From Streptomyces clavuligerus (lineage in GTDB: Bacteria; Actinomycetota; Actinomycetes; Streptomycetales; Streptomycetaceae), in contig NZ_CP027858.1 in the NCBI RefSeq assembly GCF_005519465.1, positions 4,154,001 to 4,218,000 of the forward strand: 64,000 bases of DNA, written 5' to 3'. The translations under genes and the position numbers were made by a program. The notes beneath the pieces are model-generated. The model did not search any database and had not been told where the DNA came from. It saw nothing but the letters and a program-made list of their open reading frames with translations. This document shows, piece after piece, positions 1 through 64,000 of this stretch (the stretch's first letter is position 1; each line of letters starts with the position of its first letter).

Positions 1-701
1 AGGTCGCCGGGGTCAGCCAGCCGTCCGTCACCCGGTTCGCCGTCGCCCTCGGCTTCGACGGCTACCCGGCGCTCCGCCGCCATCTGCGGGAGTTCGCGCC
101 GCGCGGCGGCGGCCCCGCCGAGGCCGTGCCCAACGAGTACCAGCAGGCGGTGCACGCCGAGATCGAGAATCTGCGGCGGCTCGCCGACTTCCTCGCCGAC
201 CCCGAACCCGTCGAACGCGCCGGACGGCTGCTCGCCGCCTCCCGCCCGCTGCCCGTCCTCGGCCTGCGGGCCGCCGCAGCGCAGGCGCGCGGCTTCGCCT
301 ACTTCGCCGCCAAGGTGCACCCCGACGTCCGGGTCCTCGACGAGGGCGGCACCCTCCTCGCCGACCGCGTCGACGCCGCCCGGCGCGCGGGCGCGGACGC
401 TCTCCTCTGCTTCGCGCTGCCGCGCCACCCCAAGGAGGTCGTGGAGGCCCTGGAGTACGCCCGCTCGGCCGGGCTGACCGTCGTCACCGTCGCGGACTCC
501 GCGTTCGCGCCTGTCGCCGGACACAGCGACCTGCTGCTCCCGGCGGCGGTCGGCACCGGGCTCTCCTTCGACACCGTGTGCGCGCCGATGCTGCTGGGAC
601 GGGTGCTGCTGGAGGCGATGTGCGACGAGCTGCCGGACGCGCAGGCCCGGCTGGAGGAATTCGACGCGCGGGCCGCCGCGCGGGGTCTCTTCGCGGAGTG
701 A
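1..701 (+). CDS. RpiR/MurR-family transcriptional regulator (5' end outside window)
   Basis: The reading frame is open from base 3 and the start codon lies upstream of the window. The first visible residues, AGVSQPSVTRFAVALGF, are the recognition part of an RpiR-type N-terminal helix-turn-helix. The rest, about 190 residues, has the look of a SIS sugar-phosphate isomerase-type effector domain, with an ALPRHPKEVVEALEYA segment and later DLLLPAAVGTGLSFDT. RpiR proteins are DNA-binding regulators that sense phosphosugars or other small ligands through SIS. The hut genes lie about 7 kb downstream, so control of histidine use is possible, but that is inference from position only. Confidence 0.85.
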   Translation, partial: VAGVSQPSVTRFAVALGFDGYPALRRHLREFAPRGGGPAEAVPNEYQQAVHAEIENLRRLADFLADPEPVERAGRLLAASRPLPVLGLRAAAAQARGFAYFAAKVHPDVRVLDEGGTLLADRVDAARRAGADALLCFALPRHPKEVVEALEYARSAGLTVVTVADSAFAPVAGHSDLLLPAAVGTGLSFDTVCAPMLLGRVLLEAMCDELPDAQARLEEFDARAAARGLFAE

Positions 702-798
702 CCCCCCGGTCCCGGCTCTCTCAGACGTCCCTCAGAAAACGGGGCTAACCTGCCGGGCCGGACACCGGACACCTGAGCATGGACGGGAGTGAACGCAC

Positions 799-1365
799 GT
801 GGCACGTGGGACGCGGTCGCTGGCGCGGGTCGCCGTGGTGGTACGGGCCGGGGCGGCCCCCCTGTGGTGGCTGGGGCTGCTCGCGGCGGGCATCGGCGCG
901 CTGCTGCCCGGTCTGACGGGCCGGCGCATCGGCCTGCTGTCCGGAGCGGCGCTGCTGCTCATCGCCGCCGCCGTCACCGCGTCGGCCCGCTGGGGCCGCT
1001 GCACGTCCCTCATGGCCGCCGCCGACCGCGCGGGCCGCCACGACGTCCTCCAGGACCGCCGCGTCACCCTCCGGGTCCGCCGCCGGGCCCGCCGCTGGGT
1101 GTACCCGTCGGCCTTCCTCGCCGCCGTCGTTTCTTCTTTCGCCCTGCCGGGCGCGGGCGGTCTGCTGCTCGCGGGCATCGGCGCGGGCCTCTGGCTGAAG
1201 GCGGTCCGCATCGGCCGCCGCGAGGAGGACACGGAGACCCTGTACTGGGTCTCCGTGGACGAGATGTCATCCGCCGGGGCCGTCGGCAAGCCCGTGACCG
1301 CGTTCCGGAGCACGGGCATCGGCGCGGGCGACGCCGCTCCGGGCGGCGCCCGCCGCCGCCGTTAG
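799..1365 (+). CDS. Conserved membrane protein, unknown function
   Basis: A 188-aa protein starting at GTG with GGGAG about 10 bases upstream. It has two pairs of hydrophobic segments, at about residues 20-62 (two helices split by a GRR turn) and 100-130, separated by a strongly basic loop. The tail is rich in Ala, Gly and Arg. No catalytic motif is visible. An antisense frame over the same DNA is also open but low-complexity and Arg-rich. The last bases overlap the end of the convergent small gene at 1362-1601. Function not recognised; probably a Streptomyces-specific inner-membrane protein. Confidence 0.7.
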   Translation: MARGTRSLARVAVVVRAGAAPLWWLGLLAAGIGALLPGLTGRRIGLLSGAALLLIAAAVTASARWGRCTSLMAAADRAGRHDVLQDRRVTLRVRRRARRWVYPSAFLAAVVSSFALPGAGGLLLAGIGAGLWLKAVRIGRREEDTETLYWVSVDEMSSAGAVGKPVTAFRSTGIGAGDAAPGGARRRR

Positions 1366-1601
1366 CTGTCGCCGGGGTCGGACCCCGACTCGCGGAACCA
1401 GTCCACGAGCGCCGACGCGTCGGCCATCTCCTCGTCGGACGCCATCAGGTGGTCCAGTCTGCCCGCACGCAGATCGTTCGCGAACACCGTGAACGCGACC
1501 CGGGCGATGACGATGACGCGCTCCGGGACGACGCAGTCGTAGATCCGGACCATGCGCAGCTCGAAGGGCCCGTCGGGGCCCGCCTCGACATGAATCGACA
1601 T
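1362..1601 (-). CDS. Small acidic hypothetical protein
   Basis: A 79-aa ORF. The ATG at 1601 is preferred over the ATG at 1607 because a GAAAGG ribosome-binding site lies 7 bases before it. The protein has a hydrophobic core (RVIVIARVAFTVFANDL) and a C-terminal acidic stretch (DEEMADASALVDWFRES). It is the last of three small minus-strand ORFs that converge on the 799-1365 gene and are read away from the Scr1-type regulator at 2131. I do not recognise the family. The composition is like a small soluble regulator or immunity-type protein, which is speculation. Confidence 0.5.
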   Translation of the reverse strand: MSIHVEAGPDGPFELRMVRIYDCVVPERVIVIARVAFTVFANDLRAGRLDHLMASDEEMADASALVDWFRESGSDPGDS

Positions 1602-1632
1602 GAGCATGCCTTTCGGTTGCGGCGGGGCCCCG

Positions 1633-1764
1633 TTATGCGGGGAGCCGGAGGGCGTCGAGTTCCTGTGCGATTCCCGAGGCGAATATCGCCAGGGCGATGA
1701 CCCACAGAGAGATGATCATCAGGGCGTTGGCTATGACGTGCTTGGATTTTCGGGCTCGTCGCAC
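1633..1764 (-). CDS. Tiny single-pass membrane protein (43 aa)
   Basis: The GTG start at 1764 has GAAAGG six bases upstream. The peptide has a basic N-terminus (VRRARKSKH) followed by one hydrophobic segment of about 20 residues (NALMIISLWVIALAIFASGI) and a short polar tail, so it should insert with N-in orientation. It overlaps the end of the 50-aa ORF at 1731-1883 in another frame, a common arrangement for translational coupling. Function unknown. A longer frame reading through from upstream exists, but its added part is Pro-rich and unconvincing. Confidence 0.5.
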   Translation of the reverse strand: MRRARKSKHVIANALMIISLWVIALAIFASGIAQELDALRLPA

Positions 1765-1883
1765 GGAAAGCCTTTCGGTGCTGGTGGGGACGGGTCCTGG
1801 GGGATGGGGCGCGGCTTGAGGGGGCAGTCCGGTTCGGGGCAGCCGCACGGCCCGAAATCGAACGGGTTGAAATCCGGGTCCAT
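1731..1883 (-). CDS. Small Cys/Pro-rich protein (50 aa)
   Basis: The ORF starts with ATG at 1883 and reads MDPDFNPFDFGPCGCPEPDC, then a Pro-rich tail ending in PENPSTS. Four cysteines, three of them clustered as CGC and PDC, suggest metal binding or a disulphide-stabilised peptide. It overlaps the membrane peptide at 1633-1764 by 34 bases and is the first gene of a possible three-gene minus-strand operon. No strong Shine-Dalgarno is visible. Real coding status is uncertain. Confidence 0.4.
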   Translation of the reverse strand: MDPDFNPFDFGPCGCPEPDCPLKPRPIPQDPSPPAPKGFPCDEPENPSTS

Positions 1884-2130
1884 GCGATAGGGCTGACGCA
1901 ACGTCAACCTCCGAGGGTGAATTTTGAACGTGGGGGTCCGGCGGCGACCAGAAATCCGTAAAGCGCATCCGTTCGTACGAGCTGACGTGCTATCAACTCA
2001 GTAGCCATAGGCGCGGGGTGGGCTCTGGCCGCTGCCGACATCCACCCTGGCCTGGTCAAGCACCCGAAACCAACGAAATGGGCGTGCCAAAGCGGGCTGG
2101 CACCCATGCGGGCACGCGAAAGGTGGACGT

Positions 2131-2973
2131 GTGAGCGAGGAAAAGGAACCGAAGGATGAAGCCCCCGAGGAACCCGAAGACGCCGGGGCCTGGCTGGGAA
2201 CCGAGCTGATGTACGCGCGTGATCACGCGGGTATGACGCAATCGGCGCTTGCTGACGATTGCCAAGTCGAACGGACCTACGTTTCGCGCGTGGAGTCCGG
2301 AACGCGTTTCCCCAGCGAACGTTACGTGGAAGCGTGTGACAGAATTTTTGGCACATCCGGGGTCTACACGCGGCTGCGGCGTCGACTGCTGGATATGGGC
2401 CACCCGGGGTGGTTCCGTAAGTACGTGGCGCTGGAGCGGGAAGTCGTGGAGATCCACGGCTACGCCAACTCCTTCATGATGGGCCTGCTCCAGACCCCGG
2501 AGTACGCGTACGCGGTCTTCCGTGCGGCCCATCCGCGAGAGACGGACGCCCGCATCAAGACTCGTGTGGCAGCTCGAATGCGCCGCCATGAGGTCTTGGA
2601 GCGCACCGATCCGCCGCTTCTCTGGTTCATCATCCACGAAGGAGCGCTGCGTACAGTCGTGGGCAGCTCTGAAGTGATGGTGGGGCAGCTTGAGCGCTTG
2701 GCGCAGATGGCGGAGAGCCCCAACGTGGTGGTGCAAGTACTCCCGTTCTCGGCCGGTGCGCCCGCAGCGGGGTCGCCCTTCATGCTGCTGACGCAGGGCA
2801 ATCAGGAGGGGCGAATTCTGTACTCGGATACCATCGGCCACGGGTACATGAATGACTCTCCGGCCGTCGTCAGCTCGTGGGGGTCCACCTTCGATCGGCT
2901 GCGTATGGCAGCGGAGTCGGAGACGCGCTCGCTCGGGCTGATTCACTCGATCATGAAGGAGCACGCTCGATGA
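2131..2973 (+). CDS. Scr1-type XRE regulator with DUF5753 domain
   Basis: The protein has 280 residues, a GTG start and AAAGG upstream. An acidic N-terminal tail is followed by an XRE helix-turn-helix at about residues 28-80 (GMTQSALADDCQVERTYVSR). A DUF5753 domain covers the rest, with family markers MMGLLQTPEYAYAVF, WFIIHEGALRTVVG and VVVQVLPFSAGA. In actinobacteria these regulators are typically paired with small DUF397 proteins and are described as toxin-antitoxin-like (Scr1/Scr2). Its stop overlaps the ATG of the DUF397 gene at 2970 as ATGA, so the pair is translationally coupled. It probably represses its own operon. Confidence 0.9.
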   Translation: MSEEKEPKDEAPEEPEDAGAWLGTELMYARDHAGMTQSALADDCQVERTYVSRVESGTRFPSERYVEACDRIFGTSGVYTRLRRRLLDMGHPGWFRKYVALEREVVEIHGYANSFMMGLLQTPEYAYAVFRAAHPRETDARIKTRVAARMRRHEVLERTDPPLLWFIIHEGALRTVVGSSEVMVGQLERLAQMAESPNVVVQVLPFSAGAPAAGSPFMLLTQGNQEGRILYSDTIGHGYMNDSPAVVSSWGSTFDRLRMAAESETRSLGLIHSIMKEHAR

Positions 2974-3176
2974 CCACGATCGATTCCCTCAACTGGATCA
3001 AGTCCAGCTACAGCGACGGCGAGGGTGGCGAATGCGTCGAGTGGGCGCCTTCGTACGCGTCCACGACGGGTGTCGTTCCGGTGCGGGACAGCAAGTGGGC
3101 CGACGGCCCTGCCCTGATGGTGTCCGCCGGTGCGTTCGCGGGCCTCGTGACCATGGCCCGTGACGCGTCCCTGTAA
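2970..3176 (+). CDS. DUF397 (Scr2-like) small protein, copy 1
   Basis: The protein has 68 residues. The ATG at 2970 overlaps the regulator's TGA, with GAAGGA nine bases before it; longer upstream starts would lie inside the regulator gene. It shows the DUF397 pattern: W(I)KSSYS, an acidic loop, GGECVEWAPS, VPVRDSK and a C-terminal FAGLV helix. DUF397 proteins are the partners of Scr1-type regulators. This copy is the first of a tandem duplication with 3241-3447 (starts 271 bases apart), and about 30 bases of the upstream leader were duplicated with it. Confidence 0.9.
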   Translation: MTTIDSLNWIKSSYSDGEGGECVEWAPSYASTTGVVPVRDSKWADGPALMVSAGAFAGLVTMARDASL

Positions 3177-3240
3177 GTGAGCGCGCCGCACAGCTCCACT
3201 CGTTCAGGCTGATCCGCTCGATCATGAAGGAGTGCGTTCG

Positions 3241-3447
3241 ATGACTGCGATCGTTTCTCTCGACTGGGTCAAGTCCAGCTACAGCGGCCCCAACGGCGGC
3301 GAATGCGTGGAGTGGGCGCCTTCGTACGCGTCCGCGATGGGTGTCGTTCCGGTGCGGGACAGCAAGCGGGCCGACGGCTCCGTCCTCATGGTGTCGGCTG
3401 ACGCGTTCGCGGGCCTGGTGGTCCTGGCCCGCGAAGCCGCCCTCTAG
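3241..3447 (+). CDS. DUF397 small protein, copy 2
   Basis: A 68-residue near-copy of the 2970-3176 protein, differing mainly in the acidic loop (GPNGGEC against GEGGEC) and the C-terminal helix. The leader repeats the tail of the regulator gene (GATCATGAAGGAG then GTTCGATGAC), so this copy arose from a tandem duplication that included the coupling region. A strong hairpin terminator follows at 3462. The same tail plus terminator sequence recurs after the DUF397 gene at 5584. The role is probably the same as copy 1; divergence could allow different partner specificity. Confidence 0.88.
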   Translation: MTAIVSLDWVKSSYSGPNGGECVEWAPSYASAMGVVPVRDSKRADGSVLMVSADAFAGLVVLAREAAL

Positions 3448-3461
3448 GCGAACACACGACG

Positions 3462-3490
3462 CGGCCCCGCACCCTCTCGGTGCGGGGCCG
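3462..3490. terminator. Hairpin terminator after DUF397 copy 2
   Basis: A perfect 12-bp stem (CGGCCCCGCACC with GGTGCGGGGCCG) around a 5-base loop. It lies between the convergent DUF397 gene and the ASCH gene and so could serve both strands. Confidence 0.8.
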
Positions 3491-3496
3491 TTCGTT

Positions 3497-3862
3497 TCAG
3501 GCCCTGCTCGGCACGAGGGCGAGGTGGAGGGCGAAGACGCCGAGGGCTTCCTTCTCGGGCGGGTAGATACTCCGGATCGCGGCGACGAGCTGGTCATGGG
3601 TCATGCCCGGTCCGCCGATCGCGGCAGCGTCCTCCGCGTCGACCATCGCCGCGAAGGACTCGTACTCCCTCACCGCCGTGATGCGGGTGGTCACGGACTC
3701 GTCCGCGCAGATGATCGTGAGGATGTCGCCGGGGGCGAACCTGCGGATCTTGGGATAGCCGACGCGGACCTCGATGGTCTTGGCGCCGGAGGCGATGAGG
3801 TCCAAGTACGGCTTGCGGATGGTGAGGGAGTGCTCGCGGGGCCGGGGACCGTTGCTCGTCAT
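3497..3862 (-). CDS. ASCH-domain protein
   Basis: The protein has 121 residues. The ATG at 3862 is chosen because AAGGA lies 7-8 bases upstream; a GTG at 3877 would overlap the stop of the preceding gene. The N-terminal part HSLTIRKPYLDLIASGAKTIEVRVG is the classic start of an ASCH (PUA-like beta-barrel) domain, followed by FAPGDILTI. ASCH domains bind RNA or modified nucleosides, and some cleave N4-acetylcytidine. It is directly downstream of, and likely cotranscribed with, the TPR protein at 3874-5028. Specific substrate unknown. Confidence 0.8.
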   Translation of the reverse strand: MTSNGPRPREHSLTIRKPYLDLIASGAKTIEVRVGYPKIRRFAPGDILTIICADESVTTRITAVREYESFAAMVDAEDAAAIGGPGMTHDQLVAAIRSIYPPEKEALGVFALHLALVPSRA

Positions 3863-3873
3863 CAGGATGTCCT

Positions 3874-5028
3874 TCACGCTCCGGGGGATTCTGCGGGCAG
3901 CGCCTGGCGGGCGGCGGCCAGTCGTTCGCTCAGGCCCTCGACGGCCGACTGGCGGGGATAGCGGCGGTTCAGGAACGAGACGAGGTCGCTCGCGCGGTGG
4001 CGGACGGAGTCGACGACGCGGGCGGAGCCGAGTGCCTGGTGGCCGAGGGCGATGGCGTCGTCGGGGTCGCCGAGGAGGGCATGGGCCAGGGCCAGATCGA
4101 TGCGGGCGATGGCCTCGCGGCTCGGGGACCTCGACGCGGCGGGGGCCGCCTCATAGGTCGCCAGTGCCTGTTCGGCGTGTCGGCGGGCCTGTTCGGCCTG
4201 TCCCAGCCAGATGAACGAGGTCGCCGGATAGGAAGTGAGGGCATAGTCCGCGAGCGGCAGGACATCCATGCCGAAGCGGCGGGGTGAGCGGGGCGGCAGG
4301 AGCCGGTGCGCGTCCTCGGCGGCCCGGAAGGCGGCAGTGAAGCCGTCCGCGTCGCCGTCGGCGGCAGCGGCCCGCGCGGCCTGGGCATGTAGCCTCACGG
4401 TCAGCGGGTGGGTGGCGGGGGCCTCGATGAGCCCCTTGAGGGCCGCTTCACGCGCTTGGCCGGGCCGCTGCTCGTACAGGTTGATGGAGGCGGCGGCGTC
4501 CATCGCCCACGCGCACAACTCGCCGTGTCCGGCCTGCTGACCATGGACGAAGGAGTCGGTGGCGAACGCCAGACCGGTACGGGCGTCCCCGAGGTCGTGG
4601 GCGAGCCAGGCCAGAAGCTCGGACAGCCAGCCCGCGAACGCCAGCAGTTCGCGTTCCTGGCGGTGGGTATGCCGCCCCGCCAGGAGGGCGGCGACCTTGC
4701 GCCGGTAGTCGAGCACCGCGTCGAAGACGGCCTGAGGCGGCTTGAGGGAGTACGCGCGGTTGAACTCGGTGACCGCGAGGTCAAGGTGGTCCAGGGTCCC
4801 CGAGCCGAGCGAGGTCGCCTCGGCCTGCCGGGTGAACTCCATGGCCTCGGCGGCGGCCTCCTCAAGGACCCGCGCCGCGGCGGCCGGAGCGGCCACGGCC
4901 AGTCCGGCGAGCTTCACCGCGCTGCGGCGTTTCGTCGGCCCCACCTCCGTGATGGTCTGCGGACCCGCGTCGGTACGGGCTGCTTCCCCTTCGGGAAGTC
5001 TTCCACCAGAGGCGCCAGCCTGATCCAA
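3874..5028 (-). CDS. TPR-type regulator lacking its DNA-binding domain (probable N-terminal truncation)
   Basis: The protein is 384 aa from a TTG at 5028, with no convincing ribosome-binding site. From about residue 28 it resembles the linker and TPR-like helical repeats of Streptomyces XRE-TPR regulators (ITEVGPTKRRSAVKLAGLAV, then repeated helical hairpins with AL/A heptads). Those proteins normally begin with about 70 residues of helix-turn-helix, which is absent. Upstream in frame the sequence stays open but runs into the terminator hairpin of the neighbouring gene and does not resemble an HTH. It may be a remnant or a stand-alone sensor. The ASCH gene begins at its stop. Confidence 0.55.
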   Translation of the reverse strand: MDQAGASGGRLPEGEAARTDAGPQTITEVGPTKRRSAVKLAGLAVAAPAAAARVLEEAAAEAMEFTRQAEATSLGSGTLDHLDLAVTEFNRAYSLKPPQAVFDAVLDYRRKVAALLAGRHTHRQERELLAFAGWLSELLAWLAHDLGDARTGLAFATDSFVHGQQAGHGELCAWAMDAAASINLYEQRPGQAREAALKGLIEAPATHPLTVRLHAQAARAAAADGDADGFTAAFRAAEDAHRLLPPRSPRRFGMDVLPLADYALTSYPATSFIWLGQAEQARRHAEQALATYEAAPAASRSPSREAIARIDLALAHALLGDPDDAIALGHQALGSARVVDSVRHRASDLVSFLNRRYPRQSAVEGLSERLAAARQALPAESPGA

Positions 5029-5154
5029 GTGGAAGCGACCGCGAACGAGATCGCCGTATCCGACGCCGTAGTACTCCCTGCCGACCAGCGGACTTCGACG
5101 ATGTTCTGTGAAGGCCGACGCCGGACGATCTCTTCTGGGCGAACACAGCGTGGC

Positions 5155-5186
5155 CCCTGTGCTCTCCCCAAGGGAAGAGCACAGGG
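5155..5186. terminator. Hairpin terminator of the 106-aa protein gene
   Basis: An 11-bp perfect stem (CCCTGTGCTCT with AGAGCACAGGG) and 10-base loop, starting 11 bases past the stop of the minus-strand gene ending at 5197. It also sits at the 5' edge of the truncated TPR gene, evidence that the DNA upstream of that gene was rearranged. Confidence 0.7.
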
Positions 5187-5196
5187 CTGTCCGCTG

Positions 5197-5517
5197 CTAC
5201 GGCACCGGTGAGTGCCCCTCCACACGGGACGGAACGGGGACCACCGCTGGGGTGGCCATCCCGTTCCAGTTGAGGTCGAAGTGGTCCATCACCACACTGC
5301 GGACCAGGACTTCCGGGAAGTCCTCGAAGAAGTCCAGCGCTTCCGCGACGGCCTCGGTCAGGGTCTCGGCCTCGAACGCGCACATGAACCAGCTACGGCC
5401 AGGCCCCTCCGTCAAGCCGATCCGTCCGTCGTTGAAGCGGTCGAGATGGGCCAGAGTGTTGGACTGCTCCTCGGTGAGCGGGGCATCAAGAACGAGGTCG
5501 AAGTACCACTCACGCAC
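5197..5517 (-). CDS. Hypothetical 106-aa protein, paralogue A
   Basis: The GTG at 5517 is preferred because the paralogue at 5851-6171 begins at the same point and both then have exactly 106 residues. They share VRxWxFxLVLDAPLTEEQ at the start and NGMATPAVxPxP near the end. The longer frame to 5583 covers sequence not conserved with the paralogue. The pattern of alternating hydrophobics with an FEAETLTEAVAEAL helix looks like a small alpha/beta fold. Function not recognised. It is transcribed away from the DUF397 gene at 5584 from a 66-base divergent spacer. Confidence 0.65.
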   Translation of the reverse strand: MREWYFDLVLDAPLTEEQSNTLAHLDRFNDGRIGLTEGPGRSWFMCAFEAETLTEAVAEALDFFEDFPEVLVRSVVMDHFDLNWNGMATPAVVPVPSRVEGHSPVP

Positions 5518-5583
5518 AGTCCCGGTGCCTCTCTGTGAATCGGTCTCAGGCGCGCATTCGTAAGGATCTGGAGGAATACGCAT

Positions 5584-5790
5584 ATGGCAGGTATCACCTC
5601 TCGTGTCGGCTGGGTCAAGTCCAGCTACAGCGGCCAGGGTGGGCAGTGTGTGGAGGTGTCCCCTTCGTACGCGTCCGTGAAGGGTGTTGTTCCGGTGCGG
5701 GACAGCAAGCGGGTCGATGGCCCCGTCCTGATGGTGTCGGCTGACGCGTTCGCGGGCCTGGTAGTCCTGGCCCGCGAAGCCGCCCTCTAG
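5584..5790 (+). CDS. DUF397 small protein, copy 3
   Basis: A 68-residue ATG-start protein with GGAGG about 10 bases upstream. It is nearly the same as copy 2 from VPVRDSK onward. Unlike copies 1 and 2 it has no adjacent Scr1-type regulator on its strand, so it is an orphan, perhaps served by the regulator at 2131. Its downstream 35 bases (stop codon, linker and hairpin) repeat those after copy 2, showing a shared duplication origin. Confidence 0.85.
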   Translation: MAGITSRVGWVKSSYSGQGGQCVEVSPSYASVKGVVPVRDSKRVDGPVLMVSADAFAGLVVLAREAAL

Positions 5791-5804
5791 GCGAACACAC
5801 GGCG

Positions 5805-5843
5805 CGGCCCCGCACCCCTCCCCAGTGGAAGGGCGCGGGGCCG
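5805..5843. terminator. Hairpin terminator after DUF397 copy 3
   Basis: A CGGCCCCGC / GCGGGGCCG stem with a long loop. It is related in sequence to the terminator at 3462 and lies between convergent genes, so it may act on both strands. Confidence 0.7.
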
Positions 5844-5850
5844 TCCGTCG

Positions 5851-6171
5851 TCACGACACCGGGGTGTCTTCCTCCAGCCGGGGCGGGGCGGGGATCACCG
5901 CCGGGGTGGCCATGCCGTTCTCGTCCAGGGCGATTTCGTCCAGCTCGACACTGCGGATGAAGGCGCCGGGCACATCCCCGATCCGGCTCAGCGCTTCCGC
6001 GATGGCGGCCGTGAGGGTGTCGGCCCGGACGACGCAGATGAAACGGGAGTAACCCGGCCGTTCGGCCAGCCCCAAGCCTCCCTCCGCGATGCGGTCCGAT
6101 CCGTTCATGATGTCCCGCTGCTCCTCGGTCAGCGGGGCGTCAAGAACGAGGTTGAAGTGCCAGTCACGCAC
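5851..6171 (-). CDS. Hypothetical 106-aa protein, paralogue B
   Basis: The GTG start at 6171 has GGAGG nine bases upstream, and the length equals paralogue A. Shared blocks are VRDWHFNLVLDAPLTEEQ, a GLGLAERPGYSRFIC segment (GLTEGPGRSWFMC in A), and NGMATPAVIPAPPRLEEDTPVS at the end. The two copies flank the DUF397 gene at 5584, one on each side and both on the minus strand, which indicates a segmental duplication with an interposed DUF397. No known domain recognised. Confidence 0.65.
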   Translation of the reverse strand: MRDWHFNLVLDAPLTEEQRDIMNGSDRIAEGGLGLAERPGYSRFICVVRADTLTAAIAEALSRIGDVPGAFIRSVELDEIALDENGMATPAVIPAPPRLEEDTPVS

Positions 6172-6329
6172 AGTTCCGGTGCCTCCGCTCGCTTCAGCGC
6201 CGCTTCGGCGTCCTTCTTCGGGTGCTTGTCTCCCTGGGGCATGGTCGTACATCTACTGCCGCCCTCCCGCCTCGGGCGGCCCTCCGGGGGCCGGTCCATC
6301 CGAATGGGCGACGGATCGCAGCGCCCCGT

Positions 6330-7643
6330 TTACAGCAAGGCGGACGCCTGGGCTCCGCCCGACTCCGCGACCAGTTCCGCTTCCGTCTGCGGGGCCCGGA
6401 CCAGGCGGAAGTCCACGGCTGTCGCGTCGGCGGTGTATCCGTAGACGCCCGGGCGGGGCAGGCTGTTGTACCCGTAGTGGTTCGAGAAGCAGTACGCGCC
6501 CGTGTCCAGCGCCGCCACCACATCGCCCTGGTCCAGCGGCGGCAGCTCCCGGGCCTCCGCCAGCAGGTCGCCCGCGAAGCAGGCCGGGCCCGCGATGTCC
6601 TGTGGCACCGGAGCGCCGGTCTTCGGGTGGCCGTCCGGGCCGTACGCGGCGATCCGCAGGGGCCAGGAGACCGGGTCGTACACCGTTCGCGTCGCCACCT
6701 GCACGCCCGCGTGCGTGACCGCGATCGGGCGTCCGCCGGAGACCTTCGTGTACTCCACCCGCGCGAGGATCGTGCCGTGCTTCGCGAGCAGCGCCCGGCC
6801 GTACTCCGTCACCAGGGCGTAGCGCCCGTCCAGCAGGCCCGGGACCTCCCGCTTCAGCAGCGCCGCGTACTCCGCGAACGTCGGTGTCGTCTCGTCCGAC
6901 GCGAAGTTGACGGGCAGTCCGCCGCCGATGTCGAGCGTGTCGATCTGCCGTCGCCCCGCCGCCGCGTTGATCTCCTCGGCGAGCGCGTACAGCTCCCGTA
7001 CGCCCTCGGTCATCCGGGCCAGCGGGACGCCCTGCGAGCCGGAGTGGGTGTGCAGCCGGGTCAGCCAGGGGCGGTCCAGGAACATCCGGACGACGGCGGC
7101 GCGGGCGCCCGGGTCGCGCAGGGCCACGCCGAACTTCGATGTGGCGGTGGCCGTGGACAGTGCCCCGATCGCCCCGGCGCCCACCTGCGCGTTGATCCGG
7201 ACGCCGACGGGGGAGCGGACCCCATCGGTTTCGGCCAGCAGCGCGTCGATCCGCGACAGCTCCTGCGGGTTGTCCGCGTTGAGGGCGATCCCGAGGTCCA
7301 GGGCCTCACGCAGTTCGCGGACGGTCTTCGCGGGGGAGTCCAGCACGGTGCGGGCGGCGGGGACCCCGGCGGCGCGGGCGATGGCCAGTTCCCCGGGGCT
7401 CGCCACCTCGGCGCCGATGCCCTCCCCGTTCAGCAGCGCGACGACGGGGACCAGCGGCGCGGCCTTCACCGCGAAGGCGTGCAGCACGGGCGCCTCCGTG
7501 ACGCCCGCGAACGCCTCCTTCAGCGCGGTCGCGGACGCCTTGATCCCGGCCACGTCCAACAGCGCGGCCACCGGCCGTTCCTCGCTGAGAAGACCCTGTT
7601 CAACAGCGGCTCGTACGGCACGGTTCCGGCGTTCTGGAGTCAT
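6330..7643 (-). CDS. Y4yA-type PLP-dependent decarboxylase (LysA/ornithine decarboxylase fold)
   Basis: The protein has 437 residues from the ATG at 7643. It is a fold-type III PLP enzyme: the Schiff-base lysine lies in HAFAVKAAPL (about K60), with a glycine-rich phosphate loop LDIGGGLPVNF and an ALDTGAYCFSNHYGYNSLPRP segment near the C-terminus. The family resembles diaminopimelate decarboxylase, but the HTHSGSQG and TEYGRALLAKHG blocks fit the Y4yA subgroup better, whose substrate is uncertain. It is divergent from hutU and shares its regulatory region. A role in amino-acid use alongside histidine breakdown is inferred only from position. Confidence 0.8.
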   Translation of the reverse strand: MTPERRNRAVRAAVEQGLLSEERPVAALLDVAGIKASATALKEAFAGVTEAPVLHAFAVKAAPLVPVVALLNGEGIGAEVASPGELAIARAAGVPAARTVLDSPAKTVRELREALDLGIALNADNPQELSRIDALLAETDGVRSPVGVRINAQVGAGAIGALSTATATSKFGVALRDPGARAAVVRMFLDRPWLTRLHTHSGSQGVPLARMTEGVRELYALAEEINAAAGRRQIDTLDIGGGLPVNFASDETTPTFAEYAALLKREVPGLLDGRYALVTEYGRALLAKHGTILARVEYTKVSGGRPIAVTHAGVQVATRTVYDPVSWPLRIAAYGPDGHPKTGAPVPQDIAGPACFAGDLLAEARELPPLDQGDVVAALDTGAYCFSNHYGYNSLPRPGVYGYTADATAVDFRLVRAPQTEAELVAESGGAQASALL

Positions 7644-7683
7644 ATGCGCCAGCCAAACACGCGGGGCGGCTCCCACGCGACTG

Positions 7684-7718
7684 TTGACTAGAAGTATTCA
7701 CTTCATGAATATGTGAAT
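7684..7718 (+). promoter_or_regulatory. hutU promoter with overlapping palindrome
   Basis: TTGACT at 7684-7689 and GAATAT at 7707-7712 are spaced 17 bases, a plausible -35/-10 for hutU. The palindrome ATTCAC-N11-GTGAAT (7696-7718), with an inner TTCATGAA, covers the -10 element in an unusually AT-rich patch. It is a good operator candidate for control of hutU and perhaps of the divergent decarboxylase. Confidence 0.6.
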
Positions 7719-7745
7719 GGATATCTCACAAGGGAGGCATCGCCC

Positions 7746-9413
7746 ATGTCAGGACCCCGCCCGGTACGGGCCCCGCGCGGCACGGAGCTGACCGCCCTGG
7801 GCTGGCAGCAGGAAGCCGCTCTCCGGATGCTCCAGAACAACCTGGACCCCGAGGTCGCCGAACACCCCGACCGGCTCGTGGTCTACGGCGGCACCGGCAA
7901 GGCGGCCCGCGACTGGCGCTCGTTCGACGCGATGGTCCGCACCCTCACCACCCTGAAGCAGGACGAGACGATGCTCGTCCAGTCCGGCCGTCCGGTCGGC
8001 GTCATGCAGACCCACGAGTGGGCCCCCCGGGTGCTGATCGCCAACAGCAACCTGGTCGGCGACTGGGCCACCTGGGAGGAGTTCCGCAGGCTCGAAGCCC
8101 TCGGACTCACCATGTACGGACAGATGACCGCCGGTTCCTGGATCTACATCGGCACCCAGGGCATCCTCCAGGGCACCTACGAGACCTTCGCCGCCGTCGC
8201 CGCCAAACGGTTCGGCGGCACCCTCGCCGGGACGATCACCCTCACGGCGGGCCTCGGCGGCATGGGCGGCGCGCAGCCGCTCGCCGTCACCATGAACGAC
8301 GGCGTCGTCATCTGCGTCGACTGCGACCCGCGCGCCATCGAACGCCGGATCGAGCACCGCTATCTCGACGTCCGCGCCGACTCCCTCGACCACGCGCTGC
8401 GGCTCGCCACCGAGGCGCGCGACGCCCGCCGCCCGCTGTCGATCGGTGTCCTGGGCAACGCCGCCGAGGTGCTGCCGCGCGCCCTGGAGATGGGCGCGCC
8501 CATCGACATCGTCACCGACCAGACCTCCGCCCACGACCCGCTCGCCTACCTCCCCGTCGGGGTCCCCTTCGACGAGATGGCCGCGTACGCCGCCGAGAAG
8601 CCCGCCGACTTCACCCAACGGGCCCGCGAGTCCATGGCCCGCCACGTCGAGGCGATGGTGGGGTTCCTGGACGCGGGCGCCGAGGTCTTCGACTACGGCA
8701 ACTCCATCCGGGGCGAGGCCAAGCTCGCGGGGTACGAGCGGGCCTTCGCCTTCCCCGGCTTCGTCCCCGCGTACATCCGTCCCCTCTTCTGCGAAGGGAA
8801 GGGCCCGTTCCGCTGGGCCGCCCTCTCCGGCGACCCCGCCGACATCGCCCGCACCGACCGCGCGATCCTCGACCTCTTCCCGGAGAACGAGTCCCTGCGC
8901 CGCTGGATCACCCTCGCGGGCGAACGGGTCCACTTCCAGGGGCTGCCCGCCCGGATCTGCTGGCTCGGCTACGGCGAACGCGACCGCGCGGGCGAGCGCT
9001 TCAACGACATGGTCGCGAGCGGTGAGCTGACGGCGCCGCTGGCGATCGGGCGCGACCACCTCGACTGCGGGTCGGTGGCGTCCCCGTACCGCGAGACCGA
9101 GGCCATGCGCGACGGGTCCGACGCGATCGCCGACTGGCCGCTCCTGAACGCGATGGTGAACGTCGCCTCCGGCGCGTCCTGGGTCTCCATCCACCACGGC
9201 GGCGGCGTCGGCATGGGGCGCTCCCTGCACGCCGGACAGGTCACCGTCGCCGACGGCACGAAGCTCGGCGGCGAGAAGATCCGCCGGGTGCTGACCAACG
9301 ACCCCGGGATGGGGGTCATCCGGCATGTGGACGCGGGGTACGAGGCGGCGGAGGCGGTGGCGGCGGAGCGGGGGGTGCGGGTGCCGATGATTTCTGAGGG
9401 GGCGGTGGAGTAG
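7746..9413 (+). CDS. hutU: Urocanate hydratase
   Basis: The enzyme converts urocanate to 4-imidazolone-5-propionate, step two of histidine degradation, in the cytosol with tightly bound NAD+. The protein has 555 residues, the usual family length. The ATG at 7746 has AAGGGAGG eight bases upstream; the ATG at 7713 lies in the operator and lacks a site. Visible marks are the [15 protein letters not shown]-binding glycine motif (about residue 170) and the conserved active-site cysteine in [14 protein letters not shown] (about C405), followed by [16 protein letters not shown] and [12 protein letters not shown]. It is intact. The M20 amidohydrolase, hutF and hutI follow on the same strand. Confidence 0.97.
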
Positions 9414-9498
9414 TTCCGGGGTGCGGTGCGGGTCCGTCGTTGTGGCTCGGGTGCGGTGGGGTGCGGGGCGGTTTTGCCCGGGTCCGTCGGGCCTTTCG

Positions 9499-10252
9499 GG
9501 TGCACCGGGGTGCGGGGTCCGTCCTCAAACGCCGGACGGGCTTGATGTGCGGGTGCGTCGGTGCCCACCGGGCGGGGTGCGGGCGGTCGTTCTCCTCGGG
9601 TGGCGTGGGCCTCCGGGCTCACCTCCTCGGGGCCGGCAGAGCGAACGCCGATGTCCGGACTCGGGCACTCCTCCGCCGGTCCCCTGCGGGGGCGACCCTG
9701 CACCCCACGCCCATGGGGTGCGGGGGCCGGTGCCCGGCGCCGGTGGGCACCCCCCGCCCGGTGGGAGGAAGAAGCTGCCCGGGGCTTGCAGGGCGGAACA
9801 CCGTCGGCAGGCCGGGGCCGAGAGGTCGGACCCGGGCGGGCAGAGAAGTGGAGTGTGCACGCCTGGCTGCCGTCGTTCCTTGCCCGTGGGGTTTTCCTCC
9901 TTCCGCCGGACGGGGGTGGTCCACGACCCAAGGCGGGGCGGTGGCCTGTGGAGTTCCCTCCGTCCACCGGGGGCGGTGGGGTTTCTCTTCCCCCTCGCGG
10001 GGGTGGGTCCACGGCCTGGAGCGAGGGCGGTGACCGCGAGGCGGGGGGTGCAGGGTCGCCCCCGCAGGGGACCGGCGGACGACCGCCCGCACTCGACGTG
10101 TGCCTTCGGTCTGCCGGCCCCGAGGAGGTGAGCCCGGAGGCCCACGCCACCCGAGCCATCCAGCCGCCCGCACCCCAGCCGGTGGGTACCGACGCACCCG
10201 CACAAAACCAGCCCGTCCGGCGCTTGAGGACGGACCCCGCACCCCGGTGCAG
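9499..10252. repeat. Composite intergenic repeat: ~215-bp imperfect inverted arms around a GC-rich core
   Basis: The 984 bases between hutU and the M20 gene hold no credible ORF. The left arm (about 9499-9712) and right arm (about 10037-10252) are imperfect reverse complements; for example GTCCGTCCTCAAACGCCGGA on the left pairs with TCCGGCGCTTGAGGACGGAC on the right. The core contains GGA/CCT-rich stretches without coding character. The motif GCCCGTCCGGCGTTTGAGGA is, as I recall, a recurrent intergenic sequence of Streptomyces chromosomes. Arms of this size could form a very long cruciform or RNA hairpin and would probably uncouple hutU transcription from the genes downstream. Confidence 0.75.
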
Positions 10253-10375
10253 CGGAAACACAACAACGGACCCGGCCACAGCCGACCCGCACCCCGGTGC
10301 ACCGGAAGCACAACAACGGACCCGGGCACAGCCGACCCGCACCCCGGTGCACCGGAAACACAACAACGGACCCGC
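10236..10375. repeat. 50-bp tandem repeat, about 2.8 copies
   Basis: The blocks ACCCCGGTGC and CAACAACGGA recur at exactly 50-base intervals (10241/10291/10341 and 10261/10311/10361) with few differences. The array lies just before the ribosome-binding site of the M20 gene. Degenerate complements of the unit occur at 9426-9510, the outer edge of the left arm, so the array belongs to the composite repeat. No unique spacers are present, so it is not CRISPR. Confidence 0.85.
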
Positions 10376-10397
10376 ACAAACACCCCCAAGGAGACCC

Positions 10398-11606
10398 ATG
10401 CCCACCTTCACCGAGATGTGGCGTGACCTCACCCCCATCGGCCGCCACACCCCCACCAACGGCTACCGCCGCTACGCCTGGACCGGCGCCGACACCGACT
10501 GCCGCGCCTGGTTCCGGGAGCAGACCCTCGCCCGGGGGCTGCGCTACGAGACCGACCGCAACGGCAACCAGTGGGCCTGGCTCGGCGACCCGGCCGACGG
10601 GGACGCCGTCGTCACCGGGTCGCACCTGGACTCCGTGCCCGACGGCGGGGCCTTCGACGGCCCCCTCGGCGTCGTCTCCGCGCTCGCCGCGCTCGACGGG
10701 CTCCGGGCGCGGGGCGCGCGCCCCACCCGGCCGCTGGGGATCGCCAACTTCAGCGACGAGGAGGGCGCCCGCTTCGGCCTCGCCTGTGTGGGGTCACGGC
10801 TCAGCGCGGGCCGCCTCACCCGGGAGCAGGCGTACGCGCTCACCGACGCGGACGGGGTGACGCTGCCCGAGGCGATGGAGGCGGCGGGCCAGGACCCGAC
10901 GGACCTCGGGCCCGACCCCGAACGCCTCGCCCGCATCGGCGCCTTCGTCGAGCTGCACGTCGAGCAGGGCCGCGCCCTCGACCTCGGCGGCCACCCCGTC
11001 GGTATCGCGTCCGCGATCTGGCCGCACGGCCGCTGGCGGTTCGACTTCGCGGGCGAGGCCAACCACGCGGGCACCACGCGGATCGCCGACCGCCGCGACC
11101 CGATGCTGAGCTACGCGGAGACCGTGCTCGCGGCCCGCCGCGAGGCGGAACTCACGGGCGCCCTCGCGACCTTCGGCAAGGTGGCCGTCGAACCGGGCGG
11201 GGTCAACGCGATCCCCTCCCTGGTGCGGGGCTGGCTCGACGCCCGCGCCGCCGACCAGGAGACCCTGGACACCGTCGTCGCCGCGATCCGGCGGGCCGCC
11301 GAGGAGCGCGCCCGCCGCGACGGCGTGGACCTGGCCGTCGTCCGTGAGTCGTTCACCCCGGTCGTCGAGTTCGAGCACGCCCTGCGGGACGAGTTGAACC
11401 GTATCCTCGGCGGCGCCGTGCCGGTCCTCGGCACCGGCGCGGGCCACGACGCGGGCATCCTCTCCGCGTCCGTCCCCACCGCCATGATCTTCGTCCGCAA
11501 CCCCACCGGCGTCTCGCACTCCCCGGCCGAGTCCGCCACCGAGGACGACTGCCTGGCCGGGGTCCACGCGCTCACCGACGTCCTGGAGGGCCTGGCATGC
11601 CGCTGA
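10398..11606 (+). CDS. M20-family amidohydrolase (allantoate amidohydrolase/N-carbamoylase type) in the hut cluster
   Basis: The protein has 402 residues; the ATG at 10398 has AAGGAG five bases upstream, whereas the frame open from 9561 runs through repeats. Two-metal peptidase motifs are visible: GSHLDSVPDGGAFDG (about residue 75), FSDEEGARFG (about 120), ELHVEQG, a dimerisation domain with GEANHAGTT, and GAGHDAGIL with SHSPAE at the C-terminus. Relatives act on allantoate or N-carbamoyl amino acids. Its stop overlaps hutF by 10 bases, and no classical hutG is seen nearby. I infer that it hydrolyses the HutF product N-formyl-L-glutamate to glutamate and formate. Confidence 0.85.
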   Translation: MPTFTEMWRDLTPIGRHTPTNGYRRYAWTGADTDCRAWFREQTLARGLRYETDRNGNQWAWLGDPADGDAVVTGSHLDSVPDGGAFDGPLGVVSALAALDGLRARGARPTRPLGIANFSDEEGARFGLACVGSRLSAGRLTREQAYALTDADGVTLPEAMEAAGQDPTDLGPDPERLARIGAFVELHVEQGRALDLGGHPVGIASAIWPHGRWRFDFAGEANHAGTTRIADRRDPMLSYAETVLAARREAELTGALATFGKVAVEPGGVNAIPSLVRGWLDARAADQETLDTVVAAIRRAAEERARRDGVDLAVVRESFTPVVEFEHALRDELNRILGGAVPVLGTGAGHDAGILSASVPTAMIFVRNPTGVSHSPAESATEDDCLAGVHALTDVLEGLACR

Positions 11607-12982
11607 CCACCACCTACTGGGCGGAACACGCCTGGCTGCCCACCGGGGACGCGTCCGGTGCCGGCCCGGGTACCGGCCCCGGTGTCGTCGCCGGTGTCGT
11701 GCTCGACGTCCGCGACGGCGTCGTCACCTCCGTGCGCACGGGGGTCGCCGCACCCCCGCCCGGCGCCGAGACGCTGCGCGGACTCACCGTCCCCGGCCTG
11801 GCGAACGCCCACTCGCACGCGTTCCACCGGGCCCTGCGCGGCACCGTCCAGGTCGGCACGGGCACCTTCTGGACCTGGCGGGAGGTGATGTACGAGGTCG
11901 CCTCCCGGCTCACCCCCGACTCCTACCACCGGCTGGCGCGCGCCGTGTACGCGGAGATGGCGCTCGCGGGCATCACGTCGGTCGGCGAGTTCCACTATCT
12001 CCACCACGGCCCCGGCGGCGTCCGCTACGCCGACCCCAACGCCATGGGCGAGGCCCTGATCGCGGCGGCCGGGGAGGCGGGCATCCGGATCACGCTGCTG
12101 GACACCGTCTATCTGCACGGCGGACTCGGGCGGGACGGGTACAAGCCCCTGGCGGGGCCGCAGCTCCGGTTCGGGGACGGCGACGCCGACGCCTGGTTCG
12201 AGCGCTGGTCCCGGCTGAAGCCCGCCGGGCTCGCCCGCATCGGCGCCGCCGTCCACTCCGTGCGGGCCTTCTCCGGGGCCGACGACCACACCCGTTTCGC
12301 GGAACGCACCGACGGCTTCCCGGTCCACATCCACCTCTCGGAGCAGCCCGCCGAGAACGAGGCGTGCCGTGCGGTCCACGGCCGCACCCCGGCGCGGCTC
12401 CTCGCCGACGCGGGCTTCTGGAAGCCGACCGTCACCGCCGTCCACGCCACCCATCTCACCGAGGAGGACATCCGTCTCCTGGGCGGCGCGGGCACCGGGG
12501 TCTGCATGTGCCCCACCACCGAACGGGACCTCGCCGACGGCATCGGACCCGCCGTCGCCCTCGGCCGCGCGGGCTGCCCCCTCTCGCTGGGCAGCGACAG
12601 CCACGCCGTGATCGACCTGCTGGAGGAGGCCCGCGCGCTCGAACTGAACGAGCGGCTGCGCACCCGCACCCGGGGCCACTGGACCGCCGCCGGGCTGCTG
12701 CACGCCGCGACCGCCGCCGGGCACGCCTCGATCGGCTGGCCCGAGGCGGGGCGGCTGGAGCCGGGCTCGGCCGCCGACTTCGCCGCCGTCGCGCTGGACT
12801 CCGTCCGGACGGCGGGTCCCGTGCCGGGGCTCGCCGCCGAGGCGGTGGTCTTCGCGGCGACGGCGGCGGACGTCACGGACGTGGTGGTCGCGGGCAGGCG
12901 GGTGGTCCGCGACCGGACGCACACGGCCGTGCCCGACCCGGCGGCGGCGCTCGCGGCGGCCGTCGCGGAGCTGCGCGGGTAG
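11597..12982 (+). CDS. hutF: Formimidoylglutamate deiminase
   Basis: The enzyme deiminates N-formimidoyl-L-glutamate to N-formyl-L-glutamate and ammonia, the two-step branch of histidine degradation. The protein has 461 residues in the amidohydrolase superfamily, with metal-binding NAHSHAFHRALRG (about residue 70), HIHLSEQPAENEAC, HATHLTEEDIRLL and the catalytic Asp in LGSDSHAVIDLLEEARALE. The start overlaps the end of the M20 gene, so the two are coupled, which supports consecutive enzymatic steps. Family length is normal and no key residue is missing. Confidence 0.95.
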   Translation: MPLTTTYWAEHAWLPTGDASGAGPGTGPGVVAGVVLDVRDGVVTSVRTGVAAPPPGAETLRGLTVPGLANAHSHAFHRALRGTVQVGTGTFWTWREVMYEVASRLTPDSYHRLARAVYAEMALAGITSVGEFHYLHHGPGGVRYADPNAMGEALIAAAGEAGIRITLLDTVYLHGGLGRDGYKPLAGPQLRFGDGDADAWFERWSRLKPAGLARIGAAVHSVRAFSGADDHTRFAERTDGFPVHIHLSEQPAENEACRAVHGRTPARLLADAGFWKPTVTAVHATHLTEEDIRLLGGAGTGVCMCPTTERDLADGIGPAVALGRAGCPLSLGSDSHAVIDLLEEARALELNERLRTRTRGHWTAAGLLHAATAAGHASIGWPEAGRLEPGSAADFAAVALDSVRTAGPVPGLAAEAVVFAATAADVTDVVVAGRRVVRDRTHTAVPDPAAALAAAVAELRG

Positions 12983-13098
12983 GGCCGCGCGCTCCGGGCG
13001 GGGTGCGATGGACCGGAACCGGCCGGTGGTGCGACCCTGGAGGCCGTACGGCACGCAGCCGTACGGCCTTCCGGTGTGGTCCGGCGTAGGGAGAGCGC

Positions 13099-13278
13099 AT
13101 GCAGTGTCCGGAGTGCGGCGGCGACGCCCTGCCCGACCCGGAGGGCCCGCGGGTGATCCGCTGCATGAGCTGCTGGCACGCCTGGGCGGTCCCGCAGCCC
13201 GCCTCCTGCCCGGGTCTGATGCGGCGTTTCCTGCCCGCGCTGCGCGCCGCCGCGCGGGCGGTCCGCCCGTCCCGCTGA
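13099..13278 (+). CDS. Small zinc-ribbon protein (59 aa)
   Basis: The ATG at 13099 follows GGGAGAG. The protein starts MQCPECGGDAL and has a second pair in RCMSC, giving C-x2-C and C-x2-C knuckles of a zinc ribbon, then a basic tail (LMRRFLPALRAAARAVRPSR). It could bind nucleic acid or be a small accessory factor. It is the first of three genes that separate hutF from hutI, and a 9-bp tandem repeat follows its stop. Confidence 0.7.
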   Translation: MQCPECGGDALPDPEGPRVIRCMSCWHAWAVPQPASCPGLMRRFLPALRAAARAVRPSR

Positions 13279-13280
13279 GA

Positions 13281-13325
13281 CCACCGGCACCACCGGCACC
13301 ACCGGCACCACCGGCACCACCGTCG
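13281..13325. repeat. 9-bp tandem repeat between zinc-ribbon and NUDIX genes
   Basis: The unit CCACCGGCA is repeated four times with a degenerate fifth copy, starting just after the zinc-ribbon stop codon. In frame it would read Thr-Gly-Thr repeats, but no ORF uses it. Confidence 0.8.
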
Positions 13326-13356
13326 GCACCGGCCCCCCAGAGAGGCATCGCACAGC

Positions 13357-13881
13357 GTGAAACGGCTCGTCGCCCGGATGTGGCGCGGCATCAGCGGCCC
13401 CGTCCAGTGGCGCGTCATGTGGCTGGCCAACGCCAAGTTCATGATCGGCGTGACCGGTCTGGTCCGCGACGACTGGGGCCGGGTGCTGGTGCTGCGCCAC
13501 CGCCTCTGGCCCGAGGACCGGCCCTGGGGGCTGCCGACGGGATACGCCCACAGGGGCGAGGAGTTCGCCGCGACCGTCGTCCGTGAGGTCAAGGAGGAGA
13601 CCGGCCTCGACGTCACCACCGGCCGCCTCCTCCGCCTCACCAGCGGCTACCGCCTGCGCGCGGAAGTCGCCTACGAGGCCCGCCTGATCGGCGGCGAGCT
13701 GCGGATCGACCCCCTGGAGATCCTGGAGGCCCGCTGGTGCGCCCCGGACCAACTCCCGGACGGCCTCCAGGAGTCCCACCGGCAGTTGATCGCCGCGGCG
13801 ACGGACCCGACGGCGGACACTACGGCGGACCCGACAGCGGACACGGCCACAGCACCGGGTGACACCGGGGATATCACGTGA
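13357..13881 (+). CDS. NUDIX hydrolase
   Basis: The protein has 174 residues with ATG at 13357. A complete Nudix box, G-x5-E-x7-R-E-x2-E-E-x-G, spans about residues 62-84 (GYAHRGEEFAATVVREVKEE then TGL), so Mg2+-dependent hydrolysis of a nucleoside diphosphate-linked substrate is expected. An N-terminal amphipathic stretch with RMWRGISGPVQWRVMWLANAKF may contact membrane. The C-terminus is a low-complexity DPTADTTADPTADTATA repeat produced by a tandem DNA repeat and so variable in evolution. Substrate not predictable from the sequence. Confidence 0.85.
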   Translation: MKRLVARMWRGISGPVQWRVMWLANAKFMIGVTGLVRDDWGRVLVLRHRLWPEDRPWGLPTGYAHRGEEFAATVVREVKEETGLDVTTGRLLRLTSGYRLRAEVAYEARLIGGELRIDPLEILEARWCAPDQLPDGLQESHRQLIAAATDPTADTTADPTADTATAPGDTGDIT

Positions 13882-14126
13882 TGCTCCTCGGATGAGCCGG
13901 ACCATCGCCCGGTCTGTCCGAAAATCAGGAAATAGCCGGGGGTAGGGTGATGGCCCCCACCCGGTTCGTGAACGACCCCGGTCCGTGAACGACCCCGGTC
14001 CCGGCCCGCGCCCGGACCGGGACACCGGTGGGCCGTTCCGCGTTCCGTCGGACCAGCCCACCGCGTTGTCAGCTCCGTGCACACCCGGGGAGAGCGGACG
14101 ACGAGAGCAGGGGGAAGGGCGCCGGA

Positions 14127-15860
14127 ATGCCGTGCATACGCGTGGAGAACGAAGCCGCCGGGCCGCCCGGAACACCGCCCGGACGGCGGCTCATATCCCG
14201 CAGCCGCCTCGCCCTCTGCGCGGCCCTCGCGCTCTGCGCCCTCGCCGTCCTCCAGCACTTACTCGTCCTCGCCGGATTCGGCGATCTCCTCCCCGGCGGG
14301 CAGCCCTGGCCCCTGCTGCTCGGCGCCGCCCTCGCCTGGCCCGTTCTGCGGCGGCGGTTCTCCGGGAACGGGCCGCCGCCGCTCCCCGGCCCCGTCCGCC
14401 GGGTCCTGCGGGCCGTGCGCCGGGTGCCCGTGGCGCTGTGGCTCCTCGGCGCGCTGGCGCTCGCCGCCGGGGTCTGGGCCTGGCTCCAGGACAAGGAGCC
14501 CTGGATCGGCCACGAGGAGGCCGTCTACGCCAACAAGGCCCGCTCCTGGTACGACGGCACCCCCGACGCGGGCTGGGGCCCCTACCGGCCGCTCGGGCTG
14601 CCCGCGCTGGGGCGGATCGCGCTGGAGATCCACCCCGGGGTCGGAGCGCTGCGGGCCGTCGCCCTCGTCCTCACCCTCGGCGCCCTCCTCACCGTCCACC
14701 TCGTCGCCGCCCGCTGGCTCGCCTCCCCCCGCCGCGCCGTGGTCGTCGTGCTCGTCCTGCTCAGCGGGGTCGGATTCCTGCGCCGGGTGCCCGAGTTCCT
14801 CACCGATATCGGCGTCACCGCGCTGCTGCTCTGGCTGCTCCTCCTGCTGGTGCGGGCCCAGGAGAACCCGGCGGGACGCGCCCTCGACGCCGTCCCCCTC
14901 GTGACGCTCGCCGCCTTCTATCTGCGCTACGGCGTCGTCGGCAATCTGCTGGCGATCACCGTCGCCGCCCTGCTCTGCTACGGGCCGCGCTCCTGGCTGC
15001 GCCACAGCCGTCGGCTCGCCCGCGCGGGCGCGGTGCTCCTCGTCGGACTCCTGCCCCACCTCGTCCACGCGACCGTGGTCACCGGGTCGCCCGTCGGGCT
15101 GCTCACCTGGGCCACCCACCAGGCCGAACGCGGCTTCGTCGGCGACGGGTTCCTCTACTACCTCGCGATCTTCCCGTACCGGCTCGCGGGCGACCTCGGC
15201 GCGATCGTCATGGCCGCCGGTGCCGTCGCCGCGTTCCGCGCCGCCCGGCGGCTGTGGCGCGCCCACCGCGGCGCGGCCCCGCCGGTCCCGGTCGCCGCCG
15301 AGGACCGGCGCACCGCCTTCCTCGGCTGCTGCGCCCTGCTCATCCCGCTGGTCCTCGGCGTGGCCACCGACGGCGAGCCGCGCTTCGTCTACGTCCCCGT
15401 CGTCCTGCTCACGATCCTCGGCGTGGGCAGGCTCGCCGACCTCGCCGGGTCCCTGGTACCGGCGCTGCTCGCGGCGGTCGCGGCGATGGCGGTGCTCACC
15501 GTCCTCGGCACCGCGCGGGTGATCGCGGACGTCGCGATGGCCGCGCCCAACGCGCAGCGGAAGTCCACCGTCCCGGTCGCGCTGGAGCTGCGGAACGACG
15601 GGCGGCCCTGTCTCCTCGTCACCGGGTACGAACCGGATCTGGGCTGGTACTCGGGGTGCGACGCGGTCACCTACGGCCAGTTCCGCCGGATGTCCCCGCC
15701 GCCGGGCACCCTGGTGCGGCTCGTCCTCTTCGAGAAGGGGCGCGACCAGCCCGGGGCGGCGGCGCTGGAACGGCTGATCGGCGACCGGCACGGCGGCAGC
15801 CGGACCGTCCCCACGGAGGGTTCGCTCGGCGACGCGACCGTCATCACGCTCACGCCCTGA
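14127..15860 (+). CDS. Polytopic membrane protein, GT39/ArnT-like glycosyltransferase family
   Basis: The protein has 577 residues; the ATG at 14127 has a GGGGAAGGG purine run upstream, while the longer frame to 14028 is not coding-like. About ten hydrophobic helices are visible, the first at residues 25-45. The first periplasmic loop carries WIGHEEAVYANKARSWYDG, the acidic-residue pattern expected of a GT-C catalytic loop. A C-terminal soluble domain (about 470-577) lies outside the helices. It probably transfers a sugar from a lipid-linked donor, though a pure transport or scaffolding role cannot be excluded. It is inserted between hutF and hutI. Confidence 0.65.
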   Translation: MPCIRVENEAAGPPGTPPGRRLISRSRLALCAALALCALAVLQHLLVLAGFGDLLPGGQPWPLLLGAALAWPVLRRRFSGNGPPPLPGPVRRVLRAVRRVPVALWLLGALALAAGVWAWLQDKEPWIGHEEAVYANKARSWYDGTPDAGWGPYRPLGLPALGRIALEIHPGVGALRAVALVLTLGALLTVHLVAARWLASPRRAVVVVLVLLSGVGFLRRVPEFLTDIGVTALLLWLLLLLVRAQENPAGRALDAVPLVTLAAFYLRYGVVGNLLAITVAALLCYGPRSWLRHSRRLARAGAVLLVGLLPHLVHATVVTGSPVGLLTWATHQAERGFVGDGFLYYLAIFPYRLAGDLGAIVMAAGAVAAFRAARRLWRAHRGAAPPVPVAAEDRRTAFLGCCALLIPLVLGVATDGEPRFVYVPVVLLTILGVGRLADLAGSLVPALLAAVAAMAVLTVLGTARVIADVAMAAPNAQRKSTVPVALELRNDGRPCLLVTGYEPDLGWYSGCDAVTYGQFRRMSPPPGTLVRLVLFEKGRDQPGAAALERLIGDRHGGSRTVPTEGSLGDATVITLTP

Positions 15861-15951
15861 CGCCCCGGGGCTCTGACGCCCTGGCGCCCCGGGGCCCGTG
15901 GCGCGGGACGGCTTGGCAGACTCTCCCCCAGCAGCCGTGCGAGAGGACCCC

Positions 15952-17124
15952 ATGACCACCACCCTCATCACCAACATCTCCGCGCTGGTCACCAATGACC
16001 CCGCCCGCGAAGGCGACTCGCCCCTCGGGACCGTCGAGTCCGCCGCCGTCGTCATCGAGGGCGAGCACATCGTCTGGACCGGCCGGGCCCAGGACGCCCC
16101 CGCCGCCGACACCGTCCACGACGCCGCCGGACGGGCCGCCGTCCCCGGCTTCGTGGACTCGCACTCCCATCTCGTCTTCGCCGGGGACCGCACCGCCGAG
16201 TTCAACGCCCGGATGTCCGGGGCGCCCTACCGCGCGGGCGGCATCCGCACCACCGTCGCCGCCACCCGGGCCGCGTCCGACGCCGAGCTGGAAGCCGGAC
16301 TGACCCGCTATCTGGACGAGGCCCTGCGCCAGGGCACCACCGTCATGGAGACCAAGTCCGGGTACGGGCTCACCGTCGCGGACGAGGCCCGCGCGCTGGA
16401 GCTGGCCGCCCGCCACACCGACGAGGTGACCTATCTGGGGGCGCATGTCGTCGCCCCCGAGTACGCGGACGACCCCGGCGGCTATGTCGACCTCGTCACC
16501 GGCCCGATGCTGGACGCGTGCGCGCCCCACGCCCGCTGGGTCGACGTCTTCTGCGAGCGCGGCGCCTTCGACGGCGACCAGGCCCGCGCCGTGCTGACCG
16601 CCGGGATCGCGAAGGGGCTCACCCCCCGGGTGCACGCCAACCAGCTCGGCCACGGCCCGGGCGTGCGGCTCGCCGTGGAGCTGGGCGCGGCCAGCGCCGA
16701 CCACTGCACCCATCTGACCGACGCCGACATCGACGCGCTCGCGGGCGGGGACACCGTGGCCACCCTGCTGCCGGGCGCCGAGTTCTCCACCCGCGCCCCC
16801 TGGCCCGACGCCCGGCGGCTGCTGGACGCCGGGGTGACGGTCGCCCTCTCCACGGACTGCAACCCGGGCTCCTCGTTCACGTCCTCGATGCCGTTCTGCA
16901 TCGCCCTCGCGGTCCGGGACATGGGCATGACGCCCCACGAGGCGCTCTGGGCGGCCACCGCGGGCGGCGCGCGCGCCCTGCGCCGTACGGACGTGGGACG
17001 GATCGCTCCCGGGTCCCGCGCCGATCTGGTGCTGCTGGACGCGCCCAGCCCGGTGCACCTGGCCTACCGGCCCGGGGTGCCGCTGGTGACGGACGTCTGG
17101 CGGCGGGGCGTCAAGGAGAAGTAG
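15952..17124 (+). CDS. hutI: Imidazolonepropionase
   Basis: The enzyme hydrolyses 4-imidazolone-5-propionate to N-formimidoyl-L-glutamate, step three of histidine degradation. The protein has 390 residues with ATG at 15952 and GAGAGG upstream. It shows the amidohydrolase metal site [12 protein letters not shown] (about residue 70), a substrate-binding METKSGYGL segment, HANQLGHG, and the metal/catalytic Asp in [11 protein letters not shown]. Complete. It stands apart from hutU and hutF by about 3 kb of unrelated genes, so it probably has its own promoter in the 90-base gap upstream. Confidence 0.95.
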
Positions 17125-17239
17125 TCCGAGAGGCAGTCCGAGAAACAGCGCAGCGAGGCAGCCCACCGGCCACCGGCCGTCGGAGACCCGGCCTCGGCCC
17201 CGGGCCCCGGCCGCGCGGGAGCGCCCGCCGTGGCCGGGG

Positions 17240-17977
17240 TCAGGCCCACTCGGTCAGCGAGGCGCCCCCGGCGGCCCCCGGGCGCCCGGCCGGCGGCACG
17301 GCGCCCGGGCCGGTGCCGACCGCCGGGTGCGCGGTGTCGATGAGATGCCCGAGCAGGGAGATCAGCGCCCGGACCGAGGAGCGCAGATCCCGCGCGTCGC
17401 ACTCCACCAGCGGCGTCCCCGGCAGCAGGTCCAGCGCGGACCGCAACTCATCGGCGGAGTGGTGAGGACTGCCGGGGAAGACGTTCACCGCGACGGCGAA
17501 GGGGAGCCCCAGCTCCTCCAGATTGCCGAGCGCGTCGAAGGAGGCGGCGAGATCCCGGGTGTCCACGAGCGCCAGCGCCCCCAGCGCCCCCCGGGCGAGA
17601 TCCCGCCACGCGGGCAGGAAGCGCTGCTGCCCCGGGGTGCCGAAGAGATAGAGCACCAGCGCGCCGTCGATGGTGATCCGCCCGAAGTCCAGGGCGACGG
17701 TGGTCGTGGTCTTCCCGCTGTCGACGAGGGTGTCGTACCGGGCGCCCGCCTGGGTCATCATCGCCTCGGTCGACAGCGGTCTGATCTCCGACACGGTGCC
17801 GATCAGGGTGGTCTTGCCGACCCCGAGCGGCCCGACGACGAGGATCTTCGCCGCGCCCGCCACGCTGGAGCTGACGTACTTCCCGTGCTGCCCCGCGGGC
17901 CGGGCACCCGGCGGTATGTACGGGCCCGGTTGTCCCGACGCCCGCTCGTGGGCGTCAGAGACGGCTTTCGAGGCCAT
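17240..17977 (-). CDS. cvnD: Conservon GTPase CvnD
   Basis: The protein has 245 residues. A Ras-like P-loop GPLGVGKTT lies at about residues 49-57, then a switch-like TTTVALDFG and FGTPGQQRF, which is DxxG-related. Conservon GTPases are thought to receive signals from the membrane kinase-like CvnA through CvnB and CvnC, like a bacterial G-protein relay. The start overlaps cvnC by 23 bases. The C-terminal 40 residues are Gly/Pro-rich and poorly conserved. It is last in the four-gene operon. Confidence 0.92.
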   Translation of the reverse strand: MASKAVSDAHERASGQPGPYIPPGARPAGQHGKYVSSSVAGAAKILVVGPLGVGKTTLIGTVSEIRPLSTEAMMTQAGARYDTLVDSGKTTTTVALDFGRITIDGALVLYLFGTPGQQRFLPAWRDLARGALGALALVDTRDLAASFDALGNLEELGLPFAVAVNVFPGSPHHSADELRSALDLLPGTPLVECDARDLRSSVRALISLLGHLIDTAHPAVGTGPGAVPPAGRPGAAGGASLTEWA

Positions 17978-18314
17978 GGAGGACCTTTCTGAGCATGGTC
18001 ACATCGGTGCGTTCGGCCGGTGGGATGGGTGGCCGGATCACGATCAACCCCCATTCGACGAGGTCGGCGAGGAGCACCTGGACCACCGAAGGCGGGTGCC
18101 CGAGGTGTGCCGCCACCTCCGCGACCGACAACAGTCCCTGACAGTGCGTCAGTATCTGATGGTGTTCCGGCTGGAGGGACGGGGGGAACGCGGCGTCGGT
18201 CGCCATCACCAGGGTCTCCCAGGCCAGCGGCTCGCCGCCGGTCCCGGAACGCCCCCTGGTGATCACATACGGGCGTACCGCCGACGGCGTCCGCTCCTCC
18301 GGACGGTCCGTCAT
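17955..18314 (-). CDS. cvnC: Conservon protein CvnC (DUF742)
   Basis: The protein has 119 residues; the ATG at 18314 overlaps the cvnB stop as ATGA. It contains the DUF742 signature: RPYVITRGRSG near the N-terminus, then a winged-helix-like core (LSVAEVAAHLGHPPSVVQVLLADLVEWGL) that looks DNA-binding or protein-binding, and ERTDVTMLRKVLHGL at the end. Longer versions of this frame extend antisense through cvnB and are not real. Confidence 0.92.
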   Translation of the reverse strand: MTDRPEERTPSAVRPYVITRGRSGTGGEPLAWETLVMATDAAFPPSLQPEHHQILTHCQGLLSVAEVAAHLGHPPSVVQVLLADLVEWGLIVIRPPIPPAERTDVTMLRKVLHGLESRL

Positions 18315-18757
18315 GAGGATTCGGTCACGGGTTCCCGGGGCTGGGTCGACAGATGAGCGCCGATCTTCGCCACCAGCAACTGCATCTGCTGGGCGACCAG
18401 CCCCACATCCGCCTCGGTGTCCGTGGCGACGCCCAGGTGCGCGCCCACACCCGCGTGGGTGAAGAGGACGAAGCCGTGCTCGGACTCCAGCATGAGCTGG
18501 CGCACTCCGGCCCCCCGGCCGAAGAGCAGCGCCGCGGTGGACCGCCCGGTCATGTTCATCGCCGCACAGGCGGCGGAGAGCGCCTCCGCCTCGGCCACGC
18601 TCAGCGAGGCGACCGGGCCGGTGAGACGGTCGGCCGAGGCATGGCCGAGCCGCAGACCGTCCTCGGAGACCACCACCGCGTGCCGTACGCCCGGGATCTC
18701 GGTGAGGGGCCGCAGCATCCAGCCCAGATCGGGGAGTCGGGTGATGGTCCCGGTCAT
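18311..18757 (-). CDS. cvnB: Conservon roadblock/LC7 protein CvnB
   Basis: The protein has 148 residues with ATG at 18757 overlapping the cvnA stop. It is a roadblock/LC7 domain protein (LRPLTEIPGVRHAVVVSEDG at the N-terminus, then AALLFGRGAGVRQLMLESEH). Such proteins dimerise and regulate small GTPases, consistent with a role between CvnA and CvnD. The overlap at both ends shows tight translational coupling. Confidence 0.93.
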   Translation of the reverse strand: MTGTITRLPDLGWMLRPLTEIPGVRHAVVVSEDGLRLGHASADRLTGPVASLSVAEAEALSAACAAMNMTGRSTAALLFGRGAGVRQLMLESEHGFVLFTHAGVGAHLGVATDTEADVGLVAQQMQLLVAKIGAHLSTQPREPVTESS

Positions 18758-20520
18758 GGCCGACCTCCAGGGTGCGCATCGGGTTCGGGGGAAGAGAAAG
18801 AAGGAAGCGGGGGGAAGGAAGGGAGGGAAGGAGCGGGGGCGGGGTGGAACTCCCCGGCCACGGCCGCCCGGCCGCGCCGGGAGCCCGACACCACGCTGGC
18901 GATCGAGGCCCGCGCCGCCTCGGGGGTCCACACGGCCCGCCCGCCCGGCACCGCGGGCGCCTCGGGCGGCTCGGGCGACAGCGCCGTCCGGGCGGCGGCC
19001 TCGACGGCCGCCCCTCTGCGGCTGCGCCGTCGCGGCAGCGCGCCCGGGACCCCGTCCACGACCGCCGGGCCCGGCTGTTCGGGCGGCAGCGGCTGCCGGG
19101 TCGGCGGCGGTCTTCCGTCGCCGCCGCCGCGCACCGGGAACGGCTCCTGGTACGCGGGCGCGTGCTGGGGTGTGTCCGGCGGCACGGGCACGGCCACCGG
19201 CACGGGTGCCGACATCGTTGCCGCCCCGTGCCCCGGGGGGACACCGTAGGGCTCCCCGCCCGGGCCGTAGGGCTCCGCGCCGCCGCCGTACGGGACCGCT
19301 GCCCCGTACGGGACCGGAGCGCCCGCGCCGGGACGGTCGTCGGGACCCGCCTGCCGCCGGGAGGTCCGCCGGGGCAGCCCCGGCCCCGGGGCACCCGCCG
19401 GGGCCTCGGTCAGCAGCCGGTGCGGAACGAATGTCACCGCCCGGGTGCCCCCGTACGCCGACGCCCCGGTCAGCTCGACGTTGAAGCCCAGCTGCCGCAT
19501 CCAGCGGCCCACACAGGCGAGCCCCAGCCGGGGCACCGAGCCGAGCCGCGCCAGATCCCGTTCGTCCCGCAGCCGGGCGGTGGCCTGCCGCAGCACGTCC
19601 GGCGGCATGCCCACACCCGCGTCGTCGATCTCCACCACGGCCCCGGCGCCGACCTCGCGGACGGTCACGACCACCCGGGTGCCGGCGGGGGAGAACGCGG
19701 TGGCGTTCTCCAGGAGTTCGGCGATGGCGTGCATCAGGGCCTCGACCGCCGGGGGCGCCGCGTACAGATTCTGTCCGCCGTGCACCTCGATCCGGGTGAA
19801 CTCGACGATCCGGGACTGCGCGCCCCGGACGCAGTCGTAGAGCGAGACCGGCGCGGCCTCCCGGCGGGTGGGCCAGACCCCGCACATCACCAGCAGGGTC
19901 TGCGCCTTGCGGGTCATCTGCGCGGCGGCGTGGTCGGCCTTCATCACCTCGGCCATCAGCGCCGGGTCCTCGATGGAGCGCTCGACCCGGTCGAGCACCT
20001 GCTGCTGGACCGTGGCCATGGCGTGCACATTGCGGGCGACGGACTCGAAGGCGTTCTGCACGGAGTCGCGCAGCGCCCGTTCCCGGCGGACGGCGTCCTG
20101 GGAGGCGAGGGCGTCGACGACGGTGGCGAGCGCGTGGGCGAAGCGTTCGCCGGTCTCGGCGGCGGGGGCCAGCGGGCCCGGTACCGCGACGGGTCGCCCG
20201 CCGGGGCGCAGCCGCTCGGCGATCGCGGGCAGCCGGACCGCCGCGAGCCGTTCCACCTCGGCGCCCCGGGCGGCGGCGGTGCGCCGGTCGGCGGTCCGCA
20301 GCGCGCGCTCGGCGCGCAGCAGCCGCAGCAGGGACAGGGCCCACACCAGGGTGAGGGCGGCCAGCGCGGCACAGGCCGCGGCCAGGATCTGGAGGCTGCC
20401 CGCCGCCGTGTACCGGTCGGCGAGCACGGCGCCCGATGCGACGGCCGCGAGGACGGCCGCGGGCGGCCACCACGGCACCGGGCGGGCGGCGTGGCCGGGG
20501 CCGCCGGGTGGCGGGCTCAC
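18754..20520 (-). CDS. cvnA: Conservon membrane histidine-kinase-like protein CvnA
   Basis: The most plausible start is one of two adjacent GTG codons at 20523 or 20520 (VVSPPPGG), giving about 588 residues. The frame open to a TTG at 20778 begins in promoter-like DNA. Two membrane helices at about residues 20-70 of the short form are followed by a coiled region, a nitrate/sulphonate-sensor-like helical part and a HATPase domain with N-box ELLENATAFSP and G-boxes DDAGVGMP and GLACVG. No phospho-accepting H-box is obvious, as in other CvnA. A long Pro/Gly-rich C-terminal tail ends over a homopurine tract (plus strand 18785-18840). Confidence 0.85.
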   Translation of the reverse strand: MSPPPGGPGHAARPVPWWPPAAVLAAVASGAVLADRYTAAGSLQILAAACAALAALTLVWALSLLRLLRAERALRTADRRTAAARGAEVERLAAVRLPAIAERLRPGGRPVAVPGPLAPAAETGERFAHALATVVDALASQDAVRRERALRDSVQNAFESVARNVHAMATVQQQVLDRVERSIEDPALMAEVMKADHAAAQMTRKAQTLLVMCGVWPTRREAAPVSLYDCVRGAQSRIVEFTRIEVHGGQNLYAAPPAVEALMHAIAELLENATAFSPAGTRVVVTVREVGAGAVVEIDDAGVGMPPDVLRQATARLRDERDLARLGSVPRLGLACVGRWMRQLGFNVELTGASAYGGTRAVTFVPHRLLTEAPAGAPGPGLPRRTSRRQAGPDDRPGAGAPVPYGAAVPYGGGAEPYGPGGEPYGVPPGHGAATMSAPVPVAVPVPPDTPQHAPAYQEPFPVRGGGDGRPPPTRQPLPPEQPGPAVVDGVPGALPRRRSRRGAAVEAAARTALSPEPPEAPAVPGGRAVWTPEAARASIASVVSGSRRGRAAVAGEFHPAPAPSLPSFPPLPSFSSPEPDAHPGGRP

Positions 20521-20950
20521 CACGGCGACCGCCCCGCGCGGGCCGTCGGGTCCGTCCCCCGGGGGACGGGGGCGGTGTGCCCGGGGCAGCGGGGGCCCGT
20601 GCGGGAGGGGGCCGGGCCGTCCGGGAGGACCGCGGCGCCCCGGGTGACCACGACGTGAACGACGACCACGAAGACCGAGCCTTTCACGAGGACTTGCACG
20701 GGGTCCGGGCGCCCGGGGAGCGGACAGGGCGCCGGATTCCCGCGTAAGAATCGAGAGCAGTCCGAATCCTACGATCAACGGACCGTGTTCGAATATGAGT
20801 TGGGCAGGTCACATCAGATTGTCGCTGCGTTCGTTCGCGTTTCGTGCTAGGTGCCACGTGTCACGGCGGCACGGCTCCACCCGAGGGCGCCCGCGCGGAA
20901 CCCCGCGGGCGGGCCGCCGCTCTGCCGCGCGCCACCGGTCCCATGGGCGG
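20521..20950. other. Intergenic region between cvnA and the sigma factor
   Basis: Both neighbours are on the minus strand. The stretch contains an AT-richer patch at 20745-20830 (a likely cvnA promoter, with TAGGAT on the minus strand near 20769). A weak hairpin (GCCCGCG/CGCGGGC, 20889-20910) may end the sigma-factor transcript. A 60-codon minus-strand frame (20517-20699) whose stop overlaps the cvnA GTG could be a leader peptide, but its composition is not convincing. Confidence 0.5.
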
Positions 20951-21871
20951 TCAGTCCTCCGCCGTGAGGCCGCGGCGCAGCCGGACCAGGGTGCGCGAGA
21001 GCAGCCGGGAGACCTGCATCTGGGAGATCCCCAGCTCCTCGCCGATGTCCGACTGGGTCATGTCGGCACCGAAGCGGAGCGAGAGAATCCGGCGGTCCCG
21101 GTCCGGCAGCCCGGCGATCAGCGGTTTGAGCGACTCGATGTACTCGACGCCTTCGAGCCCGCCGTCCTCGTAGCCGATCCGCTCGGCCAGCGTGCCGTCG
21201 TGCTCCTCGTTCTGCGGCCGGGCGTCCAGCGAACTCGGGGTGTACGCGTTGCTCGCGACCATGCCCTCGACCACCTCGTCCGCGCCGATGCCCAGGTACT
21301 CGGCCAGCTCGGCGACGGTGGGGGAGCGGTCGAGCCGCGCGGTCAGCTCGTCCCCGGCCCGGGCCAGGTCGAGCCGCAGCTCCTGGAGGCGCCGGGGCAC
21401 CCGGACCGACCAGCTCGTGTCCCGGAAGAAGCGTTTGATCTCGCCGATCACGGTCGGCATGGCGAAGGTGGGGAACTCCACTCCCCGGCTCAGCTCGAAC
21501 CGGTCGATCGCCTTGATCAGACCGATGGTGCCGACCTGGACGATGTCGTCCATCGGCTCGCTGCGGGAGCGGAAGCGGGCGGCGGCGAACCGGACGAGCG
21601 AGAGGTTCAGCTCGACCAGCGTGTTGCGGACGTACGCGTGTTCATGGGTGCCCTCTTCGAGCCGGGCGAGCCGGGCGAACAGGGTCTTCGAGAGGGCGCG
21701 CGCGTCGACGGCGCCGATCGCGCCGATGCGATCGATGCCGCCGATGCCATCGATCTCGGCGATCGTGCTGGTCTCGGCGATCGTGCCGGTCCCGTCGGCG
21801 GCGGGGGCCGCGCCGGTCCGGTCGGCGGCGCGGGTCGTGCTGAGGGTGGTGGGGTCCAGCCGGGGTGACAT
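20951..21871 (-). CDS. SigB-family RNA polymerase sigma factor (group 3)
   Basis: The protein has 306 residues; the ATG at 21871 has GGAGG six bases upstream. Region 2 (LVRFAAARFRSRSEPMDDIVQVGTIGLIKAIDRFE), region 3 (RVPRRLQELRLDLARAGDEL) and region 4 (DIGEELGISQMQVSRLLSRTL) are all intact, as in SigB/SigF/SigI-type stress sigma factors. The first 60 residues are a low-complexity segment of Ile/Ala/Gly/Asp repeats encoded by a GATCG-rich DNA repeat. It is divergent from STAS and HATPase genes that probably control it by partner switching. Its position next to those genes suggests SigI, but I cannot assign the orthologue surely. Confidence 0.93.
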   Translation of the reverse strand: MSPRLDPTTLSTTRAADRTGAAPAADGTGTIAETSTIAEIDGIGGIDRIGAIGAVDARALSKTLFARLARLEEGTHEHAYVRNTLVELNLSLVRFAAARFRSRSEPMDDIVQVGTIGLIKAIDRFELSRGVEFPTFAMPTVIGEIKRFFRDTSWSVRVPRRLQELRLDLARAGDELTARLDRSPTVAELAEYLGIGADEVVEGMVASNAYTPSSLDARPQNEEHDGTLAERIGYEDGGLEGVEYIESLKPLIAGLPDRDRRILSLRFGADMTQSDIGEELGISQMQVSRLLSRTLVRLRRGLTAED

Positions 21872-22143
21872 GGGTCTCCTCCATGGTTCTCGGCATATGG
21901 CTGCCGAAGCCGTGCATGCGCTGCGGTGAGCGGCGCCTCCAAGCCGGTTGAGGGGTGGCTGTGTCGTTTCGTTCCCTGTCAGCCCTACCGGTTCGCCCCA
22001 CTCCGAGGCAAGTAGCATTTGCCCGATATAAGGCTTTCCTTGGGAAGTTCCACTGGCCCACCCCCGTCAGAAAGGCGTAGGGTTCGACGGACCAGAGACG
22101 TCACACCAGGCGGCGTACGACGACACGGTGAAGAGGGACGGAC

Positions 22144-22512
22144 ATGGACCGCGGGACGGCCGGCAGCGCACATCGGGGCCGGCTTCTGGTCGAGGTCCGG
22201 ACCGAAGGTGTCAGCGAAGTGGTGACCCCGGCGGGAGAGTTGGACCACCACACCGCCGACGCGCTCAGCACCCCGCTCGACGCCGCCCTGGAGCAGGGGC
22301 GTTCCCGTCTGGTCATCGACTGTTCACGGCTGGAGTTCTGCGACTCCACCGGACTCAATGTGCTGCTCTCCGCCCGGCTGAAGGCGGAAGCGGCCGGGGG
22401 AGGGGTCCATTTGACCGGCTTGCGGCCCGTCGTGGCACGAGTGCTGGAGATCACCGGGGCGGAGGCGGTCTTCACCGTCCACCCCTCCCTCCGTGAGGCC
22501 CTGTCCGGCTGA
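22144..22512 (+). CDS. Anti-sigma factor antagonist (STAS domain)
   Basis: The protein has 122 residues; the ATG at 22144 has AGAGGGA upstream. The STAS fold is recognisable from VTPAGELDHHTADALSTPLD, the phosphorylatable serine in DCSRLEFCDSTGLNVLL and the final LEITGAEAVF. When unphosphorylated it should bind the HATPase anti-sigma factor and release the sigma factor. It lies divergent to the sigma gene, with the kinase gene about 220 bases downstream, so the three make a complete partner-switch module. Confidence 0.93.
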   Translation: MDRGTAGSAHRGRLLVEVRTEGVSEVVTPAGELDHHTADALSTPLDAALEQGRSRLVIDCSRLEFCDSTGLNVLLSARLKAEAAGGGVHLTGLRPVVARVLEITGAEAVFTVHPSLREALSG

Positions 22513-22733
22513 CCGGCCGGACCGCACCGTCGTCCCTTCCGCACTTCTCCCGGTTTCGTGAGTGTTGTCACCTCGCGCGAGGGCAGGAGAACTCCCGCCG
22601 GTCCCCGCGCGCCGGAGCGTCCCGGCGCGCGACGACCGGCCATGGCGGCCGGGCGCGTTCCCTTCCGCTTCAGTGCGGGACAAGGGCGACAGAGAACAAT
22701 GGCGTACTGGTGATTCGGTGAGGTGAAGCGCTG

Positions 22734-23264
22734 ATGAGCACCACCCGGCCGCAACAGCCGGGCGACCGCGGCCACGAGCCGCAGGTCGTCACAGGCGTAC
22801 CCGCCGAGAGCGGCGGCGGTGTCGACGGGCCGCCGCCCGCCCGCCCGGCGTACGGGGGGCCCGCGCGCCGCCTCGCCCTGGGCAGCGCCAGCGGCATCGT
22901 CCCGCTCGCCCGTGACTTCACCCGGCAGGCGCTGTACGACTGGGGCTGGCTGCCCGCCGCCACCGCCGACCGCAGGGCCGCCGCCGAGGACGTCCTGCTG
23001 GTCGTCTCCGAGCTGGTCACCAACGCCTGTCTGCACGCCGAGGGCCCCGAGGAGCTGACCGTCGCCTGCGACGGCAAGGTGCTCCGCCTCGAAGTCACCG
23101 ACCGGGGCACCGGCCACCCCGCGCCCCGCACCCCGCACCGCGCCGGACGGCCCGGCGGCCACGGCATGTTCATCGTCCAGCGGCTCTGTCTGGACTGGGG
23201 CGTGTTGCGGACACCGGGGGCACCCGGCAAGACGGTCTGGGCGGATCTGGCCGCCCCGGCGTGA
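22734..23264 (+). CDS. Anti-sigma factor / serine kinase (RsbW-like HATPase)
   Basis: The protein has 176 residues. A poorly conserved N-terminus of about 45 residues is followed by a HATPase_c_2 domain: N-box VSELVTNACLHAEG, G1 box VTDRGTGHP and G2 region GGHGMFIVQRLCLDWG. It is expected to bind the SigB-type factor at 20951 and phosphorylate the STAS protein at 22144. The ATG at 22734 has GAGGTGAAG upstream. The 220-base gap before it may carry a separate promoter. Confidence 0.9.
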   Translation: MSTTRPQQPGDRGHEPQVVTGVPAESGGGVDGPPPARPAYGGPARRLALGSASGIVPLARDFTRQALYDWGWLPAATADRRAAAEDVLLVVSELVTNACLHAEGPEELTVACDGKVLRLEVTDRGTGHPAPRTPHRAGRPGGHGMFIVQRLCLDWGVLRTPGAPGKTVWADLAAPA

Positions 23265-23485
23265 CGGAGGGCGCCCGCGCGTCCGTTCCGGCGTGACGGG
23301 CGGTGCCCGCGCGTCTGTTCCGGTGCGGGGTGTTCGTCCCCGTACGAAGGTGTTGTGGAGCATTCGACAAGACGCGCACCGCGTCTTCCCTCCCCGGGTG
23401 CCCCGGCGTACCTTGAGCCCCCATCTGATGTTCCGTCAGCAGTTCGTCAGTGACCCGATGCCCCGGGGACAGGAGGGGATTCGCG

Positions 23486-24184
23486 GTGAGGTACCGGAAA
23501 CGGACGGCTCTCGCACTCTCGGCCGCGCTGGCGGCCCCGGCGGCGCTGCTCGCCGCCCCGGCCGCGCACGCCGTCGTCGTGGACGTCGACTATCAATGCG
23601 TCACCCCGATCGGCCCCAAGTCGGCGGTGTCGCCGATCGACATCAAGGCGGTGCGCAGCGGTGACGCGTACCGGCTGACGATGTCGTTCCGGAAGGGCGT
23701 CTCGTCCAGCCCGGTGGAGCTGGGCAAGGGGGCGATGAAGCCCAGCGCGCGGATCGAGCTGGGCGGGGCGGAGACCGGCACGGTGGCGGTGAGCGGCCCG
23801 GCGAACACGGAGGCCGTCCCGGCCAATACGCCGATCAGGATAAGCGACCTCTCCGGGACCTATACCCCGAAAGCGACCGGGAAGGTCACGTTCACCGCCG
23901 GGGTGCTCACGATCAAGGCCCTCGGGACCACGACGACGTGTACGCCGAAGAACGACCCGGGGCCGTCGCTCGAACTCGATGTCACCGGCTCCGGCGGGAC
24001 GGATTCCGGTGGCACCGACTCCGGCGGGACGGGGGCTTCGGGCGGCTCCGGCGGCGGGGAGCTGCCCAGGACCGGCCCGCTCGACTCGGCGGCGGCGCTC
24101 GGCACGCTCGGCGGGACGGTGCTGCTCGCGGGCGCGGCGGGCGTGCTCTGGCTGACCCGGCGCGGCCGGAGGGCCACCGGCTGA
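23486..24184 (+). CDS. Secreted protein with LPXTG-like cell-wall sorting signal
   Basis: The protein has 232 residues from the GTG at 23486, with AGGAGGGG about 9 bases upstream. A signal peptide (RYRKRTALALSAAL through AHA) occupies residues 1-30. The mature part is a beta-rich domain with two cysteines (YQC and TTTTC), followed by a Ser/Gly/Thr repeat linker, LPRTG, a hydrophobic helix and a TRRGRR tail. This is the classical sortase substrate layout. A related secreted gene follows 30 bases downstream, so they form an operon. The role on the cell surface is unknown. Confidence 0.8.
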   Translation: MRYRKRTALALSAALAAPAALLAAPAAHAVVVDVDYQCVTPIGPKSAVSPIDIKAVRSGDAYRLTMSFRKGVSSSPVELGKGAMKPSARIELGGAETGTVAVSGPANTEAVPANTPIRISDLSGTYTPKATGKVTFTAGVLTIKALGTTTTCTPKNDPGPSLELDVTGSGGTDSGGTDSGGTGASGGSGGGELPRTGPLDSAAALGTLGGTVLLAGAAGVLWLTRRGRRATG

Positions 24185-24213
24185 ACCGGGCGCGTCCGAG
24201 GAGGGTCGTGGAC

Positions 24214-25212
24214 ATGAGCGGGGAGAGGGCCCGGGGGCCCGGAGCGGCGTTACCGGAGAACGGGCTTCCCCGCCGGGCCCGTGCGCTCCCCCCGGTCCGT
24301 ACCCGTGTGCTCTCCCCGGTCCGGGCCCTGGCGGTGGCGCTGCTGCTCGTCGCCCTGCCGGCCATGGCGTCCGCCGCGACTGTGGAGCGTTGGGACGGGA
24401 CACCGCGCGGAATCCAGCTCTCCCACCGGGTGGCGGCCCCGGGCACGGAGCTGACCGTCAGCGGCGCGGGCTGGCGTCCCGGCGCCCTGCTCACCCTGCT
24501 GATCTGCGGCCAGAACATGATCGGCGGGACCAACACCTGCGCCAACGCCGACGGACGGGCCGTCACCACCGACGCCCGGGGCGCCTTCAGCCGGACCCTG
24601 CCGGTGGCCGCGCCGCCCCGGCCCTGCCCCTGTGTGGTCCATGTGGCCGCCGTGACCGGTGGGGCCGCCGCCGAGGACGCCGTCCTGGCCGTCGAGGGCC
24701 ACCCCACCGCGCCGCTGCCCCGCCCCCGGGGAACGGGCCGGCTCACCGCCCTGACCACGGCCCGGCTCGAAGGGGAGTCGGGTCTCCTGGTCCGCTTCGG
24801 CGCGCCGCCCGCCCGCCGTCTCGTCCTCACCGTCGGCAACCTCGGCACCACCCCGGTCAGGGACCCGGTCTTCCGGCTCGGCACCTCCCGCGGCGTCTTC
24901 GCCCCCCAGTGGGAGGAGCGCCGCTGGCGCGGGACCGTGGCGCCGGGCGCGAAGGCCGTGATCGAGCTGGACGTGGAGCTGGCGGCGGGTGCCCACGGGG
25001 CGTACGAGATCGCCGTCCGGCACGGCGGCAGGACCCTCGCCACCCAGCCCTGGGAGGTCGCCCGGCCCTGGGGCGTCACGGCCTTCTGGGTGCTGCTCGC
25101 GCTCGTCGTCCCGGCGGTCCTCTTCCGGCTCGGCATGGCGGTCGTGGACCAGGTCCGCCCGCCCGTGGCCGGGGGGACGGCGGCGGCGCCCGCGGCCGGG
25201 TCCCCGCCCTGA
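24214..25212 (+). CDS. Membrane-anchored secreted protein with a neocarzinostatin-like domain
   Basis: The protein has 332 residues; the ATG at 24214 has GAGGAGGG upstream. An N-terminal signal helix (VRALAVALLLVALPAMASA) is followed by a domain resembling the neocarzinostatin/IPT-like fold (GTELTVSGAGWRPGALLTLL, four Cys including CGQN, TCAN and RPCPCVV). A beta-sandwich region follows, then a C-terminal transmembrane helix (VTAFWVLLALVVPAVLFRLG) and a short cytoplasmic tail. It lies in an operon with the LPRTG protein. Binding of a small molecule or glycan is possible but not shown. Confidence 0.65.
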   Translation: MSGERARGPGAALPENGLPRRARALPPVRTRVLSPVRALAVALLLVALPAMASAATVERWDGTPRGIQLSHRVAAPGTELTVSGAGWRPGALLTLLICGQNMIGGTNTCANADGRAVTTDARGAFSRTLPVAAPPRPCPCVVHVAAVTGGAAAEDAVLAVEGHPTAPLPRPRGTGRLTALTTARLEGESGLLVRFGAPPARRLVLTVGNLGTTPVRDPVFRLGTSRGVFAPQWEERRWRGTVAPGAKAVIELDVELAAGAHGAYEIAVRHGGRTLATQPWEVARPWGVTAFWVLLALVVPAVLFRLGMAVVDQVRPPVAGGTAAAPAAGSPP

Positions 25213-25264
25213 TCCACCGCCGACCCGCCGCGCGGCCCCGGGGCCGGCCACTGCCCGGAGAGAG

Positions 25265-25310
25265 CGAGAAGGGCCGCCGCCCGGTGTGCGCCGGGCGGCG
25301 GCCCTTCTCG
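25265..25310. terminator. Strong bidirectional terminator
   Basis: A 20-bp perfect stem (CGAGAAGGGCCGCCGCCCGG and its complement) around a 6-base loop, placed between the convergent surface-protein operon and the peptide transporter. Confidence 0.9.
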
Positions 25311-25340
25311 TGTCCGTCGGCTGTCAGACGGGTGCGGACG

Positions 25341-26834
25341 TCAGTTGACGCCGCCCATGAGCGCCTTGACCTTGCGGCGCCACATGAAGACCGCGACACC
25401 GGAGAGCGCGGCGATGATGCCCTGGCTCGCGAACCACACCTGCGAGTCCGTCGGCGCGCCGAGGAGCTGGAGCAGGGCGATCACGGAGTTGCCCGCCGTC
25501 ATGGCGAGGAACCAGACGCCCATCATCTGGGACGCGTACTTCTGGGGGGCCAGCTTGGTGGTCAGCGACAGACCCACCGGGGAGAGGCACAGCTCACCGA
25601 CGGTCTGCATGAAGTAGACCGTGACCAGCCACATCGGGGAGATCTTGGTGTCGCCCGAGGCCATGCCCTGGGCCACCATCATCACACCGAAGGAACCGCC
25701 GACCAGGACCAGCGCCATGGCGAACTTCGAGATTGTGCTGGGCTCCTTGTCGCGCTTGAAGAGCGCGACCCACAGCATCGCGAAGAGGGGCGCGAGCGCC
25801 ATCACGAACAGCGGGTTCAGCGACTGGAACCAGGTGGTCGGGAACTCGAAGCCGAAGAGGGCGTCCTGCGTGTCGTTCTTCGCGAACAGGGAGAGGACCG
25901 AACCGCTCTGGTCGTAGATCGCCCAGAACGCGGCGGCGGCGACGAAGAACCAGATGAAGCCGGACATCCGGGACTGCTCGACGTCCGTCAGGTCCTTGTC
26001 CCGCTTGATGCGGAACAGGTACCAGGTCGGCAGCAGCAGACCCAGGATGGTCAGCGGCCACAGCACCCAGTCGACGGTGAAGACGCCCGAGAGACCGACG
26101 ACCGCGTACGCGGCGACCGCGACACCCAGCCAGATCAGGGCGCGCTTGACCAGCTTCGCGCGCTCCTCGGCGGGCAGCGGCGCGGGCACCCGGGAGGACT
26201 CCTCGGCCAGGTGGCGGAAGCCCACGAAGTAGAAGAGCAGACCGATCGCCATACCGACACCGGCCATGGCGAAGCCCAGGTGCCAGTCGACCTTCTGGCC
26301 GACCCAGCCGATCGTCAGCGGGGCGACGAAGGCACCGAGGTTGATGCCCATGTAGAAGATCGTGAAGCCGCCGTCGCGGCGCGGGTCGTTCTTGTCCGTG
26401 TAGAGCTGGCCCACCATCGTGGAGATGTTGGACTTCAGCAGACCCGAACCGGCCGCGATGAACGCGAGACCGACGAAGAACGAGGCGTCGACCGGCACTG
26501 CCAGCAGGAAGTGGCCGATCATGATGATCACACCGGCGATCGCCGTCGCCTTGCGCGCGCCCCAGACGCGGTCACCGAGCCAGCCGCCCGGGAGGGCGAG
26601 CAGGTAGACCATGGCGTTGTAGACGGAGTAGATCGCGACCGCGGTCGCGTCCTTCATACCGAGTCCACCGTCGGCCACGTTCGTGGACAGGTAGAGCACG
26701 AGCAGCGCTCGCATGCCGTAGAAGCTGTACCGCTCCCACATCTCGGTCATGAAGAGATTGGCCAGGCCGCGCGGGTGGCCGAGGAAGGTCTTCTCGGCCG
26801 GGGCCGCGGAATCCTTCGTCAGGGTTGACGCCAT
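25341..26834 (-). CDS. PTR2/POT-family proton-dependent oligopeptide transporter
   Basis: The protein has 497 residues; the ATG at 26834 has AAGGAACG upstream. Twelve to fourteen hydrophobic helices are visible. POT marks are present: EMWERYSFYGMRALLVLYL in the first helix (the ExxER-type motif), DGGFTIFYMGINLGAF (PTR2 signature) and the loop WLGDRVWGARKA. It imports di- and tripeptides using the proton gradient. The upstream 500 bases hold a divergent regulatory region shared with the response regulator at 27337. Confidence 0.95.
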   Translation of the reverse strand: MASTLTKDSAAPAEKTFLGHPRGLANLFMTEMWERYSFYGMRALLVLYLSTNVADGGLGMKDATAVAIYSVYNAMVYLLALPGGWLGDRVWGARKATAIAGVIIMIGHFLLAVPVDASFFVGLAFIAAGSGLLKSNISTMVGQLYTDKNDPRRDGGFTIFYMGINLGAFVAPLTIGWVGQKVDWHLGFAMAGVGMAIGLLFYFVGFRHLAEESSRVPAPLPAEERAKLVKRALIWLGVAVAAYAVVGLSGVFTVDWVLWPLTILGLLLPTWYLFRIKRDKDLTDVEQSRMSGFIWFFVAAAAFWAIYDQSGSVLSLFAKNDTQDALFGFEFPTTWFQSLNPLFVMALAPLFAMLWVALFKRDKEPSTISKFAMALVLVGGSFGVMMVAQGMASGDTKISPMWLVTVYFMQTVGELCLSPVGLSLTTKLAPQKYASQMMGVWFLAMTAGNSVIALLQLLGAPTDSQVWFASQGIIAALSGVAVFMWRRKVKALMGGVN

Positions 26835-27336
26835 GGTCGTTCCTTGCTGTCGGGACGCGCCGCTCGATCGGCGGGACGCGCCCGGTGGGGGGTGGCCGGC
26901 ACCGATACGGAATCCGCCCCACCCCACGCCCGGGGGCTGGTCCCCGGCCGGCCGGGAACGGAAGGACATCTCCATAACGGGAACCACGCCCCGGGAGCGT
27001 CATTGCGCCCGGGGCCCGGCCCACAGGTCATTCACTGTCATCGGGCCCGGAAGCATCCGGCCCCGCGCACATGAAGAGACCCCTGGGAATCGGCCGCGAC
27101 GTACTCCTACTGGCTGCTCGCGCGGCAGGCCCAAGGGTCTTCGTGTAGTGCTACAGGCGTACACGACACCATACGACACGACAGTGTCGGATATGGAAGG
27201 ACTTGAGATATGGATCACAGGCGACCCTGGAACCGTATGCCCTGAATCCAAGGTCGCATTCGTGATCACCCCTGGGACCCGCAGGGGTTATGGATCACGC
27301 CCCGATGGGTCCCTCTCGCGGACTACCATCACTGCC
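26835..27336. promoter_or_regulatory. Divergent regulatory region with two inverted repeats
   Basis: There is no credible gene in these 502 bases. Features seen are a CGACAC-GACA-GTGTCG palindrome (about 27175-27190) in an AT-rich patch, two TATGGATCAC direct repeats (about 27208 and 27289), and a hairpin around CCCCTGGGACCCGCAGGGG (about 27269-27287). These may be operators for the transporter or for the two-component genes. The response regulator has no Shine-Dalgarno; TACCAT at 27325 sits 6 bases before its ATG, which suggests a leaderless transcript. Confidence 0.5.
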
Positions 27337-28014
27337 ATGACCCGTGTACTGCTCGCCGAGGACGACGCATCCATCTCCGAGCCACTGGCCCGCGCGCTGC
27401 GGCGCGAGGGGTACGAGGTCGAAGTGCGCGAGGACGGCCCCGCCGCGCTCGAAGCCGGGCTCGCGGGCGGCGTCGATCTCGTGGTGCTGGATCTGGGGCT
27501 GCCCGGAATGGACGGCCTGGAGGTCGCCAGACGGCTGCGCTCCGAGGGCCACACCGTACCCATCCTGGTGCTCACCGCGCGCGCCGACGAGGTGGACACC
27601 GTGGTCGGCCTGGACGCCGGGGCCGACGACTACGTCACCAAGCCCTTCCGCCTCGCCGAGCTGCTGGCCCGGGTCCGCGCCCTCCTCCGCCGCGGCGCGA
27701 CCGAGCCCGCGCCCGCGCCGTCGACCCATGGGGTCCGCATCGACGTCGAGTCCCACCGGGCCTGGATGGGCGAGGAGGAGCTCCAGCTCACCGCCAAGGA
27801 GTTCGACCTCCTGCGCGTCCTCGTCCGCGACGCGGGCCGCGTCGTCACCCGCGACCAGCTCATGCGCGAGGTCTGGGACACCACCTGGTGGTCCTCCACC
27901 AAGACCCTCGACATGCACATCTCCTGGCTCCGCAAGAAGCTCGGCGACGACGCGGCGAACCCCCGCTACATCGCCACGGTCCGCGGCGTCGGCTTCCGCT
28001 TCGAGAAGAGCTGA
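27337..28014 (+). CDS. OmpR/PhoB-family response regulator
   Basis: The protein has 225 residues with ATG at 27337. The receiver domain (1-120) has the acidic pocket ED at 8-9, the phospho-acceptor D52 in LVVLDLGLPG, T80 and K102. A winged-helix DNA-binding domain (about 128-223) has RDQLMREVW, STKTLDMHISWLRKKLG and IATVRGVGFRF. The cognate kinase lies 271 bases downstream, with a repeat element between. An apparent lack of a ribosome-binding site suggests leaderless translation. The signal is unknown. Confidence 0.95.
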   Translation: MTRVLLAEDDASISEPLARALRREGYEVEVREDGPAALEAGLAGGVDLVVLDLGLPGMDGLEVARRLRSEGHTVPILVLTARADEVDTVVGLDAGADDYVTKPFRLAELLARVRALLRRGATEPAPAPSTHGVRIDVESHRAWMGEEELQLTAKEFDLLRVLVRDAGRVVTRDQLMREVWDTTWWSSTKTLDMHISWLRKKLGDDAANPRYIATVRGVGFRFEKS

Positions 28015-28285
28015 CCCGCACAAAATCGGCCTCCTGGGGGTCCTCCCACGGACGGAGTCTGGGGGAGAGCGAGGAGCGGGGGCCTGAATTGAAGCCCCTT
28101 GGGGGTGCCCCTCCGGAGGGAGATCGGCCCGCGCAAAATCAAGCCTCGCTGGCGTTTGAGGCGCGGGGGTTCGGGGGCTGGCCCCCGACGACGGCCTGCA
28201 CGGTGCGGGCAGCCCGACACCCCAAGCATGGAACCAAGCCCGGCAGGGCCACCGCCAGAGACACCCCACCCGCCCGGAGGGCTTT
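28015..28285. repeat. Repeat-type intergenic element between regulator and kinase
   Basis: The gap contains CGCAAAATCAAGCCTCGCTG followed by GCGTTTGAGGCGCGG, a variant of the CAAGCCCGTCCGGCGTTTGA element also present near 10210 and 9520. It also has GGGGTCCTCCCACGGACGG and GGGGGCTGGCCCCC hairpins. No ORF is convincing. It would place a strong secondary structure between the two cistrons. Confidence 0.6.
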
Positions 28286-29557
28286 GTGCGTCGACGACTC
28301 ATCCACTCCACCCTCGCCGTCGTCCTCGTCGTCATCGCCGTCTTCGGCGTCTCCCTCGTCATCGTCGAGACCCGCACCATCACCAGCAGCGCCCAGCAGA
28401 ACGTCCGCTCCGAGGCCACCCGCCTGGCCAGCATCGTCGACGGGCGGCTCATCGGCGGCGAGCCCGTCAACCCCGACATCCTCGCCGAACAGAGCGGCAC
28501 CAAGCGGTACGCCCTGATCGAGATCCCCGGCCAGCCGCCCATCGAGATCGGCGAGCGCCCCGGCGAGGGCGCGATCGTGGGCCGGGCGGTCGGCGAGAAG
28601 GGCGAGACGGTCACCGTCGAGGCCCCCCGTTCCACCATCACCGGCGAAGTGGGCCGCAGCCTCTTCATCATCGGCGGGGTCGCGGTGATCGCGATCGTCG
28701 CCGCCATCGTCCTCGCCGTCCGGATGGGCAACCGCATCGCCGCCCCCCTCACCGACCTCGCCGAGACCGCCGAGCGCCTCGGCTCGGGCGACTCCCGGCC
28801 CCGGCACCGCCGCTACGGGGTCCCGGAGCTGGACCGGGTCGCCGATGTCCTGGACGCCAGCGCGGACCGGGTCGCGCGGATGCTCACCGCCGAACGGAGA
28901 CTGGCGGCGGACGCCTCGCACCAGCTCCGTACCCCGCTGACCGCGCTCTCCATGCGGCTGGAGGAGATCTTCGCGACCGACGACCCGGCGACCGTGAAGG
29001 AGGAGGCGAGTATCGCCCTCACCCAGGTCGAGCGGTTGACGGACGTGGTGCAGCGGCTGCTGACCAACTCCCGCGACCTGCGGACCGGCTCCGCGATCCT
29101 CTTCGACCTGGACGAGGTCGTCCAGCAGCAGATGGCCGAGTGGCGCTCCGCCTACCGCAGCGCGGGCCGTGCGCTGGTCTGCTCCGGCAAGCAGGACCTG
29201 ACCGCGATCGGCACCCCCGGCGCGGTCGCCCAGGTCCTCGCGGCGCTGATCGAGAACTCGCTGATGCACGGCGGCGGCACGGTGGCGCTGCGCACCCGGG
29301 TCACCGGCAACCAGGTGGTGATCGAGGTGACCGACGAGGGCCCCGGCGTCCCCGCCGACCTCGGCGCCCGGATCTTCGAGCGGGCGATCAGCGGACGGAA
29401 CTCCACGGGTATCGGCCTCGCGGTGGCCCGCGATCTCGCGGAGGCGGACGGCGGGCGGCTGGAGCTGCTGCAACAGCATCCGCCGGTGTTCGCGCTCTTC
29501 CTCAGCCGGGTCGCGAAGAAGGCCAGGGACCGGGAAGAGCCACCGACGATCCGCTGA
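28286..29557 (+). CDS. Sensor histidine kinase
   Basis: The protein has 423 residues; the GTG at 28286 has GGAGGG upstream. Topology: membrane helix at 7-28, an extracytoplasmic sensor of about 95 residues, a second helix at 126-147, HAMP (to about 200), HisKA with phospho-acceptor H212 in ADASHQLRTPLTAL, and HATPase with N-box ALIENSLMHGGG and G-boxes DEGPGVP and TGIGLAVARDLAEADGG. It partners with the regulator at 27337. A 28-bp duplication (CCGACGATCCGCTGACCGCC twice) covers its stop codon. Confidence 0.95.
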   Translation: MRRRLIHSTLAVVLVVIAVFGVSLVIVETRTITSSAQQNVRSEATRLASIVDGRLIGGEPVNPDILAEQSGTKRYALIEIPGQPPIEIGERPGEGAIVGRAVGEKGETVTVEAPRSTITGEVGRSLFIIGGVAVIAIVAAIVLAVRMGNRIAAPLTDLAETAERLGSGDSRPRHRRYGVPELDRVADVLDASADRVARMLTAERRLAADASHQLRTPLTALSMRLEEIFATDDPATVKEEASIALTQVERLTDVVQRLLTNSRDLRTGSAILFDLDEVVQQQMAEWRSAYRSAGRALVCSGKQDLTAIGTPGAVAQVLAALIENSLMHGGGTVALRTRVTGNQVVIEVTDEGPGVPADLGARIFERAISGRNSTGIGLAVARDLAEADGGRLELLQQHPPVFALFLSRVAKKARDREEPPTIR

Positions 29558-29671
29558 CCGCCCGCCCCCGCCGACGATCCGCTGACCGCCCTCGGAGCCC
29601 CGACCGTCGGCTCAGCGCCCCGGTCCAGCGCCCCGGAGCCCCGGTCGCCGGTCCAGCGCCCGCCCGGCGGC

Positions 29672-30196
29672 TCAGCGCTGGGTGGGGACGGCCTGCTCGG
29701 TGGCGGGCCCCGGGGGCTCCAGGAACGATTCCGCCGTCCCCCCGGCCTCCCGCCGCTCCTGCGGCAGGGCCCGGAACACCCAGGTCCGGTACGACCAGAA
29801 GCGGAACAGCGTCGCGACCCCGATGCCGAAGAACTTGAAGACGTTGCTCTGGAGCGGACCGTCCCAGCCGAACCCGTAGGTCGCCAGGTAGAGGATTCCG
29901 TTCTCGATCACACTGCCGATGACGCTGAAGAGCAGGAACAGCGACATCTCGCGGGTGCGCCCGCTCTTGTCGCGGTCGCGGTAGGTGAAGTAGCGGTACC
30001 CCACATAGTTGAAGAGGATGGCGACCGCGTTGGCGATCAGGGAGGCCCGTACGACGGGCAGCTCGGTGGTCGCGCGGACGAGGTTGAAGACCGCGAGATT
30101 GACCACCACACCCGCGCCGCCCACCGCCCCGAACTTGGCGACCTCGCGCATGAGCTGGTCGAACTGCATGCGCAGCGTTCCGCCACGTTCACCCAT
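29672..30196 (-). CDS. GtrA-family membrane protein
   Basis: The protein has 174 residues with four hydrophobic helices, starting FGAVGGAGVVVNLAVFNLV. GtrA motifs are seen: ANAVAILFNYVGYRYFTYRDRD between helices 2 and 3, and ATLFRFWSYRTWVF at the end. GtrA proteins are thought to flip or present polyprenyl-linked sugars in cell-envelope glycosylation. This fits the glycosyltransferase and LCP genes elsewhere in the window, though it is not in an operon with them. The ATG at 30196 is the probable start. Confidence 0.9.
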   Translation of the reverse strand: MGERGGTLRMQFDQLMREVAKFGAVGGAGVVVNLAVFNLVRATTELPVVRASLIANAVAILFNYVGYRYFTYRDRDKSGRTREMSLFLLFSVIGSVIENGILYLATYGFGWDGPLQSNVFKFFGIGVATLFRFWSYRTWVFRALPQERREAGGTAESFLEPPGPATEQAVPTQR

Positions 30197-30383
30197 CGTG
30201 AGAGTCCAGCCCCATCACCTCGACATCGCCAACCCCGTCATGCTAACCAGCCGCCCGGATCGCCGCCCGATCACCTGAACGAGGGTGTGGCGCGAGGTCG
30301 TCACACATGGTCATAAGTGGCGACGGTGGGTCACAGAGGCGAGGTCCCGGGGCCGGGCGGACGGCGGCGGATACGCTAAGGGG

Positions 30384-31523
30384 GTGACGTTCCCGGTAGT
30401 CGGCATGGTCGGTGGCGGTCAGCTCGCCCGTATGACCCACGAGGCGGGCATCCCCCTCGGCATCCGTTTCAAGCTCCTCAGCGACACTCCGCAGGACTCA
30501 GCGGCCCAGGTGGTCGGCGATGTCGTCATTGGCGACCATCGCGACCTGGACACGCTCCGTGAGTTCGCCCGCGATTGCGATGTGATCACCTTTGATCACG
30601 AGCATGTCCCCATCGATCATCTCCGGGCGCTGGAGGCGGAGGGCATCCCCGTCCGCCCCGGCCCCGACGCCCTGCTCCACGCCCAGGACAAGGGCCGGAT
30701 GCGGGCCCGCCTGGCCGGTCTTGGCGTGCCCTGCCCCCGCCATCGCATCGTGACGGACCCCGCCGATGTCTCCGCGTTCGCCGAGGAGGCCGGCGGCTAT
30801 CCGGTCGTCCTCAAGACCGTGCGCGGCGGCTACGACGGCAAGGGCGTCTGGGTGGTGCGGACCGAGGCGGAGGCGGCCGACCCGTTCCGCGCGGGCGTGC
30901 CCGTCCTCGCGGAGGAGAAGGTCGAGTTCACCCGGGAGCTGGCGGCGAACGTCGTCCGCTCCCCGCACGGACAGGCCGTCGCCTATCCGGTGGTCGAGTC
31001 CCAGCAGGTGGACGGGGTCTGCGACACGGTGATCGCCCCCGCCCCCGGGCTGGACGAGGAGCTGGCGGGCCAGGCCCAGCGGCTCGCCCTGACCATCGCC
31101 GCCGAACTCGGCGTCGTCGGCCATCTCGCCGTCGAGCTGTTCGAGACCCCGGACGGACGCATCCTGGTCAACGAACTCGCCATGCGGCCCCACAACTCGG
31201 GTCACTGGACCCAGGACGGGGCTGTGACCTCGCAGTTCGCCAATCATCTGCGGGCCGTGCTCGATCTCCCGCTGGGCGACCCCCGGCCCCGCGCCCCCTG
31301 GACCGTGATGTCCAATGTCCTCGGCGGCGACTACCCGGACATGTACGCGGCGTATCTGCACTGCATGGCCAGGGACCCGCAGCTCAAGATCCATATGTAT
31401 GGCAAGGACGTCAAGCCGGGCCGCAAGGTGGGTCATGTCAACACCTGTGGTGACGATCTCGCGGAGGTCCGCGAGCGCGCCCGCCACGCGGCCGACTACC
31501 TCAGAGGGACGATCACCGAATGA
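30384..31523 (+). CDS. purK: 5-(carboxyamino)imidazole ribonucleotide synthase
   Basis: This ATP-grasp enzyme of purine synthesis forms N5-CAIR from AIR, bicarbonate and ATP. The protein has 379 residues from the GTG at 30384; AAGGGG and a TACGCT box immediately before it suggest a very short leader. It has the PurK N-terminus [18 protein letters not shown], the ATP-grasp loop [29 protein letters not shown], and the metal site region [18 protein letters not shown]. The last bases overlap purE as ATGA. Confidence 0.97.
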
Positions 31524-32050
31524 GCAGCACCACCCCGCTCGTGGGCATCGCCATGGGCTCCGACTCCGACTGGACCGTCATGGAGGCCGCCGCCCAGGCA
31601 CTGGCCGAGTTCGAGATTCCGTACGAGGTGAACGTCCTCTCCGCGCACCGGATGCCGCGCGAGATGGTCGCGTACGGGGAGGAAGCCGACGCCCGCGGGC
31701 TGAAGGTGCTGATCGCCGGGGCGGGGGGCGCGGCCCATCTGCCCGGCATGCTGGCCTCCGTGACCCCGCTGCCCGTCATCGGCGTCCCCGTTCCGCTCAA
31801 GTACCTCGACGGCATGGACTCGCTGCTGTCGATCGTGCAGATGCCCGCCGGGGTGCCCGTCGCGACCGTCTCCGTCGCCGGGGCGCGCAACGCCGGACTG
31901 CTGGCCGCGCGGATGCTCGCGACGCAGGACCCGGAGCTGCTGGCGCGGATGAAGGAGTTCCAGCAGGAGCTGAACGAGCTGGCCACGGAGAAGGGCAAGC
32001 GGCTGCGCGCCAAGGTCGAGGGCGCGGGAGCCTTCGGCTTCGCCCAGTAG
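31520..32050 (+). CDS. purE: 5-(carboxyamino)imidazole ribonucleotide mutase
   Basis: The enzyme converts N5-CAIR to CAIR, the step after PurK. The protein has 176 residues with ATG overlapping the purK stop. It shows the class I PurE motifs [19 protein letters not shown] with the catalytic His, and [13 protein letters not shown]. The TAG stop codon lies in the first unit of a 29-bp tandem repeat, so the C-terminus (GAGAFGFAQ) is set by the repeat boundary. Confidence 0.97.
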
Positions 32051-32166
32051 CCCCGGCCCCTGTAGCCCGGCCCCAGTAGCCCCGGCCCCTGTAGCCCGGC
32101 CCCAGTAGCCCTGGCTCCGGCAGCCCGGCCCCAGTAGCCCCGGCTCCGGCAGCCCGGCTCCGGTAG
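32046..32166. repeat. 29-bp tandem repeat beginning at the purE stop codon
   Basis: The block AGTAGCCCCGGC recurs at 32046, 32075, 32104 and 32133, with a fifth partial copy at 32162, an exact 29-base period. Each unit contains two TAG triplets and splits into two related halves. There are no unique spacers, so this is not CRISPR. It may act as a 3' UTR structure. Confidence 0.88.
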
Positions 32167-32297
32167 CCCCGGCCCGCGCCCCCTCCGCGGCGCGGGCCTC
32201 CGCCGACAGCCCCGTATCGGCCGCCCGTACCGCACCGCCGGTACGGGCGGCCCGCCATGAGGTGCGGCCCGCCGCCGTACCGGGAAGTAGCCCCCGT

Positions 32298-33518
32298 ATG
32301 GAACCCATCGAACCCGGATTCGACGAACAGGCGCGGGAACTGCTCGCGGCCCACCCCGTGGTCGACGGCCACAACGACCTGCCCTGGGCGCTGCGCGAGC
32401 GCGTCCGCTACGACCTGGACCGCCTCGACCTGGCCGCGAACCACTGCGGCGGCGGCCTGCACACCGACATCCCCCGGCTGCGCGCCGGAGGCGTCGGCGC
32501 CCAGTTCTGGTCGGTGTTCGTCCGCGCCGGGATGGCCGGGGACGACGCGGTCAGCGCCACGCTGGAACAGATCGACGGCGTGGGGCAGATGCTGGACCGC
32601 TACCCCGCCGACCTCGCGCCCGCGCTCACCGCCGACGACATGGAGGCGGCCCGCGCCCAGGGCCGGATCGCCTCGCTGATGGGGGCGGAGGGCGGCCACT
32701 CCATCAACAGCTCCCTGGCCACCCTGCGGGCCCTGTACGCGCTGGGCGTGCGCTATCTGACGCTGACCCACAACAGCAACGTCCCCTGGGCGGACTCGGC
32801 CACCGACGAACCCGGGGTCGGCGGGCTCTCCGCGTTCGGCCGCGAGGTCGTCCGCGAGATGAACCGGCTCGGGATGCTGGTGGATCTCTCCCATGTGGCC
32901 GCGAGCACCATGCGCCACGCCCTGGACACCTCGACGGCGCCGGTGGTCTTCTCGCACTCCTCGGCGCGCGCGGTCTGCGACCACGTCCGGAACATCCCCG
33001 ACGACGTGCTGGAGCGGCTGCCCGGGAACGGCGGGGTCGCGATGGCCACGTTCGTCCCCAAGTTCATCCTTCCGGCGGCGATCGAGTGGACCCTCGCCGC
33101 GGACGAGAATCTGCGCTCCCACGGCCACCACCCGCTGGACATGAGCGCGGAGGCGATGAAGCTCCACGCCGCCTTCGAGGAGGCGCACCCGCGTCCCGTC
33201 GCGACGGTGGCGACCGTGGCCGACCACCTCGACCACATGCGGGAGGCCGCGGGCGTCGACCACATCGGCATCGGCGGCGACTTCGACGGCACGGCCTTCA
33301 CCCCGGCCGGTCTGGACGATGTCTCCGGCTACCCCAACCTGATCGCGGAGCTGCTGCGCCGGGGCTGGTCCACGGCCGATCTGGCCAAGCTGACCTGGCA
33401 GAACGCGGTCCGTGTGCTGCGGGACGCGGAGTCGGTCGCCCGGGAGGAGCGCGCCCGCAGGGGCCCGTCGAACGCGACGATCGCCGTACTCGACGGCAGG
33501 GCCGGGCTCAGGGCCTGA
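32298..33518 (+). CDS. M19 membrane (renal-type) dipeptidase
   Basis: The protein has 406 residues, with ATG at 32298. It is a binuclear zinc amidohydrolase: H25 and D27 in DGHNDLPW, bridging E131 in GAEGGHS, H199 in DLSHVA and H220 in FSHSSARAV are all present, as is the substrate loop GGDFDG. The family hydrolyses dipeptides, including L-D forms; the S. coelicolor relative Sco3058 has a known structure, as I recall. No signal peptide is evident, so a cytosolic role, perhaps in peptide turnover, is expected. Confidence 0.93.
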
Positions 33519-33582
33519 GACAGCGGCGCCCGGGCGGCAAGGGCGCTCGGGCGTCGCCGTGTGCTCCTCGGTCGCCCTTCGG

Positions 33583-33948
33583 TCAGGGCCGGCCGACGAG
33601 GCAGAAGGGGTGCCCGGCCGGGTCGGCGTAGACCCGCCAGGTCCGTCCGGGCGCCTCCGCGTCCAGCGGCTTCGCCCCGAGGGCCAGCACCTCGGGCTCG
33701 GCCGCGTCCAGCGAGGGCACCCGCAGATCGAGGTGCGCCTGCTGCGGAACGCCGTCCGCGGGCCAGGTGGGCGGGGTGTGCCCGGGGGCGGACTGGAAGG
33801 CCAGCGAGGTGCCCCCGTGGCCCACCAGCTCCACCCAGCCGCTGTCGTCGACGTGGATCTCGCCGCCGAGCAGCCGCCGGTAGAACGCGGCGAGCGCCTG
33901 GGGGTCGGGACAGTCGAGGACGACGGATTCCAGCGTCGCTATGGCCAT
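33583..33948 (-). CDS. VOC/glyoxalase-fold protein
   Basis: The protein has 121 residues with ATG at 33948. It contains a VOC module pattern: VVLDCPDPQALAAFYRRLLG, HLDLRVPSLDAAEPEVLALG and a C-terminal YADPAGHPFCLV, with potential metal ligands His and Glu. Such small proteins often act as glyoxalases or as resistance/dioxygenase relatives; the substrate cannot be told. It is divergent from the CGNR gene at 34096, sharing a 147-base spacer with a palindrome. Confidence 0.88.
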   Translation of the reverse strand: MAIATLESVVLDCPDPQALAAFYRRLLGGEIHVDDSGWVELVGHGGTSLAFQSAPGHTPPTWPADGVPQQAHLDLRVPSLDAAEPEVLALGAKPLDAEAPGRTWRVYADPAGHPFCLVGRP

Positions 33949-33982
33949 GGGGTTCCTCTTCCCTCGGTGTTACCAGTAGATC

Positions 33983-33999
33983 CCGTTAATGGGTAACGG
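33983..33999. promoter_or_regulatory. Palindrome in the divergent VOC-CGNR spacer
   Basis: CCGTTA-ATGGG-TAACGG forms a perfect 6-bp inverted repeat, nested in a larger GTTACC...GGTAAC pair (33969-33997). It is AT-rich for this genome and lies between divergent starts, so it is a plausible operator, perhaps for the CGNR protein itself. Confidence 0.5.
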
Positions 34000-34044
34000 T
34001 GGTGTGTTCCGGCATCGTGCCCGAAGGGAGGTACGGTCGCAACC

Positions 34045-34098
34045 ATGAAACGGGCGGAACCATGAGACGGGCGCGGCAATGAGACGGGTGCGGCGATG
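34045..34098 (+). promoter_or_regulatory. Leader with three overlapping six-codon minigenes (17-bp tandem repeat)
   Basis: ATG codons lie at 34045, 34062, 34079 and 34096, exactly 17 bases apart. Each of the first three opens a six-codon frame (MKRAEP, MRRARQ, MRRVRR) whose TGA overlaps the next ATG as ATGA. The last ATG starts the CGNR gene. A GGGAGG site lies 13 bases before the first ATG, and no good site precedes the main start. Translation therefore may reach the CGNR gene only by stepwise termination-reinitiation. Confidence 0.75.
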
Positions 34099-34608
34099 AA
34101 CGGGCGGGCAGCCGCCCCCGGCGGACTGGCGCTGGTTGAGTCGCTGGTGAACACCCTGGACGTCGAGAGCGGCACGGACACCCTGGACACCCCCACCGGG
34201 CGCGCCCCCTTCGGCCTCACCGGGGACGGCCTCGCCGCCGCCCGCGAACTGCGCGAGGCCCTGCGCGCGGCCTGCCTGGCCCACGCGGGCCACCCCCCGC
34301 CCCCCGGCGCCCCCACCCCGGCCGACCTGGACCGGCTGCTGACGGGCGCCCCGCTGCGCCTCGCCGTCGCCGCCGACGGCACGGCGGCCCTGACGGCGGT
34401 GACCCCCGGCACCCTGCTCGCCCGCGTCGCCGAAGCGATCGCCGCCGCGGCGGCCGACGGCACCTGGCCCCGCCTCAAGGCGTGCGAGGCCGAGACCTGC
34501 CGCTGGGCGTACTACGACCGCAGCCCGGCCGCCCGCCGCCGCTGGTGCTCGATGTCGGTGTGCGGCGCCCGCGCGAAGATGCGGACGTACCGGGCGCGGC
34601 GGGCCTGA
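34096..34608 (+). CDS. CGNR zinc-finger/ABATE-type regulator
   Basis: The protein has 170 residues. The N-terminal ABATE-like domain (ALVESLVNTLDVESG, LTGDGLAAARELREALRA) is followed by a C-terminal zinc finger RLKACEAETCRWAYYDRSPA with RRRWCSMSVCGARAK, i.e. C-x4-C and C-x3-C. The family consensus CGNR is CGAR here. Such proteins are putative stress-responsive transcription regulators. The start lies at the end of a chain of three coupled minigenes. Confidence 0.88.
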   Translation: MNGRAAAPGGLALVESLVNTLDVESGTDTLDTPTGRAPFGLTGDGLAAARELREALRAACLAHAGHPPPPGAPTPADLDRLLTGAPLRLAVAADGTAALTAVTPGTLLARVAEAIAAAAADGTWPRLKACEAETCRWAYYDRSPAARRRWCSMSVCGARAKMRTYRARRA

Positions 34609-34693
34609 GATCCGCAGAACTACTGGTGCGCGGGAGCAGAGATGCCGAATGGCCGGGCTCGGGTACGGGGCCCGGCCGACGGAAGCCGACCGG

Positions 34694-34722
34694 CCGGGCG
34701 CCTGCCGACGTCAGGCGCCCGG
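34694..34722. terminator. Hairpin at the 3' end of the UDP-glucose dehydrogenase gene
   Basis: CCGGGCGCCTG and CAGGCGCCCGG pair around a 7-base loop. The hairpin overlaps the last codons and stop of the minus-strand gene and faces the end of the CGNR gene, so it can serve both. Confidence 0.7.
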
Positions 34723-36048
34723 GCGCCCCATCGCGCGGTAGACCCAGCCCGCCTCGCGCCAGCGCGCCGGGTCCAGGGCGTTGCGGCCGTCCAGCATGAT
34801 CCGTCCGGCGACCTCCTGGCCCAGCTCCGCCGGGTCCAGCTCGCGGAACTCGCGCCACTCGGTCAGATGCAGCACCACATCGGCGCCGCGCACGGCCTCC
34901 CGCGCGGACGGCGCGTAGCCGAGCGTGGGGAAGAGCTGCCGGGCGTTGGCCATGCCCTTCGGGTCGTACACCGTCACCTGGCCGCCCTGGAGGTGGATCT
35001 GCCCGGCGACGTTCAGCGCGGGGGAGTCGCGCACATCGTCCGAGTCGGGCTTGAAGGCGGCGCCCAGGACGGCGACCCGCTTGCCGAGGAAGGAGCCGCC
35101 GACGGCCTCGCGGGCCAGCTCGACCATATGGCCGCGGCGCCGCATATTGATCGAGTCGACCTCGCGCAGGAAGGTCAGCGCCTGGTCGACGCCCAGCTCA
35201 CCGGCGCGGGCCATGAAGGCGCGGATGTCCTTCGGCAGACAGCCGCCGCCGAAGCCGATCCCGGCGCGCAGGAACTTCGCGCCGATGCGGTCGTCGTGCC
35301 CGAGGGCCTCGGCGAGCTTCTGCACATCGCCGCCCGCGGCCTCGCAGACCTCGGCCATGGCGTTGATGAACGAGATCTTGGTGGCCAGGAAGGAGTTGGC
35401 GGAGGTCTTCACCAGTTCCGCCGTCGGATAGTCGGTGACGACGAGGGGGGAGCCCCCGGCGATCGGGGTCGCATAGACCTCGCGGAGCAGCTTCTCGGCG
35501 CGTTCGCTCGTCACACCGACGACGATCCGGTCCGGACGCAGGGTGTCCTCGACCGCGAAGCCCTCCCGCAGGAACTCCGGGTTCCAGGCCAGTTCCACGC
35601 CGTCGCCCGGGGCCTGCTCCGCGAGCAGCCGCGCCAGCCGGTCCGCGCTGCCGACCGGCACGGTCGACTTGCCGACGACCAGCGCGGGCCGGGTCAGCAG
35701 CGGGGCGAGCGAGGCGAAGGCGGCGTCGACGTACGACATGTCGCAGGCGTACTCGCCGTGCTTCTGCGGGGTGTTCACACAGACGAAGTGGACATCGCCG
35801 AACGCGGCGACCTCGTCCCACGAAGAGGTGAACCTCAGCCGCCCGCTGGAGCCGGGCAGACCGGCGACATGCCGGGTCAGCAGCTCTTCGAGACCGGGCT
35901 CGTACATCGGCACCCGGCCCGCCGAGAGCATGGCGATCTTCTCGGGGACGACATCGAGGCCCAGTACTTCGAAGCCCAGCTCCGCCATGGCCGCCGCGTG
36001 CGTGGCACCGAGGTATCCGGTACCGATCACAGTGATCTTGAGGGCCAT
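34711..36048 (-). CDS. UDP-glucose 6-dehydrogenase
   Basis: The enzyme oxidises UDP-glucose twice with NAD+ to UDP-glucuronate, a precursor for envelope polysaccharides. The protein has 445 residues. It shows N-terminal Rossmann GTGYLGATHAAAMAELGFEV, STVPVGSADRL, the catalytic cysteine at about C270 in GFGGGCLPKDIRAF, and the C-terminal Rossmann-like VAVLGAAFKPDSDDVRDSPAL. All expected residues are present. It is a single gene with its own terminator. It may feed the glycopolymer pathway suggested by the LCP cluster. Confidence 0.95.
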   Translation of the reverse strand: MALKITVIGTGYLGATHAAAMAELGFEVLGLDVVPEKIAMLSAGRVPMYEPGLEELLTRHVAGLPGSSGRLRFTSSWDEVAAFGDVHFVCVNTPQKHGEYACDMSYVDAAFASLAPLLTRPALVVGKSTVPVGSADRLARLLAEQAPGDGVELAWNPEFLREGFAVEDTLRPDRIVVGVTSERAEKLLREVYATPIAGGSPLVVTDYPTAELVKTSANSFLATKISFINAMAEVCEAAGGDVQKLAEALGHDDRIGAKFLRAGIGFGGGCLPKDIRAFMARAGELGVDQALTFLREVDSINMRRRGHMVELAREAVGGSFLGKRVAVLGAAFKPDSDDVRDSPALNVAGQIHLQGGQVTVYDPKGMANARQLFPTLGYAPSAREAVRGADVVLHLTEWREFRELDPAELGQEVAGRIMLDGRNALDPARWREAGWVYRAMGRPGA

Positions 36049-36242
36049 GACGAAGCTCCAGACGGTGGCGCTGTCGGGCGCCGTGGACGGACGGTGTCGG
36101 GCGCCGGGGCGCGGCCCCGAGCATAGTCGCGCGGGTGCGCGCCGGGGCCCCGGGCTGTCGTCAAGGTCACCTATGCCGTCCCGGCCCCGCGCCCTAAACT
36201 TGGTTACTTAACGGTAGTTAGCGCATCTGGGGAGTGAGAGAC

Positions 36243-37409
36243 GTGGCCGGATCGACCGGTAAGCCGGACTTTGACCTGTACCGCACGTCCGAGGAGCACG
36301 ACGCGCTCCGGGACGCCATCCGCTCCCTCGCCGAGGCGAAGATCGCGCCGTACGCCGCCGCGGTCGACGAGGAGGCGCGCTTCCCGCAGGAGGCCCTGAA
36401 CGCGCTGGTCGCGGGCGACCTGCACGCCGTCCACGTCCCCGAGGAGTTCGGCGGCGCCGGGGCCGACGCCCTCGCCACGGTCATCGTGATCGAGGAGGTG
36501 GCCCGGGTCTGCGCCTCGTCCTCGCTGATCCCCGCCGTGAACAAGCTGGGCTCGCTCCCGGTGATCCTCTCCGGCTCCGACGACCTCAAGAAGCGCTATC
36601 TGACCCCGCTGGCCAAGGGCGAGGCGATGTTCTCGTACTGCCTCTCCGAGCCGGACGCGGGCTCGGACGCCGCCGGGATGAAGACCAAGGCGGTCCGCGA
36701 CGGCGACCACTGGGTCCTCAACGGGGTGAAGCGCTGGATCACCAACGCGGGCGTCTCCGAGTACTACACGGTGATGGCCGTGACCGACCCCGAGAAGCGC
36801 TCGAAGGGGATCTCCGCGTTCGTCGTCGAGAAGTCCGACCCGGGCGTCTCCTTCGGCGCCCCGGAGAAGAAGCTCGGCATCAAGGGCTCGCCGACCCGCG
36901 AGGTCTACCTCGACAACGTCCGCATCCCGGCCGACCGCATGATCGGCGCGGAGGGCACCGGCTTCGCCACCGCGATGAAGACCCTCGACCACACCCGCAT
37001 CACGATCGCCGCGCAGGCGCTCGGCATCGCGCAGGGCGCGCTCGACTACGCCAAGGGCTATGTCCGCGAGCGCAAGCAGTTCGGCAAGCCCATCGCCGAC
37101 TTCCAGGGCGTCCAGTTCATGCTGGCCGACATGGCGATGAAGCTGGAGGCCGCCCGCCAGCTCACCTACGCCGCCGCCGCGAAGTCCGAGCGTGTCGACT
37201 CCGACCTGACCTTCTTCGGCGCCGCCGCGAAGTGCTTCGCCTCCGACGCCGCCATGGAGATCACTACGGACGCGGTCCAGCTCCTCGGCGGCTACGGCTA
37301 CACCCGTGACTACCCGGTGGAGCGCATGATGCGCGACGCCAAGATCACCCAGATTTATGAAGGCACGAATCAGGTTCAGCGGATCGTCATGGCGAGGAAC
37401 CTGCCGTAG
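36243..37409 (+). CDS. Acyl-CoA dehydrogenase, 3' end replaced by the integrated element
   Basis: This FAD-dependent acyl-CoA dehydrogenase (fatty acid or branched-chain oxidation) has 388 residues. The GTG at 36243 has GGGGAG upstream. Marks are YCLSEPDAGSDAAGM, WITNAG, and GYGYTRDYPVERMMRDAKIT. The final 19 residues, QIYEGTNQVQRIVMARNLP, include the predicted catalytic base Glu373 and are encoded by the incoming element; the original coding end is at 48389-48452. The two versions differ by one residue (Val for Ile), so the enzyme is expected to remain active. This gene is the integration site (attB). Confidence 0.95.
   Translation: MAGSTGKPDFDLYRTSEEHDALRDAIRSLAEAKIAPYAAAVDEEARFPQEALNALVAGDLHAVHVPEEFGGAGADALATVIVIEEVARVCASSSLIPAVNKLGSLPVILSGSDDLKKRYLTPLAKGEAMFSYCLSEPDAGSDAAGMKTKAVRDGDHWVLNGVKRWITNAGVSEYYTVMAVTDPEKRSKGISAFVVEKSDPGVSFGAPEKKLGIKGSPTREVYLDNVRIPADRMIGAEGTGFATAMKTLDHTRITIAAQALGIAQGALDYAKGYVRERKQFGKPIADFQGVQFMLADMAMKLEAARQLTYAAAAKSERVDSDLTFFGAAAKCFASDAAMEITTDAVQLLGGYGYTRDYPVERMMRDAKITQIYEGTNQVQRIVMARNLP
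37346..37409 (+). other. attL: element-derived end of the acyl-CoA dehydrogenase gene
   Basis: 64 bases from the CACCCAGAT core to the TAG stop, matching 52 of 64 positions with attR. The differences are almost all third-codon positions, so the element carries a synonymous copy of the gene end. Confidence 0.88.
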
Positions 37410-37419
37410 CAGGGTTTTC

Positions 37420-37524
37420 GCAGGTCAACGGCACTCTGAGGGGTATCTGAACCGAGGGATCGACTTCCGTCCGTTCGGCTCCGTTTCCGCCTGTTCCTGG
37501 GCGTCATGCTGGGGAAATCCTGGG
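37420..37524 (+). promoter_or_regulatory. Left integrase arm-type sites
   Basis: GCAGGTCA (37420), GGGTATCTG (37441) and TGGGGAAATCCTGGG (37510) recur in the same orientation next to attR (48361, 48351 and 48319). This is the layout expected of integrase/Xis binding arms. Confidence 0.65.
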
Positions 37525-37565
37525 CGGATGCTGGGCAGAAAACAGGCTCTGAACTGCGCAAACGT

Positions 37566-37596
37566 GATGGCCCCCGGCGCAATGCCGGGGGCCATC
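37566..37596. terminator. Terminator of the integrase gene
   Basis: GATGGCCCCCGGC and its complement form a 13-bp stem with a 5-base loop, 13 bases beyond the integrase stop. It also faces readthrough from the dehydrogenase gene. Confidence 0.85.
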
Positions 37597-37609
37597 CGTA
37601 TGGGCTCGG

Positions 37610-38785
37610 TCAGGCTGCTTCAGCCTGCTCGGTGGGATCGTCCGCGCCGGGCGTCAGCATGGTGGCGATGGCTGCCCGTCCACGCTGTTCCGCCCCCTCG
37701 AAGATGTAGTGGTAGTGCTCCCGCAGTACGTCCGTGGAGCTGTGACCCATCCAGTCGGCCACGTCGTTCTCAGGGACACCCGCGTAGAGCAGCCGCGAGC
37801 CGTAGTAATGCCGCATGGCGTGTGGCTTGCAGTACGCCACATCCCCCTTCGTCAGGGCTGCAAGCCAGATCTGCCGGTAGAAGTACGAGGCGTAGAGGTA
37901 GCCCGTGCGGGAGACGTTGGGGAAGAGCAGGCGTTCCGGTCCCCACACTCCGTGGCTCTTGATGTGCCGCCGCAGCTCGAACGCGACGTTGGGCGGTAGG
38001 GGGACTACACGTCCCGGCTCCTCCTTGTCGCGGGCCTTGACGTGCCGCCGCTGTAGCGCGCTGTTCTTGCCGGACTCACTCTCGCCGTCCTCCGCGATCT
38101 GGAAGTCCACGCGCAGGACTTCGCCCTTGAAGTCGATCTGATCCCGCGAGACGGCCATGGCTTCCCCCAGCCGGAGCCCACACCCGGCCATCAGCCACAG
38201 CATCGCCCGATAGCGGGTCGGAGCCCCGTTGAGCATTGCCAGGACCTCACGCGTTGTGAGCCGCCGAGCCTTGCTCTTGTGCTCGCGAATCTCCTTGGCG
38301 CGACTGCCTGCGTGCTTGATTCTTTTGCAGGGGTTGCGCCCGATGATCTCGTTGACGACAGCCCACTCCATCATCCCGGAGAAGAAGGAGAACCGCTGGC
38401 GCCTGGTCCGCGCTGACAGCTTGCGGTCCGTCTCCATCCACAACAGCCACTGCTCGATGTCGGCCACCTTCAGGGACACGATGGTGCGGGCCTTGAAGAA
38501 CGGTTCCAGAGTCGTCCTCTGGATCGACCGGTACTGCTTCTTCGTGCTGTTCTCCAGCTTCCTTTGATTCGTCCACTGCTCCCAGACCGCCGTCACTGGC
38601 TGCTTCCCAAGCCTGTCGTCCAGGTAGGTTCCGGCGTCTAGCTCCCGCTCCTTCTTCTTCCGGTGGTCGTCGGCGCGTGTCTTCGTCCCGAACGACTTCT
38701 GCCGCTGCTTGCCGTCCGGGTCGTACCAGAAGGTTGTCCACTTCTTCGGATCGTCCGTGGAGCGCGCTATCCATGCCTTTGCCAT
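37610..38785 (-). CDS. int: Tyrosine recombinase (integrase)
   Basis: The protein has 391 residues. An N-terminal arm-binding segment (WTTFWYDPDGKQRQKSFGTK) and SAM-like core-binding domain (about 65-155) precede the catalytic domain: R205 in CGLRLGEAM, H322 and R325 in PHAMRHYYGS, H348 in MGHSS, and tyrosine nucleophile at Y358 or Y360 in REHYHY. All catalytic residues are present, so it should be active. It lies next to attL with its stop toward the junction, as is usual. It is predicted to recombine the CACCCAGAT core in the dehydrogenase gene. Confidence 0.96.
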   Translation of the reverse strand: MAKAWIARSTDDPKKWTTFWYDPDGKQRQKSFGTKTRADDHRKKKERELDAGTYLDDRLGKQPVTAVWEQWTNQRKLENSTKKQYRSIQRTTLEPFFKARTIVSLKVADIEQWLLWMETDRKLSARTRRQRFSFFSGMMEWAVVNEIIGRNPCKRIKHAGSRAKEIREHKSKARRLTTREVLAMLNGAPTRYRAMLWLMAGCGLRLGEAMAVSRDQIDFKGEVLRVDFQIAEDGESESGKNSALQRRHVKARDKEEPGRVVPLPPNVAFELRRHIKSHGVWGPERLLFPNVSRTGYLYASYFYRQIWLAALTKGDVAYCKPHAMRHYYGSRLLYAGVPENDVADWMGHSSTDVLREHYHYIFEGAEQRGRAAIATMLTPGADDPTEQAEAA

Positions 38786-38858
38786 GTGACCTGGTCTTCT
38801 CTGCTGCCGATGGGCCGCCGTGCGCTGCCCTGTGGCGCAAGTTTGATCACTGGCCCCC

Positions 38859-38900
38859 CAGGGTTGTCAACACGGGGTGGGCAACCCTGCGTGGTACGGT
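38859..38900 (+). promoter_or_regulatory. Divergent operator and leaderless promoter
   Basis: CAGGGTTG and CAACCCTG (38859-38866, 38882-38889) form a perfect inverted repeat with a 15-base spacer. TACGGT at 38895-38900 is six bases before the ATG at 38907, so the transcript would begin at or near the start codon. The repeat probably binds a repressor controlling int and the regulator gene. Confidence 0.55.
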
Positions 38901-38906
38901 GCGGGT

Positions 38907-39443
38907 ATGGAAGGCGATGAGAGCGGGTTCGAGATCACCCAGCAGCAAGGGGCCTGGACCATTCGCCTGTGGTGGCCCAGCGGCCCGGTAACAGGCGGTC
39001 CGCAGCGGGTCACCATCGAGACGGCGGAGGATGCCCCGGCACGTGATGTGGCGCGAGGGATCTCCACGACCGTGCTCCGGCGGCTGGACCTGCCCGGGGC
39101 GATCAAGATGGCGGAAGAACACGCCCCGAAGGGGCAGGAGGTCATGCAGGAACTCGCAAGGGCCATAGACCGGGGCGCCGAAACAGCCGGAGTGCTACTC
39201 GAACGTGATGGAGTCTCAGACGCGTATCTTGCGGTTCTCGCCTCCGTCTACAAGGCCGTGTCCGATACCGGCGCCGCAGCCCCGGTTCCCTGGCTTGCGC
39301 GGCGAGTCAACCGCAGCACCGAAACGGTTAAGGGGCACCTCAAGCAAGCGCGACGCGATGGCTACCTCACGACCGTGGCTGGCAAGGCCGGGGGCGAGCT
39401 GACCGATAAAGCGACGGAGGTGCTTAAGCGCATTGCCTTCTAA
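38907..39443 (+). CDS. Element regulator with C-terminal winged helix-turn-helix
   Basis: The protein has 178 residues from the ATG at 38907, preferred over 38877 because a -10 box lies immediately upstream. The N-terminal half has beta-strand character (GAWTIRLWWPSGPVTGGPQRVTIETAED), the centre is helical, and the C-terminus (PVPWLARRVNRSTETVKGHLKQARRDGYLTT) is a winged helix. The position next to the excisionase and divergent from int suggests a lysogeny or excision control protein. Similar proteins occur in actinophage-like elements, in my recollection. Role inferred. Confidence 0.7.
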   Translation: MEGDESGFEITQQQGAWTIRLWWPSGPVTGGPQRVTIETAEDAPARDVARGISTTVLRRLDLPGAIKMAEEHAPKGQEVMQELARAIDRGAETAGVLLERDGVSDAYLAVLASVYKAVSDTGAAAPVPWLARRVNRSTETVKGHLKQARRDGYLTTVAGKAGGELTDKATEVLKRIAF

Positions 39444-39484
39444 GTGCTGGAAGAGGAAGGGCGGAATCTGGATTGAGGAACACC

Positions 39485-39652
39485 GTGACAGGCAGGCTCC
39501 TGACCGTGGACGACGTGGCCGAATACTTGGGTAAGCCCAAGGGGTGGGTATACGCGAACTGGAAGCCCAGGGGTATTCCGTTCCGGAAGGTGGGTCAGGC
39601 GCTCCGCTGCCGCCCGGCCGCCTTGGAAGAATGGGTTGACGACCAGAACTGA
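39485..39652 (+). CDS. Xis-like MerR/HTH_17 small DNA-binding protein (55 aa)
   Basis: The GTG at 39485 has GAGG eight bases upstream. The residues LLTVDDVAEYLGKPKGWVYA, then IPFRKVGQALRCRPAALEEW, are the standard excisionase-type helix-turn-wing fold. It is probably the recombination directionality factor for the integrase, or a second regulator. It sits 40 bases after the regulator gene and before a strong terminator, so the two make a small operon. Confidence 0.85.
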   Translation: MTGRLLTVDDVAEYLGKPKGWVYANWKPRGIPFRKVGQALRCRPAALEEWVDDQN

Positions 39653-39669
39653 ACAGCGCGACTGCCAGA

Positions 39670-39695
39670 GCCCCCGAGGTGATCGGGGGCTTTTT
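39670..39695 (+). terminator. Intrinsic terminator after the Xis-like gene
   Basis: GCCCCCGA/TCGGGGGC stem, 5-base loop and a T5 run. It is the only terminator here with a classical U tail and separates the early operon from the downstream genes. Confidence 0.92.
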
Positions 39696-39713
39696 CTTTG
39701 ATGAGAGGACTGT

Positions 39714-40343
39714 GTGGCCAAGACGATCCCGCCCTCAGGCAAGTCGAAGCGGGCCAAGTGGGAGCGGCGTGCGGATGCGCTGCTGGAGGCGGCCGGGGAA
39801 GAGGCGGCCGAGGGGTGGCCGGGGTTCTGGCCGAAGCAGGCGGAAACGGAGTTCGAGCGGATAGTGGCAGCGCATACCGGGATGGTTCCTTTGGGCTGGA
39901 CCGCGATCGTGGCGATGCTTCCTTCCTGCGATCCGGAGTTGCGTCACCGGGACGTGCAATCCGTCATGGAACAGCGCCCCGGAGAGTGTGAGCCGGACCG
40001 CTATGGCGAACTGCTCTCTCTGCTCTCCGAAGCGGAGAGGGATGGCGTGCACCACGGCACCGGCTTCATAGTTGAGCGCCGGAATTATCCTCTGGATTCG
40101 TGCCGGTGGACTGAATGCCGTGAGCCTCTGTACGCCTTGCAGGGGGCGCGGAAACGGGGGCGCCCTCGGAGGTACTGCGAGGCTCACCAGAAGCCTGCCA
40201 GGGCCCGTACGCGGCGTTTGAGGTATGCGGGGATTCAGGTGGGGCGCAACAGGAACCTCGTGTACGACTTCGGCGGCCTGAAGGAGCAGGATCTATCGGG
40301 CTACCGGGAGCTGTGGGGCCGGGTCAACGTCGCCGGATCATGA
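39714..40343 (+). CDS. Hypothetical zinc-cluster protein upstream of capsid genes
   Basis: The protein has 209 residues with a GTG start at 39714. The first 120 residues are helical with a conserved-looking FWPKQAETEFERIVAAHTG segment. A putative zinc cluster follows: CRWTEC, then after 18 residues CEAHQ, in a basic context (KRGRPRRYCEAHQKPARART). It is directly upstream of the scaffold and capsid genes. A DNA-binding packaging or replication-control function (for example a small-terminase analogue) is possible but rests only on position and charge. Confidence 0.6.
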   Translation: MAKTIPPSGKSKRAKWERRADALLEAAGEEAAEGWPGFWPKQAETEFERIVAAHTGMVPLGWTAIVAMLPSCDPELRHRDVQSVMEQRPGECEPDRYGELLSLLSEAERDGVHHGTGFIVERRNYPLDSCRWTECREPLYALQGARKRGRPRRYCEAHQKPARARTRRLRYAGIQVGRNRNLVYDFGGLKEQDLSGYRELWGRVNVAGS

Positions 40344-40688
40344 TGCGCCGGAGACCGCGTCCGGGGCTTCCCTGCTGTGTCGCATTAATTCATAACAGTG
40401 GAGGAACGGATCCTCCGGGGCCATGCACACTCGGCGGTGTGCCTCTGGCACGGCCTGCGGGCCGGGCAGTTCCCAAGTCGTCATGGGGCTCTGCGGACAC
40501 CTCCCTGTGAGAGGGGCAATGTAGAGAAACACTTCCTCCCTTGCTTCCTGCTGTTGATCTCAGTGGGGGGTAAGGGGGGCAGTGTCTTCTCTTACGTTGT
40601 CCTCTTGTGAGGGGGTAGGGCCGTCCTAGAGCGGCCCATTCCCTCCCCTTCGATTCCTGTCTTAGTTAGATCTTCAGGAGGTGTCGCC
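40344..40688. other. Non-coding region upstream of the scaffold gene
   Basis: No credible ORF; a 70-codon frame at 40398 has non-protein-like composition. The region contains a G-rich GTGGGGGGTAAGGGGGGCAG run (about 40563-40582), the hairpin-prone GGCCTGCGGGCC, and an AT-rich stretch with a plausible late promoter (CTTAGTTAGATC) before AGGAGG. It could hold a promoter and possibly a packaging signal. Confidence 0.5.
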
Positions 40689-41090
40689 ATGAGCGACGAA
40701 CCAAACCATTCCTCTTCTCTGATGCCCACGCCGGCCGATGTGGCCGACCCTGTCCAGGAAGATCCTGTTGTAGTTCCTGAGCCCGATCCTGCCGAGGCCC
40801 TGCGTGCCGAGATCCGGCGGGATTACTCCGTGAGGCTGGCTCATGCCGAACTGAGGGTCGAGGCCACCCGTGCGGGGATTGATCTTCCCGATGGGTTTGT
40901 CGAACTCCTCGACCTTTCCAAGCTGCTGGGCGAGGACGGAGAGCCATCGGCCGACGCCATCGGGCTGGCTCTCCAGCCCTTTCAGGAGTTGAAGAAGCCC
41001 AAGTTCATCCAAAACCTCGGCCTCGGCCGCCAGGGCCCCAGCTATGCTCCGGCAGCACACGTATCCCTTGACGCCCGAGAGCGGCACTAA
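40689..41090 (+). CDS. Putative capsid scaffolding protein
   Basis: The protein has 133 residues; the ATG at 40689 has a perfect AGGAGG site. It is acidic and disordered at the N-terminus (ADVADPVQEDPVVVPEPDPA), helical in the middle (ALRAEIRRDYSVRLAHAELRVEA), and basic/hydrophobic at the C-terminus. This profile, with position 15 bases before the capsid gene, is typical of phage scaffolding proteins. No protease is seen. Assignment is by context rather than by a distinct motif. Confidence 0.65.
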   Translation: MSDEPNHSSSLMPTPADVADPVQEDPVVVPEPDPAEALRAEIRRDYSVRLAHAELRVEATRAGIDLPDGFVELLDLSKLLGEDGEPSADAIGLALQPFQELKKPKFIQNLGLGRQGPSYAPAAHVSLDARERH

Positions 41091-41105
41091 CCCGGAGGTA
41101 AGCCT

Positions 41106-42020
41106 ATGACGGCCCGTGCATACCAGAACCCTTCTTCCCATACATTTGTCAGTGAGGAATGGGACTCCGCACTCCTGACCCAATATGATCCGCTGCTGGT
41201 CTGGGCTTCGCCGCTTGTCTGCAACCGCAAGTACGAGGGCGACATCAGTAAGCAGGGCGACCTTGTTCACATCAACTCGCTTGTGACTCCCACTGTCGCG
41301 GATTACAAACTGCCGGACGGCATGACGTTTCAGCGCCCCGAGACGGTTGACCAGAAGCTGGAAGTCAGCGAGGCCAAGTATATTCAGCTTCTTGTTGAGG
41401 ATGCCGAGCGAGCACAGGTGGCGGGGACGATCGATTCACCGATCAATCAGCGCATGATTCAAGCCCTCGCCCGCGAGACGGACACCTTCGTAGGGAACGT
41501 TATCGCCAGCGGTGCAACGGCTCTGCCAAGCGCCAAGGCGACGGCTCAGAACGCACCTCAGGTGCTCTACGGAACAATTCTTGACATGATGCTGGCCCTG
41601 GACGACAACGATGTTCCCACGGGCCGCTACGTCGTCGTGTCCCCCAGGGTGAAGCGATATCTGATCGAGCATCCCGCCATTGCGAACGCAGGGGCATACG
41701 GCGAAGGCGGCGTCACCGCAAACGGTCTGATCGCTCGACTGGCAGGCTTCACCGTCGTGTCCACTACCGCCATGCCGAAGGGGGTGGACATCGTCGCCGG
41801 TCACTCTGACTTCAGCACTCACGCAAGCCAGTTCACCGGATTCCGGACCCTTCAGAGTGAGCGATACAGGGCAGACGTCATCGACAACCTTCACCTGTAC
41901 GGGGCCAAGATCCTCCGATACCCCGGTATGGACACGAAGAAGGCGGACAGTACCTTTGACGAGTCCAAGCCCACCAAGGGCATCGTGAAGGCTTCCGTGG
42001 AATGGGTGCTGGCGGCCTGA
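41106..42020 (+). CDS. HK97-fold-like phage major capsid protein
   Basis: The protein has 304 residues; the ATG at 41106 has GGAGG upstream. The order of elements matches HK97-fold coat proteins: FVSEEWDSALLTQYDPLLVW, CNRKYEGDISKQGDLVHINS with PTVADYKLPDG, DQKLEVSEAKYIQLLVEDAE (spine-helix region), RETDTFVGNVIAS, PTGRYVVVSPRVKRYLIEHP and the C-terminal GFRTLQSERYRADVIDNLHL. It would form a T-number icosahedral shell, with the gene at 40689 as scaffold. A hairpin terminator follows. This is the only structural shell gene in the element. Confidence 0.88.
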   Translation: MTARAYQNPSSHTFVSEEWDSALLTQYDPLLVWASPLVCNRKYEGDISKQGDLVHINSLVTPTVADYKLPDGMTFQRPETVDQKLEVSEAKYIQLLVEDAERAQVAGTIDSPINQRMIQALARETDTFVGNVIASGATALPSAKATAQNAPQVLYGTILDMMLALDDNDVPTGRYVVVSPRVKRYLIEHPAIANAGAYGEGGVTANGLIARLAGFTVVSTTAMPKGVDIVAGHSDFSTHASQFTGFRTLQSERYRADVIDNLHLYGAKILRYPGMDTKKADSTFDESKPTKGIVKASVEWVLAA

Positions 42021-42034
42021 CCGCTGATTTGTTT

Positions 42035-42058
42035 GGGCCCCGCCGACCGGCGGGGCCC
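42035..42058 (+). terminator. Terminator after the capsid gene
   Basis: GGGCCCCGCC/GGCGGGGCCC stem (10 bp) with GACC loop, 14 bases after the stop codon. Confidence 0.88.
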
Positions 42059-42542
42059 GTTCCCGTTCACTCTCCGTCGAACTTAACGGGCGCCGGCCAC
42101 CGGCCCAGAGTGACAAAAATCGATGCGACCACACGCCGCTAGGTGTGATCTGCCGATTCCGGTACGCCGCCACCTCAAAGGGTGACGCGCCTCACCGCTA
42201 TTCATGCAAAATTCGACCCCAGCGGCCTTTCTCGGGTCACCCGCGGAACGCGCCTCAGGGATTTGAATAAGGAAATGGCGAATTCCTGAAAATTTGATAC
42301 CCGTACACGGTTCGAGGAAGGCACCCCCGGTGGGTCCTCATTCCTTACTAACACGCATTACCCCCACTTCTTGCATTCGTTTGAGTTACGCATCATTTAT
42401 CTGCGCGTAATAATTTCGTGATTGATCGTCGGCAGGGTTGATCTCGCACCGCAGCAGCGAATGCGGTCGGCCGTCAGAGCGAATCGCTCCGGCCCTGTTT
42501 CTGAGACTTCCCTGTCCCTCACGAACGAAGGAATGCAGATTC
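42059..42542. other. AT-rich non-coding region, candidate replication origin
   Basis: These 484 bases contain no credible gene and are among the most AT-rich in the window. Visible elements are TTACGC-N13-GCGTAA (42386-42410), another ACGCAT at about 42353, GGAAATGGCGAATTCC (about 42271-42286), and long T/A runs near 42395-42420. They lie upstream of the BRCT-Lsr2 and DUF3987-like genes, as expected for an element origin or a regulatory region. Which of these is not decided by sequence alone. Confidence 0.5.
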
Positions 42543-43286
42543 ATGCGTAGGACCGTTCTCGTGCCCGTTCTGAAGACCCTGTGCGACGCTCACATAGCGC
42601 GGGACGGGAGCGAGGAAGACGCCACGGCGACCCTGACCCTGGGAGAGCGCGCGTGGGACCTGTGTGGGGAGCATCAGGCGACGTTCAGCCGCTACCTGAC
42701 GGATGCCCTGGGGACAGGGGCGGACGACGACCACGTTCCAGACGACGACACAACCGGAGAACCGGACCCCGTCATCGAGACGGAGCCGGAAGCGGACAGA
42801 GCCTGTGAGGCGGACGCCGACGATGGTGCCGGACCGGAACCGGTGCGGTCCGTGATGATCGCCGGTGAGGTACCCGGGTACGAGTGGGACACGGCCCGTG
42901 AGGCCGTGCGGAACCTCGGGTACGAAGTGGTGGGGCGCGCGGACGACAGCACGGTTCTGCTCATCCTGGGTGAGGGTGGGGAGCGCAACGGAACCAAGCT
43001 GCGGGACGCGGCGGAGCGCGGCATCCCGTGCATGGACGTCCGGGCACCGGGCCGGTTCCGTGACGCGGTACGGGCTGGACGGTTCACGGGCGGTGACCCG
43101 CTTCCGCAGCCTGCCAAGGTGGACCGGTCGGGGATGAGTGAGCGGGAGCGCAACCGGCTGATCCGGTCGTGGGCCCGTGGCCAGGGATACACCGTTCCTT
43201 CCCAGGGGCGCATCCCGATGGGCGTGCGGCACGCCTACGAGACAGCTCACCGGAACGCCCCGGAGGGAAAAGCGGCAGCGGCCTGA
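42543..43286 (+). CDS. BRCT-like plus Lsr2-type DNA-binding fusion protein
   Basis: The protein has 247 residues; the ATG at 42543 has GAAGGA upstream. Residues 1-57 form a small N-terminal domain (TLTLGERAWDLCGEHQATFSRYL), 58-98 are an acidic linker, and 100-183 resemble a BRCT fold (VRSVMIAGEV, AVRNLGYEVVGRADDSTVLL, GTKLRDAAERGIPCMDV). Residues 197-236 match the Lsr2 C-terminal AT-hook-like domain (SWARGQGYTVPSQGRIPMGV). Lsr2 binds AT-rich DNA and silences it. A role in nucleoid binding of the element's own DNA or of helper or host DNA is plausible. Confidence 0.8.
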   Translation: MRRTVLVPVLKTLCDAHIARDGSEEDATATLTLGERAWDLCGEHQATFSRYLTDALGTGADDDHVPDDDTTGEPDPVIETEPEADRACEADADDGAGPEPVRSVMIAGEVPGYEWDTAREAVRNLGYEVVGRADDSTVLLILGEGGERNGTKLRDAAERGIPCMDVRAPGRFRDAVRAGRFTGGDPLPQPAKVDRSGMSERERNRLIRSWARGQGYTVPSQGRIPMGVRHAYETAHRNAPEGKAAAA

Positions 43287-43354
43287 GTGCCGCACCCCCG
43301 GCGGGGCCGACCGTTCCCCGTGGCGGTCGGCACCCCGGACCCTGTGACCTGAGT

Positions 43355-43693
43355 GTGTGGAAGCAGGCGACCGGCTACGGGGCAGGGGCCAAGCCCAGCA
43401 AGCGCGACTACGCCCCCGGTAGCTGGGTGGCGTGGACGGCCCCGAACGGGAAGCGGCGCATGGGCGTCGTCAGTGATGACCGGTTCACCCTGGCCACCGT
43501 GAGGCGGTCGGCACAGGTGGGGCAGGCCAAGGAATCGCGTTGCAAGGCCGTGGTGCTACCGGCCGACGGGGGCGACGCCCTGCCGCTGTGCCCGGCCACG
43601 AAGAACCACCCCCACGCAGTGATCAAGGACGGGGGCCGCTGGCGCCCCGCCCACCCCCACCACGAACGAACCAAGGAAGCGGCAGCAGCATGA
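43355..43693 (+). CDS. Hypothetical protein before the replication ATPase
   Basis: The protein is 112 residues from a GTG at 43355 with a weak ribosome-binding site; earlier starts are unlikely because the upstream part of the frame is in hairpin DNA (43309-43332). The domain DYAPGSWVAWTAPNGKRRMG then VVSDDRF resembles a small beta-barrel or SH3-like fold. The C-terminus is His/Pro-rich. Its stop overlaps the ATG of the next gene as ATGA, so it is cotranslated with the ATPase. Function unknown. Confidence 0.6.
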   Translation: MWKQATGYGAGAKPSKRDYAPGSWVAWTAPNGKRRMGVVSDDRFTLATVRRSAQVGQAKESRCKAVVLPADGGDALPLCPATKNHPHAVIKDGGRWRPAHPHHERTKEAAAA

Positions 43694-45048
43694 ACACCCT
43701 CGTTCTCTACGGTCCCATCGGCCGCGCGGTCCGCAAGATCGCACCGTTCACGGAAACCGATCCGCTCGGGATCTACGTGGCCGTTCTCTCGATGTGGTCC
43801 GCCGCGATCGGCGGAACGGTCACCGTCTCCTCCCGGGGCAACGCCCGGCCCGTTCTCCTGTGGTCCGCACTCGTCGCCGGAACGGGACGCGGAAAGGGAA
43901 CCGCACTGCGAGCCGCCCAGCACATCCTGGACCGACCCTTGGGCCGCTTCCTCGCCACCCACACCACATCCGGGATCACCTCCGGCGCCAGCATGGTCAA
44001 CCACCTGTGGCAGCAGCAGGAAGCGACAGCGGAGACAGAGCACGGGCGGGATGTCCGGGCCCTGGTGGTCGAAGAGGAATGGACGGAGATCTTGAAGAGG
44101 GTCAAGCGTGACCCGTCGTTCACGACCAAGCTCCGGGCCGCGTGGGACGGCGCCACCCTGCGCAACACGACCAAGGAAGAGGCGCAGGAAGTCCGCAACC
44201 CCGCCATGGTCCTCCACTCCCACATCACCCCCTCCGACTGGACCAAGTACATCGGGGAAGCGGAAGCGGCCGGAGGCTCGTACAACCGTATCCTCCCTTT
44301 CCTCCTCGGATCGGTCCCGATGCTGGACGACGACCGCATCAGCCTGCCCACCGTGGACGGCGGCGACCTCGCCGACGCCTACGGGTGGGCCACCGCCCGC
44401 CCCCGCACCATCACCCTCGCCGACAACGCCCGCCCCCGCTGGCGCACCATCCGCCGCTACGCCCGCATCCTGGGCGAGACCCTTCCCGAATCGCAGGCTG
44501 TGTTCATCGAGCGGACCGCCGAACAGACCCTGCGGGTCGCGGCCTGTCTCGCAGCCTCCGAGTGCTCCGAGACCATCACGGACGACATGCTGTCGGCGGC
44601 CCTCACTCTCGTACGCCGATCCATCCACGACACCGTGAGGATTAGTAAGGGAGCCACCGCCCCGAAGCCGGGGCGTCAGGCCCCGAGCCTCGCGGACAAG
44701 GTTCGCGCCCGCATTGAGATGCACGGCGGACGCGCCACCTCCTCCCAGGTACTCCCGTTCGTCGGAGCGACCGCCGCCGAGGTCAAGGCCCTGCCGGATG
44801 TCGCGGTCACGGTCGAACGGTCCGGAAAGACCGGCCGACCGGCCACCGTCTTCACCCTCCGCGGTGACACTTCCGCTCACGCAGAGCAGCCGAAACAGGC
44901 CCTGGAGCCCCAGCCGGCGAGCGCGGAGCGTGAGAAGAACCGCACCACCGTCGTTCACATGGACGCCTACCGTCCGGCACTCGCCCCGGTGCGGCCAGTG
45001 GCCCCTTCCCCCGCCGTATCTGACAACCCCTTCCGAGCCCTCCTCTGA
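43690..45048 (+). CDS. DUF3987-like P-loop ATPase (replication helicase-primase type)
   Basis: The protein has 452 residues, starting with ATG 43690. It has Walker A GTGRGKGT at 64-71, Walker B RALVVEEEW at 123-131, a sensor-like YNRILPFLLG, and a helical C-terminal domain. A winged helix (ARIEMHGGRATSSQVLPFVG) and a Pro-rich tail follow. Proteins of this kind (DUF3987/YfjI) occur in phages and satellites as replication helicases. It probably drives element replication from an origin near 42059-42542. No primase active site is visible. Confidence 0.75.
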   Translation: MNTLVLYGPIGRAVRKIAPFTETDPLGIYVAVLSMWSAAIGGTVTVSSRGNARPVLLWSALVAGTGRGKGTALRAAQHILDRPLGRFLATHTTSGITSGASMVNHLWQQQEATAETEHGRDVRALVVEEEWTEILKRVKRDPSFTTKLRAAWDGATLRNTTKEEAQEVRNPAMVLHSHITPSDWTKYIGEAEAAGGSYNRILPFLLGSVPMLDDDRISLPTVDGGDLADAYGWATARPRTITLADNARPRWRTIRRYARILGETLPESQAVFIERTAEQTLRVAACLAASECSETITDDMLSAALTLVRRSIHDTVRISKGATAPKPGRQAPSLADKVRARIEMHGGRATSSQVLPFVGATAAEVKALPDVAVTVERSGKTGRPATVFTLRGDTSAHAEQPKQALEPQPASAEREKNRTTVVHMDAYRPALAPVRPVAPSPAVSDNPFRALL

Positions 45049-45058
45049 CAAACAAAAG

Positions 45059-45094
45059 AAGTGCCCCGGCCGGATCACTCCGGCCGGGGCACTT
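45059..45094. terminator. Bidirectional terminator
   Basis: A 16-bp stem (AAGTGCCCCGGCCGGA and complement) with a 4-base loop and flanking A/T runs, between the convergent ATPase and DUF397 genes. Confidence 0.92.
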
Positions 45095-45111
45095 TTGTGC
45101 CGGTCCCAGAC

Positions 45112-45318
45112 CTACGCGCCGGGGAACTGCGCGTCTTGGAGGGCGCGGACGAACGTGGACCAAGTCCGCCCGCCTACGGTCACTTCAGGCCCCCGCGTGA
45201 CCTTGCTGTCCCGTGCGGCCACTGTGCCGGGGGTGAGGCGCACCTCAACGCAGTTCCCGTTTCCGTTGCTGTAGCTGGACTTCCGCCACTGCGCGCTGTG
45301 TGGATCTTTCCTGTTCAT
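45112..45318 (-). CDS. DUF397 small protein encoded by the element
   Basis: The protein has 68 residues: WRKSSYSNGNGNCVEVRL, VAARDSKVT, and WSTFVRALQDAQF. The ATG at 45318 overlaps the stop of the Scr1-type regulator as ATGA. It is a Scr2-like partner; in a mobile element it may serve stability or superinfection control. Confidence 0.9.
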   Translation of the reverse strand: MNRKDPHSAQWRKSSYSNGNGNCVEVRLTPGTVAARDSKVTRGPEVTVGGRTWSTFVRALQDAQFPGA

Positions 45319-46202
45319 GGCTCCCTATAGCTCCCTGCCACCTCGGAGATCAAGCGCCTTGACGCCTGCTCATCGAGTGCCGCGCTCCAGATTCCCTCGA
45401 ACGCGGCCTCGTACTGGTCCACTTCCTTCGCTTTGTCGAGGTAGAGCCCTCCGGTGTACCCGTCCGCATAGACGGTCGGCGGCTCCATCTCGACCCCATC
45501 GCCGTTCACCGGGAAGCGGAGGATGACGAAGGGTCCTGTGACGACTCCCATGTGGGCACCGGCGCTGAACGGCACGATCCGAATCGAGAGGTTCGGCAAT
45601 TCGGACACGTAGACGAGATGCGCAAGCTGGGCGGCCATGACCGCGTGGTCTCCTATGGGCCTGCGCAGCACAGTCTCGGCCAGGGCCACCTTCACGACGG
45701 GCGGGTCAGTCGCACGAGTGAGGAGGGTTTGACGTTCGATGCGCAGCCGTACCCGACCGTCGAGTCCCGCCTCATCCATGTCCGGGTAGTGAATGCGGGT
45801 GATCGCGCGAGCGTACCCATCGGTCTGGAGCAGGCCCGGAACTACATCGCTCTCGTAGGAGGACAGACCCGTAGCGGCCTCCTCCAGACCGACATACACG
45901 TCGAAGCCTTCGGGAATCACGTCACCGTAGGCGTGCCACCAGCCACGGGCCTTCGTCTCCTTGGCAAGGCCCATCAGGGCTTTGGTCAGATCCGATGGAG
46001 CGCCGTAGACCGTGCACATCGCCTGGACGTCGAGGGCGCGCAGAGGCGTCTGCCCCGTCTCGATCCGCCACATCTTTGCCTCGGACCACTCCAGCTTCAC
46101 CGCCGCCGCGCGGACAGTCAGCCGGGCGCGGCTGCGGAGTTCCTTCAGGTGCCGCCCCAGTTGTCGGCGGGGGACTGTTGACCCTGTCGGCCCCTCTGTC
46201 AT
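45315..46202 (-). CDS. Scr1-type XRE/DUF5753 regulator of the element
   Basis: The protein has 295 residues with ATG at 46202. The HTH spans about residues 14-70 (LGRHLKELRSRARLTVRAAA, SEAKMWRIETGQ). DUF5753 marks are VVPGLLQTDGYARAI, VKVALAETVLRRPIG and SIRIVPFSAGAH. A perfect palindrome (TGACGGA-CT-TCCGTCA, 46229-46244) lies 27 bases upstream and is likely its autoregulatory site. It is the second Scr1-type regulator in the window and the only one inside the element. Confidence 0.92.
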   Translation of the reverse strand: MTEGPTGSTVPRRQLGRHLKELRSRARLTVRAAAVKLEWSEAKMWRIETGQTPLRALDVQAMCTVYGAPSDLTKALMGLAKETKARGWWHAYGDVIPEGFDVYVGLEEAATGLSSYESDVVPGLLQTDGYARAITRIHYPDMDEAGLDGRVRLRIERQTLLTRATDPPVVKVALAETVLRRPIGDHAVMAAQLAHLVYVSELPNLSIRIVPFSAGAHMGVVTGPFVILRFPVNGDGVEMEPPTVYADGYTGGLYLDKAKEVDQYEAAFEGIWSAALDEQASRRLISEVAGSYREP

Positions 46203-46228
46203 CTCTGCTCCTTCTTCTGGCCTCAGTA

Positions 46229-46244
46229 TGACGGACTTCCGTCA
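46229..46244. promoter_or_regulatory. Palindromic operator upstream of the element's Scr1-type regulator
   Basis: TGACGGACTTCCGTCA is a perfect 7-bp inverted repeat around CT, positioned between the divergent regulator and small-protein operon. Confidence 0.6.
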
Positions 46245-46448
46245 CTCACGATGAGAGTGCTCTGACGCTCGTCCCGAGCCGCAGGGCATCAGTTCGACTC
46301 CCCAGCAGCGGGACATTGTAATGAAGTCTTGCACGGCAATGGCCCGCCATGCAGGCTGGAAACCCAGACACCGGACAGCATCACCGTTGCTGGTGAAGCG
46401 AGTTGACGTGTCATCAGATTTCGCCAGTGGCGTTGGAGGTATTCGGCG

Positions 46449-46604
46449 GTGAGCGACGACGAACCCGTGAGTGCTATTGCTCTCCAGGTTCCGGAACTTG
46501 AGTCACTTCCCATCAATGGGTGGTGCTGTGACGATGCCGTCAGGCAGTGCCCCGACCGTCGAGCTACAGAGGGGAAGGGGGCGCCGGGATGGACAACCCG
46601 TTGA
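46449..46604 (+). CDS. Small protein with Cys pair (51 aa)
   Basis: The GTG at 46449 has GGAGG nine bases upstream. Sequence: acidic start MSDDEPVSAIALQVPELESL, then NGWCCDDAVRQC with three Cys. The frame ends inside the next ORF (46589) with 16-base overlap. Function unknown. It is the first of a small-protein operon reading toward attR. Confidence 0.5.
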   Translation: MSDDEPVSAIALQVPELESLPINGWCCDDAVRQCPDRRATEGKGAPGWTTR

Positions 46605-46783
46605 GGTTTCCTCCGTGCCAGTGCCCCAATCCCGCCTGCCCGGATCAGGCGCCTGCTGAATCAGCCGAAGCTGTCGAGCAGGCCAAGCCCATCCAGCCCT
46701 CGGATGACAGTCCCGTACTCGCCGCGCTCCGGGCGCGCATCCGTGAGGACAACGCGCGCCGGACGGGGTGGGGGGCCGTGTGA
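46589..46783 (+). CDS. Small protein with N-terminal Cys cluster (64 aa)
   Basis: ATG at 46589 with GGGGAAGGGGG upstream. Begins MDNPLRFPPCQCPNPACPDQ, with C-x-C and C-x4-C spacing that may bind zinc, followed by an acidic/helical tail. Its stop overlaps the next GTG. Function unknown. Confidence 0.55.
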   Translation: MDNPLRFPPCQCPNPACPDQAPAESAEAVEQAKPIQPSDDSPVLAALRARIREDNARRTGWGAV

Positions 46784-46878
46784 ACAAGCTCCGCTCGTGG
46801 GCAGTCGCCATCGGCATGGCCGTCGCCTACGCGGCCACCGCCGTCCTGCTCGTCGCACTCGCCAGAAACAGCCCCTAG
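46780..46878 (+). CDS. Tiny membrane protein (32 aa)
   Basis: The GTG overlaps the previous stop. A basic start MNKLRSWAVAIGMAVAYAAT leads into a single hydrophobic segment AVLLVALA. Its tight coupling with the preceding ORF supports it being real. It could be a membrane-acting or regulatory peptide; unproven. Confidence 0.5.
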   Translation: MNKLRSWAVAIGMAVAYAATAVLLVALARNSP

Positions 46879-46970
46879 ATACTCCGCCCCCGTCGAACCC
46901 CCGTTTCCGTGTCCCCCACGGCCAGAGTCGCGGCGGGGGCGGGCTTACACCCTCACGAGGAGAGGCATCT

Positions 46971-47225
46971 GTGGCACACCTCGCGCCGGAGACAGTCGCC
47001 GCACGCGGACGCGTCCTCAAAGAAAGGAACGACGTAGTCGAGCGGTACCACGCGGGAGCGTCGGTCAACGCGATTGCGCGGGACTACGGTGTGCGTCCTG
47101 AATGGTTGCGCGACCGTTTCAGCGACTGGAACGTTCCGATGCGGACCCGTTCACAAGCAGCCATCGCATGGTGGCGCCAGCGGCCCGCAGAGGAGCGCCG
47201 CAGGGCTCGGCGTCGAGGGAGGTAG
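46971..47225 (+). CDS. Small helix-turn-helix protein (84 aa)
   Basis: GTG at 46971 with GAGGAGAGG upstream. A homeodomain-like HTH spans VVERYHAGASVNAIARDYGV with RPEWLRDRF, followed by a basic tail rich in Arg. It resembles small transposase/resolvase-type or phage regulator HTH proteins. It probably binds DNA; the target is unknown. Confidence 0.7.
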   Translation: MAHLAPETVAARGRVLKERNDVVERYHAGASVNAIARDYGVRPEWLRDRFSDWNVPMRTRSQAAIAWWRQRPAEERRRARRRGR

Positions 47226-47327
47226 CCCAATCAGCTTCCGCCCCCGTGGAGAGCACAGAGCGGCGGCGGGAACCCCGGACCCAACCGGGCCGGGAAACGC
47301 ACCACCCGACAGAAGAGAGGTTCAGCT

Positions 47328-47420
47328 ATGGAACCGTGGATTCTGAACGAGTGCGACCACCAGTACGAGCAGTGGAGTGGGGCGCAGCGCTGCATCAAGT
47401 GCGGCCACACGCAGCGATAG
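47328..47420 (+). CDS. Tiny zinc-ribbon peptide (30 aa)
   Basis: ATG at 47328, GAGAGG seven bases upstream. Sequence contains CDHQYEQWSGAQRCIKCGHT, i.e. C-x-H and C-x2-C, enough for one zinc knuckle. Such peptides occur in phage and actinobacterial mobile DNA. Function unknown. Confidence 0.6.
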   Translation: MEPWILNECDHQYEQWSGAQRCIKCGHTQR

Positions 47421-47484
47421 TCGAGAAGCCGGAGGGGTGCCGGGGCGACACCGGTGCCCCTCCTGGCGCTGACATGGGGAATCG

Positions 47485-48276
47485 ATGACTGAACGAGTCC
47501 AGTGGGAAGAGTTGCCCGTCGAACTCCGCGCGGCCGTCGAAGCGCGCACCGGGCCGGTGATCGCGGCTGAGACTGTGGCCAGCGGATTCAACTGCACCCT
47601 GGCACTCAAGGTGCACACCCGCAGGGGTGGACGCCTGTTCCTCAAAGGAGTACGGGTATCAGACACGGCAGGGATGGACGGTCTGCTCTGGGAACAGCAG
47701 CTCAACAAGGTGGTCGGCGATGTCGGGCCGACGATTTGCCACCAGTTTGAGGCGGGCGGGTGGCTTGCTCTGGCGTTCATCCACATCGACGGGCGGCACG
47801 TGGACTACGCGCCCGGAACCGGCGACCTGGAGGCCGTCACGCGGACCCTTCGCCGGATGCAACACCTGGGCCCCCCAGCTGTCCACGTTCCGCAACTGTC
47901 CGACCGGTTCGACGGACCACTCACGCGGGAGGAAGCGGCAGCGCTGCACGGCACGAACCTTCTCCATACGGACACCAATCCGCACAACGTCATGATCGGG
48001 CGGGATGGAGCCGCGTACGTCGTGGACTGGGCCATGCCCGCACTGGGACCCGCATGGGTGGATGTCGCCTACACGGCCCGATGGCTCATGGCCTTCGGTC
48101 AGCCTCCGGAAGACGCCATGGCATGGCTCAACGGATTCACCAGTTGGCGACAGGCGGACCGCGCCGCCGTGGAGACCTTCGTAGAGGTCACATGCCGCGA
48201 GGCCACAGCGCGCTTGGGAGAGAAAGACTCAGCCCCGACGAACGCACGCTTCCGGCACCTGCTCGGCTCACCGTGA
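47485..48276 (+). CDS. Aminoglycoside phosphotransferase (APH)-fold kinase
   Basis: The protein has 263 residues with ATG at 47485. The APH/choline-kinase catalytic loop LLHTDTNPHNVMIG (161-168 for HTDTNPHN) and the metal-binding VVDWAMPALGPAWVDVA (D181) are present, and K54 in LFLKGVRV may contact ATP. The N-lobe is short. This type phosphorylates small molecules (aminoglycosides, sugars, or other metabolites). As the last gene before attR it may be cargo of the satellite. Substrate unknown. Confidence 0.85.
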   Translation: MTERVQWEELPVELRAAVEARTGPVIAAETVASGFNCTLALKVHTRRGGRLFLKGVRVSDTAGMDGLLWEQQLNKVVGDVGPTICHQFEAGGWLALAFIHIDGRHVDYAPGTGDLEAVTRTLRRMQHLGPPAVHVPQLSDRFDGPLTREEAAALHGTNLLHTDTNPHNVMIGRDGAAYVVDWAMPALGPAWVDVAYTARWLMAFGQPPEDAMAWLNGFTSWRQADRAAVETFVEVTCREATARLGEKDSAPTNARFRHLLGSP

Positions 48277-48318
48277 TCCGCAGCGACCCGAGCAGGCCCC
48301 GTCGAGTCGAGGCGATCA

Positions 48319-48368
48319 TGGGGAAATGCTGGGGAGGGGTGCGGTGAAGGGGGTATCTGTGCAGGTCA
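48319..48368 (+). promoter_or_regulatory. Right integrase arm-type sites
   Basis: TGGGGAAATGCTGGG (48319), GGGTATCTG (48351) and GCAGGTCA (48361) match sites near attL in the same orientation, with 14 of 15 bases conserved for the longest. Confidence 0.65.
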
Positions 48369-48388
48369 GCGCCTGATGGACTGTAAAG

Positions 48389-48452
48389 CACCCAGATCTA
48401 CGAGGGCACCAACCAGATCCAGCGCATCGTGATGGCCCGCAACCTGCCGTAG
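48389..48452 (+). other. attR: original 3' end of the acyl-CoA dehydrogenase gene
   Basis: The 64 bases encode QIYEGTNQIQRIVMARNLP and a TAG stop in high-GC codon use typical of the chromosome. They are now separated from the rest of the gene by the element, so they are not translated. Confidence 0.88.
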
Positions 48453-48507
48453 CCCTCACGCACGGGTGACCCCGGGCGGTCCCGCCCGGGGTCGCCTGTG
48501 TGTCCGT

Positions 48508-48705
48508 TTACCTGGCCAGGTCGTCGATGAAGGCTGTCCACGCGGGTGCGCCGAAGGTGACGGCGGGGCCGGTGGGGGTTTTGCTGTCGCGGACGGGGAC
48601 GAGGCCGGGGAGGCCGTCGCCGACTTCCACGCAGTCCGCTTCTTCACCGTTGCTGTAGGTGGACTTGCGCCAGTGGGCGGTGGTCAGGTCGGGTCGTGTA
48701 CGCAT
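48508..48705 (-). CDS. DUF397 small protein, duplicate
   Basis: The protein has 65 residues: MRTRPDLTTAHWRKSTYSNG, CVEVGDGLPGLVPVRDSK, and APAWTAFIDDLAR. It is nearly identical to the DUF397 protein at 48817 and lies 309 bases away as a tandem copy. The duplicated unit includes the last 41 codons of the upstream regulator (now at 48684-48809), so its translation coupling has been carried along. Confidence 0.88.
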   Translation of the reverse strand: MRTRPDLTTAHWRKSTYSNGEEADCVEVGDGLPGLVPVRDSKTPTGPAVTFGAPAWTAFIDDLAR

Positions 48706-48809
48706 TGCTGGTACTCCTCCGCGACTGTCTCGATGAAGGCCGGTGACCTCTGTGCTGACAGCGTCACCGACCGGGCGACATCGTATGTCCGCCGGTACGT
48801 GGCGACCAG
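48684..48809 (-). pseudogene. Duplicated C-terminal fragment of the Scr1-type regulator
   Basis: The frame encodes LVATYRRTYDVARSVTLSAQ then SPAFIETVAEEYQQCVHDPT, matching the end of the intact regulator (LVAKHRRAYDVARSVALSPE and so on). It has no start of its own and overlaps the DUF397 start by 22 bases exactly as in the parent locus. Confidence 0.85.
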
Positions 48810-48816
48810 GGTCTGG

Positions 48817-49014
48817 CTACGTGACCAGGTCGTCGACGAAGGCTGTCCACGCGGGTGCGCCGAAGGTGACGGCGGGGCCGGTGGGGGTTTTGCTGTCGCG
48901 GACGGGGACGAGGCCGGGGAGGCCGTCGGCGACTTCCACACAGTCCGCTGCCTCGCCGTTGCTGTAGGTGGACTTGCGCCAGCGGGCGGTGGTCAGGTCG
49001 GGTCGTGCACGCAT
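48817..49014 (-). CDS. DUF397 small protein
   Basis: The protein has 65 residues with WRKSTYSNGEAADCVEVADG, LVPVRDSKTPTGPAVTFG. Its ATG at 49014 lies 22 bases inside the end of the Scr1-type regulator gene at 48993, so the two are coupled. Partner of the regulator. Confidence 0.9.
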   Translation of the reverse strand: MRARPDLTTARWRKSTYSNGEAADCVEVADGLPGLVPVRDSKTPTGPAVTFGAPAWTAFVDDLVT

Positions 49015-49838
49015 CGCTCGTACTCCTCCACGACTGTCTCGATGAAGGCCAGCGACTTCTCTGGTGACAGCGCCACCGACCGCGCCACATCGTATGCCCG
49101 CCGATGCTTGGCGACCAGATCCGGATCATCCACCGTCTGTCCGGTGAAGGCGCCCTCCGTATAGACGAGATCGGGGGCGTCCGAGAAGGTCATGATGCTC
49201 ACCATGCCACCGGTGCACCCGTGCATACCCGCGCTGAACGGGACCACTTGGATGTGCACGCGTCCCGCGCGGATGACCTCCGCCAGGGTCCGCAGTTGCT
49301 CCGCCATCACCGACGGTCCCCCGACCGCGGTACGGAGCACACTCTCGTGCAGGACCACCCAGAGATACGGCTTCTCCGGGTCCTTGAGGAGCTTCCGGGC
49401 GCGCTCCGTCCGCAGCTTGACGAGTGTGTCGACCACCCCAGGCGAAGGTGCGGTGCTGCCCAGGCACTGAGCCCTGATGTATGCCTCGGTCTGGAGTATC
49501 CCGGGCACGAACACCTGCCCGTAGTGGTAGACGGCCGAGGCCAGCAGTTGGAGCTCGGCCACATCCGCGAAGTAATCCGTGAGCCCGGTGTTCCTCTTCA
49601 TCGCGGCCAGCAGCCTGCTGAAGAACCCGTCGGCCTTCAGCTCCTTGTCCAGCCGCTCCGCCAGCTCCTCCGTCAGCCGGCGCTTGCCCACCTCGATCTG
49701 GCCCATGTAGCCACCCGAGATGAACATCCTGGCGGCCAGCTCCCGTTGGGAGAGCTTGTGCGCCTTGCGCCGCCGTCGAAGCTCCTCCCCGATGAAGTCC
49801 TTCGGCCGCTCGGTGTATGGATTGTCATGACTTTCCAT
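48993..49838 (-). CDS. Scr1-type XRE/DUF5753 regulator
   Basis: The protein has 281 residues with ATG at 49838. HTH at about residues 17-70 (IGEELRRRRKAHKLSQRELA, SGGYMGQIEVGKRRL). DUF5753 follows with FVPGILQTEAYIRAQCL, LWVVLHESVLRTAVGG and VHIQVVPFSAGMHG. It lies just outside attR. The DUF397 genes downstream complete the module. Its duplicated tail at 48684 shows recent rearrangement. Confidence 0.92.
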   Translation of the reverse strand: MESHDNPYTERPKDFIGEELRRRRKAHKLSQRELAARMFISGGYMGQIEVGKRRLTEELAERLDKELKADGFFSRLLAAMKRNTGLTDYFADVAELQLLASAVYHYGQVFVPGILQTEAYIRAQCLGSTAPSPGVVDTLVKLRTERARKLLKDPEKPYLWVVLHESVLRTAVGGPSVMAEQLRTLAEVIRAGRVHIQVVPFSAGMHGCTGGMVSIMTFSDAPDLVYTEGAFTGQTVDDPDLVAKHRRAYDVARSVALSPEKSLAFIETVVEEYERCVHDPT

Positions 49839-49993
49839 ACGCTGCCATCACCTCTCCCGCCAGACCGTTTGGCCCCGTTTCCCCCGAAGGCTAGCGGTCG
49901 AGCGTCACGCAGTAGCCACGTTCCGTGACAACGGTCCCCGGAGGGGGTGAAGGTCTTGTGTTCCCCAGGGGCATGGCGTAAAAGGCCCAGGCG

Positions 49994-50560
49994 TCAGTCG
50001 CCCCGCGCCGCCGCGTCCAGCAGGACCCGCGCCGCCTCCCGGGCCTGGACGGCGGGCTCCGGGGAAGCCGTGAGCGCGGCGGTCGCCATCGCGCCGTTGG
50101 CCAGGATGGCGAGCTGGTCGGCCAGGAGGGGCGGGGCGCCCAGGGCGGTGGTCAGGGTGGCGAAGTAGTCGCGGACCGCCGTCTTGTGGGTGCGGGCGAT
50201 GTCCGCGACCGACGGGGAGACCGCGCCCAGCTCCCCGTACGCGTTGATGAAGGCGCAGCCCCGGAAGTCGGGTTCCGCGAACCAGTCGCCGAGATAGTCG
50301 AAGACCGCGAGGACCTTCTCGTGCGGGGTCCGGGCACGGGCGGCGCCATGCGCCGCGATCGCCTCGCGGACCTCGGCGTCGCGGCGTCGCAGCACCGCGT
50401 CCAGCAGGGCGTCCTTCGAGGGAAAGACCTGGTAGAGGCGTTTGAGCGAGACGCCCGACGCGCTGCGGATCGAGTCCATGCCGACCGCCTGGACCCCGCG
50501 CTCGTTGAACAGCGTCCGCGCCGCCTCCAGCACCCGCAGCTCCGCCGTCTCCGCGTCCAT
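49994..50560 (-). CDS. TetR-family repressor
   Basis: The protein has 188 residues. The ATG at 50560 has AGGAG eight bases upstream; a GTG at 50569 is possible. N-terminal TetR HTH (AARTLFNERGVQAVGMDSIR, SGVSLKRLYQVFPSKDALLDAVL), C-terminal ligand-binding helices. It is divergent from the hydrolase gene at 50674. Two AGAAC-N4-GTTCT sites lie in the shared promoter, so it very probably represses that gene and itself. Confidence 0.93.
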   Translation of the reverse strand: MDAETAELRVLEAARTLFNERGVQAVGMDSIRSASGVSLKRLYQVFPSKDALLDAVLRRRDAEVREAIAAHGAARARTPHEKVLAVFDYLGDWFAEPDFRGCAFINAYGELGAVSPSVADIARTHKTAVRDYFATLTTALGAPPLLADQLAILANGAMATAALTASPEPAVQAREAARVLLDAAARGD

Positions 50561-50595
50561 ACCGCTCACTCCTCTCCTTCCGCCTGCGCTTCCGC

Positions 50596-50654
50596 TTGCT
50601 GGGAGAACCAGCGTTCTTGTACTCTACAGGGCAGATGGAGAACGACCGTTCTCC
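50596..50654 (+). promoter_or_regulatory. Promoter with two TetR operators
   Basis: TTGCTG (50596-50601) and TACTCT (50620-50625) are spaced 18 bases. Operator 1 is AGAAC-N4-GTTCT at 50604-50617, between -35 and -10; operator 2 is within the perfect palindrome GGAGAACGACCGTTCTCC at 50637-50654. Centres are 35 bases apart. Confidence 0.75.
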
Positions 50655-50673
50655 ACGCCTCCGAGGAGGTCCC

Positions 50674-51552
50674 ATGTCCACGTTCGCCACCCGCTTCCGG
50701 ACCGAGACCGTCGAAGGACTTGAGGTCGCCTACCGCGAGGCGGGCGACCCCGCACGCCCCACCCTCGTCCTGCTCCACGGCTTCCCGTCCAGCGGCCACA
50801 TGTACCGGAACCTGATCGCCGAGCTGGCCGACGAGTACCACCTCGTCGCCCCCGACCACATCGGCTTCGGCGCCTCCGCCGCCCCGCCCGCCGACTCCTT
50901 CCCGTACACCTTCGAGAAGCTGACGGAGATCACCCTCACGCTGCTCGACCGCATCGGCGTCGACCGTTTCGCGCTCTATGTACAGGACTACGGCGCCCCC
51001 ATCGGCCTGCGGATCGCCGCCCGCCACCCCGAGCGGATCACCGGGGTCGTCACCCAGAACGGCAACGCGTACACGGAGGGCTTCACCCCGTTCTGGGACC
51101 TCCTCTTCGCCTACGCGACGGACCCCGCCGCGCACGAGGACGAGGTACGGAAGCTGCTCACCGCCGACAGCACCCGCTGGCAGTACACCCACGGCACCCC
51201 CGCCGACCGGCTGGAGCGGATCGCCCCCGACGCCTGGCGGCTGGACCAGGCCGGACTCGACCGGCCGGGGAACGACGCGGTGCAGCTCGGGCTCTTCCGC
51301 GACTACCGTCTCAACCTCGACCTCTACCCCGTCTTCCAGGAGTACTTCCGGACCCACCGGCCGCCGCTGCTCGCGGTCTGGGGGCGGAACGACGGGATCT
51401 TCGGACCGGCCGGGGCGGAGGCGTTCGCCCGGGATCTGCCAGACGCGGAGATCCATCTCCTCGACGCCGGGCACTTCGCGCTGGAGAGCCACGGCGAGGA
51501 GATCGCCGCGCTGGTACGGGAGTTCCTGCGCCGGGCCGGCCGCCCGGAGTGA
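50674..51552 (+). CDS. Alpha/beta hydrolase with Asp nucleophile (epoxide hydrolase/haloalkane dehalogenase-like)
   Basis: The protein has 292 residues; the ATG at 50674 has GAGGAGG upstream. The oxyanion motif HGFPSSGHMYRNL, the nucleophile elbow VQDYGAPIGLRIA with Asp rather than Ser, and the catalytic His in DAGHFALESHGEEIA are visible. Asp elbows are typical of epoxide hydrolases and dehalogenases. It is controlled by the divergent TetR gene, which suggests induction by an exogenous toxic compound. Substrate not known. Confidence 0.88.
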   Translation: MSTFATRFRTETVEGLEVAYREAGDPARPTLVLLHGFPSSGHMYRNLIAELADEYHLVAPDHIGFGASAAPPADSFPYTFEKLTEITLTLLDRIGVDRFALYVQDYGAPIGLRIAARHPERITGVVTQNGNAYTEGFTPFWDLLFAYATDPAAHEDEVRKLLTADSTRWQYTHGTPADRLERIAPDAWRLDQAGLDRPGNDAVQLGLFRDYRLNLDLYPVFQEYFRTHRPPLLAVWGRNDGIFGPAGAEAFARDLPDAEIHLLDAGHFALESHGEEIAALVREFLRRAGRPE

Positions 51553-51625
51553 GTCACGTCCGGCGGGATGGGTGACGTCCGGCGGGATGGTTGAGCGAGG
51601 CGAACGGGGAACGGGGGGGGGCGGC

Positions 51626-53047
51626 TCAGCCGCCGGTGACCGTCACCTTCTTGTCGTTCTGGATCTGGTCCACGATCTGCGCCACCTTCGCCTTGTCCCA
51701 GACCAGATTGGAGCCCCGGGTGCCCGCCGTCGGCATGTTCATGGAGGTCCCGTCACCGCCGGTGATGCCCTTCATCGCGAAGAACATCTGGCTCAGGTCC
51801 CAGAGCGACATGTCCTTGTCCACGACCAGGGTGTCCAGGCCCGCGCCCATCACCGGGTAGAGCGTGAACGGGTTGAGGATGGTTCCCGGCGTCGCCGTCT
51901 GATTGGCCAGGGCGGCCAGGAACTTCTGCTGGTTCTTCGTCCGGGCCAGGTCCGACTCGGCGAAGGCGTACCGGGTCCGGACGAACGCCAGCGCCTCCTC
52001 GCCGTCCAGCGTCTGCTTGCCCGCCTGGAAGTCGGCGCCCGACTTCTTGTCCTTGAACGCCTTCGGTATGTCCAGCTCCACCCCGCCGATCGCGTCGACG
52101 ACATTCGCGAAGCCCGCGAAACCGATCTCGGCGTAGTGGTCGATCCGCAGATGGGTGTTGTGCTCGACCGTGCGCACCAGCAGCTCGGGGCCGTCCTCGG
52201 CGTACGCGGAGTTCAGCTTGACCCTCCGGCCCTGGGCCGGGAAGAGCTTCCCGGACTCCGAGCCCTTGTACGAGGGGATCTCCACGTCCGAGTCGCGCGG
52301 CAGCGAGATCATCGTCGTCCCGCCGGAGCAGTCCGCGAGGATCATCATCGAGTCGGTGCGCTTGCCGCCCGCCGAACCGGTGCTCAGCCGCTGCTTCTCC
52401 GCGGCGGACATGCCCTTGCGGCTGTCCGAGCCGACGATCAGATACGTGGTGCAGTCGTCCTCCCTCGGCCGCTCGATGACCTTGGAGAGATCGACCTCCC
52501 GGCGGACCTTGCCGTCCGCCCAGAAGTAGGTGGCGACGGTGACGACCACCAGGGTGCTCGCGACGACGATCGAGCCGATCTTTATCCGGCGGCGCCAGTC
52601 GGGGGCCGGGGCCGGGCGCGGCGGGGCCCCGGGCGGGCGGGGGCCGCCGGGGCCGCCGGGGCTGTTCTGCCGCTGCGGGTGCCCCTGACGGCCGCCGGAC
52701 GCGCCGTAGACCTGGCCCGTGTTGTAGCCGCTGTCGTACGGGGCCTCGCCGTAGCCGTCGTCCTGCCCGTGCCCCTGCTGTCCGTGCTGTCCCTGGTGTC
52801 CGTACGGCTGCTGCTGCCCGTACGGGGCCTGCTGTCCGTACGGGTCCTGCTGCCCGTGCGGCGGGTACGGCTGCTGCTGACGCGGCGGATACGGTCGGCC
52901 CTGCGCCGAGTGCGGCGGCTGCTGCGACTGCGGCGGGACCGGCGGTCGCTGCGGCGGGACCGGTCGCTGCACATGGCGCATCCTGCGCGCACCCTCGGGC
53001 TCGTGAGCCTGGTTGCCGCGTCCGTATCCATCGGGCCAATCGTTCAT
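51626..53047 (-). CDS. LytR-CpsA-Psr (LCP) family protein 1
   Basis: The protein has 473 residues. A Gln/Pro/Tyr/Gly-rich cytoplasmic N-terminus (about 145 residues with HGQQDPYGQQ-type repeats) precedes one membrane helix (IKIGSIVVASTLVVVTVATYF). The extracellular LCP domain has TYLIVGSDSRKGMS, RTDSMMILADC, MISLPRDSDVEI, NSAYAEDGPELLVRTVEHNT and FVRTRYAFAESDLARTKNQQ. LCP proteins attach glycopolymers such as teichoic-type or teichuronic-type chains to peptidoglycan. The N-terminal repeat is an expandable linker. First of five LCP genes. Confidence 0.93.
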   Translation of the reverse strand: MNDWPDGYGRGNQAHEPEGARRMRHVQRPVPPQRPPVPPQSQQPPHSAQGRPYPPRQQQPYPPHGQQDPYGQQAPYGQQQPYGHQGQHGQQGHGQDDGYGEAPYDSGYNTGQVYGASGGRQGHPQRQNSPGGPGGPRPPGAPPRPAPAPDWRRRIKIGSIVVASTLVVVTVATYFWADGKVRREVDLSKVIERPREDDCTTYLIVGSDSRKGMSAAEKQRLSTGSAGGKRTDSMMILADCSGGTTMISLPRDSDVEIPSYKGSESGKLFPAQGRRVKLNSAYAEDGPELLVRTVEHNTHLRIDHYAEIGFAGFANVVDAIGGVELDIPKAFKDKKSGADFQAGKQTLDGEEALAFVRTRYAFAESDLARTKNQQKFLAALANQTATPGTILNPFTLYPVMGAGLDTLVVDKDMSLWDLSQMFFAMKGITGGDGTSMNMPTAGTRGSNLVWDKAKVAQIVDQIQNDKKVTVTGG

Positions 53048-53189
53048 GGCGTTCAGTCTGCCGGGTCCGAGCCTGACGCGGACAGGGCAGAGGGGGAATC
53101 GGACCGGGCCTGTAGCGAAGCTGATGCAAAACGCCGCTTATATCCCTATCGGGTCATGAGTAAACCCGTCATCCACCTACAGTGGGGAC

Positions 53190-53738
53190 ATGACGGAACA
53201 GGTCCAGCGCCCGGAACCGGCGATCGAGGGCAAGGCCACAGCCGCCTCGCGCACCACCCTCAGCACCATCATGACCGGCAGTGACACCAACCTCCTGGGT
53301 ACCGTGCACGGCGGCGTGATCATGAAGCTGGTGGACGACGCGGCGGGCGCGGTCGCGGGCCGGCACTCCGGCGGTCCCGCCGTCACCGCCTCCATGGACG
53401 AGATGGTCTTCCTGGAGCCGGTCAGAGTGGGAGACCTCGTTTATGTGAAGGCACAGGTCAACTGGACCGGACGCTCCTCGATGGAGGTCGGCGTCCGAGT
53501 GCTGGCCGAGCGGTGGAACGAGTCGACCCCCGCACAGCAGGTCGGCTCCGCGTATCTCGTCTTCGCCGCCGTGGACGCGGACGGCAGGCCCCGGCCGGTG
53601 CCGCCCGTGATCCCCGAGAGCGAGCGCGACAAGCGGCGCTACCAGGAGGCCCAGATCCGGCGCACGCACCGGCTCGCCCGCCGCCGCGCGATCAAGGAGC
53701 TGCGCGAGAGCCGCGCCGCCGAGGGCATCGAGGACTGA
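53190..53738 (+). CDS. Acyl-CoA thioesterase (hotdog fold)
   Basis: The protein has 182 residues with ATG at 53190. The hotdog thioesterase motif GTVHGGVIMKLVDDAAGAVA (with acidic catalytic-site Asp) and the strand VGDLVYVKAQVNWTGRSSMEVG fit the YciA/acyl-CoA thioesterase type, which hydrolyses acyl-CoA to free acid and CoA. A basic C-terminal tail (RRTHRLARRRAIKELRESRA) is present. It is between LCP genes but on the opposite strand, so the link to them is uncertain. Confidence 0.92.
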   Translation: MTEQVQRPEPAIEGKATAASRTTLSTIMTGSDTNLLGTVHGGVIMKLVDDAAGAVAGRHSGGPAVTASMDEMVFLEPVRVGDLVYVKAQVNWTGRSSMEVGVRVLAERWNESTPAQQVGSAYLVFAAVDADGRPRPVPPVIPESERDKRRYQEAQIRRTHRLARRRAIKELRESRAAEGIED

Positions 53739-53818
53739 GCCGCGCCGCGGACGGCCGAGGCGCTTGAGCGGGCCGAGCAGACTGAGACGGCCGGGGTGAC
53801 CGAGGCGCCGCAAGTGCC

Positions 53819-55288
53819 TCATGGGCACGTCACCTCGTCCCCCGTCACCGCCCCGGGCTCCCCCTGATACGCGTCCTGCGCCCGCACCGGCACCACCCCC
53901 GCGTAGTCCGCCCCCGCCACCACCCGCAGCGTGGGCCCCTGTCCCGGCGCCGCGCGCAGCTCACAGCCGCGCAGCGCCGTCGCCAGCGTGCGCGCCGAGC
54001 GGTCCCAGCGCGGGTCGTACGTCACATACGTCCGCTCCACCCCCGGGGCCGCCCCGTTCAGCGGCGCCCGCGTGGTGGCGAAACCGGTCGACCGCAGCGC
54101 CGCGTCGACCGTGCGCCCCAGACCGTCCCGCCCGGTGCCGTTGTAGACCTGGACGCGGATCTGCCGCGGCGACACCTCGACCAGCCGCGCCCGCTTCTTC
54201 CCCGGCCGCGCCCCGGCGAGCGGCTTGTCCTCCCGGACCATCCGGAACAGCCGCTCTGCCTTCGCGGTGTCCCACTTCACCGTCGCGCCGATGCCCGGGA
54301 CGGTCTCCATCGCGCCGATGGGGACGGACGTGAACTCCGAGGACGCCGCCGAGAACCCGCGCATCGCCGCCCCCAGCGCCAGCATCTCGTCGGAGCCGAA
54401 CCCCTCATCCGCCCGTACCGAGCCCAGCATCGTGGCGGCCACCTCACGGAACCGCACCGGGTTGAGCAGCACCCCGCTGCTGCTCGCCTGCTGGATCAGG
54501 GCCGCAACGAATCGCTGCTGCCGCCCCATCCGGCCCAGGTCGGCCGCCCCGTCCACATGCCGGGAACGGACGTACTGGAGCGCCTGCCCCCCGTTCAGCC
54601 GGTGCCTGCCCGCCGTGAGGGCGAGCCCGGTGTACCGGTCCGCCATCGGCCGCGCCGTGCAGATCTCCACCCCGCCGACCGCGTCCACGGTCTTCATGAA
54701 GCTGGTGAAGTCGACCTCCAGATAGTGATCGATCTTCACCTTGGTCATGTGCTCGACCGTGCGGACGGTCAGCGAAGGACCGCCCTCCGCGTACGCGGCG
54801 TTCAGCTTCACCGGATGCGCCGCGTGGTGCTTCCCGGTGTTCTCGTCCGTGTGCTCCGGGACCTCCGCGTAACTGTCGCGCGGCAGGCTCACCACACTCG
54901 CCCGGCCGCTGTCGTCGGAGAGGTGCACCAGCATGATCGTGTCGGTGCAGTGGCAGGGCGCGCCGCCCAGCCGGTACTTCTCCTTCTCCTCCGCGCCGAT
55001 CCGGTCCCGTCCGTCGGTGCCGACGACCAGGATGTTCATCCCATGCCCCGCCGCAGGCCTGTTCTTCATGTCCCGGAACGGGTCCACCCGGTTGATCCGG
55101 GTGTCCAGGCTGGTCAGCGCGGCATGCCCGATCGCCCCGGCGCCGAGCACCAGCATCGAGAGCACCGTCGCCAGCCGCAGACCCCAGCGCGGCCGGACGA
55201 CGACCACCGGCTGTCTCGTCCTGGGCCCCGGATTCGGCCGGGGGCGGGGCACCGGACGGTGCCGGGGGGAACGGGACGGGGGCGGCAT
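53819..55288 (-). CDS. LCP family protein 2 with LytR C-terminal domain
   Basis: About 489 residues from ATG 55288; a TTG at 55294 with GGAGG eight bases upstream is an alternative. The long frame up to 55510 lies in low-complexity pyrimidine-rich DNA. Topology: Pro/Arg-rich cytoplasmic tail, membrane helix (LATVLSMLVLGAGAIGHAAL), LCP domain (NILVVGTDGRDRIG, VVSLPRDSYAEVPEH, YVRSRHVDGAADLGRMGRQQ), then LytR_C (QIRVQVYNGTGRDGLGRTVD). Function as for the other LCP proteins. The divergent glycosyltransferase at 55531 suggests a joint role. Confidence 0.9.
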   Translation of the reverse strand: MPPPSRSPRHRPVPRPRPNPGPRTRQPVVVVRPRWGLRLATVLSMLVLGAGAIGHAALTSLDTRINRVDPFRDMKNRPAAGHGMNILVVGTDGRDRIGAEEKEKYRLGGAPCHCTDTIMLVHLSDDSGRASVVSLPRDSYAEVPEHTDENTGKHHAAHPVKLNAAYAEGGPSLTVRTVEHMTKVKIDHYLEVDFTSFMKTVDAVGGVEICTARPMADRYTGLALTAGRHRLNGGQALQYVRSRHVDGAADLGRMGRQQRFVAALIQQASSSGVLLNPVRFREVAATMLGSVRADEGFGSDEMLALGAAMRGFSAASSEFTSVPIGAMETVPGIGATVKWDTAKAERLFRMVREDKPLAGARPGKKRARLVEVSPRQIRVQVYNGTGRDGLGRTVDAALRSTGFATTRAPLNGAAPGVERTYVTYDPRWDRSARTLATALRGCELRAAPGQGPTLRVVAGADYAGVVPVRAQDAYQGEPGAVTGDEVTCP

Positions 55289-55530
55289 GGGCAAGAGGGG
55301 CACCTCCGCGGGCGGACGGCCGAACAACGGCGGGGAGAGCAGAGAGGACAGGGGGAAAGAGGGGCAGAGGACGACAGGGGAAAAGGGGGGGCAGAGGACG
55401 GGGACACCAAGGAGGCGGACGACGGCGAACGGGGGAACCCGCACACCGTAGGCCCATACGATCTGCTGTCCGTCGCATCGCAGTGGCCGCCGCGCGTCCC
55501 TTTCCCCCATTCGCGGTAACGTGGCGAACG

Positions 55531-56550
55531 ATGAACGCCACGCCCGCTGTCTCCGTGATCATGCCGGTCCTCAATGAGGAACGGCATCTGCGCAACTCGG
55601 TCCGTCACATCCTTGAGCAGGAGTACGACGGTGAGATGGAGGTGGTGATCGCGCTCGGGCCGTCCACGGACCGTACCGACGAGATCGCCGCCGAACTGGT
55701 GCGGGAGGATCCCCGCGTCCACACCGTGCCCAATCCCACCGGGCGCACGCCCGCCGCGCTCAACGCCGCGATCAACGCCTCGCACCACCCGATCGTGGTA
55801 CGCGTTGACGGTCACGGAATGCTGTCACCCAACTACATCGCCACCGCCGTACGGCTCCTGGCGGAGACCGGGGCGCAGAACGTCGGCGGCATCATGCACG
55901 CCGAGGGCGAGAACGACTGGGAGCACGCCGTCGCCGCCGCGATGACCTCCAAGGTCGGCGTGGGCAACGCGGCCTTCCACACCGGTGGGGCGGCCGGACC
56001 GGCCGAGACCGTCTACCTCGGGGTCTTCCGCCGGGAGGCGCTGGAGCAGCAGGGCGGCTACAACGAGGAGTTCATCCGCGCCCAGGACTGGGAGCTGAAC
56101 TTCCGCATCCGCGAGGCGGGCGGGCTGATCTGGTTCTCGCCCGAGCTGCGGGTGAGCTACCGGCCCCGGCCCTCGGTACGGGCCCTGGCCAAGCAGTACA
56201 AGGACTACGGCCGCTGGCGGCATGTGGTCGCCCGCTACCACCAGGGCTCGATCAATCTGCGCTACCTCGCCCCGCCCGTGGCGCTGCTCGCCATCGCCTG
56301 CGGCACCGTCGTGGGCGCGGTGCTCACCCCCTGGGGGCTGGTGATCCCCGGCGGCTATCTGGCGGCGATCGTCGCGGGCTCCGTCCCCGCGGGCCGCGGG
56401 CTGCCGCTCGCGGCCCGGCTGCGCATCCCCGTGGCACTGGCGACCATGCACATGTCCTGGGGCTTCGGCTTCCTCACCAGCCCGCGCGCGCTGGCGAGGA
56501 AGGTCATCGCCTCCCGCCGCCCGGCCGTGACCGACGCCGCACCGGCCTGA
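55531..56550 (+). CDS. Family 2 glycosyltransferase
   Basis: The protein has 339 residues. The GT2 domain starts VSVIMPVLNEERHLRNSVRH and continues with VRVDGHGMLSPNYIA, a DXG-type metal motif, and QDWELNFRIREAG near the catalytic base. Two C-terminal hydrophobic helices (AIACGTVVGAVLTPWGLVIP and GGYLAAIVAGS) anchor it to the membrane. TAACGT lies 8 bases before the ATG, suggesting a leaderless or very short leader. It probably builds the glycopolymer that the flanking LCP proteins attach. Confidence 0.9.
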   Translation: MNATPAVSVIMPVLNEERHLRNSVRHILEQEYDGEMEVVIALGPSTDRTDEIAAELVREDPRVHTVPNPTGRTPAALNAAINASHHPIVVRVDGHGMLSPNYIATAVRLLAETGAQNVGGIMHAEGENDWEHAVAAAMTSKVGVGNAAFHTGGAAGPAETVYLGVFRREALEQQGGYNEEFIRAQDWELNFRIREAGGLIWFSPELRVSYRPRPSVRALAKQYKDYGRWRHVVARYHQGSINLRYLAPPVALLAIACGTVVGAVLTPWGLVIPGGYLAAIVAGSVPAGRGLPLAARLRIPVALATMHMSWGFGFLTSPRALARKVIASRRPAVTDAAPA

Positions 56551-56577
56551 GACCCCCGCGCCCGGTGACGGGTGCGC

Positions 56578-56619
56578 GGGAGGAGCCCCCGGCGACCGCG
56601 GTCGCCGGGGGCTCCTCCC
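56578..56619. terminator. 42-bp perfect palindrome terminator
   Basis: A 21-bp half-site is followed directly by its exact complement, giving a hairpin with essentially no loop. It separates the convergent glycosyltransferase and LCP protein 3 genes. Confidence 0.9.
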
Positions 56620-56636
56620 GTTCGCCGTCCGCGCGG

Positions 56637-58457
56637 CTACCAGGTGAAGCCGGGCTGTACGTCCATACAGCCGCCCTGGTCGCCGCGGAGCGCGTTCGCC
56701 GACTCCGGCGTCTTATTGCTGACCTGCGGTTCGGGGAAGGCGGAGCCCAGCCGCCAGTCCGCGCCCACGGTGAGTTCGATCCCGGTGACGTCGGTGGACT
56801 TCCGGACCGACGTCAGCGGGATGCCGAGGGCCTTGGCGACCGCCTGGGCGTCGCCCTCCAGCTCCACGTTGGAGAAGCGGATCAGGGTGGCCTTCCGGGG
56901 GTCGACGGCGGTGTCCGCCACCGCCTGGGTGAAGCCCTTGCCCTGGAGCAGGGCGCTGACCTCGGAGGCCCGGCCCCGCTGCGGCAGCGCGCCGTCGCCA
57001 CCGGTGCCGTTGCGCACCAGGACGCCGATCTCGGCGGGCGCGGCGGCCGGGTCCTGGGCGGCGGCCCCGGGCTTCTTGCCGTCCTCGGAGCCCTTCCCCC
57101 CGGCGCTGTCCTTGCCGCCCTTCGTGCCCTTCCCGTTCTTCCCGTCCTTCGCGTCCTTGCCGTCCAGGGCGATGTCCTCGCGGATCATCCGGAAGACGTT
57201 CTCCGCCTCGCCGGGGATCGGTTCCACCTTGCCGGTGAACCCGGGCCGCTTCGAGTAGTCGACCGGTATCCGGCTCATCGTGATCCGTTCGGGCGCGACG
57301 TCCTTCAGCTCGTTCCCGATGTCCAGGAGCTTCTTCACCGACTCGATGCCCTCGTCCACGGTGAGGGCGTCGATGGCCGCCTCGGCCAGCTTGCGCAGCT
57401 TGACGGGGTCGCTGAGCTTGGTGTTCTTCCGGAGCTGGCGCACCATCGAGTTCATGTACATGTGCTGGGCCCGGGTGCGGGCCAGATCCGTGCCGTCGCC
57501 GAAGCCGTAGCGGGTCCGCAGCCACTTGAGCGCGTCCTCGCCCTGGATCGGGGTGGTGCCCGCCGCCAGCCGCAGCCCGGAGCCCTCGCCCGTCGGGGTG
57601 CGGGAGTGGATGTTCTGCTTCACACAGACCGGGACGCCGCCGATGGCGTCCGCCATGGAGACCACACCCGCGAAGTCGATCATCATGAAGTGGTCGATGG
57701 TGATCCCGGTCAGCTCGTACCAGGTCGCGACCGTGCAGCCGGCGCCGCCACGGCCCAGGGACTCATTGGTCTGGACCCAGTCGCTCGCCGGGTGGACCTT
57801 CCCCGTCTTGGGGTCCGCGCACTCGGGGATGCGCAGCATGGTGTCGCGCGGCATGCTGACCACGGAGATGTTGGAGCGGTCGGCCGAGAGGTGGATCAGC
57901 ATCTGCACATCCGCGAGAGGCGCGCTGTTGAACGTCTCCTTCGCCCCGCCGAGCTGCTGATTCTCCTTGCTGTTCCGCGCGTCCGAGCCGATGACCAGGA
58001 TGTTCAACGGGGTCTGGCCCGCCGCGTTCGCCTTGTGGCCGGGCATCGTCCGGCCGAGGGTCAGCCGGTCCTTCTTGATCCTGCTGTTGAGGTGCTCGTA
58101 GTAGAGGTATCCGGCGGCGCCGGTCGCGAGGATCAGCAGGGACAGCACGGTCGCGGTCCAGCGCAGGGCGCGGCGCCTGCCCTTTCCGCCGTTCTTCCCC
58201 TGCCGCTTCTGTCCGGCGCGCCGGGTGCCGCCGTCGCGTGCCGTGCCCGGCCGCCCGTCCGTGCGTCCGGCTGTTCGTCCGTCCGTCCGCCGCCTGCGGG
58301 ACGGCGGGCGCTGCCGGGTGCCGCCCCGTCGGCCGCGCGGGGCCGGAACGGGTGCGCCGGGCTCCCGGTCCGTGCCCTGCTCCCGGGGGTGCCCGGGGTC
58401 CGCGGGGCGGGCCGGGCTGTCGGGTATCCCCTCCCGGTGCACGCTGTTGTGTCCCAC
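56637..58457 (-). CDS. LCP family protein 3 with LytR C-terminal domain
   Basis: The protein has 606 residues. A basic, Pro-rich cytoplasmic tail of about 95 residues, a membrane helix (WTATVLSLLILATGAAGYLYY), an LCP domain (LNILVIGSDARNSKENQQLG, VVSMPRDTMLRIPECAD, LRTRYGFGDGTDLARTRAQH) and a LytR_C domain (EIGVLVRNGTGGDG) separated by a Lys/Gly-rich low-complexity linker (GKDAKDGKNGKGTKGGKD). Longest linker of the five. Ligase for cell-wall glycopolymers. Confidence 0.9.
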   Translation of the reverse strand: MGHNSVHREGIPDSPARPADPGHPREQGTDREPGAPVPAPRGRRGGTRQRPPSRRRRTDGRTAGRTDGRPGTARDGGTRRAGQKRQGKNGGKGRRRALRWTATVLSLLILATGAAGYLYYEHLNSRIKKDRLTLGRTMPGHKANAAGQTPLNILVIGSDARNSKENQQLGGAKETFNSAPLADVQMLIHLSADRSNISVVSMPRDTMLRIPECADPKTGKVHPASDWVQTNESLGRGGAGCTVATWYELTGITIDHFMMIDFAGVVSMADAIGGVPVCVKQNIHSRTPTGEGSGLRLAAGTTPIQGEDALKWLRTRYGFGDGTDLARTRAQHMYMNSMVRQLRKNTKLSDPVKLRKLAEAAIDALTVDEGIESVKKLLDIGNELKDVAPERITMSRIPVDYSKRPGFTGKVEPIPGEAENVFRMIREDIALDGKDAKDGKNGKGTKGGKDSAGGKGSEDGKKPGAAAQDPAAAPAEIGVLVRNGTGGDGALPQRGRASEVSALLQGKGFTQAVADTAVDPRKATLIRFSNVELEGDAQAVAKALGIPLTSVRKSTDVTGIELTVGADWRLGSAFPEPQVSNKTPESANALRGDQGGCMDVQPGFTW

Positions 58458-58520
58458 CCTGAATCCCCCTGTCGGGCCCGCCGGACGACCGGCTGCCGTC
58501 GTGTCACATGGCGCATGGCG

Positions 58521-60380
58521 TCACTTCGCGCACACCGTCTGGTCCGCGGCGACCTGCTTCACACCCTCCGGCGCCTTCGCCGGTCCGGCGATGGGGACGC
58601 CCGCGTCCTCGAAGTCGTCGCCGAGGGTGAGCTTCATCGGCTCCATGGCCTGGGCGTCCTGCGCGCCCTGGACCATGGCCGTCGCGGGCAGACCCATCAG
58701 GTCCGCCAGCTTGCGCGCCTGGTCGGCCTGGTTGGGCGCGTACTCCAGCCGGGTCTTCTTGAGCTTGGGCCCGTTGCCCTCGTTGCTCGACTTCAGCACG
58801 CCCTGCTGGGTCTGGAGCCAGGTCAGGGTCTCCCCGGCGGCTCCCTGGGTCTCGCTGCCGTTGAAGATCTGGACCCTGACCTCGGACGCCTCGGCACGCG
58901 GACCCTTCAGCAGGGCCTCCTGCTTCTTCCTGGCCGCGGCCTTGGCGTCCTTCTCCTTCTTCTTCACCTCGGTCAGCGAGGTGTCGTTCCTGATCATCGA
59001 GAAGAGGGGCTTCGCCTTGGCCTCGTCGAGCAGGACGGTCACCTTGTCGGTGTTGTCCACCACGGGCACGGTCACGAAGGCGATGTTCTTCGGGTTCACT
59101 TCGGCCAGCTCCAGGGCCAGTTCCTGGAGCTTCTTGATGCTTCCTATGCCGGTGTCGACGGTGAGCGCGTCGATGACCGCCTCCGCCAGACCGAACATCT
59201 TGCTGGGGTTGGTCAGGGTGTCGCCCGACTTCATCTTGCGGATCATCGAGCTGAGGAACTGCTGCTGGATCTCGATCCGGCTCAGATCGCCGCCGAAGCC
59301 CACCGAGTGCCGGGTGCGCACGAAGGCGAGCGCGTCCTCGCCCTTCAGATTGTGCGTACCGGCGGGGAGGTTGAGTTTGGAGTCCTTGTCGTTGATGGCC
59401 TTGCCGAGGCAGACCTCGACCCCGCCCACCGCCGTCGACATCGTCTTGACCGCGTTGAAGTCGGCCATCATGAAGTGGTCGATGGGGACGCCGGTCAGTT
59501 CGGTGACCGTGCGCATCGAGCAGCCCGGGTCCCGCCCCTCCTGGCCCAGACTCTCGTTGAAACGGGTGTTCAACGAGCCGGGGACCGTCATCGTCCCGTT
59601 GTCCGTCTTCGTCTCGCAGTCGGGGATGGTGGTGAGCAGATCGCGCGGGATCGACAGCGCTGTCGCGTTCGTCCGGTCCTGGGAGACATGGAAGAGGATC
59701 GTGGTGTCGGCGTGCCCGGCGCTGTTGCGGTCGCCGTAGGACGTGTTGCCCGCGCCGGTGCGCTTGTCCGTGCCGAGGACCAGGATGTTGATGGGCCGGT
59801 CCTTCCGGAAGCCGCCCGTGCCCGCGCCCTTGACGTCCAGCGTGTGCAGACCGGAGTTCAGCCGCTCGTAGACGTAGTACGCGGCGGCCGATCCGGCGAC
59901 CAGGACGAAGCCCAGGACACCGCCGGTCCACACCAGGGCCTTCTTCTTGCGGGCCGCGGGGGGCTTGCGCTTGCGGCGGCTCGGGGGCGGGGACTGCTGA
60001 CCGCCGCCGTCACGTCCCGAGGGACGGTTCGCCGCCCGCCCGCCCGAGCGGCGGGAGCGCTGCGCGGGCACTTCGGCGGACCGCTGCTGTTCCCGCCGCC
60101 CCGCCGCCCGTCCGCCGGGCCGCGGGGTGCCCTGCCGGGGCACCTCGGGCCGGGCCGGGGCGCCGCCGGGGCTGGGCAGATCGGCGGGGTCGAACTGCTC
60201 CAGGGGCGCCGTCGCGTCCAGCGGGGCGGCCGGGGCACCGGATCTGAGGCCGGGCTGCGGCGCGGGCGCCGGATGCGGAATGGAGTGATCCAGTCGCAGC
60301 TCGTAGTTGCCGGTCTGTGGGTTGAATACCCACTGGTCGGCGGGGTCGAAATCGTCCCGCCCACGGCTCTGCGCATCCAC
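58521..60380 (-). CDS. LCP family protein 4 with LytR C-terminal domain
   Basis: The protein has 619 residues. The GTG at 60380 (VDAQSRGRDD) is preferred to 60461 because the preceding GGAGG and the family start fit. The N-terminal cytoplasmic tail contains DPADQWVFNPQTGNYELRLD, seen in many Streptomyces LCP proteins as I recall. Then come a membrane helix (VWTGGVLGFVLVAGSAAAYY), the LCP domain (INILVLGTDKRTGAGNTSYG, LSIPRDLLTTIPDC, FVRTRHSVGFGGDLSRIEIQ) and LytR_C (EVRVQIFNGSETQGAAGETL). Confidence 0.92.
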   Translation of the reverse strand: MDAQSRGRDDFDPADQWVFNPQTGNYELRLDHSIPHPAPAPQPGLRSGAPAAPLDATAPLEQFDPADLPSPGGAPARPEVPRQGTPRPGGRAAGRREQQRSAEVPAQRSRRSGGRAANRPSGRDGGGQQSPPPSRRKRKPPAARKKKALVWTGGVLGFVLVAGSAAAYYVYERLNSGLHTLDVKGAGTGGFRKDRPINILVLGTDKRTGAGNTSYGDRNSAGHADTTILFHVSQDRTNATALSIPRDLLTTIPDCETKTDNGTMTVPGSLNTRFNESLGQEGRDPGCSMRTVTELTGVPIDHFMMADFNAVKTMSTAVGGVEVCLGKAINDKDSKLNLPAGTHNLKGEDALAFVRTRHSVGFGGDLSRIEIQQQFLSSMIRKMKSGDTLTNPSKMFGLAEAVIDALTVDTGIGSIKKLQELALELAEVNPKNIAFVTVPVVDNTDKVTVLLDEAKAKPLFSMIRNDTSLTEVKKKEKDAKAAARKKQEALLKGPRAEASEVRVQIFNGSETQGAAGETLTWLQTQQGVLKSSNEGNGPKLKKTRLEYAPNQADQARKLADLMGLPATAMVQGAQDAQAMEPMKLTLGDDFEDAGVPIAGPAKAPEGVKQVAADQTVCAK

Positions 60381-60598
60381 GGTTTTCTGAATCCTCCGTC
60401 GCTGCCACGCGAAGCGCCTCCCCCACGGGCGCTCGGCCTCCCGGTCCAGCAGTACTGTCACACGGACCGGGAAAGCCGGATCGCGTCACACTATCCGCCC
60501 AGTTCACAGTCGAGCGACGCCAGTGACAAATTCCACGTCGCTTACAAGCGGGCAATACGCCCAATCCGTATGGTGTGAACCAGAGCTTGGTCTGCGTT

Positions 60599-61894
60599 TT
60601 ACTTGCACATGCCCACCGCCGCATTGGTTCCTGTGTACGTGGGAGAGGGATCGGGGACAGGGGAAGTGGATGGATCGACTTCCGGCTTCCGCTCGCCGAT
60701 CTGGCTCATTTGAGACTTGCTCATACCGTCTGTGGTGTCCGTGTTGCCCGCGCTGCCTGTTTCGTTCGGGTGGCTGTCCCGGGGGAGCACCGTGATGGGC
60801 CTGTCCTCGCGGAGCTGCCGGAACAGCAGATCGGCGGCGGGCTGTATCAGTTCGTCCCGGTTGCGGTCGGCGGAGTAGGGCTGCCGGGGCACGGTAAGGA
60901 ACTGCACCTTGCCGGTGGGTATGTCCTGCACCGAGCGGGTGAGATCGTACAGATCCTTCAACGAGTCCAGCCCCGGGTCGGTGGTCAGCGAGGTGGTCGC
61001 GGCCTGGAGCACCGGGTAGAGCCTGCCGGGGTTGAGCAGCACCCCGTTGCTCTGCACCTTCTTCACCAGGGAGCCGAGGAACTGCTGCTGGCGGTCCATC
61101 CGCCCGGTGTCGCTGCCGTCGCCGATGCCCTTGCGCGCCCGGACGTAGCCGAGGGCCTGCTCGCCGTCCAGCGTCTGCCGGCCCGCGTCCAGCGTGAGAC
61201 GGGCGTCCGGGTCGTCGACCGGCTCCGCGAGGCAGACCTCGACCCCGTCGACCGCGTCCACCATCTTCTTGAAGCCCCGGAAGTCCACGATGACGTGGTG
61301 GTCGACGCGGATGCCGGTCATCCGCTCGACCGTACGGATGGTGCAGGCGGCCCCGCCGAACTCGAAGGCCCAGTTGAACTGGGCGAACTGCGCGGTGCTG
61401 CGGGAGCCGTCGGCACGGCGGCAGCTCGGTATCCCCACCATCAGATCGCGCGGTATGGACATCGCGGTCGCGCTGCGCCGGTCGGCGGCCAGATGGAGCA
61501 GGATCGTGGTGTCGGCGCGCTGGCTGCCGCCGTCGTCCCGGCCGTACTTGCCGTTGCCCTTCCCGGCCCGGGTGTCGGAGCCCAGGACCAGGATGTTGCG
61601 GGCGTCGTGGACGACGGGCTTCGGCCGCTCCCGCTCGTAGCTCCTCAGCTCGACGGTGGTGGCGGTGTCGGTGGTGATGTTGGCGTCGAGCCGACGGTAG
61701 AACCACCAGGTCGTCGCGGCGGCTGCCAGCAGGACGAACGAGGTGGCGAGAGCGGCCCAGCGCAGCCAGCGCCAGCGGCGGGCGGGCGCGGGGCCGTCGT
61801 CCGTCCGCCGGGCGCTGTCGCCCACGCCCGTGGCTTCGGCCCGTACCTCGGGCTCGGCCAGGGTGCCGGCACTGTCGGTCACGTCTGTGTCCAT
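60599..61894 (-). CDS. LCP family protein 5
   Basis: The protein has 431 residues from the ATG at 61894. The longer frame to 62311 lies in the homopurine-tract region and is not coding-like. The order is a short acidic cytoplasmic tail, a membrane helix (LATSFVLLAAAATTWWFY), and an LCP domain (RNILVLGSDTRAGKGNGKYG, MSIPRDLMVGIPSCRRAD, YVRARKGIGDGSDTGRMDRQ), without a LytR_C domain. It ends in a Ser/Thr/Pro tail. The fifth LCP protein within 10 kb. Confidence 0.92.
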   Translation of the reverse strand: MDTDVTDSAGTLAEPEVRAEATGVGDSARRTDDGPAPARRWRWLRWAALATSFVLLAAAATTWWFYRRLDANITTDTATTVELRSYERERPKPVVHDARNILVLGSDTRAGKGNGKYGRDDGGSQRADTTILLHLAADRRSATAMSIPRDLMVGIPSCRRADGSRSTAQFAQFNWAFEFGGAACTIRTVERMTGIRVDHHVIVDFRGFKKMVDAVDGVEVCLAEPVDDPDARLTLDAGRQTLDGEQALGYVRARKGIGDGSDTGRMDRQQQFLGSLVKKVQSNGVLLNPGRLYPVLQAATTSLTTDPGLDSLKDLYDLTRSVQDIPTGKVQFLTVPRQPYSADRNRDELIQPAADLLFRQLREDRPITVLPRDSHPNETGSAGNTDTTDGMSKSQMSQIGERKPEVDPSTSPVPDPSPTYTGTNAAVGMCK

Positions 61895-62432
61895 TCTTCT
61901 TGGCACCGGCGGCACGCCGGACACCGGTTGCAGGGGTAGACGGCTGAACAGGGAGCTTGGTTGTGCGTTAAAGCATGCGTTTTCGGCCAGTGGCCACGGG
62001 AGTTGGGGGTTCCGTGGCGGCGCTCCAGGTGAGGGGCCGGGGGCCGGGTGCGGGGCAGGGAGAGACCAGAGAGGAAGGAGGAGGAGAGAAAGAGAGGAAA
62101 AGAAGGCTGGGGAGGGAGGGAAGGAAGGGAGGCAGACGGGAGGAATGAGGAAACGGAAGGGGGAGGAGTCAGGAAGAGCGGGCAGAGGGGGGAGAGGGGG
62201 GAGAAGTGAGGGAGACGGAGGAGGGGCAGGGGAGGCGGGCGGGGAGAGCGGGGCCGGGCGAGGCGGGGCCGTGGCCAGAGCCGTTCCGCGGGCCTGTTCC
62301 ACCGCGCCCACCGCGCCCGCCGGGTGCGCCGGATGCCGCGGGCCGGGCGCAGGGTATCCGGTGCGCCGGGTGCGCGGGATGTGCCGGGACCGGCCCCCAC
62401 CGGCGTCCGGCGGGGCCCGGCCCGTCCTCGTC
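61895..62432. other. Non-coding region with a long homopurine tract
   Basis: From about 62055 to 62240 the plus strand is almost entirely A and G, with very few pyrimidines, for about 185 bases. No coding gene is supported. Shorter tracts of the same kind occur at 18785-18840 and 55310-55400. Triplex or H-DNA formation is possible. Confidence 0.7.
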
Positions 62433-63182
62433 TCAGCGGGTGTGGGTCACCTGCTCCGTCTCCACCCTGCGGCGCAGCCCGTCCTCGGGCAGCCGGTCGA
62501 GATGGCGGCAGAGCACCACCGAGCCACCGGCGGCCAGCGGTGCGAACAGGCCCGTGGACAGCCCCTCCCAGGTGCCGAAGGACCGTCCCGTCAGCACCCG
62601 CGACCCGGCCGTGAGCCCCAGCTCCGCCGCGTCGGCCCGGGCCCGCGCCACCAGCTCCGCGCCGCTCAGCTCCACACCGTCGACCACCAGGGCCGCGGCG
62701 TCCGGGTCGACCGGCGCGTACGGGGCGAACCGGTCGCCCTGCGAGGGCACCTCCACCGCGTAGTCGGCGAACCCGGCCGGGGGCTCGGGGAACCGGCCGC
62801 CCAGCGGACGCAGCGCCAGCGCCACCCGCTCACCGCCGCAGGCGCGCGCCGCGTCCAGCGTGTCCGGGCCGCTGACCACCAGATCGGCGTCGGCCGGATC
62901 GCCACCGATCTCGACCGTCACGCCCGCCGAGGCGGCGGCGATCAGCCAGACCGCGCTCTGCCAGTGGGCGGGCAGCAGCAGCGCGAGCCGGTCGCCCGGC
63001 TCGGCCGCCAGTTCGTCCTGGAGCAGATTGGCCGTCTTGGCCACCCAATTGGCGAAGGTGGCGACGGACAGTTCGACGCGCTCACCGGTGGCGTCGTCGT
63101 AAAACGTGACCAAGGGCCGCGCGGGGTCCGCGGCGAGCGCGGATCGCAGCAGGTCGGCAGGGGTACGGTCGCTGGCGTTCAT
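62433..63182 (-). CDS. TIGR03089-type protein (AMP-ligase-like fragment)
   Basis: The protein has 249 residues; the ATG at 63182 is preferred (MNASDRTPADLL). It resembles the N-terminal part of acyl-CoA synthetases (RPLVTFYDDATGERVELSVA, NWVAKTANLLQDELAAEPGD), but lacks the AMP-binding motif and C-terminal domain. The actinobacterial TIGR03089 family has this length, so it is probably not a truncation. Role unknown; a regulatory or substrate-binding relic is possible. Confidence 0.8.
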   Translation of the reverse strand: MNASDRTPADLLRSALAADPARPLVTFYDDATGERVELSVATFANWVAKTANLLQDELAAEPGDRLALLLPAHWQSAVWLIAAASAGVTVEIGGDPADADLVVSGPDTLDAARACGGERVALALRPLGGRFPEPPAGFADYAVEVPSQGDRFAPYAPVDPDAAALVVDGVELSGAELVARARADAAELGLTAGSRVLTGRSFGTWEGLSTGLFAPLAAGGSVVLCRHLDRLPEDGLRRRVETEQVTHTR

Positions 63183-63310
63183 CAGCGATAGGGTACGCGC
63201 CACGCCGTGCGCGGGGGCCGCCGTCCCGGTGAGCGGATACCCCGGTCGGTCCGACACGCCGTCACGTTCCCGGCGGGCGCGTCCCGCGCCGACGGCTCAG
63301 GATCTTCTGC

Positions 63311-64000
63311 ATGCGTGGACATCTGGTCAACCCGATCGGCGTCGCGGTCTCCGCGGCGCTCGCCCTCCCGCTCTCCCTCTCCCTCCCGGCGGCCTCCACG
63401 GCCTTGACGGACACAGCGGCCTCGACAGGCTCAGCGGCCTCGCGGACCCCGGCGGCCTCGGGGGCCCCGGGGCCCGGCGCGACGGCCGATGGCGCCGGAC
63501 ACCTCCGGTCGTCCGACGGCATCCCCGGGACGACCCAGTCCCTCGCGCTGCTCCCGCCCGCCCCCGCCAGCCGGTCCGTCGCCCCCGCCCTCGAACGCTC
63601 CCTGCTCCGCCCCGAGGTCACGCCCTTCTCCCTGCTCGGAGTCGTCTGGGCGGACCCGGCGAGTGAACTGCTCGGCACCGTCCAGGTCCGTACCCGGCCC
63701 ATCGGCGCCACCCGCTGGACGGGCTGGCAGAGCGTGGAGACCCACCACCACGAGCACGGCGCCGACCCCGGCACGGCCGAGCACCGGGCGGCCCGCGGCG
63801 CCACGGCCCCGCTGTGGGTGGGCCCGTCCGACGGCGTGGAGGTCCGGGTCCGGCCCCGGGCCGCCGAACCGTTCCCCGCGCCCTCGCTGCCGCACGGGCT
63901 CCGGCTCGAACTGGTCGACCCGGGCCGCCCGCCCGCGGGCTCCGCCGCCGCCCGGCCCGAGCCGGCGCGCGCCCCGGACGCCCCGGCGGCGATCCCCGCG
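63311..64000 (+). CDS. Secreted PGRP/amidase-like protein (3' end outside window)
   Basis: The frame starts with ATG at 63311 and is open to the window edge (230 residues). A signal peptide (GVAVSAALALPLSLSLPAAS) is followed by an Ala/Ser-rich linker and a domain with FSLLGVVWADPASELLGTVQ, TRWTGWQSVETHHHEHG and PLWVGPSDGVEVRVRPR. From memory this domain precedes the peptidoglycan-recognition/amidase_2 domain in Streptomyces N-acetylmuramoyl-L-alanine amidase-like proteins. The catalytic domain would lie beyond the window. Confidence 0.8.
   Translation, partial: MRGHLVNPIGVAVSAALALPLSLSLPAASTALTDTAASTGSAASRTPAASGAPGPGATADGAGHLRSSDGIPGTTQSLALLPPAPASRSVAPALERSLLRPEVTPFSLLGVVWADPASELLGTVQVRTRPIGATRWTGWQSVETHHHEHGADPGTAEHRAARGATAPLWVGPSDGVEVRVRPRAAEPFPAPSLPHGLRLELVDPGRPPAGSAAARPEPARAPDAPAAIPA

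Follow-up and report, generated by a model that had tools for sequence, protein, structure and literature searches.

How does an integrated element that carries phage capsid genes, and in which no gene for DNA packaging by a large terminase and portal or for a tail is found, get from cell to cell? The question is raised by an 11.04-kb element between two attachment site (att) copies in a window (the whole analysed stretch, 64,000 nt) of the Streptomyces clavuligerus chromosome. Our analysis indicates that it is very probably a cos-type phage satellite, whose helpers would be Streptomyces phages of the Success/Ibantik/Ponzi lineage.

Attachment sites and gene content

The att copies are direct repeats of 65 nt each with 82% identity and a spacing of 11,043 nt, in line with the 11.04 kb of the original prediction. 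The attachment site is the 3' end of a host acyl-CoA dehydrogenase gene, and the left copy looks like a recoded version put in place of that end. Seven further relatives are inserted at the dehydrogenase gene with a like att arrangement. Annotated features are as follows (window coordinates):

36234–37409, plus: host acyl-CoA dehydrogenase gene (PF00441 5.6e-51 and further ACAD domains)
37346–37410, plus: attL, apparently the recoded 3' end of the dehydrogenase gene
37610–38785, minus: tyrosine integrase (PF00589 1.4e-16; phrog_1 2.7e-50)
38877–39443, plus: HTH DNA-binding protein (phrog_11473 1.5e-26)
39485–39652, plus: Xis-like small HTH protein (PF12728 HTH_17 2e-9; family in 11/17 loci)
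39714–40343, plus: conserved protein, family c11 in 7/17 loci (no match in Pfam, PHROGs or NCBIfam scans)
40565–40612, plus: conserved non-coding block preceding the scaffold-capsid pair, possibly a late promoter or regulator site (17-nt core matched in 13/23 loci, up to two mismatches allowed)
40689–41090, plus: scaffold-like protein (tblastn to annotated phage scaffolding proteins)
41106–42020, plus: HK97-fold major capsid protein homologue (PF25209 2.2e-7; phrog_267 major head protein 1.8e-40)
42300–42365, plus: cos-like packaging site (left arm 42300–42309, core 42320–42337, right arm 42356–42365; joined ends of three phage genomes)
42543–43286, plus: Lsr2 DNA-binding domain protein (PF23359 3.4e-11; weak BRCT match, 0.0032, under the cut-off; 15/17 loci)
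43169–43693, plus: small ORF c13, true start uncertain, 6/17 loci (nothing at family cut-off in Pfam, PHROGs or NCBIfam)
43588–45048, plus: DUF3987 primase/helicase-like replication protein, start uncertain (PF13148 2.2e-16; phrog_3022 DNA primase 1e-8; 16/17 loci)
45112–45318, minus: DUF397 protein, cargo (PF04149 6.7e-19)
45315–46202, minus: XRE/DUF5753 regulator, cargo (PF19054 1.7e-55)
47485–48276, plus: APH-like kinase, cargo (PF01636 2e-7)
48389–48453, plus: attR, the original 3' end of the dehydrogenase gene, displaced

The integrase, Xis-like, replication-type and HK97-type capsid genes that had been proposed from the letters alone were thus recovered by profile searches, the replication-type gene as a DUF3987 protein, and the proposed scaffold gene by its matches to proteins annotated as scaffolds in four phages. 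The cos-like site, the Lsr2 protein with its weak BRCT match and the block at 40565–40612 did not figure in that prediction. A PADLOC scan returned weak matches only. A relative of the APH-like kinase family occurs in phage Success (best 32%).

Packaging and tail genes sought across the family

With 16 phage structural queries, tblastn detected no homologue of terminase, portal, protease, neck, tail or lysin proteins in the window element, and Pfam, PHROGs and NCBIfam scans (ten ORFs each) revealed none of these gene classes either, in agreement with the predicted lack of large terminase, portal, tail and lysis genes. The element therefore combines site-specific integration with an incomplete gene set for a full particle, as phage satellites in general do. 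Among 23 loci carrying close relatives, no match to large terminase, portal, protease, adaptor, neck, tail or lysin was obtained with 15 structural and lysis queries; the sixteenth query, the small terminase (TerS) of phiSASD1, was matched by seven. All eight control loci matched structural queries in the same test. We regard this tblastn comparison as the decisive test of absence, although very distant families can escape it; in the pooled scans of 77 element ORFs, absence was judged among the families listed (25 of 61 PHROGs, 25 of 41 Pfam).

A prophage that decayed and chanced to retain integrase, scaffold and capsid would also lack these genes. Such a scenario predicts close capsid homologues beside a large terminase (TerL) and portal, a neighbourhood found in none of the 23 close loci, whereas both genes were present in five of the six 20-kb loci with distant capsids (31–33%). 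Close capsid homologues thus do not lie within complete prophages, and both this test and that of the capsid fold, named in advance as possible refutations, came out in favor of the satellite reading. Phage Success has homologues of the element's scaffold, capsid, DUF3987, Lsr2 and integrase genes, and the related locus L040 is reduced to a remnant that matches scaffold and capsid only, both of which fit decay; against it, elements of uniform size have the same reduced gene set at att sites of three kinds, and decay would not delete the same genes repeatedly. Both att copies are present in 17 of the 23 loci, with lengths of 10.50–11.63 kb despite differing cargo, and segment lengths within elements compensate one another (permutation value 0.005; the loci share descent, and neither this nor the Fisher and co-occurrence values below are strict probabilities). 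Moreover, the capsid frame is open in all 23 loci and under purifying selection (median dN/dS 0.13, 168 pairs), and the cos block is conserved. We therefore reject the decay scenario as scarcely credible.

The family is recurrent in Streptomyces and Kitasatospora, and no description of it was found in the literature searched. A single-sequence search of IMG/VR with the capsid gave no match, nor did one with the capsid of a relative from Nonomuraea; in a class-wide search with the Nonomuraea relative, only its own genome matched out of 394.

A cos-like site and the likely helper phages

Blind 12-mer counting over 20 elements uncovered the block at 42300–42365, which aligns with the cos site that the genome ends of the Streptomyces phages Success, Ibantik and Ponzi form when joined. 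The block is located 3' of the capsid gene in 21 of the 23 loci; a recognisable site is missing from L007, where both att copies are present, and from the remnant L040. A cos pattern derived from Ponzi occurs once in the window (mean 0.00 over 100 shuffles). The exact core 18-mer was found in nine IMG/VR contigs, all of which encode a Success-type large terminase (phrog_2, a model unsuitable here, matched none of the nine), and two of these contigs, fetched whole, encode TerS, TerL, portal, scaffold, a weak capsid match, DUF3987 and Lsr2/BRCT proteins. By convention, the ends of deposited phage genomes are the physical ends, and it is on this ground that the block is read as a cos site. If it is the cos site of the Success/Ibantik/Ponzi lineage, the terminase of that lineage is expected to cut and package the element, and this in turn names the helper group.

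Alternatively, the conserved block could be an early promoter or a replication origin common to the phages. Its position would allow this, since it precedes the Lsr2 and DUF3987 genes in the elements and, in helper-type prophages, is flanked by a lysogeny-like region on one side and the early genes on the other. However, the block falls on the left and right genome termini of three phages that were deposited separately, and relatives with and without a small-terminase gene differ without exception in its left half, so that a promoter or origin is very unlikely.

This second observation concerns the seven relatives with a TerS homologue, which are exactly those with a different left half of the site (altered left arm in 7/7 with TerS vs 0/14 without; Fisher 8.6e-6, arms classed by eye). 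Both states occur among capsids that are 97–98% identical. The alternative left arm was found in 43 stretches in IMG/VR, and the core adjoins it only in satellites L054 and L084 (the latter being the same contig as L055). One satellite TerS gave no match at 1e-3 by tblastn against the phage collection; the link to phiSASD1 comes from the local tblastn. The different left arm probably steers packaging toward the TerS-bearing relatives themselves; in the window element, by contrast, the arm is of the helper type and TerS is missing. A comparable arrangement is described, in the portions of PMC6739421 and PMC6092414 dealing with it, for the Escherichia coli cos PICI EcCICFT073 (Rpp), where the cos core is kept, cosB differs and a protein partly takes the TerS role; EcCICFT073 is packaged in full-size helper capsids, according to the former source. 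The relatives provide a natural series of joint exchanges of a small terminase and the DNA site that goes with it.

Judged from their integrase genes, the presumed helpers appear to be temperate. Sequence is enough to name likely helpers, which are laboratory phages of S. lividans. Genomes with a Success-type TerL (61–87% identity) harboured a satellite in 3 of 8 cases, vs 14 satellite-positive genomes among 392 overall (P 0.0018, with an identity cut chosen after the matches were known, no best match per genome lying between 42% and 61%, and on the assumption that the satellite and TerL searches covered the same 392 genomes). In the genome of the window itself neither TerL query matched, and no resident helper was found. 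Phages like phiSASD1 were considered as helpers and rejected: the cos block does not match the ends of phiSASD1, and satellites do not co-occur with the distant capsids, being present in 1 of the 16 genomes that carry these (P 0.45).

In the scenario we favor, entry or induction of a helper phage would lead to excision of the element by Int and Xis and to its replication, for which the Lsr2 and DUF3987 proteins form a replication-type module. Capsid and scaffold of the element would then build a small shell with a capacity of about 11 kb (T=4 by analogy), the helper terminase would cut at the element's cos site and pump one genome length through the helper portal, and helper tails would finish the particle. 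The satellite reading, as originally proposed, is supported by features not visible to that prediction: the helper-type cos site, the narrow size range, a gene set that recurs at att sites of three kinds and the TerS cassette in 7/23 relatives.

The shell and its place among known satellites

The structure predicted for the capsid protein is an HK97 fold, as had been anticipated, and its best matches, both by fold and by sequence, are phage coat proteins. Domestication of the capsid, as an encapsulin-like compartment or as a decoy blocking helper assembly, would leave the element without particles of its own. Encapsulins, shell proteins outside a phage setting with a cargo enzyme alongside, are not separated by fold alone; the context with scaffold and cos site is phage-like and disfavors a compartment, and a helper-type cos site in 21/23 loci together with constrained length is best explained by packaging. 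Domestication thus seems very unlikely.

The scaffold-like protein, for which Pfam, PHROGs and NCBIfam hold no match, is similar by tblastn to scaffolds of Success (7e-9), P318 (2e-5), Ibantik (1e-4) and Ponzi (4e-3), and the scaffold family profile matches the Success/Ibantik/Ponzi lineage at 2e-24 to 9e-19. A C-terminal tail is present in seven of nine aligned phage scaffolds and lacking in the satellite scaffold. The satellite capsid matches phiSASD1-like capsids at 1e-47 to 3e-35, vs 6e-31 to 1e-5 for the helper lineage. How a helper portal would fit into a seemingly phiSASD1-like shell is not explained by our preferred scenario and counts against it.

That the element brings its own shell, made from satellite capsid alone, is the somewhat better-favored reading of its capsid and scaffold genes. 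Another, doubtful but possible, is a redirection similar to that by Ccm of SaPIbov5, which acts in pentamers and reshapes the helper shell to a small size. Here, satellite capsid and scaffold would co-assemble with the helper capsid protein and force a small shell. SaPIbov5 also depends on its helper for packaging from a cos site, and Ccm shares only 24% identity with the capsid protein of that helper (passages of PMC8569155 and PMC5052747), a degree of divergence resembling that of satellite capsids from those of Success, Ibantik and P318 (about 23–27% identity, best matches). In contrast, the element pairs its capsid with a scaffold, and the phi12/SaPIbov5 system works without a separate one according to the pertinent part of PMC8569155. 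Two further points make co-assembly less likely: the capsid is nearer to phiSASD1-like ones than to those of the helper lineage, and its match to the capsids of the helper-type prophages G1061 and G1055 is marginal (4e-6 and 6e-6).

More tentatively, and on balance rather doubtfully, the satellite may build a complete foreign shell of the phiSASD1 kind that is fitted with portal, motor and tail from a different phage lineage, the chimeric helper-type scaffold acting as portal recruiter. If so, capsid and portal would be interchangeable between phage lineages via the scaffold, and a mobile cassette of TerS plus left arm would adjust the choice of DNA by the shared motor. The family offers a clean test of whether one lineage's portal enters another lineage's shell.

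Among known satellites, the cos-type SaPIs with Ccm (SaPIbov4/5) come close, sharing, by the accounts in PMC5052747 and PMC8569155 of these elements, a helper cos site (here a putative one, by match to the ends of three phages), a capsid homologue, dependence on helper packaging and a limit on element size. The present family differs in its Streptomyces host, the added scaffold gene, other protein families and, in some members, the small terminase and different left arm. It lies outside the staphylococcal SaPI lineage with phi12/phiSLT-type helpers, its homologues being actinomycete proteins and actinophages. The cf-PICIs likewise encode a capsid and take tails from a helper; as listed in the part of PMC10690885 on them, they also encode portal, protease, connectors and both terminase subunits, none of which was found here save TerS in the relatives noted above, the window element having capsid plus scaffold only. 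The family fills a gap between satellites that merely reshape a helper shell and those with a full packaging set.

The original prediction knew of no Streptomyces satellite with scaffold and capsid genes only. Capsid-bearing satellites of Streptomyces have been published, namely MulchRoom and MiniFlayer, albeit with other gene sets: as PMC10690885 describes them in the passage concerned, they have capsid and scaffold genes, small and large terminase and portal, and no primase-like genes. The window family is their mirror image, with a replication-type protein (DUF3987) and without large terminase and portal. Candidate PICIs of Mycobacterium, including phiRv1/phiRv2-like elements, are defined in section 9 of PMC10654092 by an integrase together with a major capsid protein, and some of them also carry genes for scaffold, helicase or terminase; they belong to another genus and have other capsids, and that section assigns no helper or cos site. 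Finally, the satellite capsid and the optional TerS both resemble phiSASD1-like counterparts.

Insertion site and probable satellite family

Our analysis places the island, a probable satellite integrated in a host genome of 8.54 Mb (Streptomyces, judging by the capsid's named relatives), between two imperfect att copies. The genes named in the original prediction (integrase, Xis-like, replication-type, scaffold-like and capsid) were all seen between them.

Features of the element (window positions)
37346-37410 and 48389-48453: att direct repeats, 65 nt, 82% identical, 11,043 nt apart, at the 3' end of an acyl-CoA dehydrogenase gene
40565-40612: G-rich conserved block, then TTCTCTTACGTTGTCCTCTTGTGAGG, before the scaffold gene
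Ahead of the scaffold gene: tyrosine integrase, HTH protein, Xis-like HTH_17 protein, protein without assigned function
Morphogenesis: scaffold-like protein, capsid
Replication-type: Lsr2 protein (weak BRCT match), DUF3987 protein
Cargo: DUF397, XRE/DUF5753, APH-like kinase

In our reading the left att copy would be a recoded end restoring the host dehydrogenase gene, and the right copy the displaced original. Neither tRNAs nor Rfam families at gathering score were found in the 64-kb window. G+C content is 60-66% within 14 elements versus 70-74% in their left flanks. Just beyond attR, adjoining an XRE-like ORF, lie two similar tandem DUF397 ORFs (48508-48705, matching PF04149 at 7.8e-21, and 48817-49014) with a 90-nt repeat (93%).

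The elements are a family, not an accident. A protein search returned 126 capsid homologues, most of the 120 listed being 66-80% identical. Named sources among those listed are Streptomyces and Kitasatospora, with some relatives at ~50% from Nonomuraea and Actinomadura (both among the sources of P0104-P0118); the top-ranked relative in deposited phages reaches 31%. Across 392 Streptomyces genomes, capsid matches fall into a close group (15 places in 14 genomes, 67-100% identity, own included) and a distant one (16 places, 30-34%). Twenty-three close loci were compared: the window, L002, L004-L008, L038-L047, L069, L071-L073 and the IMG/VR contigs L054 and L055. Left out were L003 and L010 (both the same G167 fragment), L070 (on the contig of L005) and short loci duplicating places already included. 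Of the first 17 loci, all have the capsid, 16 have DUF3987 and 15 have Lsr2/BRCT; the scaffold cluster covers 15, and tblastn matches add two more. Integrases vary across the family. Both att copies were located in 17 elements, at the dehydrogenase gene (8), tRNA-Leu (7) or a TerD gene (2); the suggested look for the same block at the same site gives seven elements besides the one in the window. As for the other six loci, L071 has one att copy, L054 and L055 are cut contigs, and no att copies were found at L040, L042 and L047. One genome (G584) carries two family elements, L069 and L071, at different att sites; another (G090) holds L047, an element in which no integrase was found, and L040, a scaffold-capsid remnant.

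The block at 40565-40612 is perhaps the late promoter or a helper-responsive site. It occurs in 13/23 loci with up to two mismatches in its 17-nt core and has one exact IMG/VR match, within a satellite.

Probable packaging site and small terminase

Sixteen structural and lysis proteins of the phages Success and phiSASD1 were searched against the 23 loci and eight controls (tblastn, E 1e-3). TerL, portal, protease, adaptor, tail, endolysin and Success TerS matched in 0/23 loci, window included, in agreement with the predicted lack of large terminase, portal, tail and lysis genes; nor do the homologues always sit in complete prophages, as none of the close loci has TerL or portal. All eight controls matched structural queries, seven with TerL and portal. 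The eighth, the distant-capsid locus L052, matched only Success-type major tail and tape-measure proteins, neither TerL nor portal being found by tblastn; it could represent another variant, or a prophage that has diverged.

The phiSASD1 TerS matched seven of the 23 loci, the window not among them. We read these proteins as small terminases because they match phrog_226 at 3.5e-15 (a family named 'minor tail protein') and Terminase_7 at 3.3e-5 (24.3 bits, slightly under the cut-off of 27 bits), because their phiSASD1 relative overlaps the TerL gene, and because many, not all, phage records among the matches listed bear the name 'terminase small subunit'. By sequence they are related only distantly to the helper TerS, since Success TerS matches Terminase_7 at 4.7e-28 yet finds none of the satellite loci.

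Counting shared 12-mers across 20 elements revealed, beyond coding words, two non-coding blocks, one upstream of the scaffold and one downstream of the capsid. The latter (window 42300-42365) consists of CCCGTACACG, 10 variable bases, GGCACCCCCGGTGGGTCC, about 18 bases and CATTACCCCC. It is present in 21/23 loci (L008, L043 and L046 recognised by eye after a first motif scan missed them); scan and inspection did not find it in L007 or the remnant L040. The block reappears when the genome ends deposited for Success, Ibantik and Ponzi are joined; with those of phiSASD1 it does not. A pattern derived from the Ponzi ends, its variable positions left free and as many as three mismatches allowed, has a single window match (42300-42337, two mismatches) and none in 100 shuffles. 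An exact IMG/VR scan with the block's 18-mer hit nine contigs, all with the longer block and all encoding Success-type TerL (best pieces 59-85% identical). The two retrieved in full are prophages related to Success and Ibantik; they encode TerS, TerL, portal, scaffold, DUF3987 and Lsr2/BRCT, and their capsid match is weak. Together, the phage-end match, the TerL-bearing contigs and the single pattern match indicate that the element carries this lineage's cos site.

The phage-type left arm CCCGTACA occurs in all 14 block-bearing loci without small terminase; the seven loci with it have an arm like GATTGGCAAAC instead. As both states occur among capsids 97-98% identical (L071/L043, L044/L042), the TerS cassette seems to have been swapped along with its arm, and on more than one occasion. 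E. coli PICIs keep the cos core and have a different cosB read by a TerS-like protein (PMC6739421); we read the left arm as putatively cosB-like and the core as cosN-like.

Probable helper lineage and mosaic origin

In the phage collection, scaffold and DUF3987 searches returned the same set: Success, Ibantik, Ponzi and the Thermobifida phage P318, no others. The satellite scaffold profile matches six Success-lineage proteins at 2e-24 to 9e-19 versus five phiSASD1-like ORFs at 4e-9 to 5e-6, two of which (G1055, L053) have uncertain starts. The satellite capsid matches six phiSASD1-like capsids at 1e-47 to 3e-35 versus six of the Success lineage at 6e-31 to 1e-5. On these scores the scaffold is nearer the Success lineage and the capsid nearer phiSASD1-like capsids. 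The scaffold keeps the shared middle region, without the C-terminal tail present in 7/9 aligned phage scaffolds. Relatives of the APH-like kinase, XRE regulator and DUF397 ORF are Success genes 1, 6 and 7 (L057), so cargo seems common to satellite and helper lineage. Success-type TerL (61-87% identity) occurs in 8/392 genomes, three of which also carry a satellite, versus 14/392 overall (P 0.0018); across all 24 TerL-positive genomes four carry it (P 0.007). Neither TerL query matches the window's own genome. Several Success-type TerL copies are split into two ORFs or contain a stop (L085:14457-16059, L088:13390-15038, Ponzi genes 42-43), which might reflect an intein, an intron or a frameshift.

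Proposed life cycle and element length

At the sequence level the element shows integration at a specific site, genes of replication type, a scaffold-capsid pair and a helper-type cos, and no recognisable motor, portal or tail. Upon helper infection it would excise and replicate, a small shell would assemble, terminase would package one genome length of element DNA, and helper portal and tail would complete the particle. The nearest mode of action is that of cos-type SaPIs with Ccm (PMC5052747, PMC8569155). That the satellite builds its own shell is somewhat more likely than not; a Ccm-like reshaping of the helper's shell is the less likely alternative. By comparison, cf-PICIs and the Streptomyces satellites MulchRoom and MiniFlayer differ in having terminase and portal (PMC10690885), Mycobacterium candidate PICIs are elements of integrase plus capsid (PMC10654092), and PICMIs have DUF3987 in their search model but no capsid-remodelling genes (PMC10803314); mobilisable elements are reviewed in PMC11389934. 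The open-licence PMC literature, to which our search was confined, yielded no recognisable description of this Streptomyces satellite family.

The 17 elements with both att copies span 10.50-11.63 kb (mean 11.10 kb, SD 0.33, in 16 of them). The stretches ahead of the capsid, through DUF3987 and behind it vary in length yet compensate: the variance of total length is 0.112 kb^2 versus 0.300 for the summed parts, matched by 0.5% of permutations, a result to be taken as indicative, since the elements are related by descent. A shell of fixed size would lead to such compensation. The size parallels that of P4, whose ~11.6 kb is packed into a T=4 shell. SaPIbov5 procapsids are also T=4 (PMC8569155).
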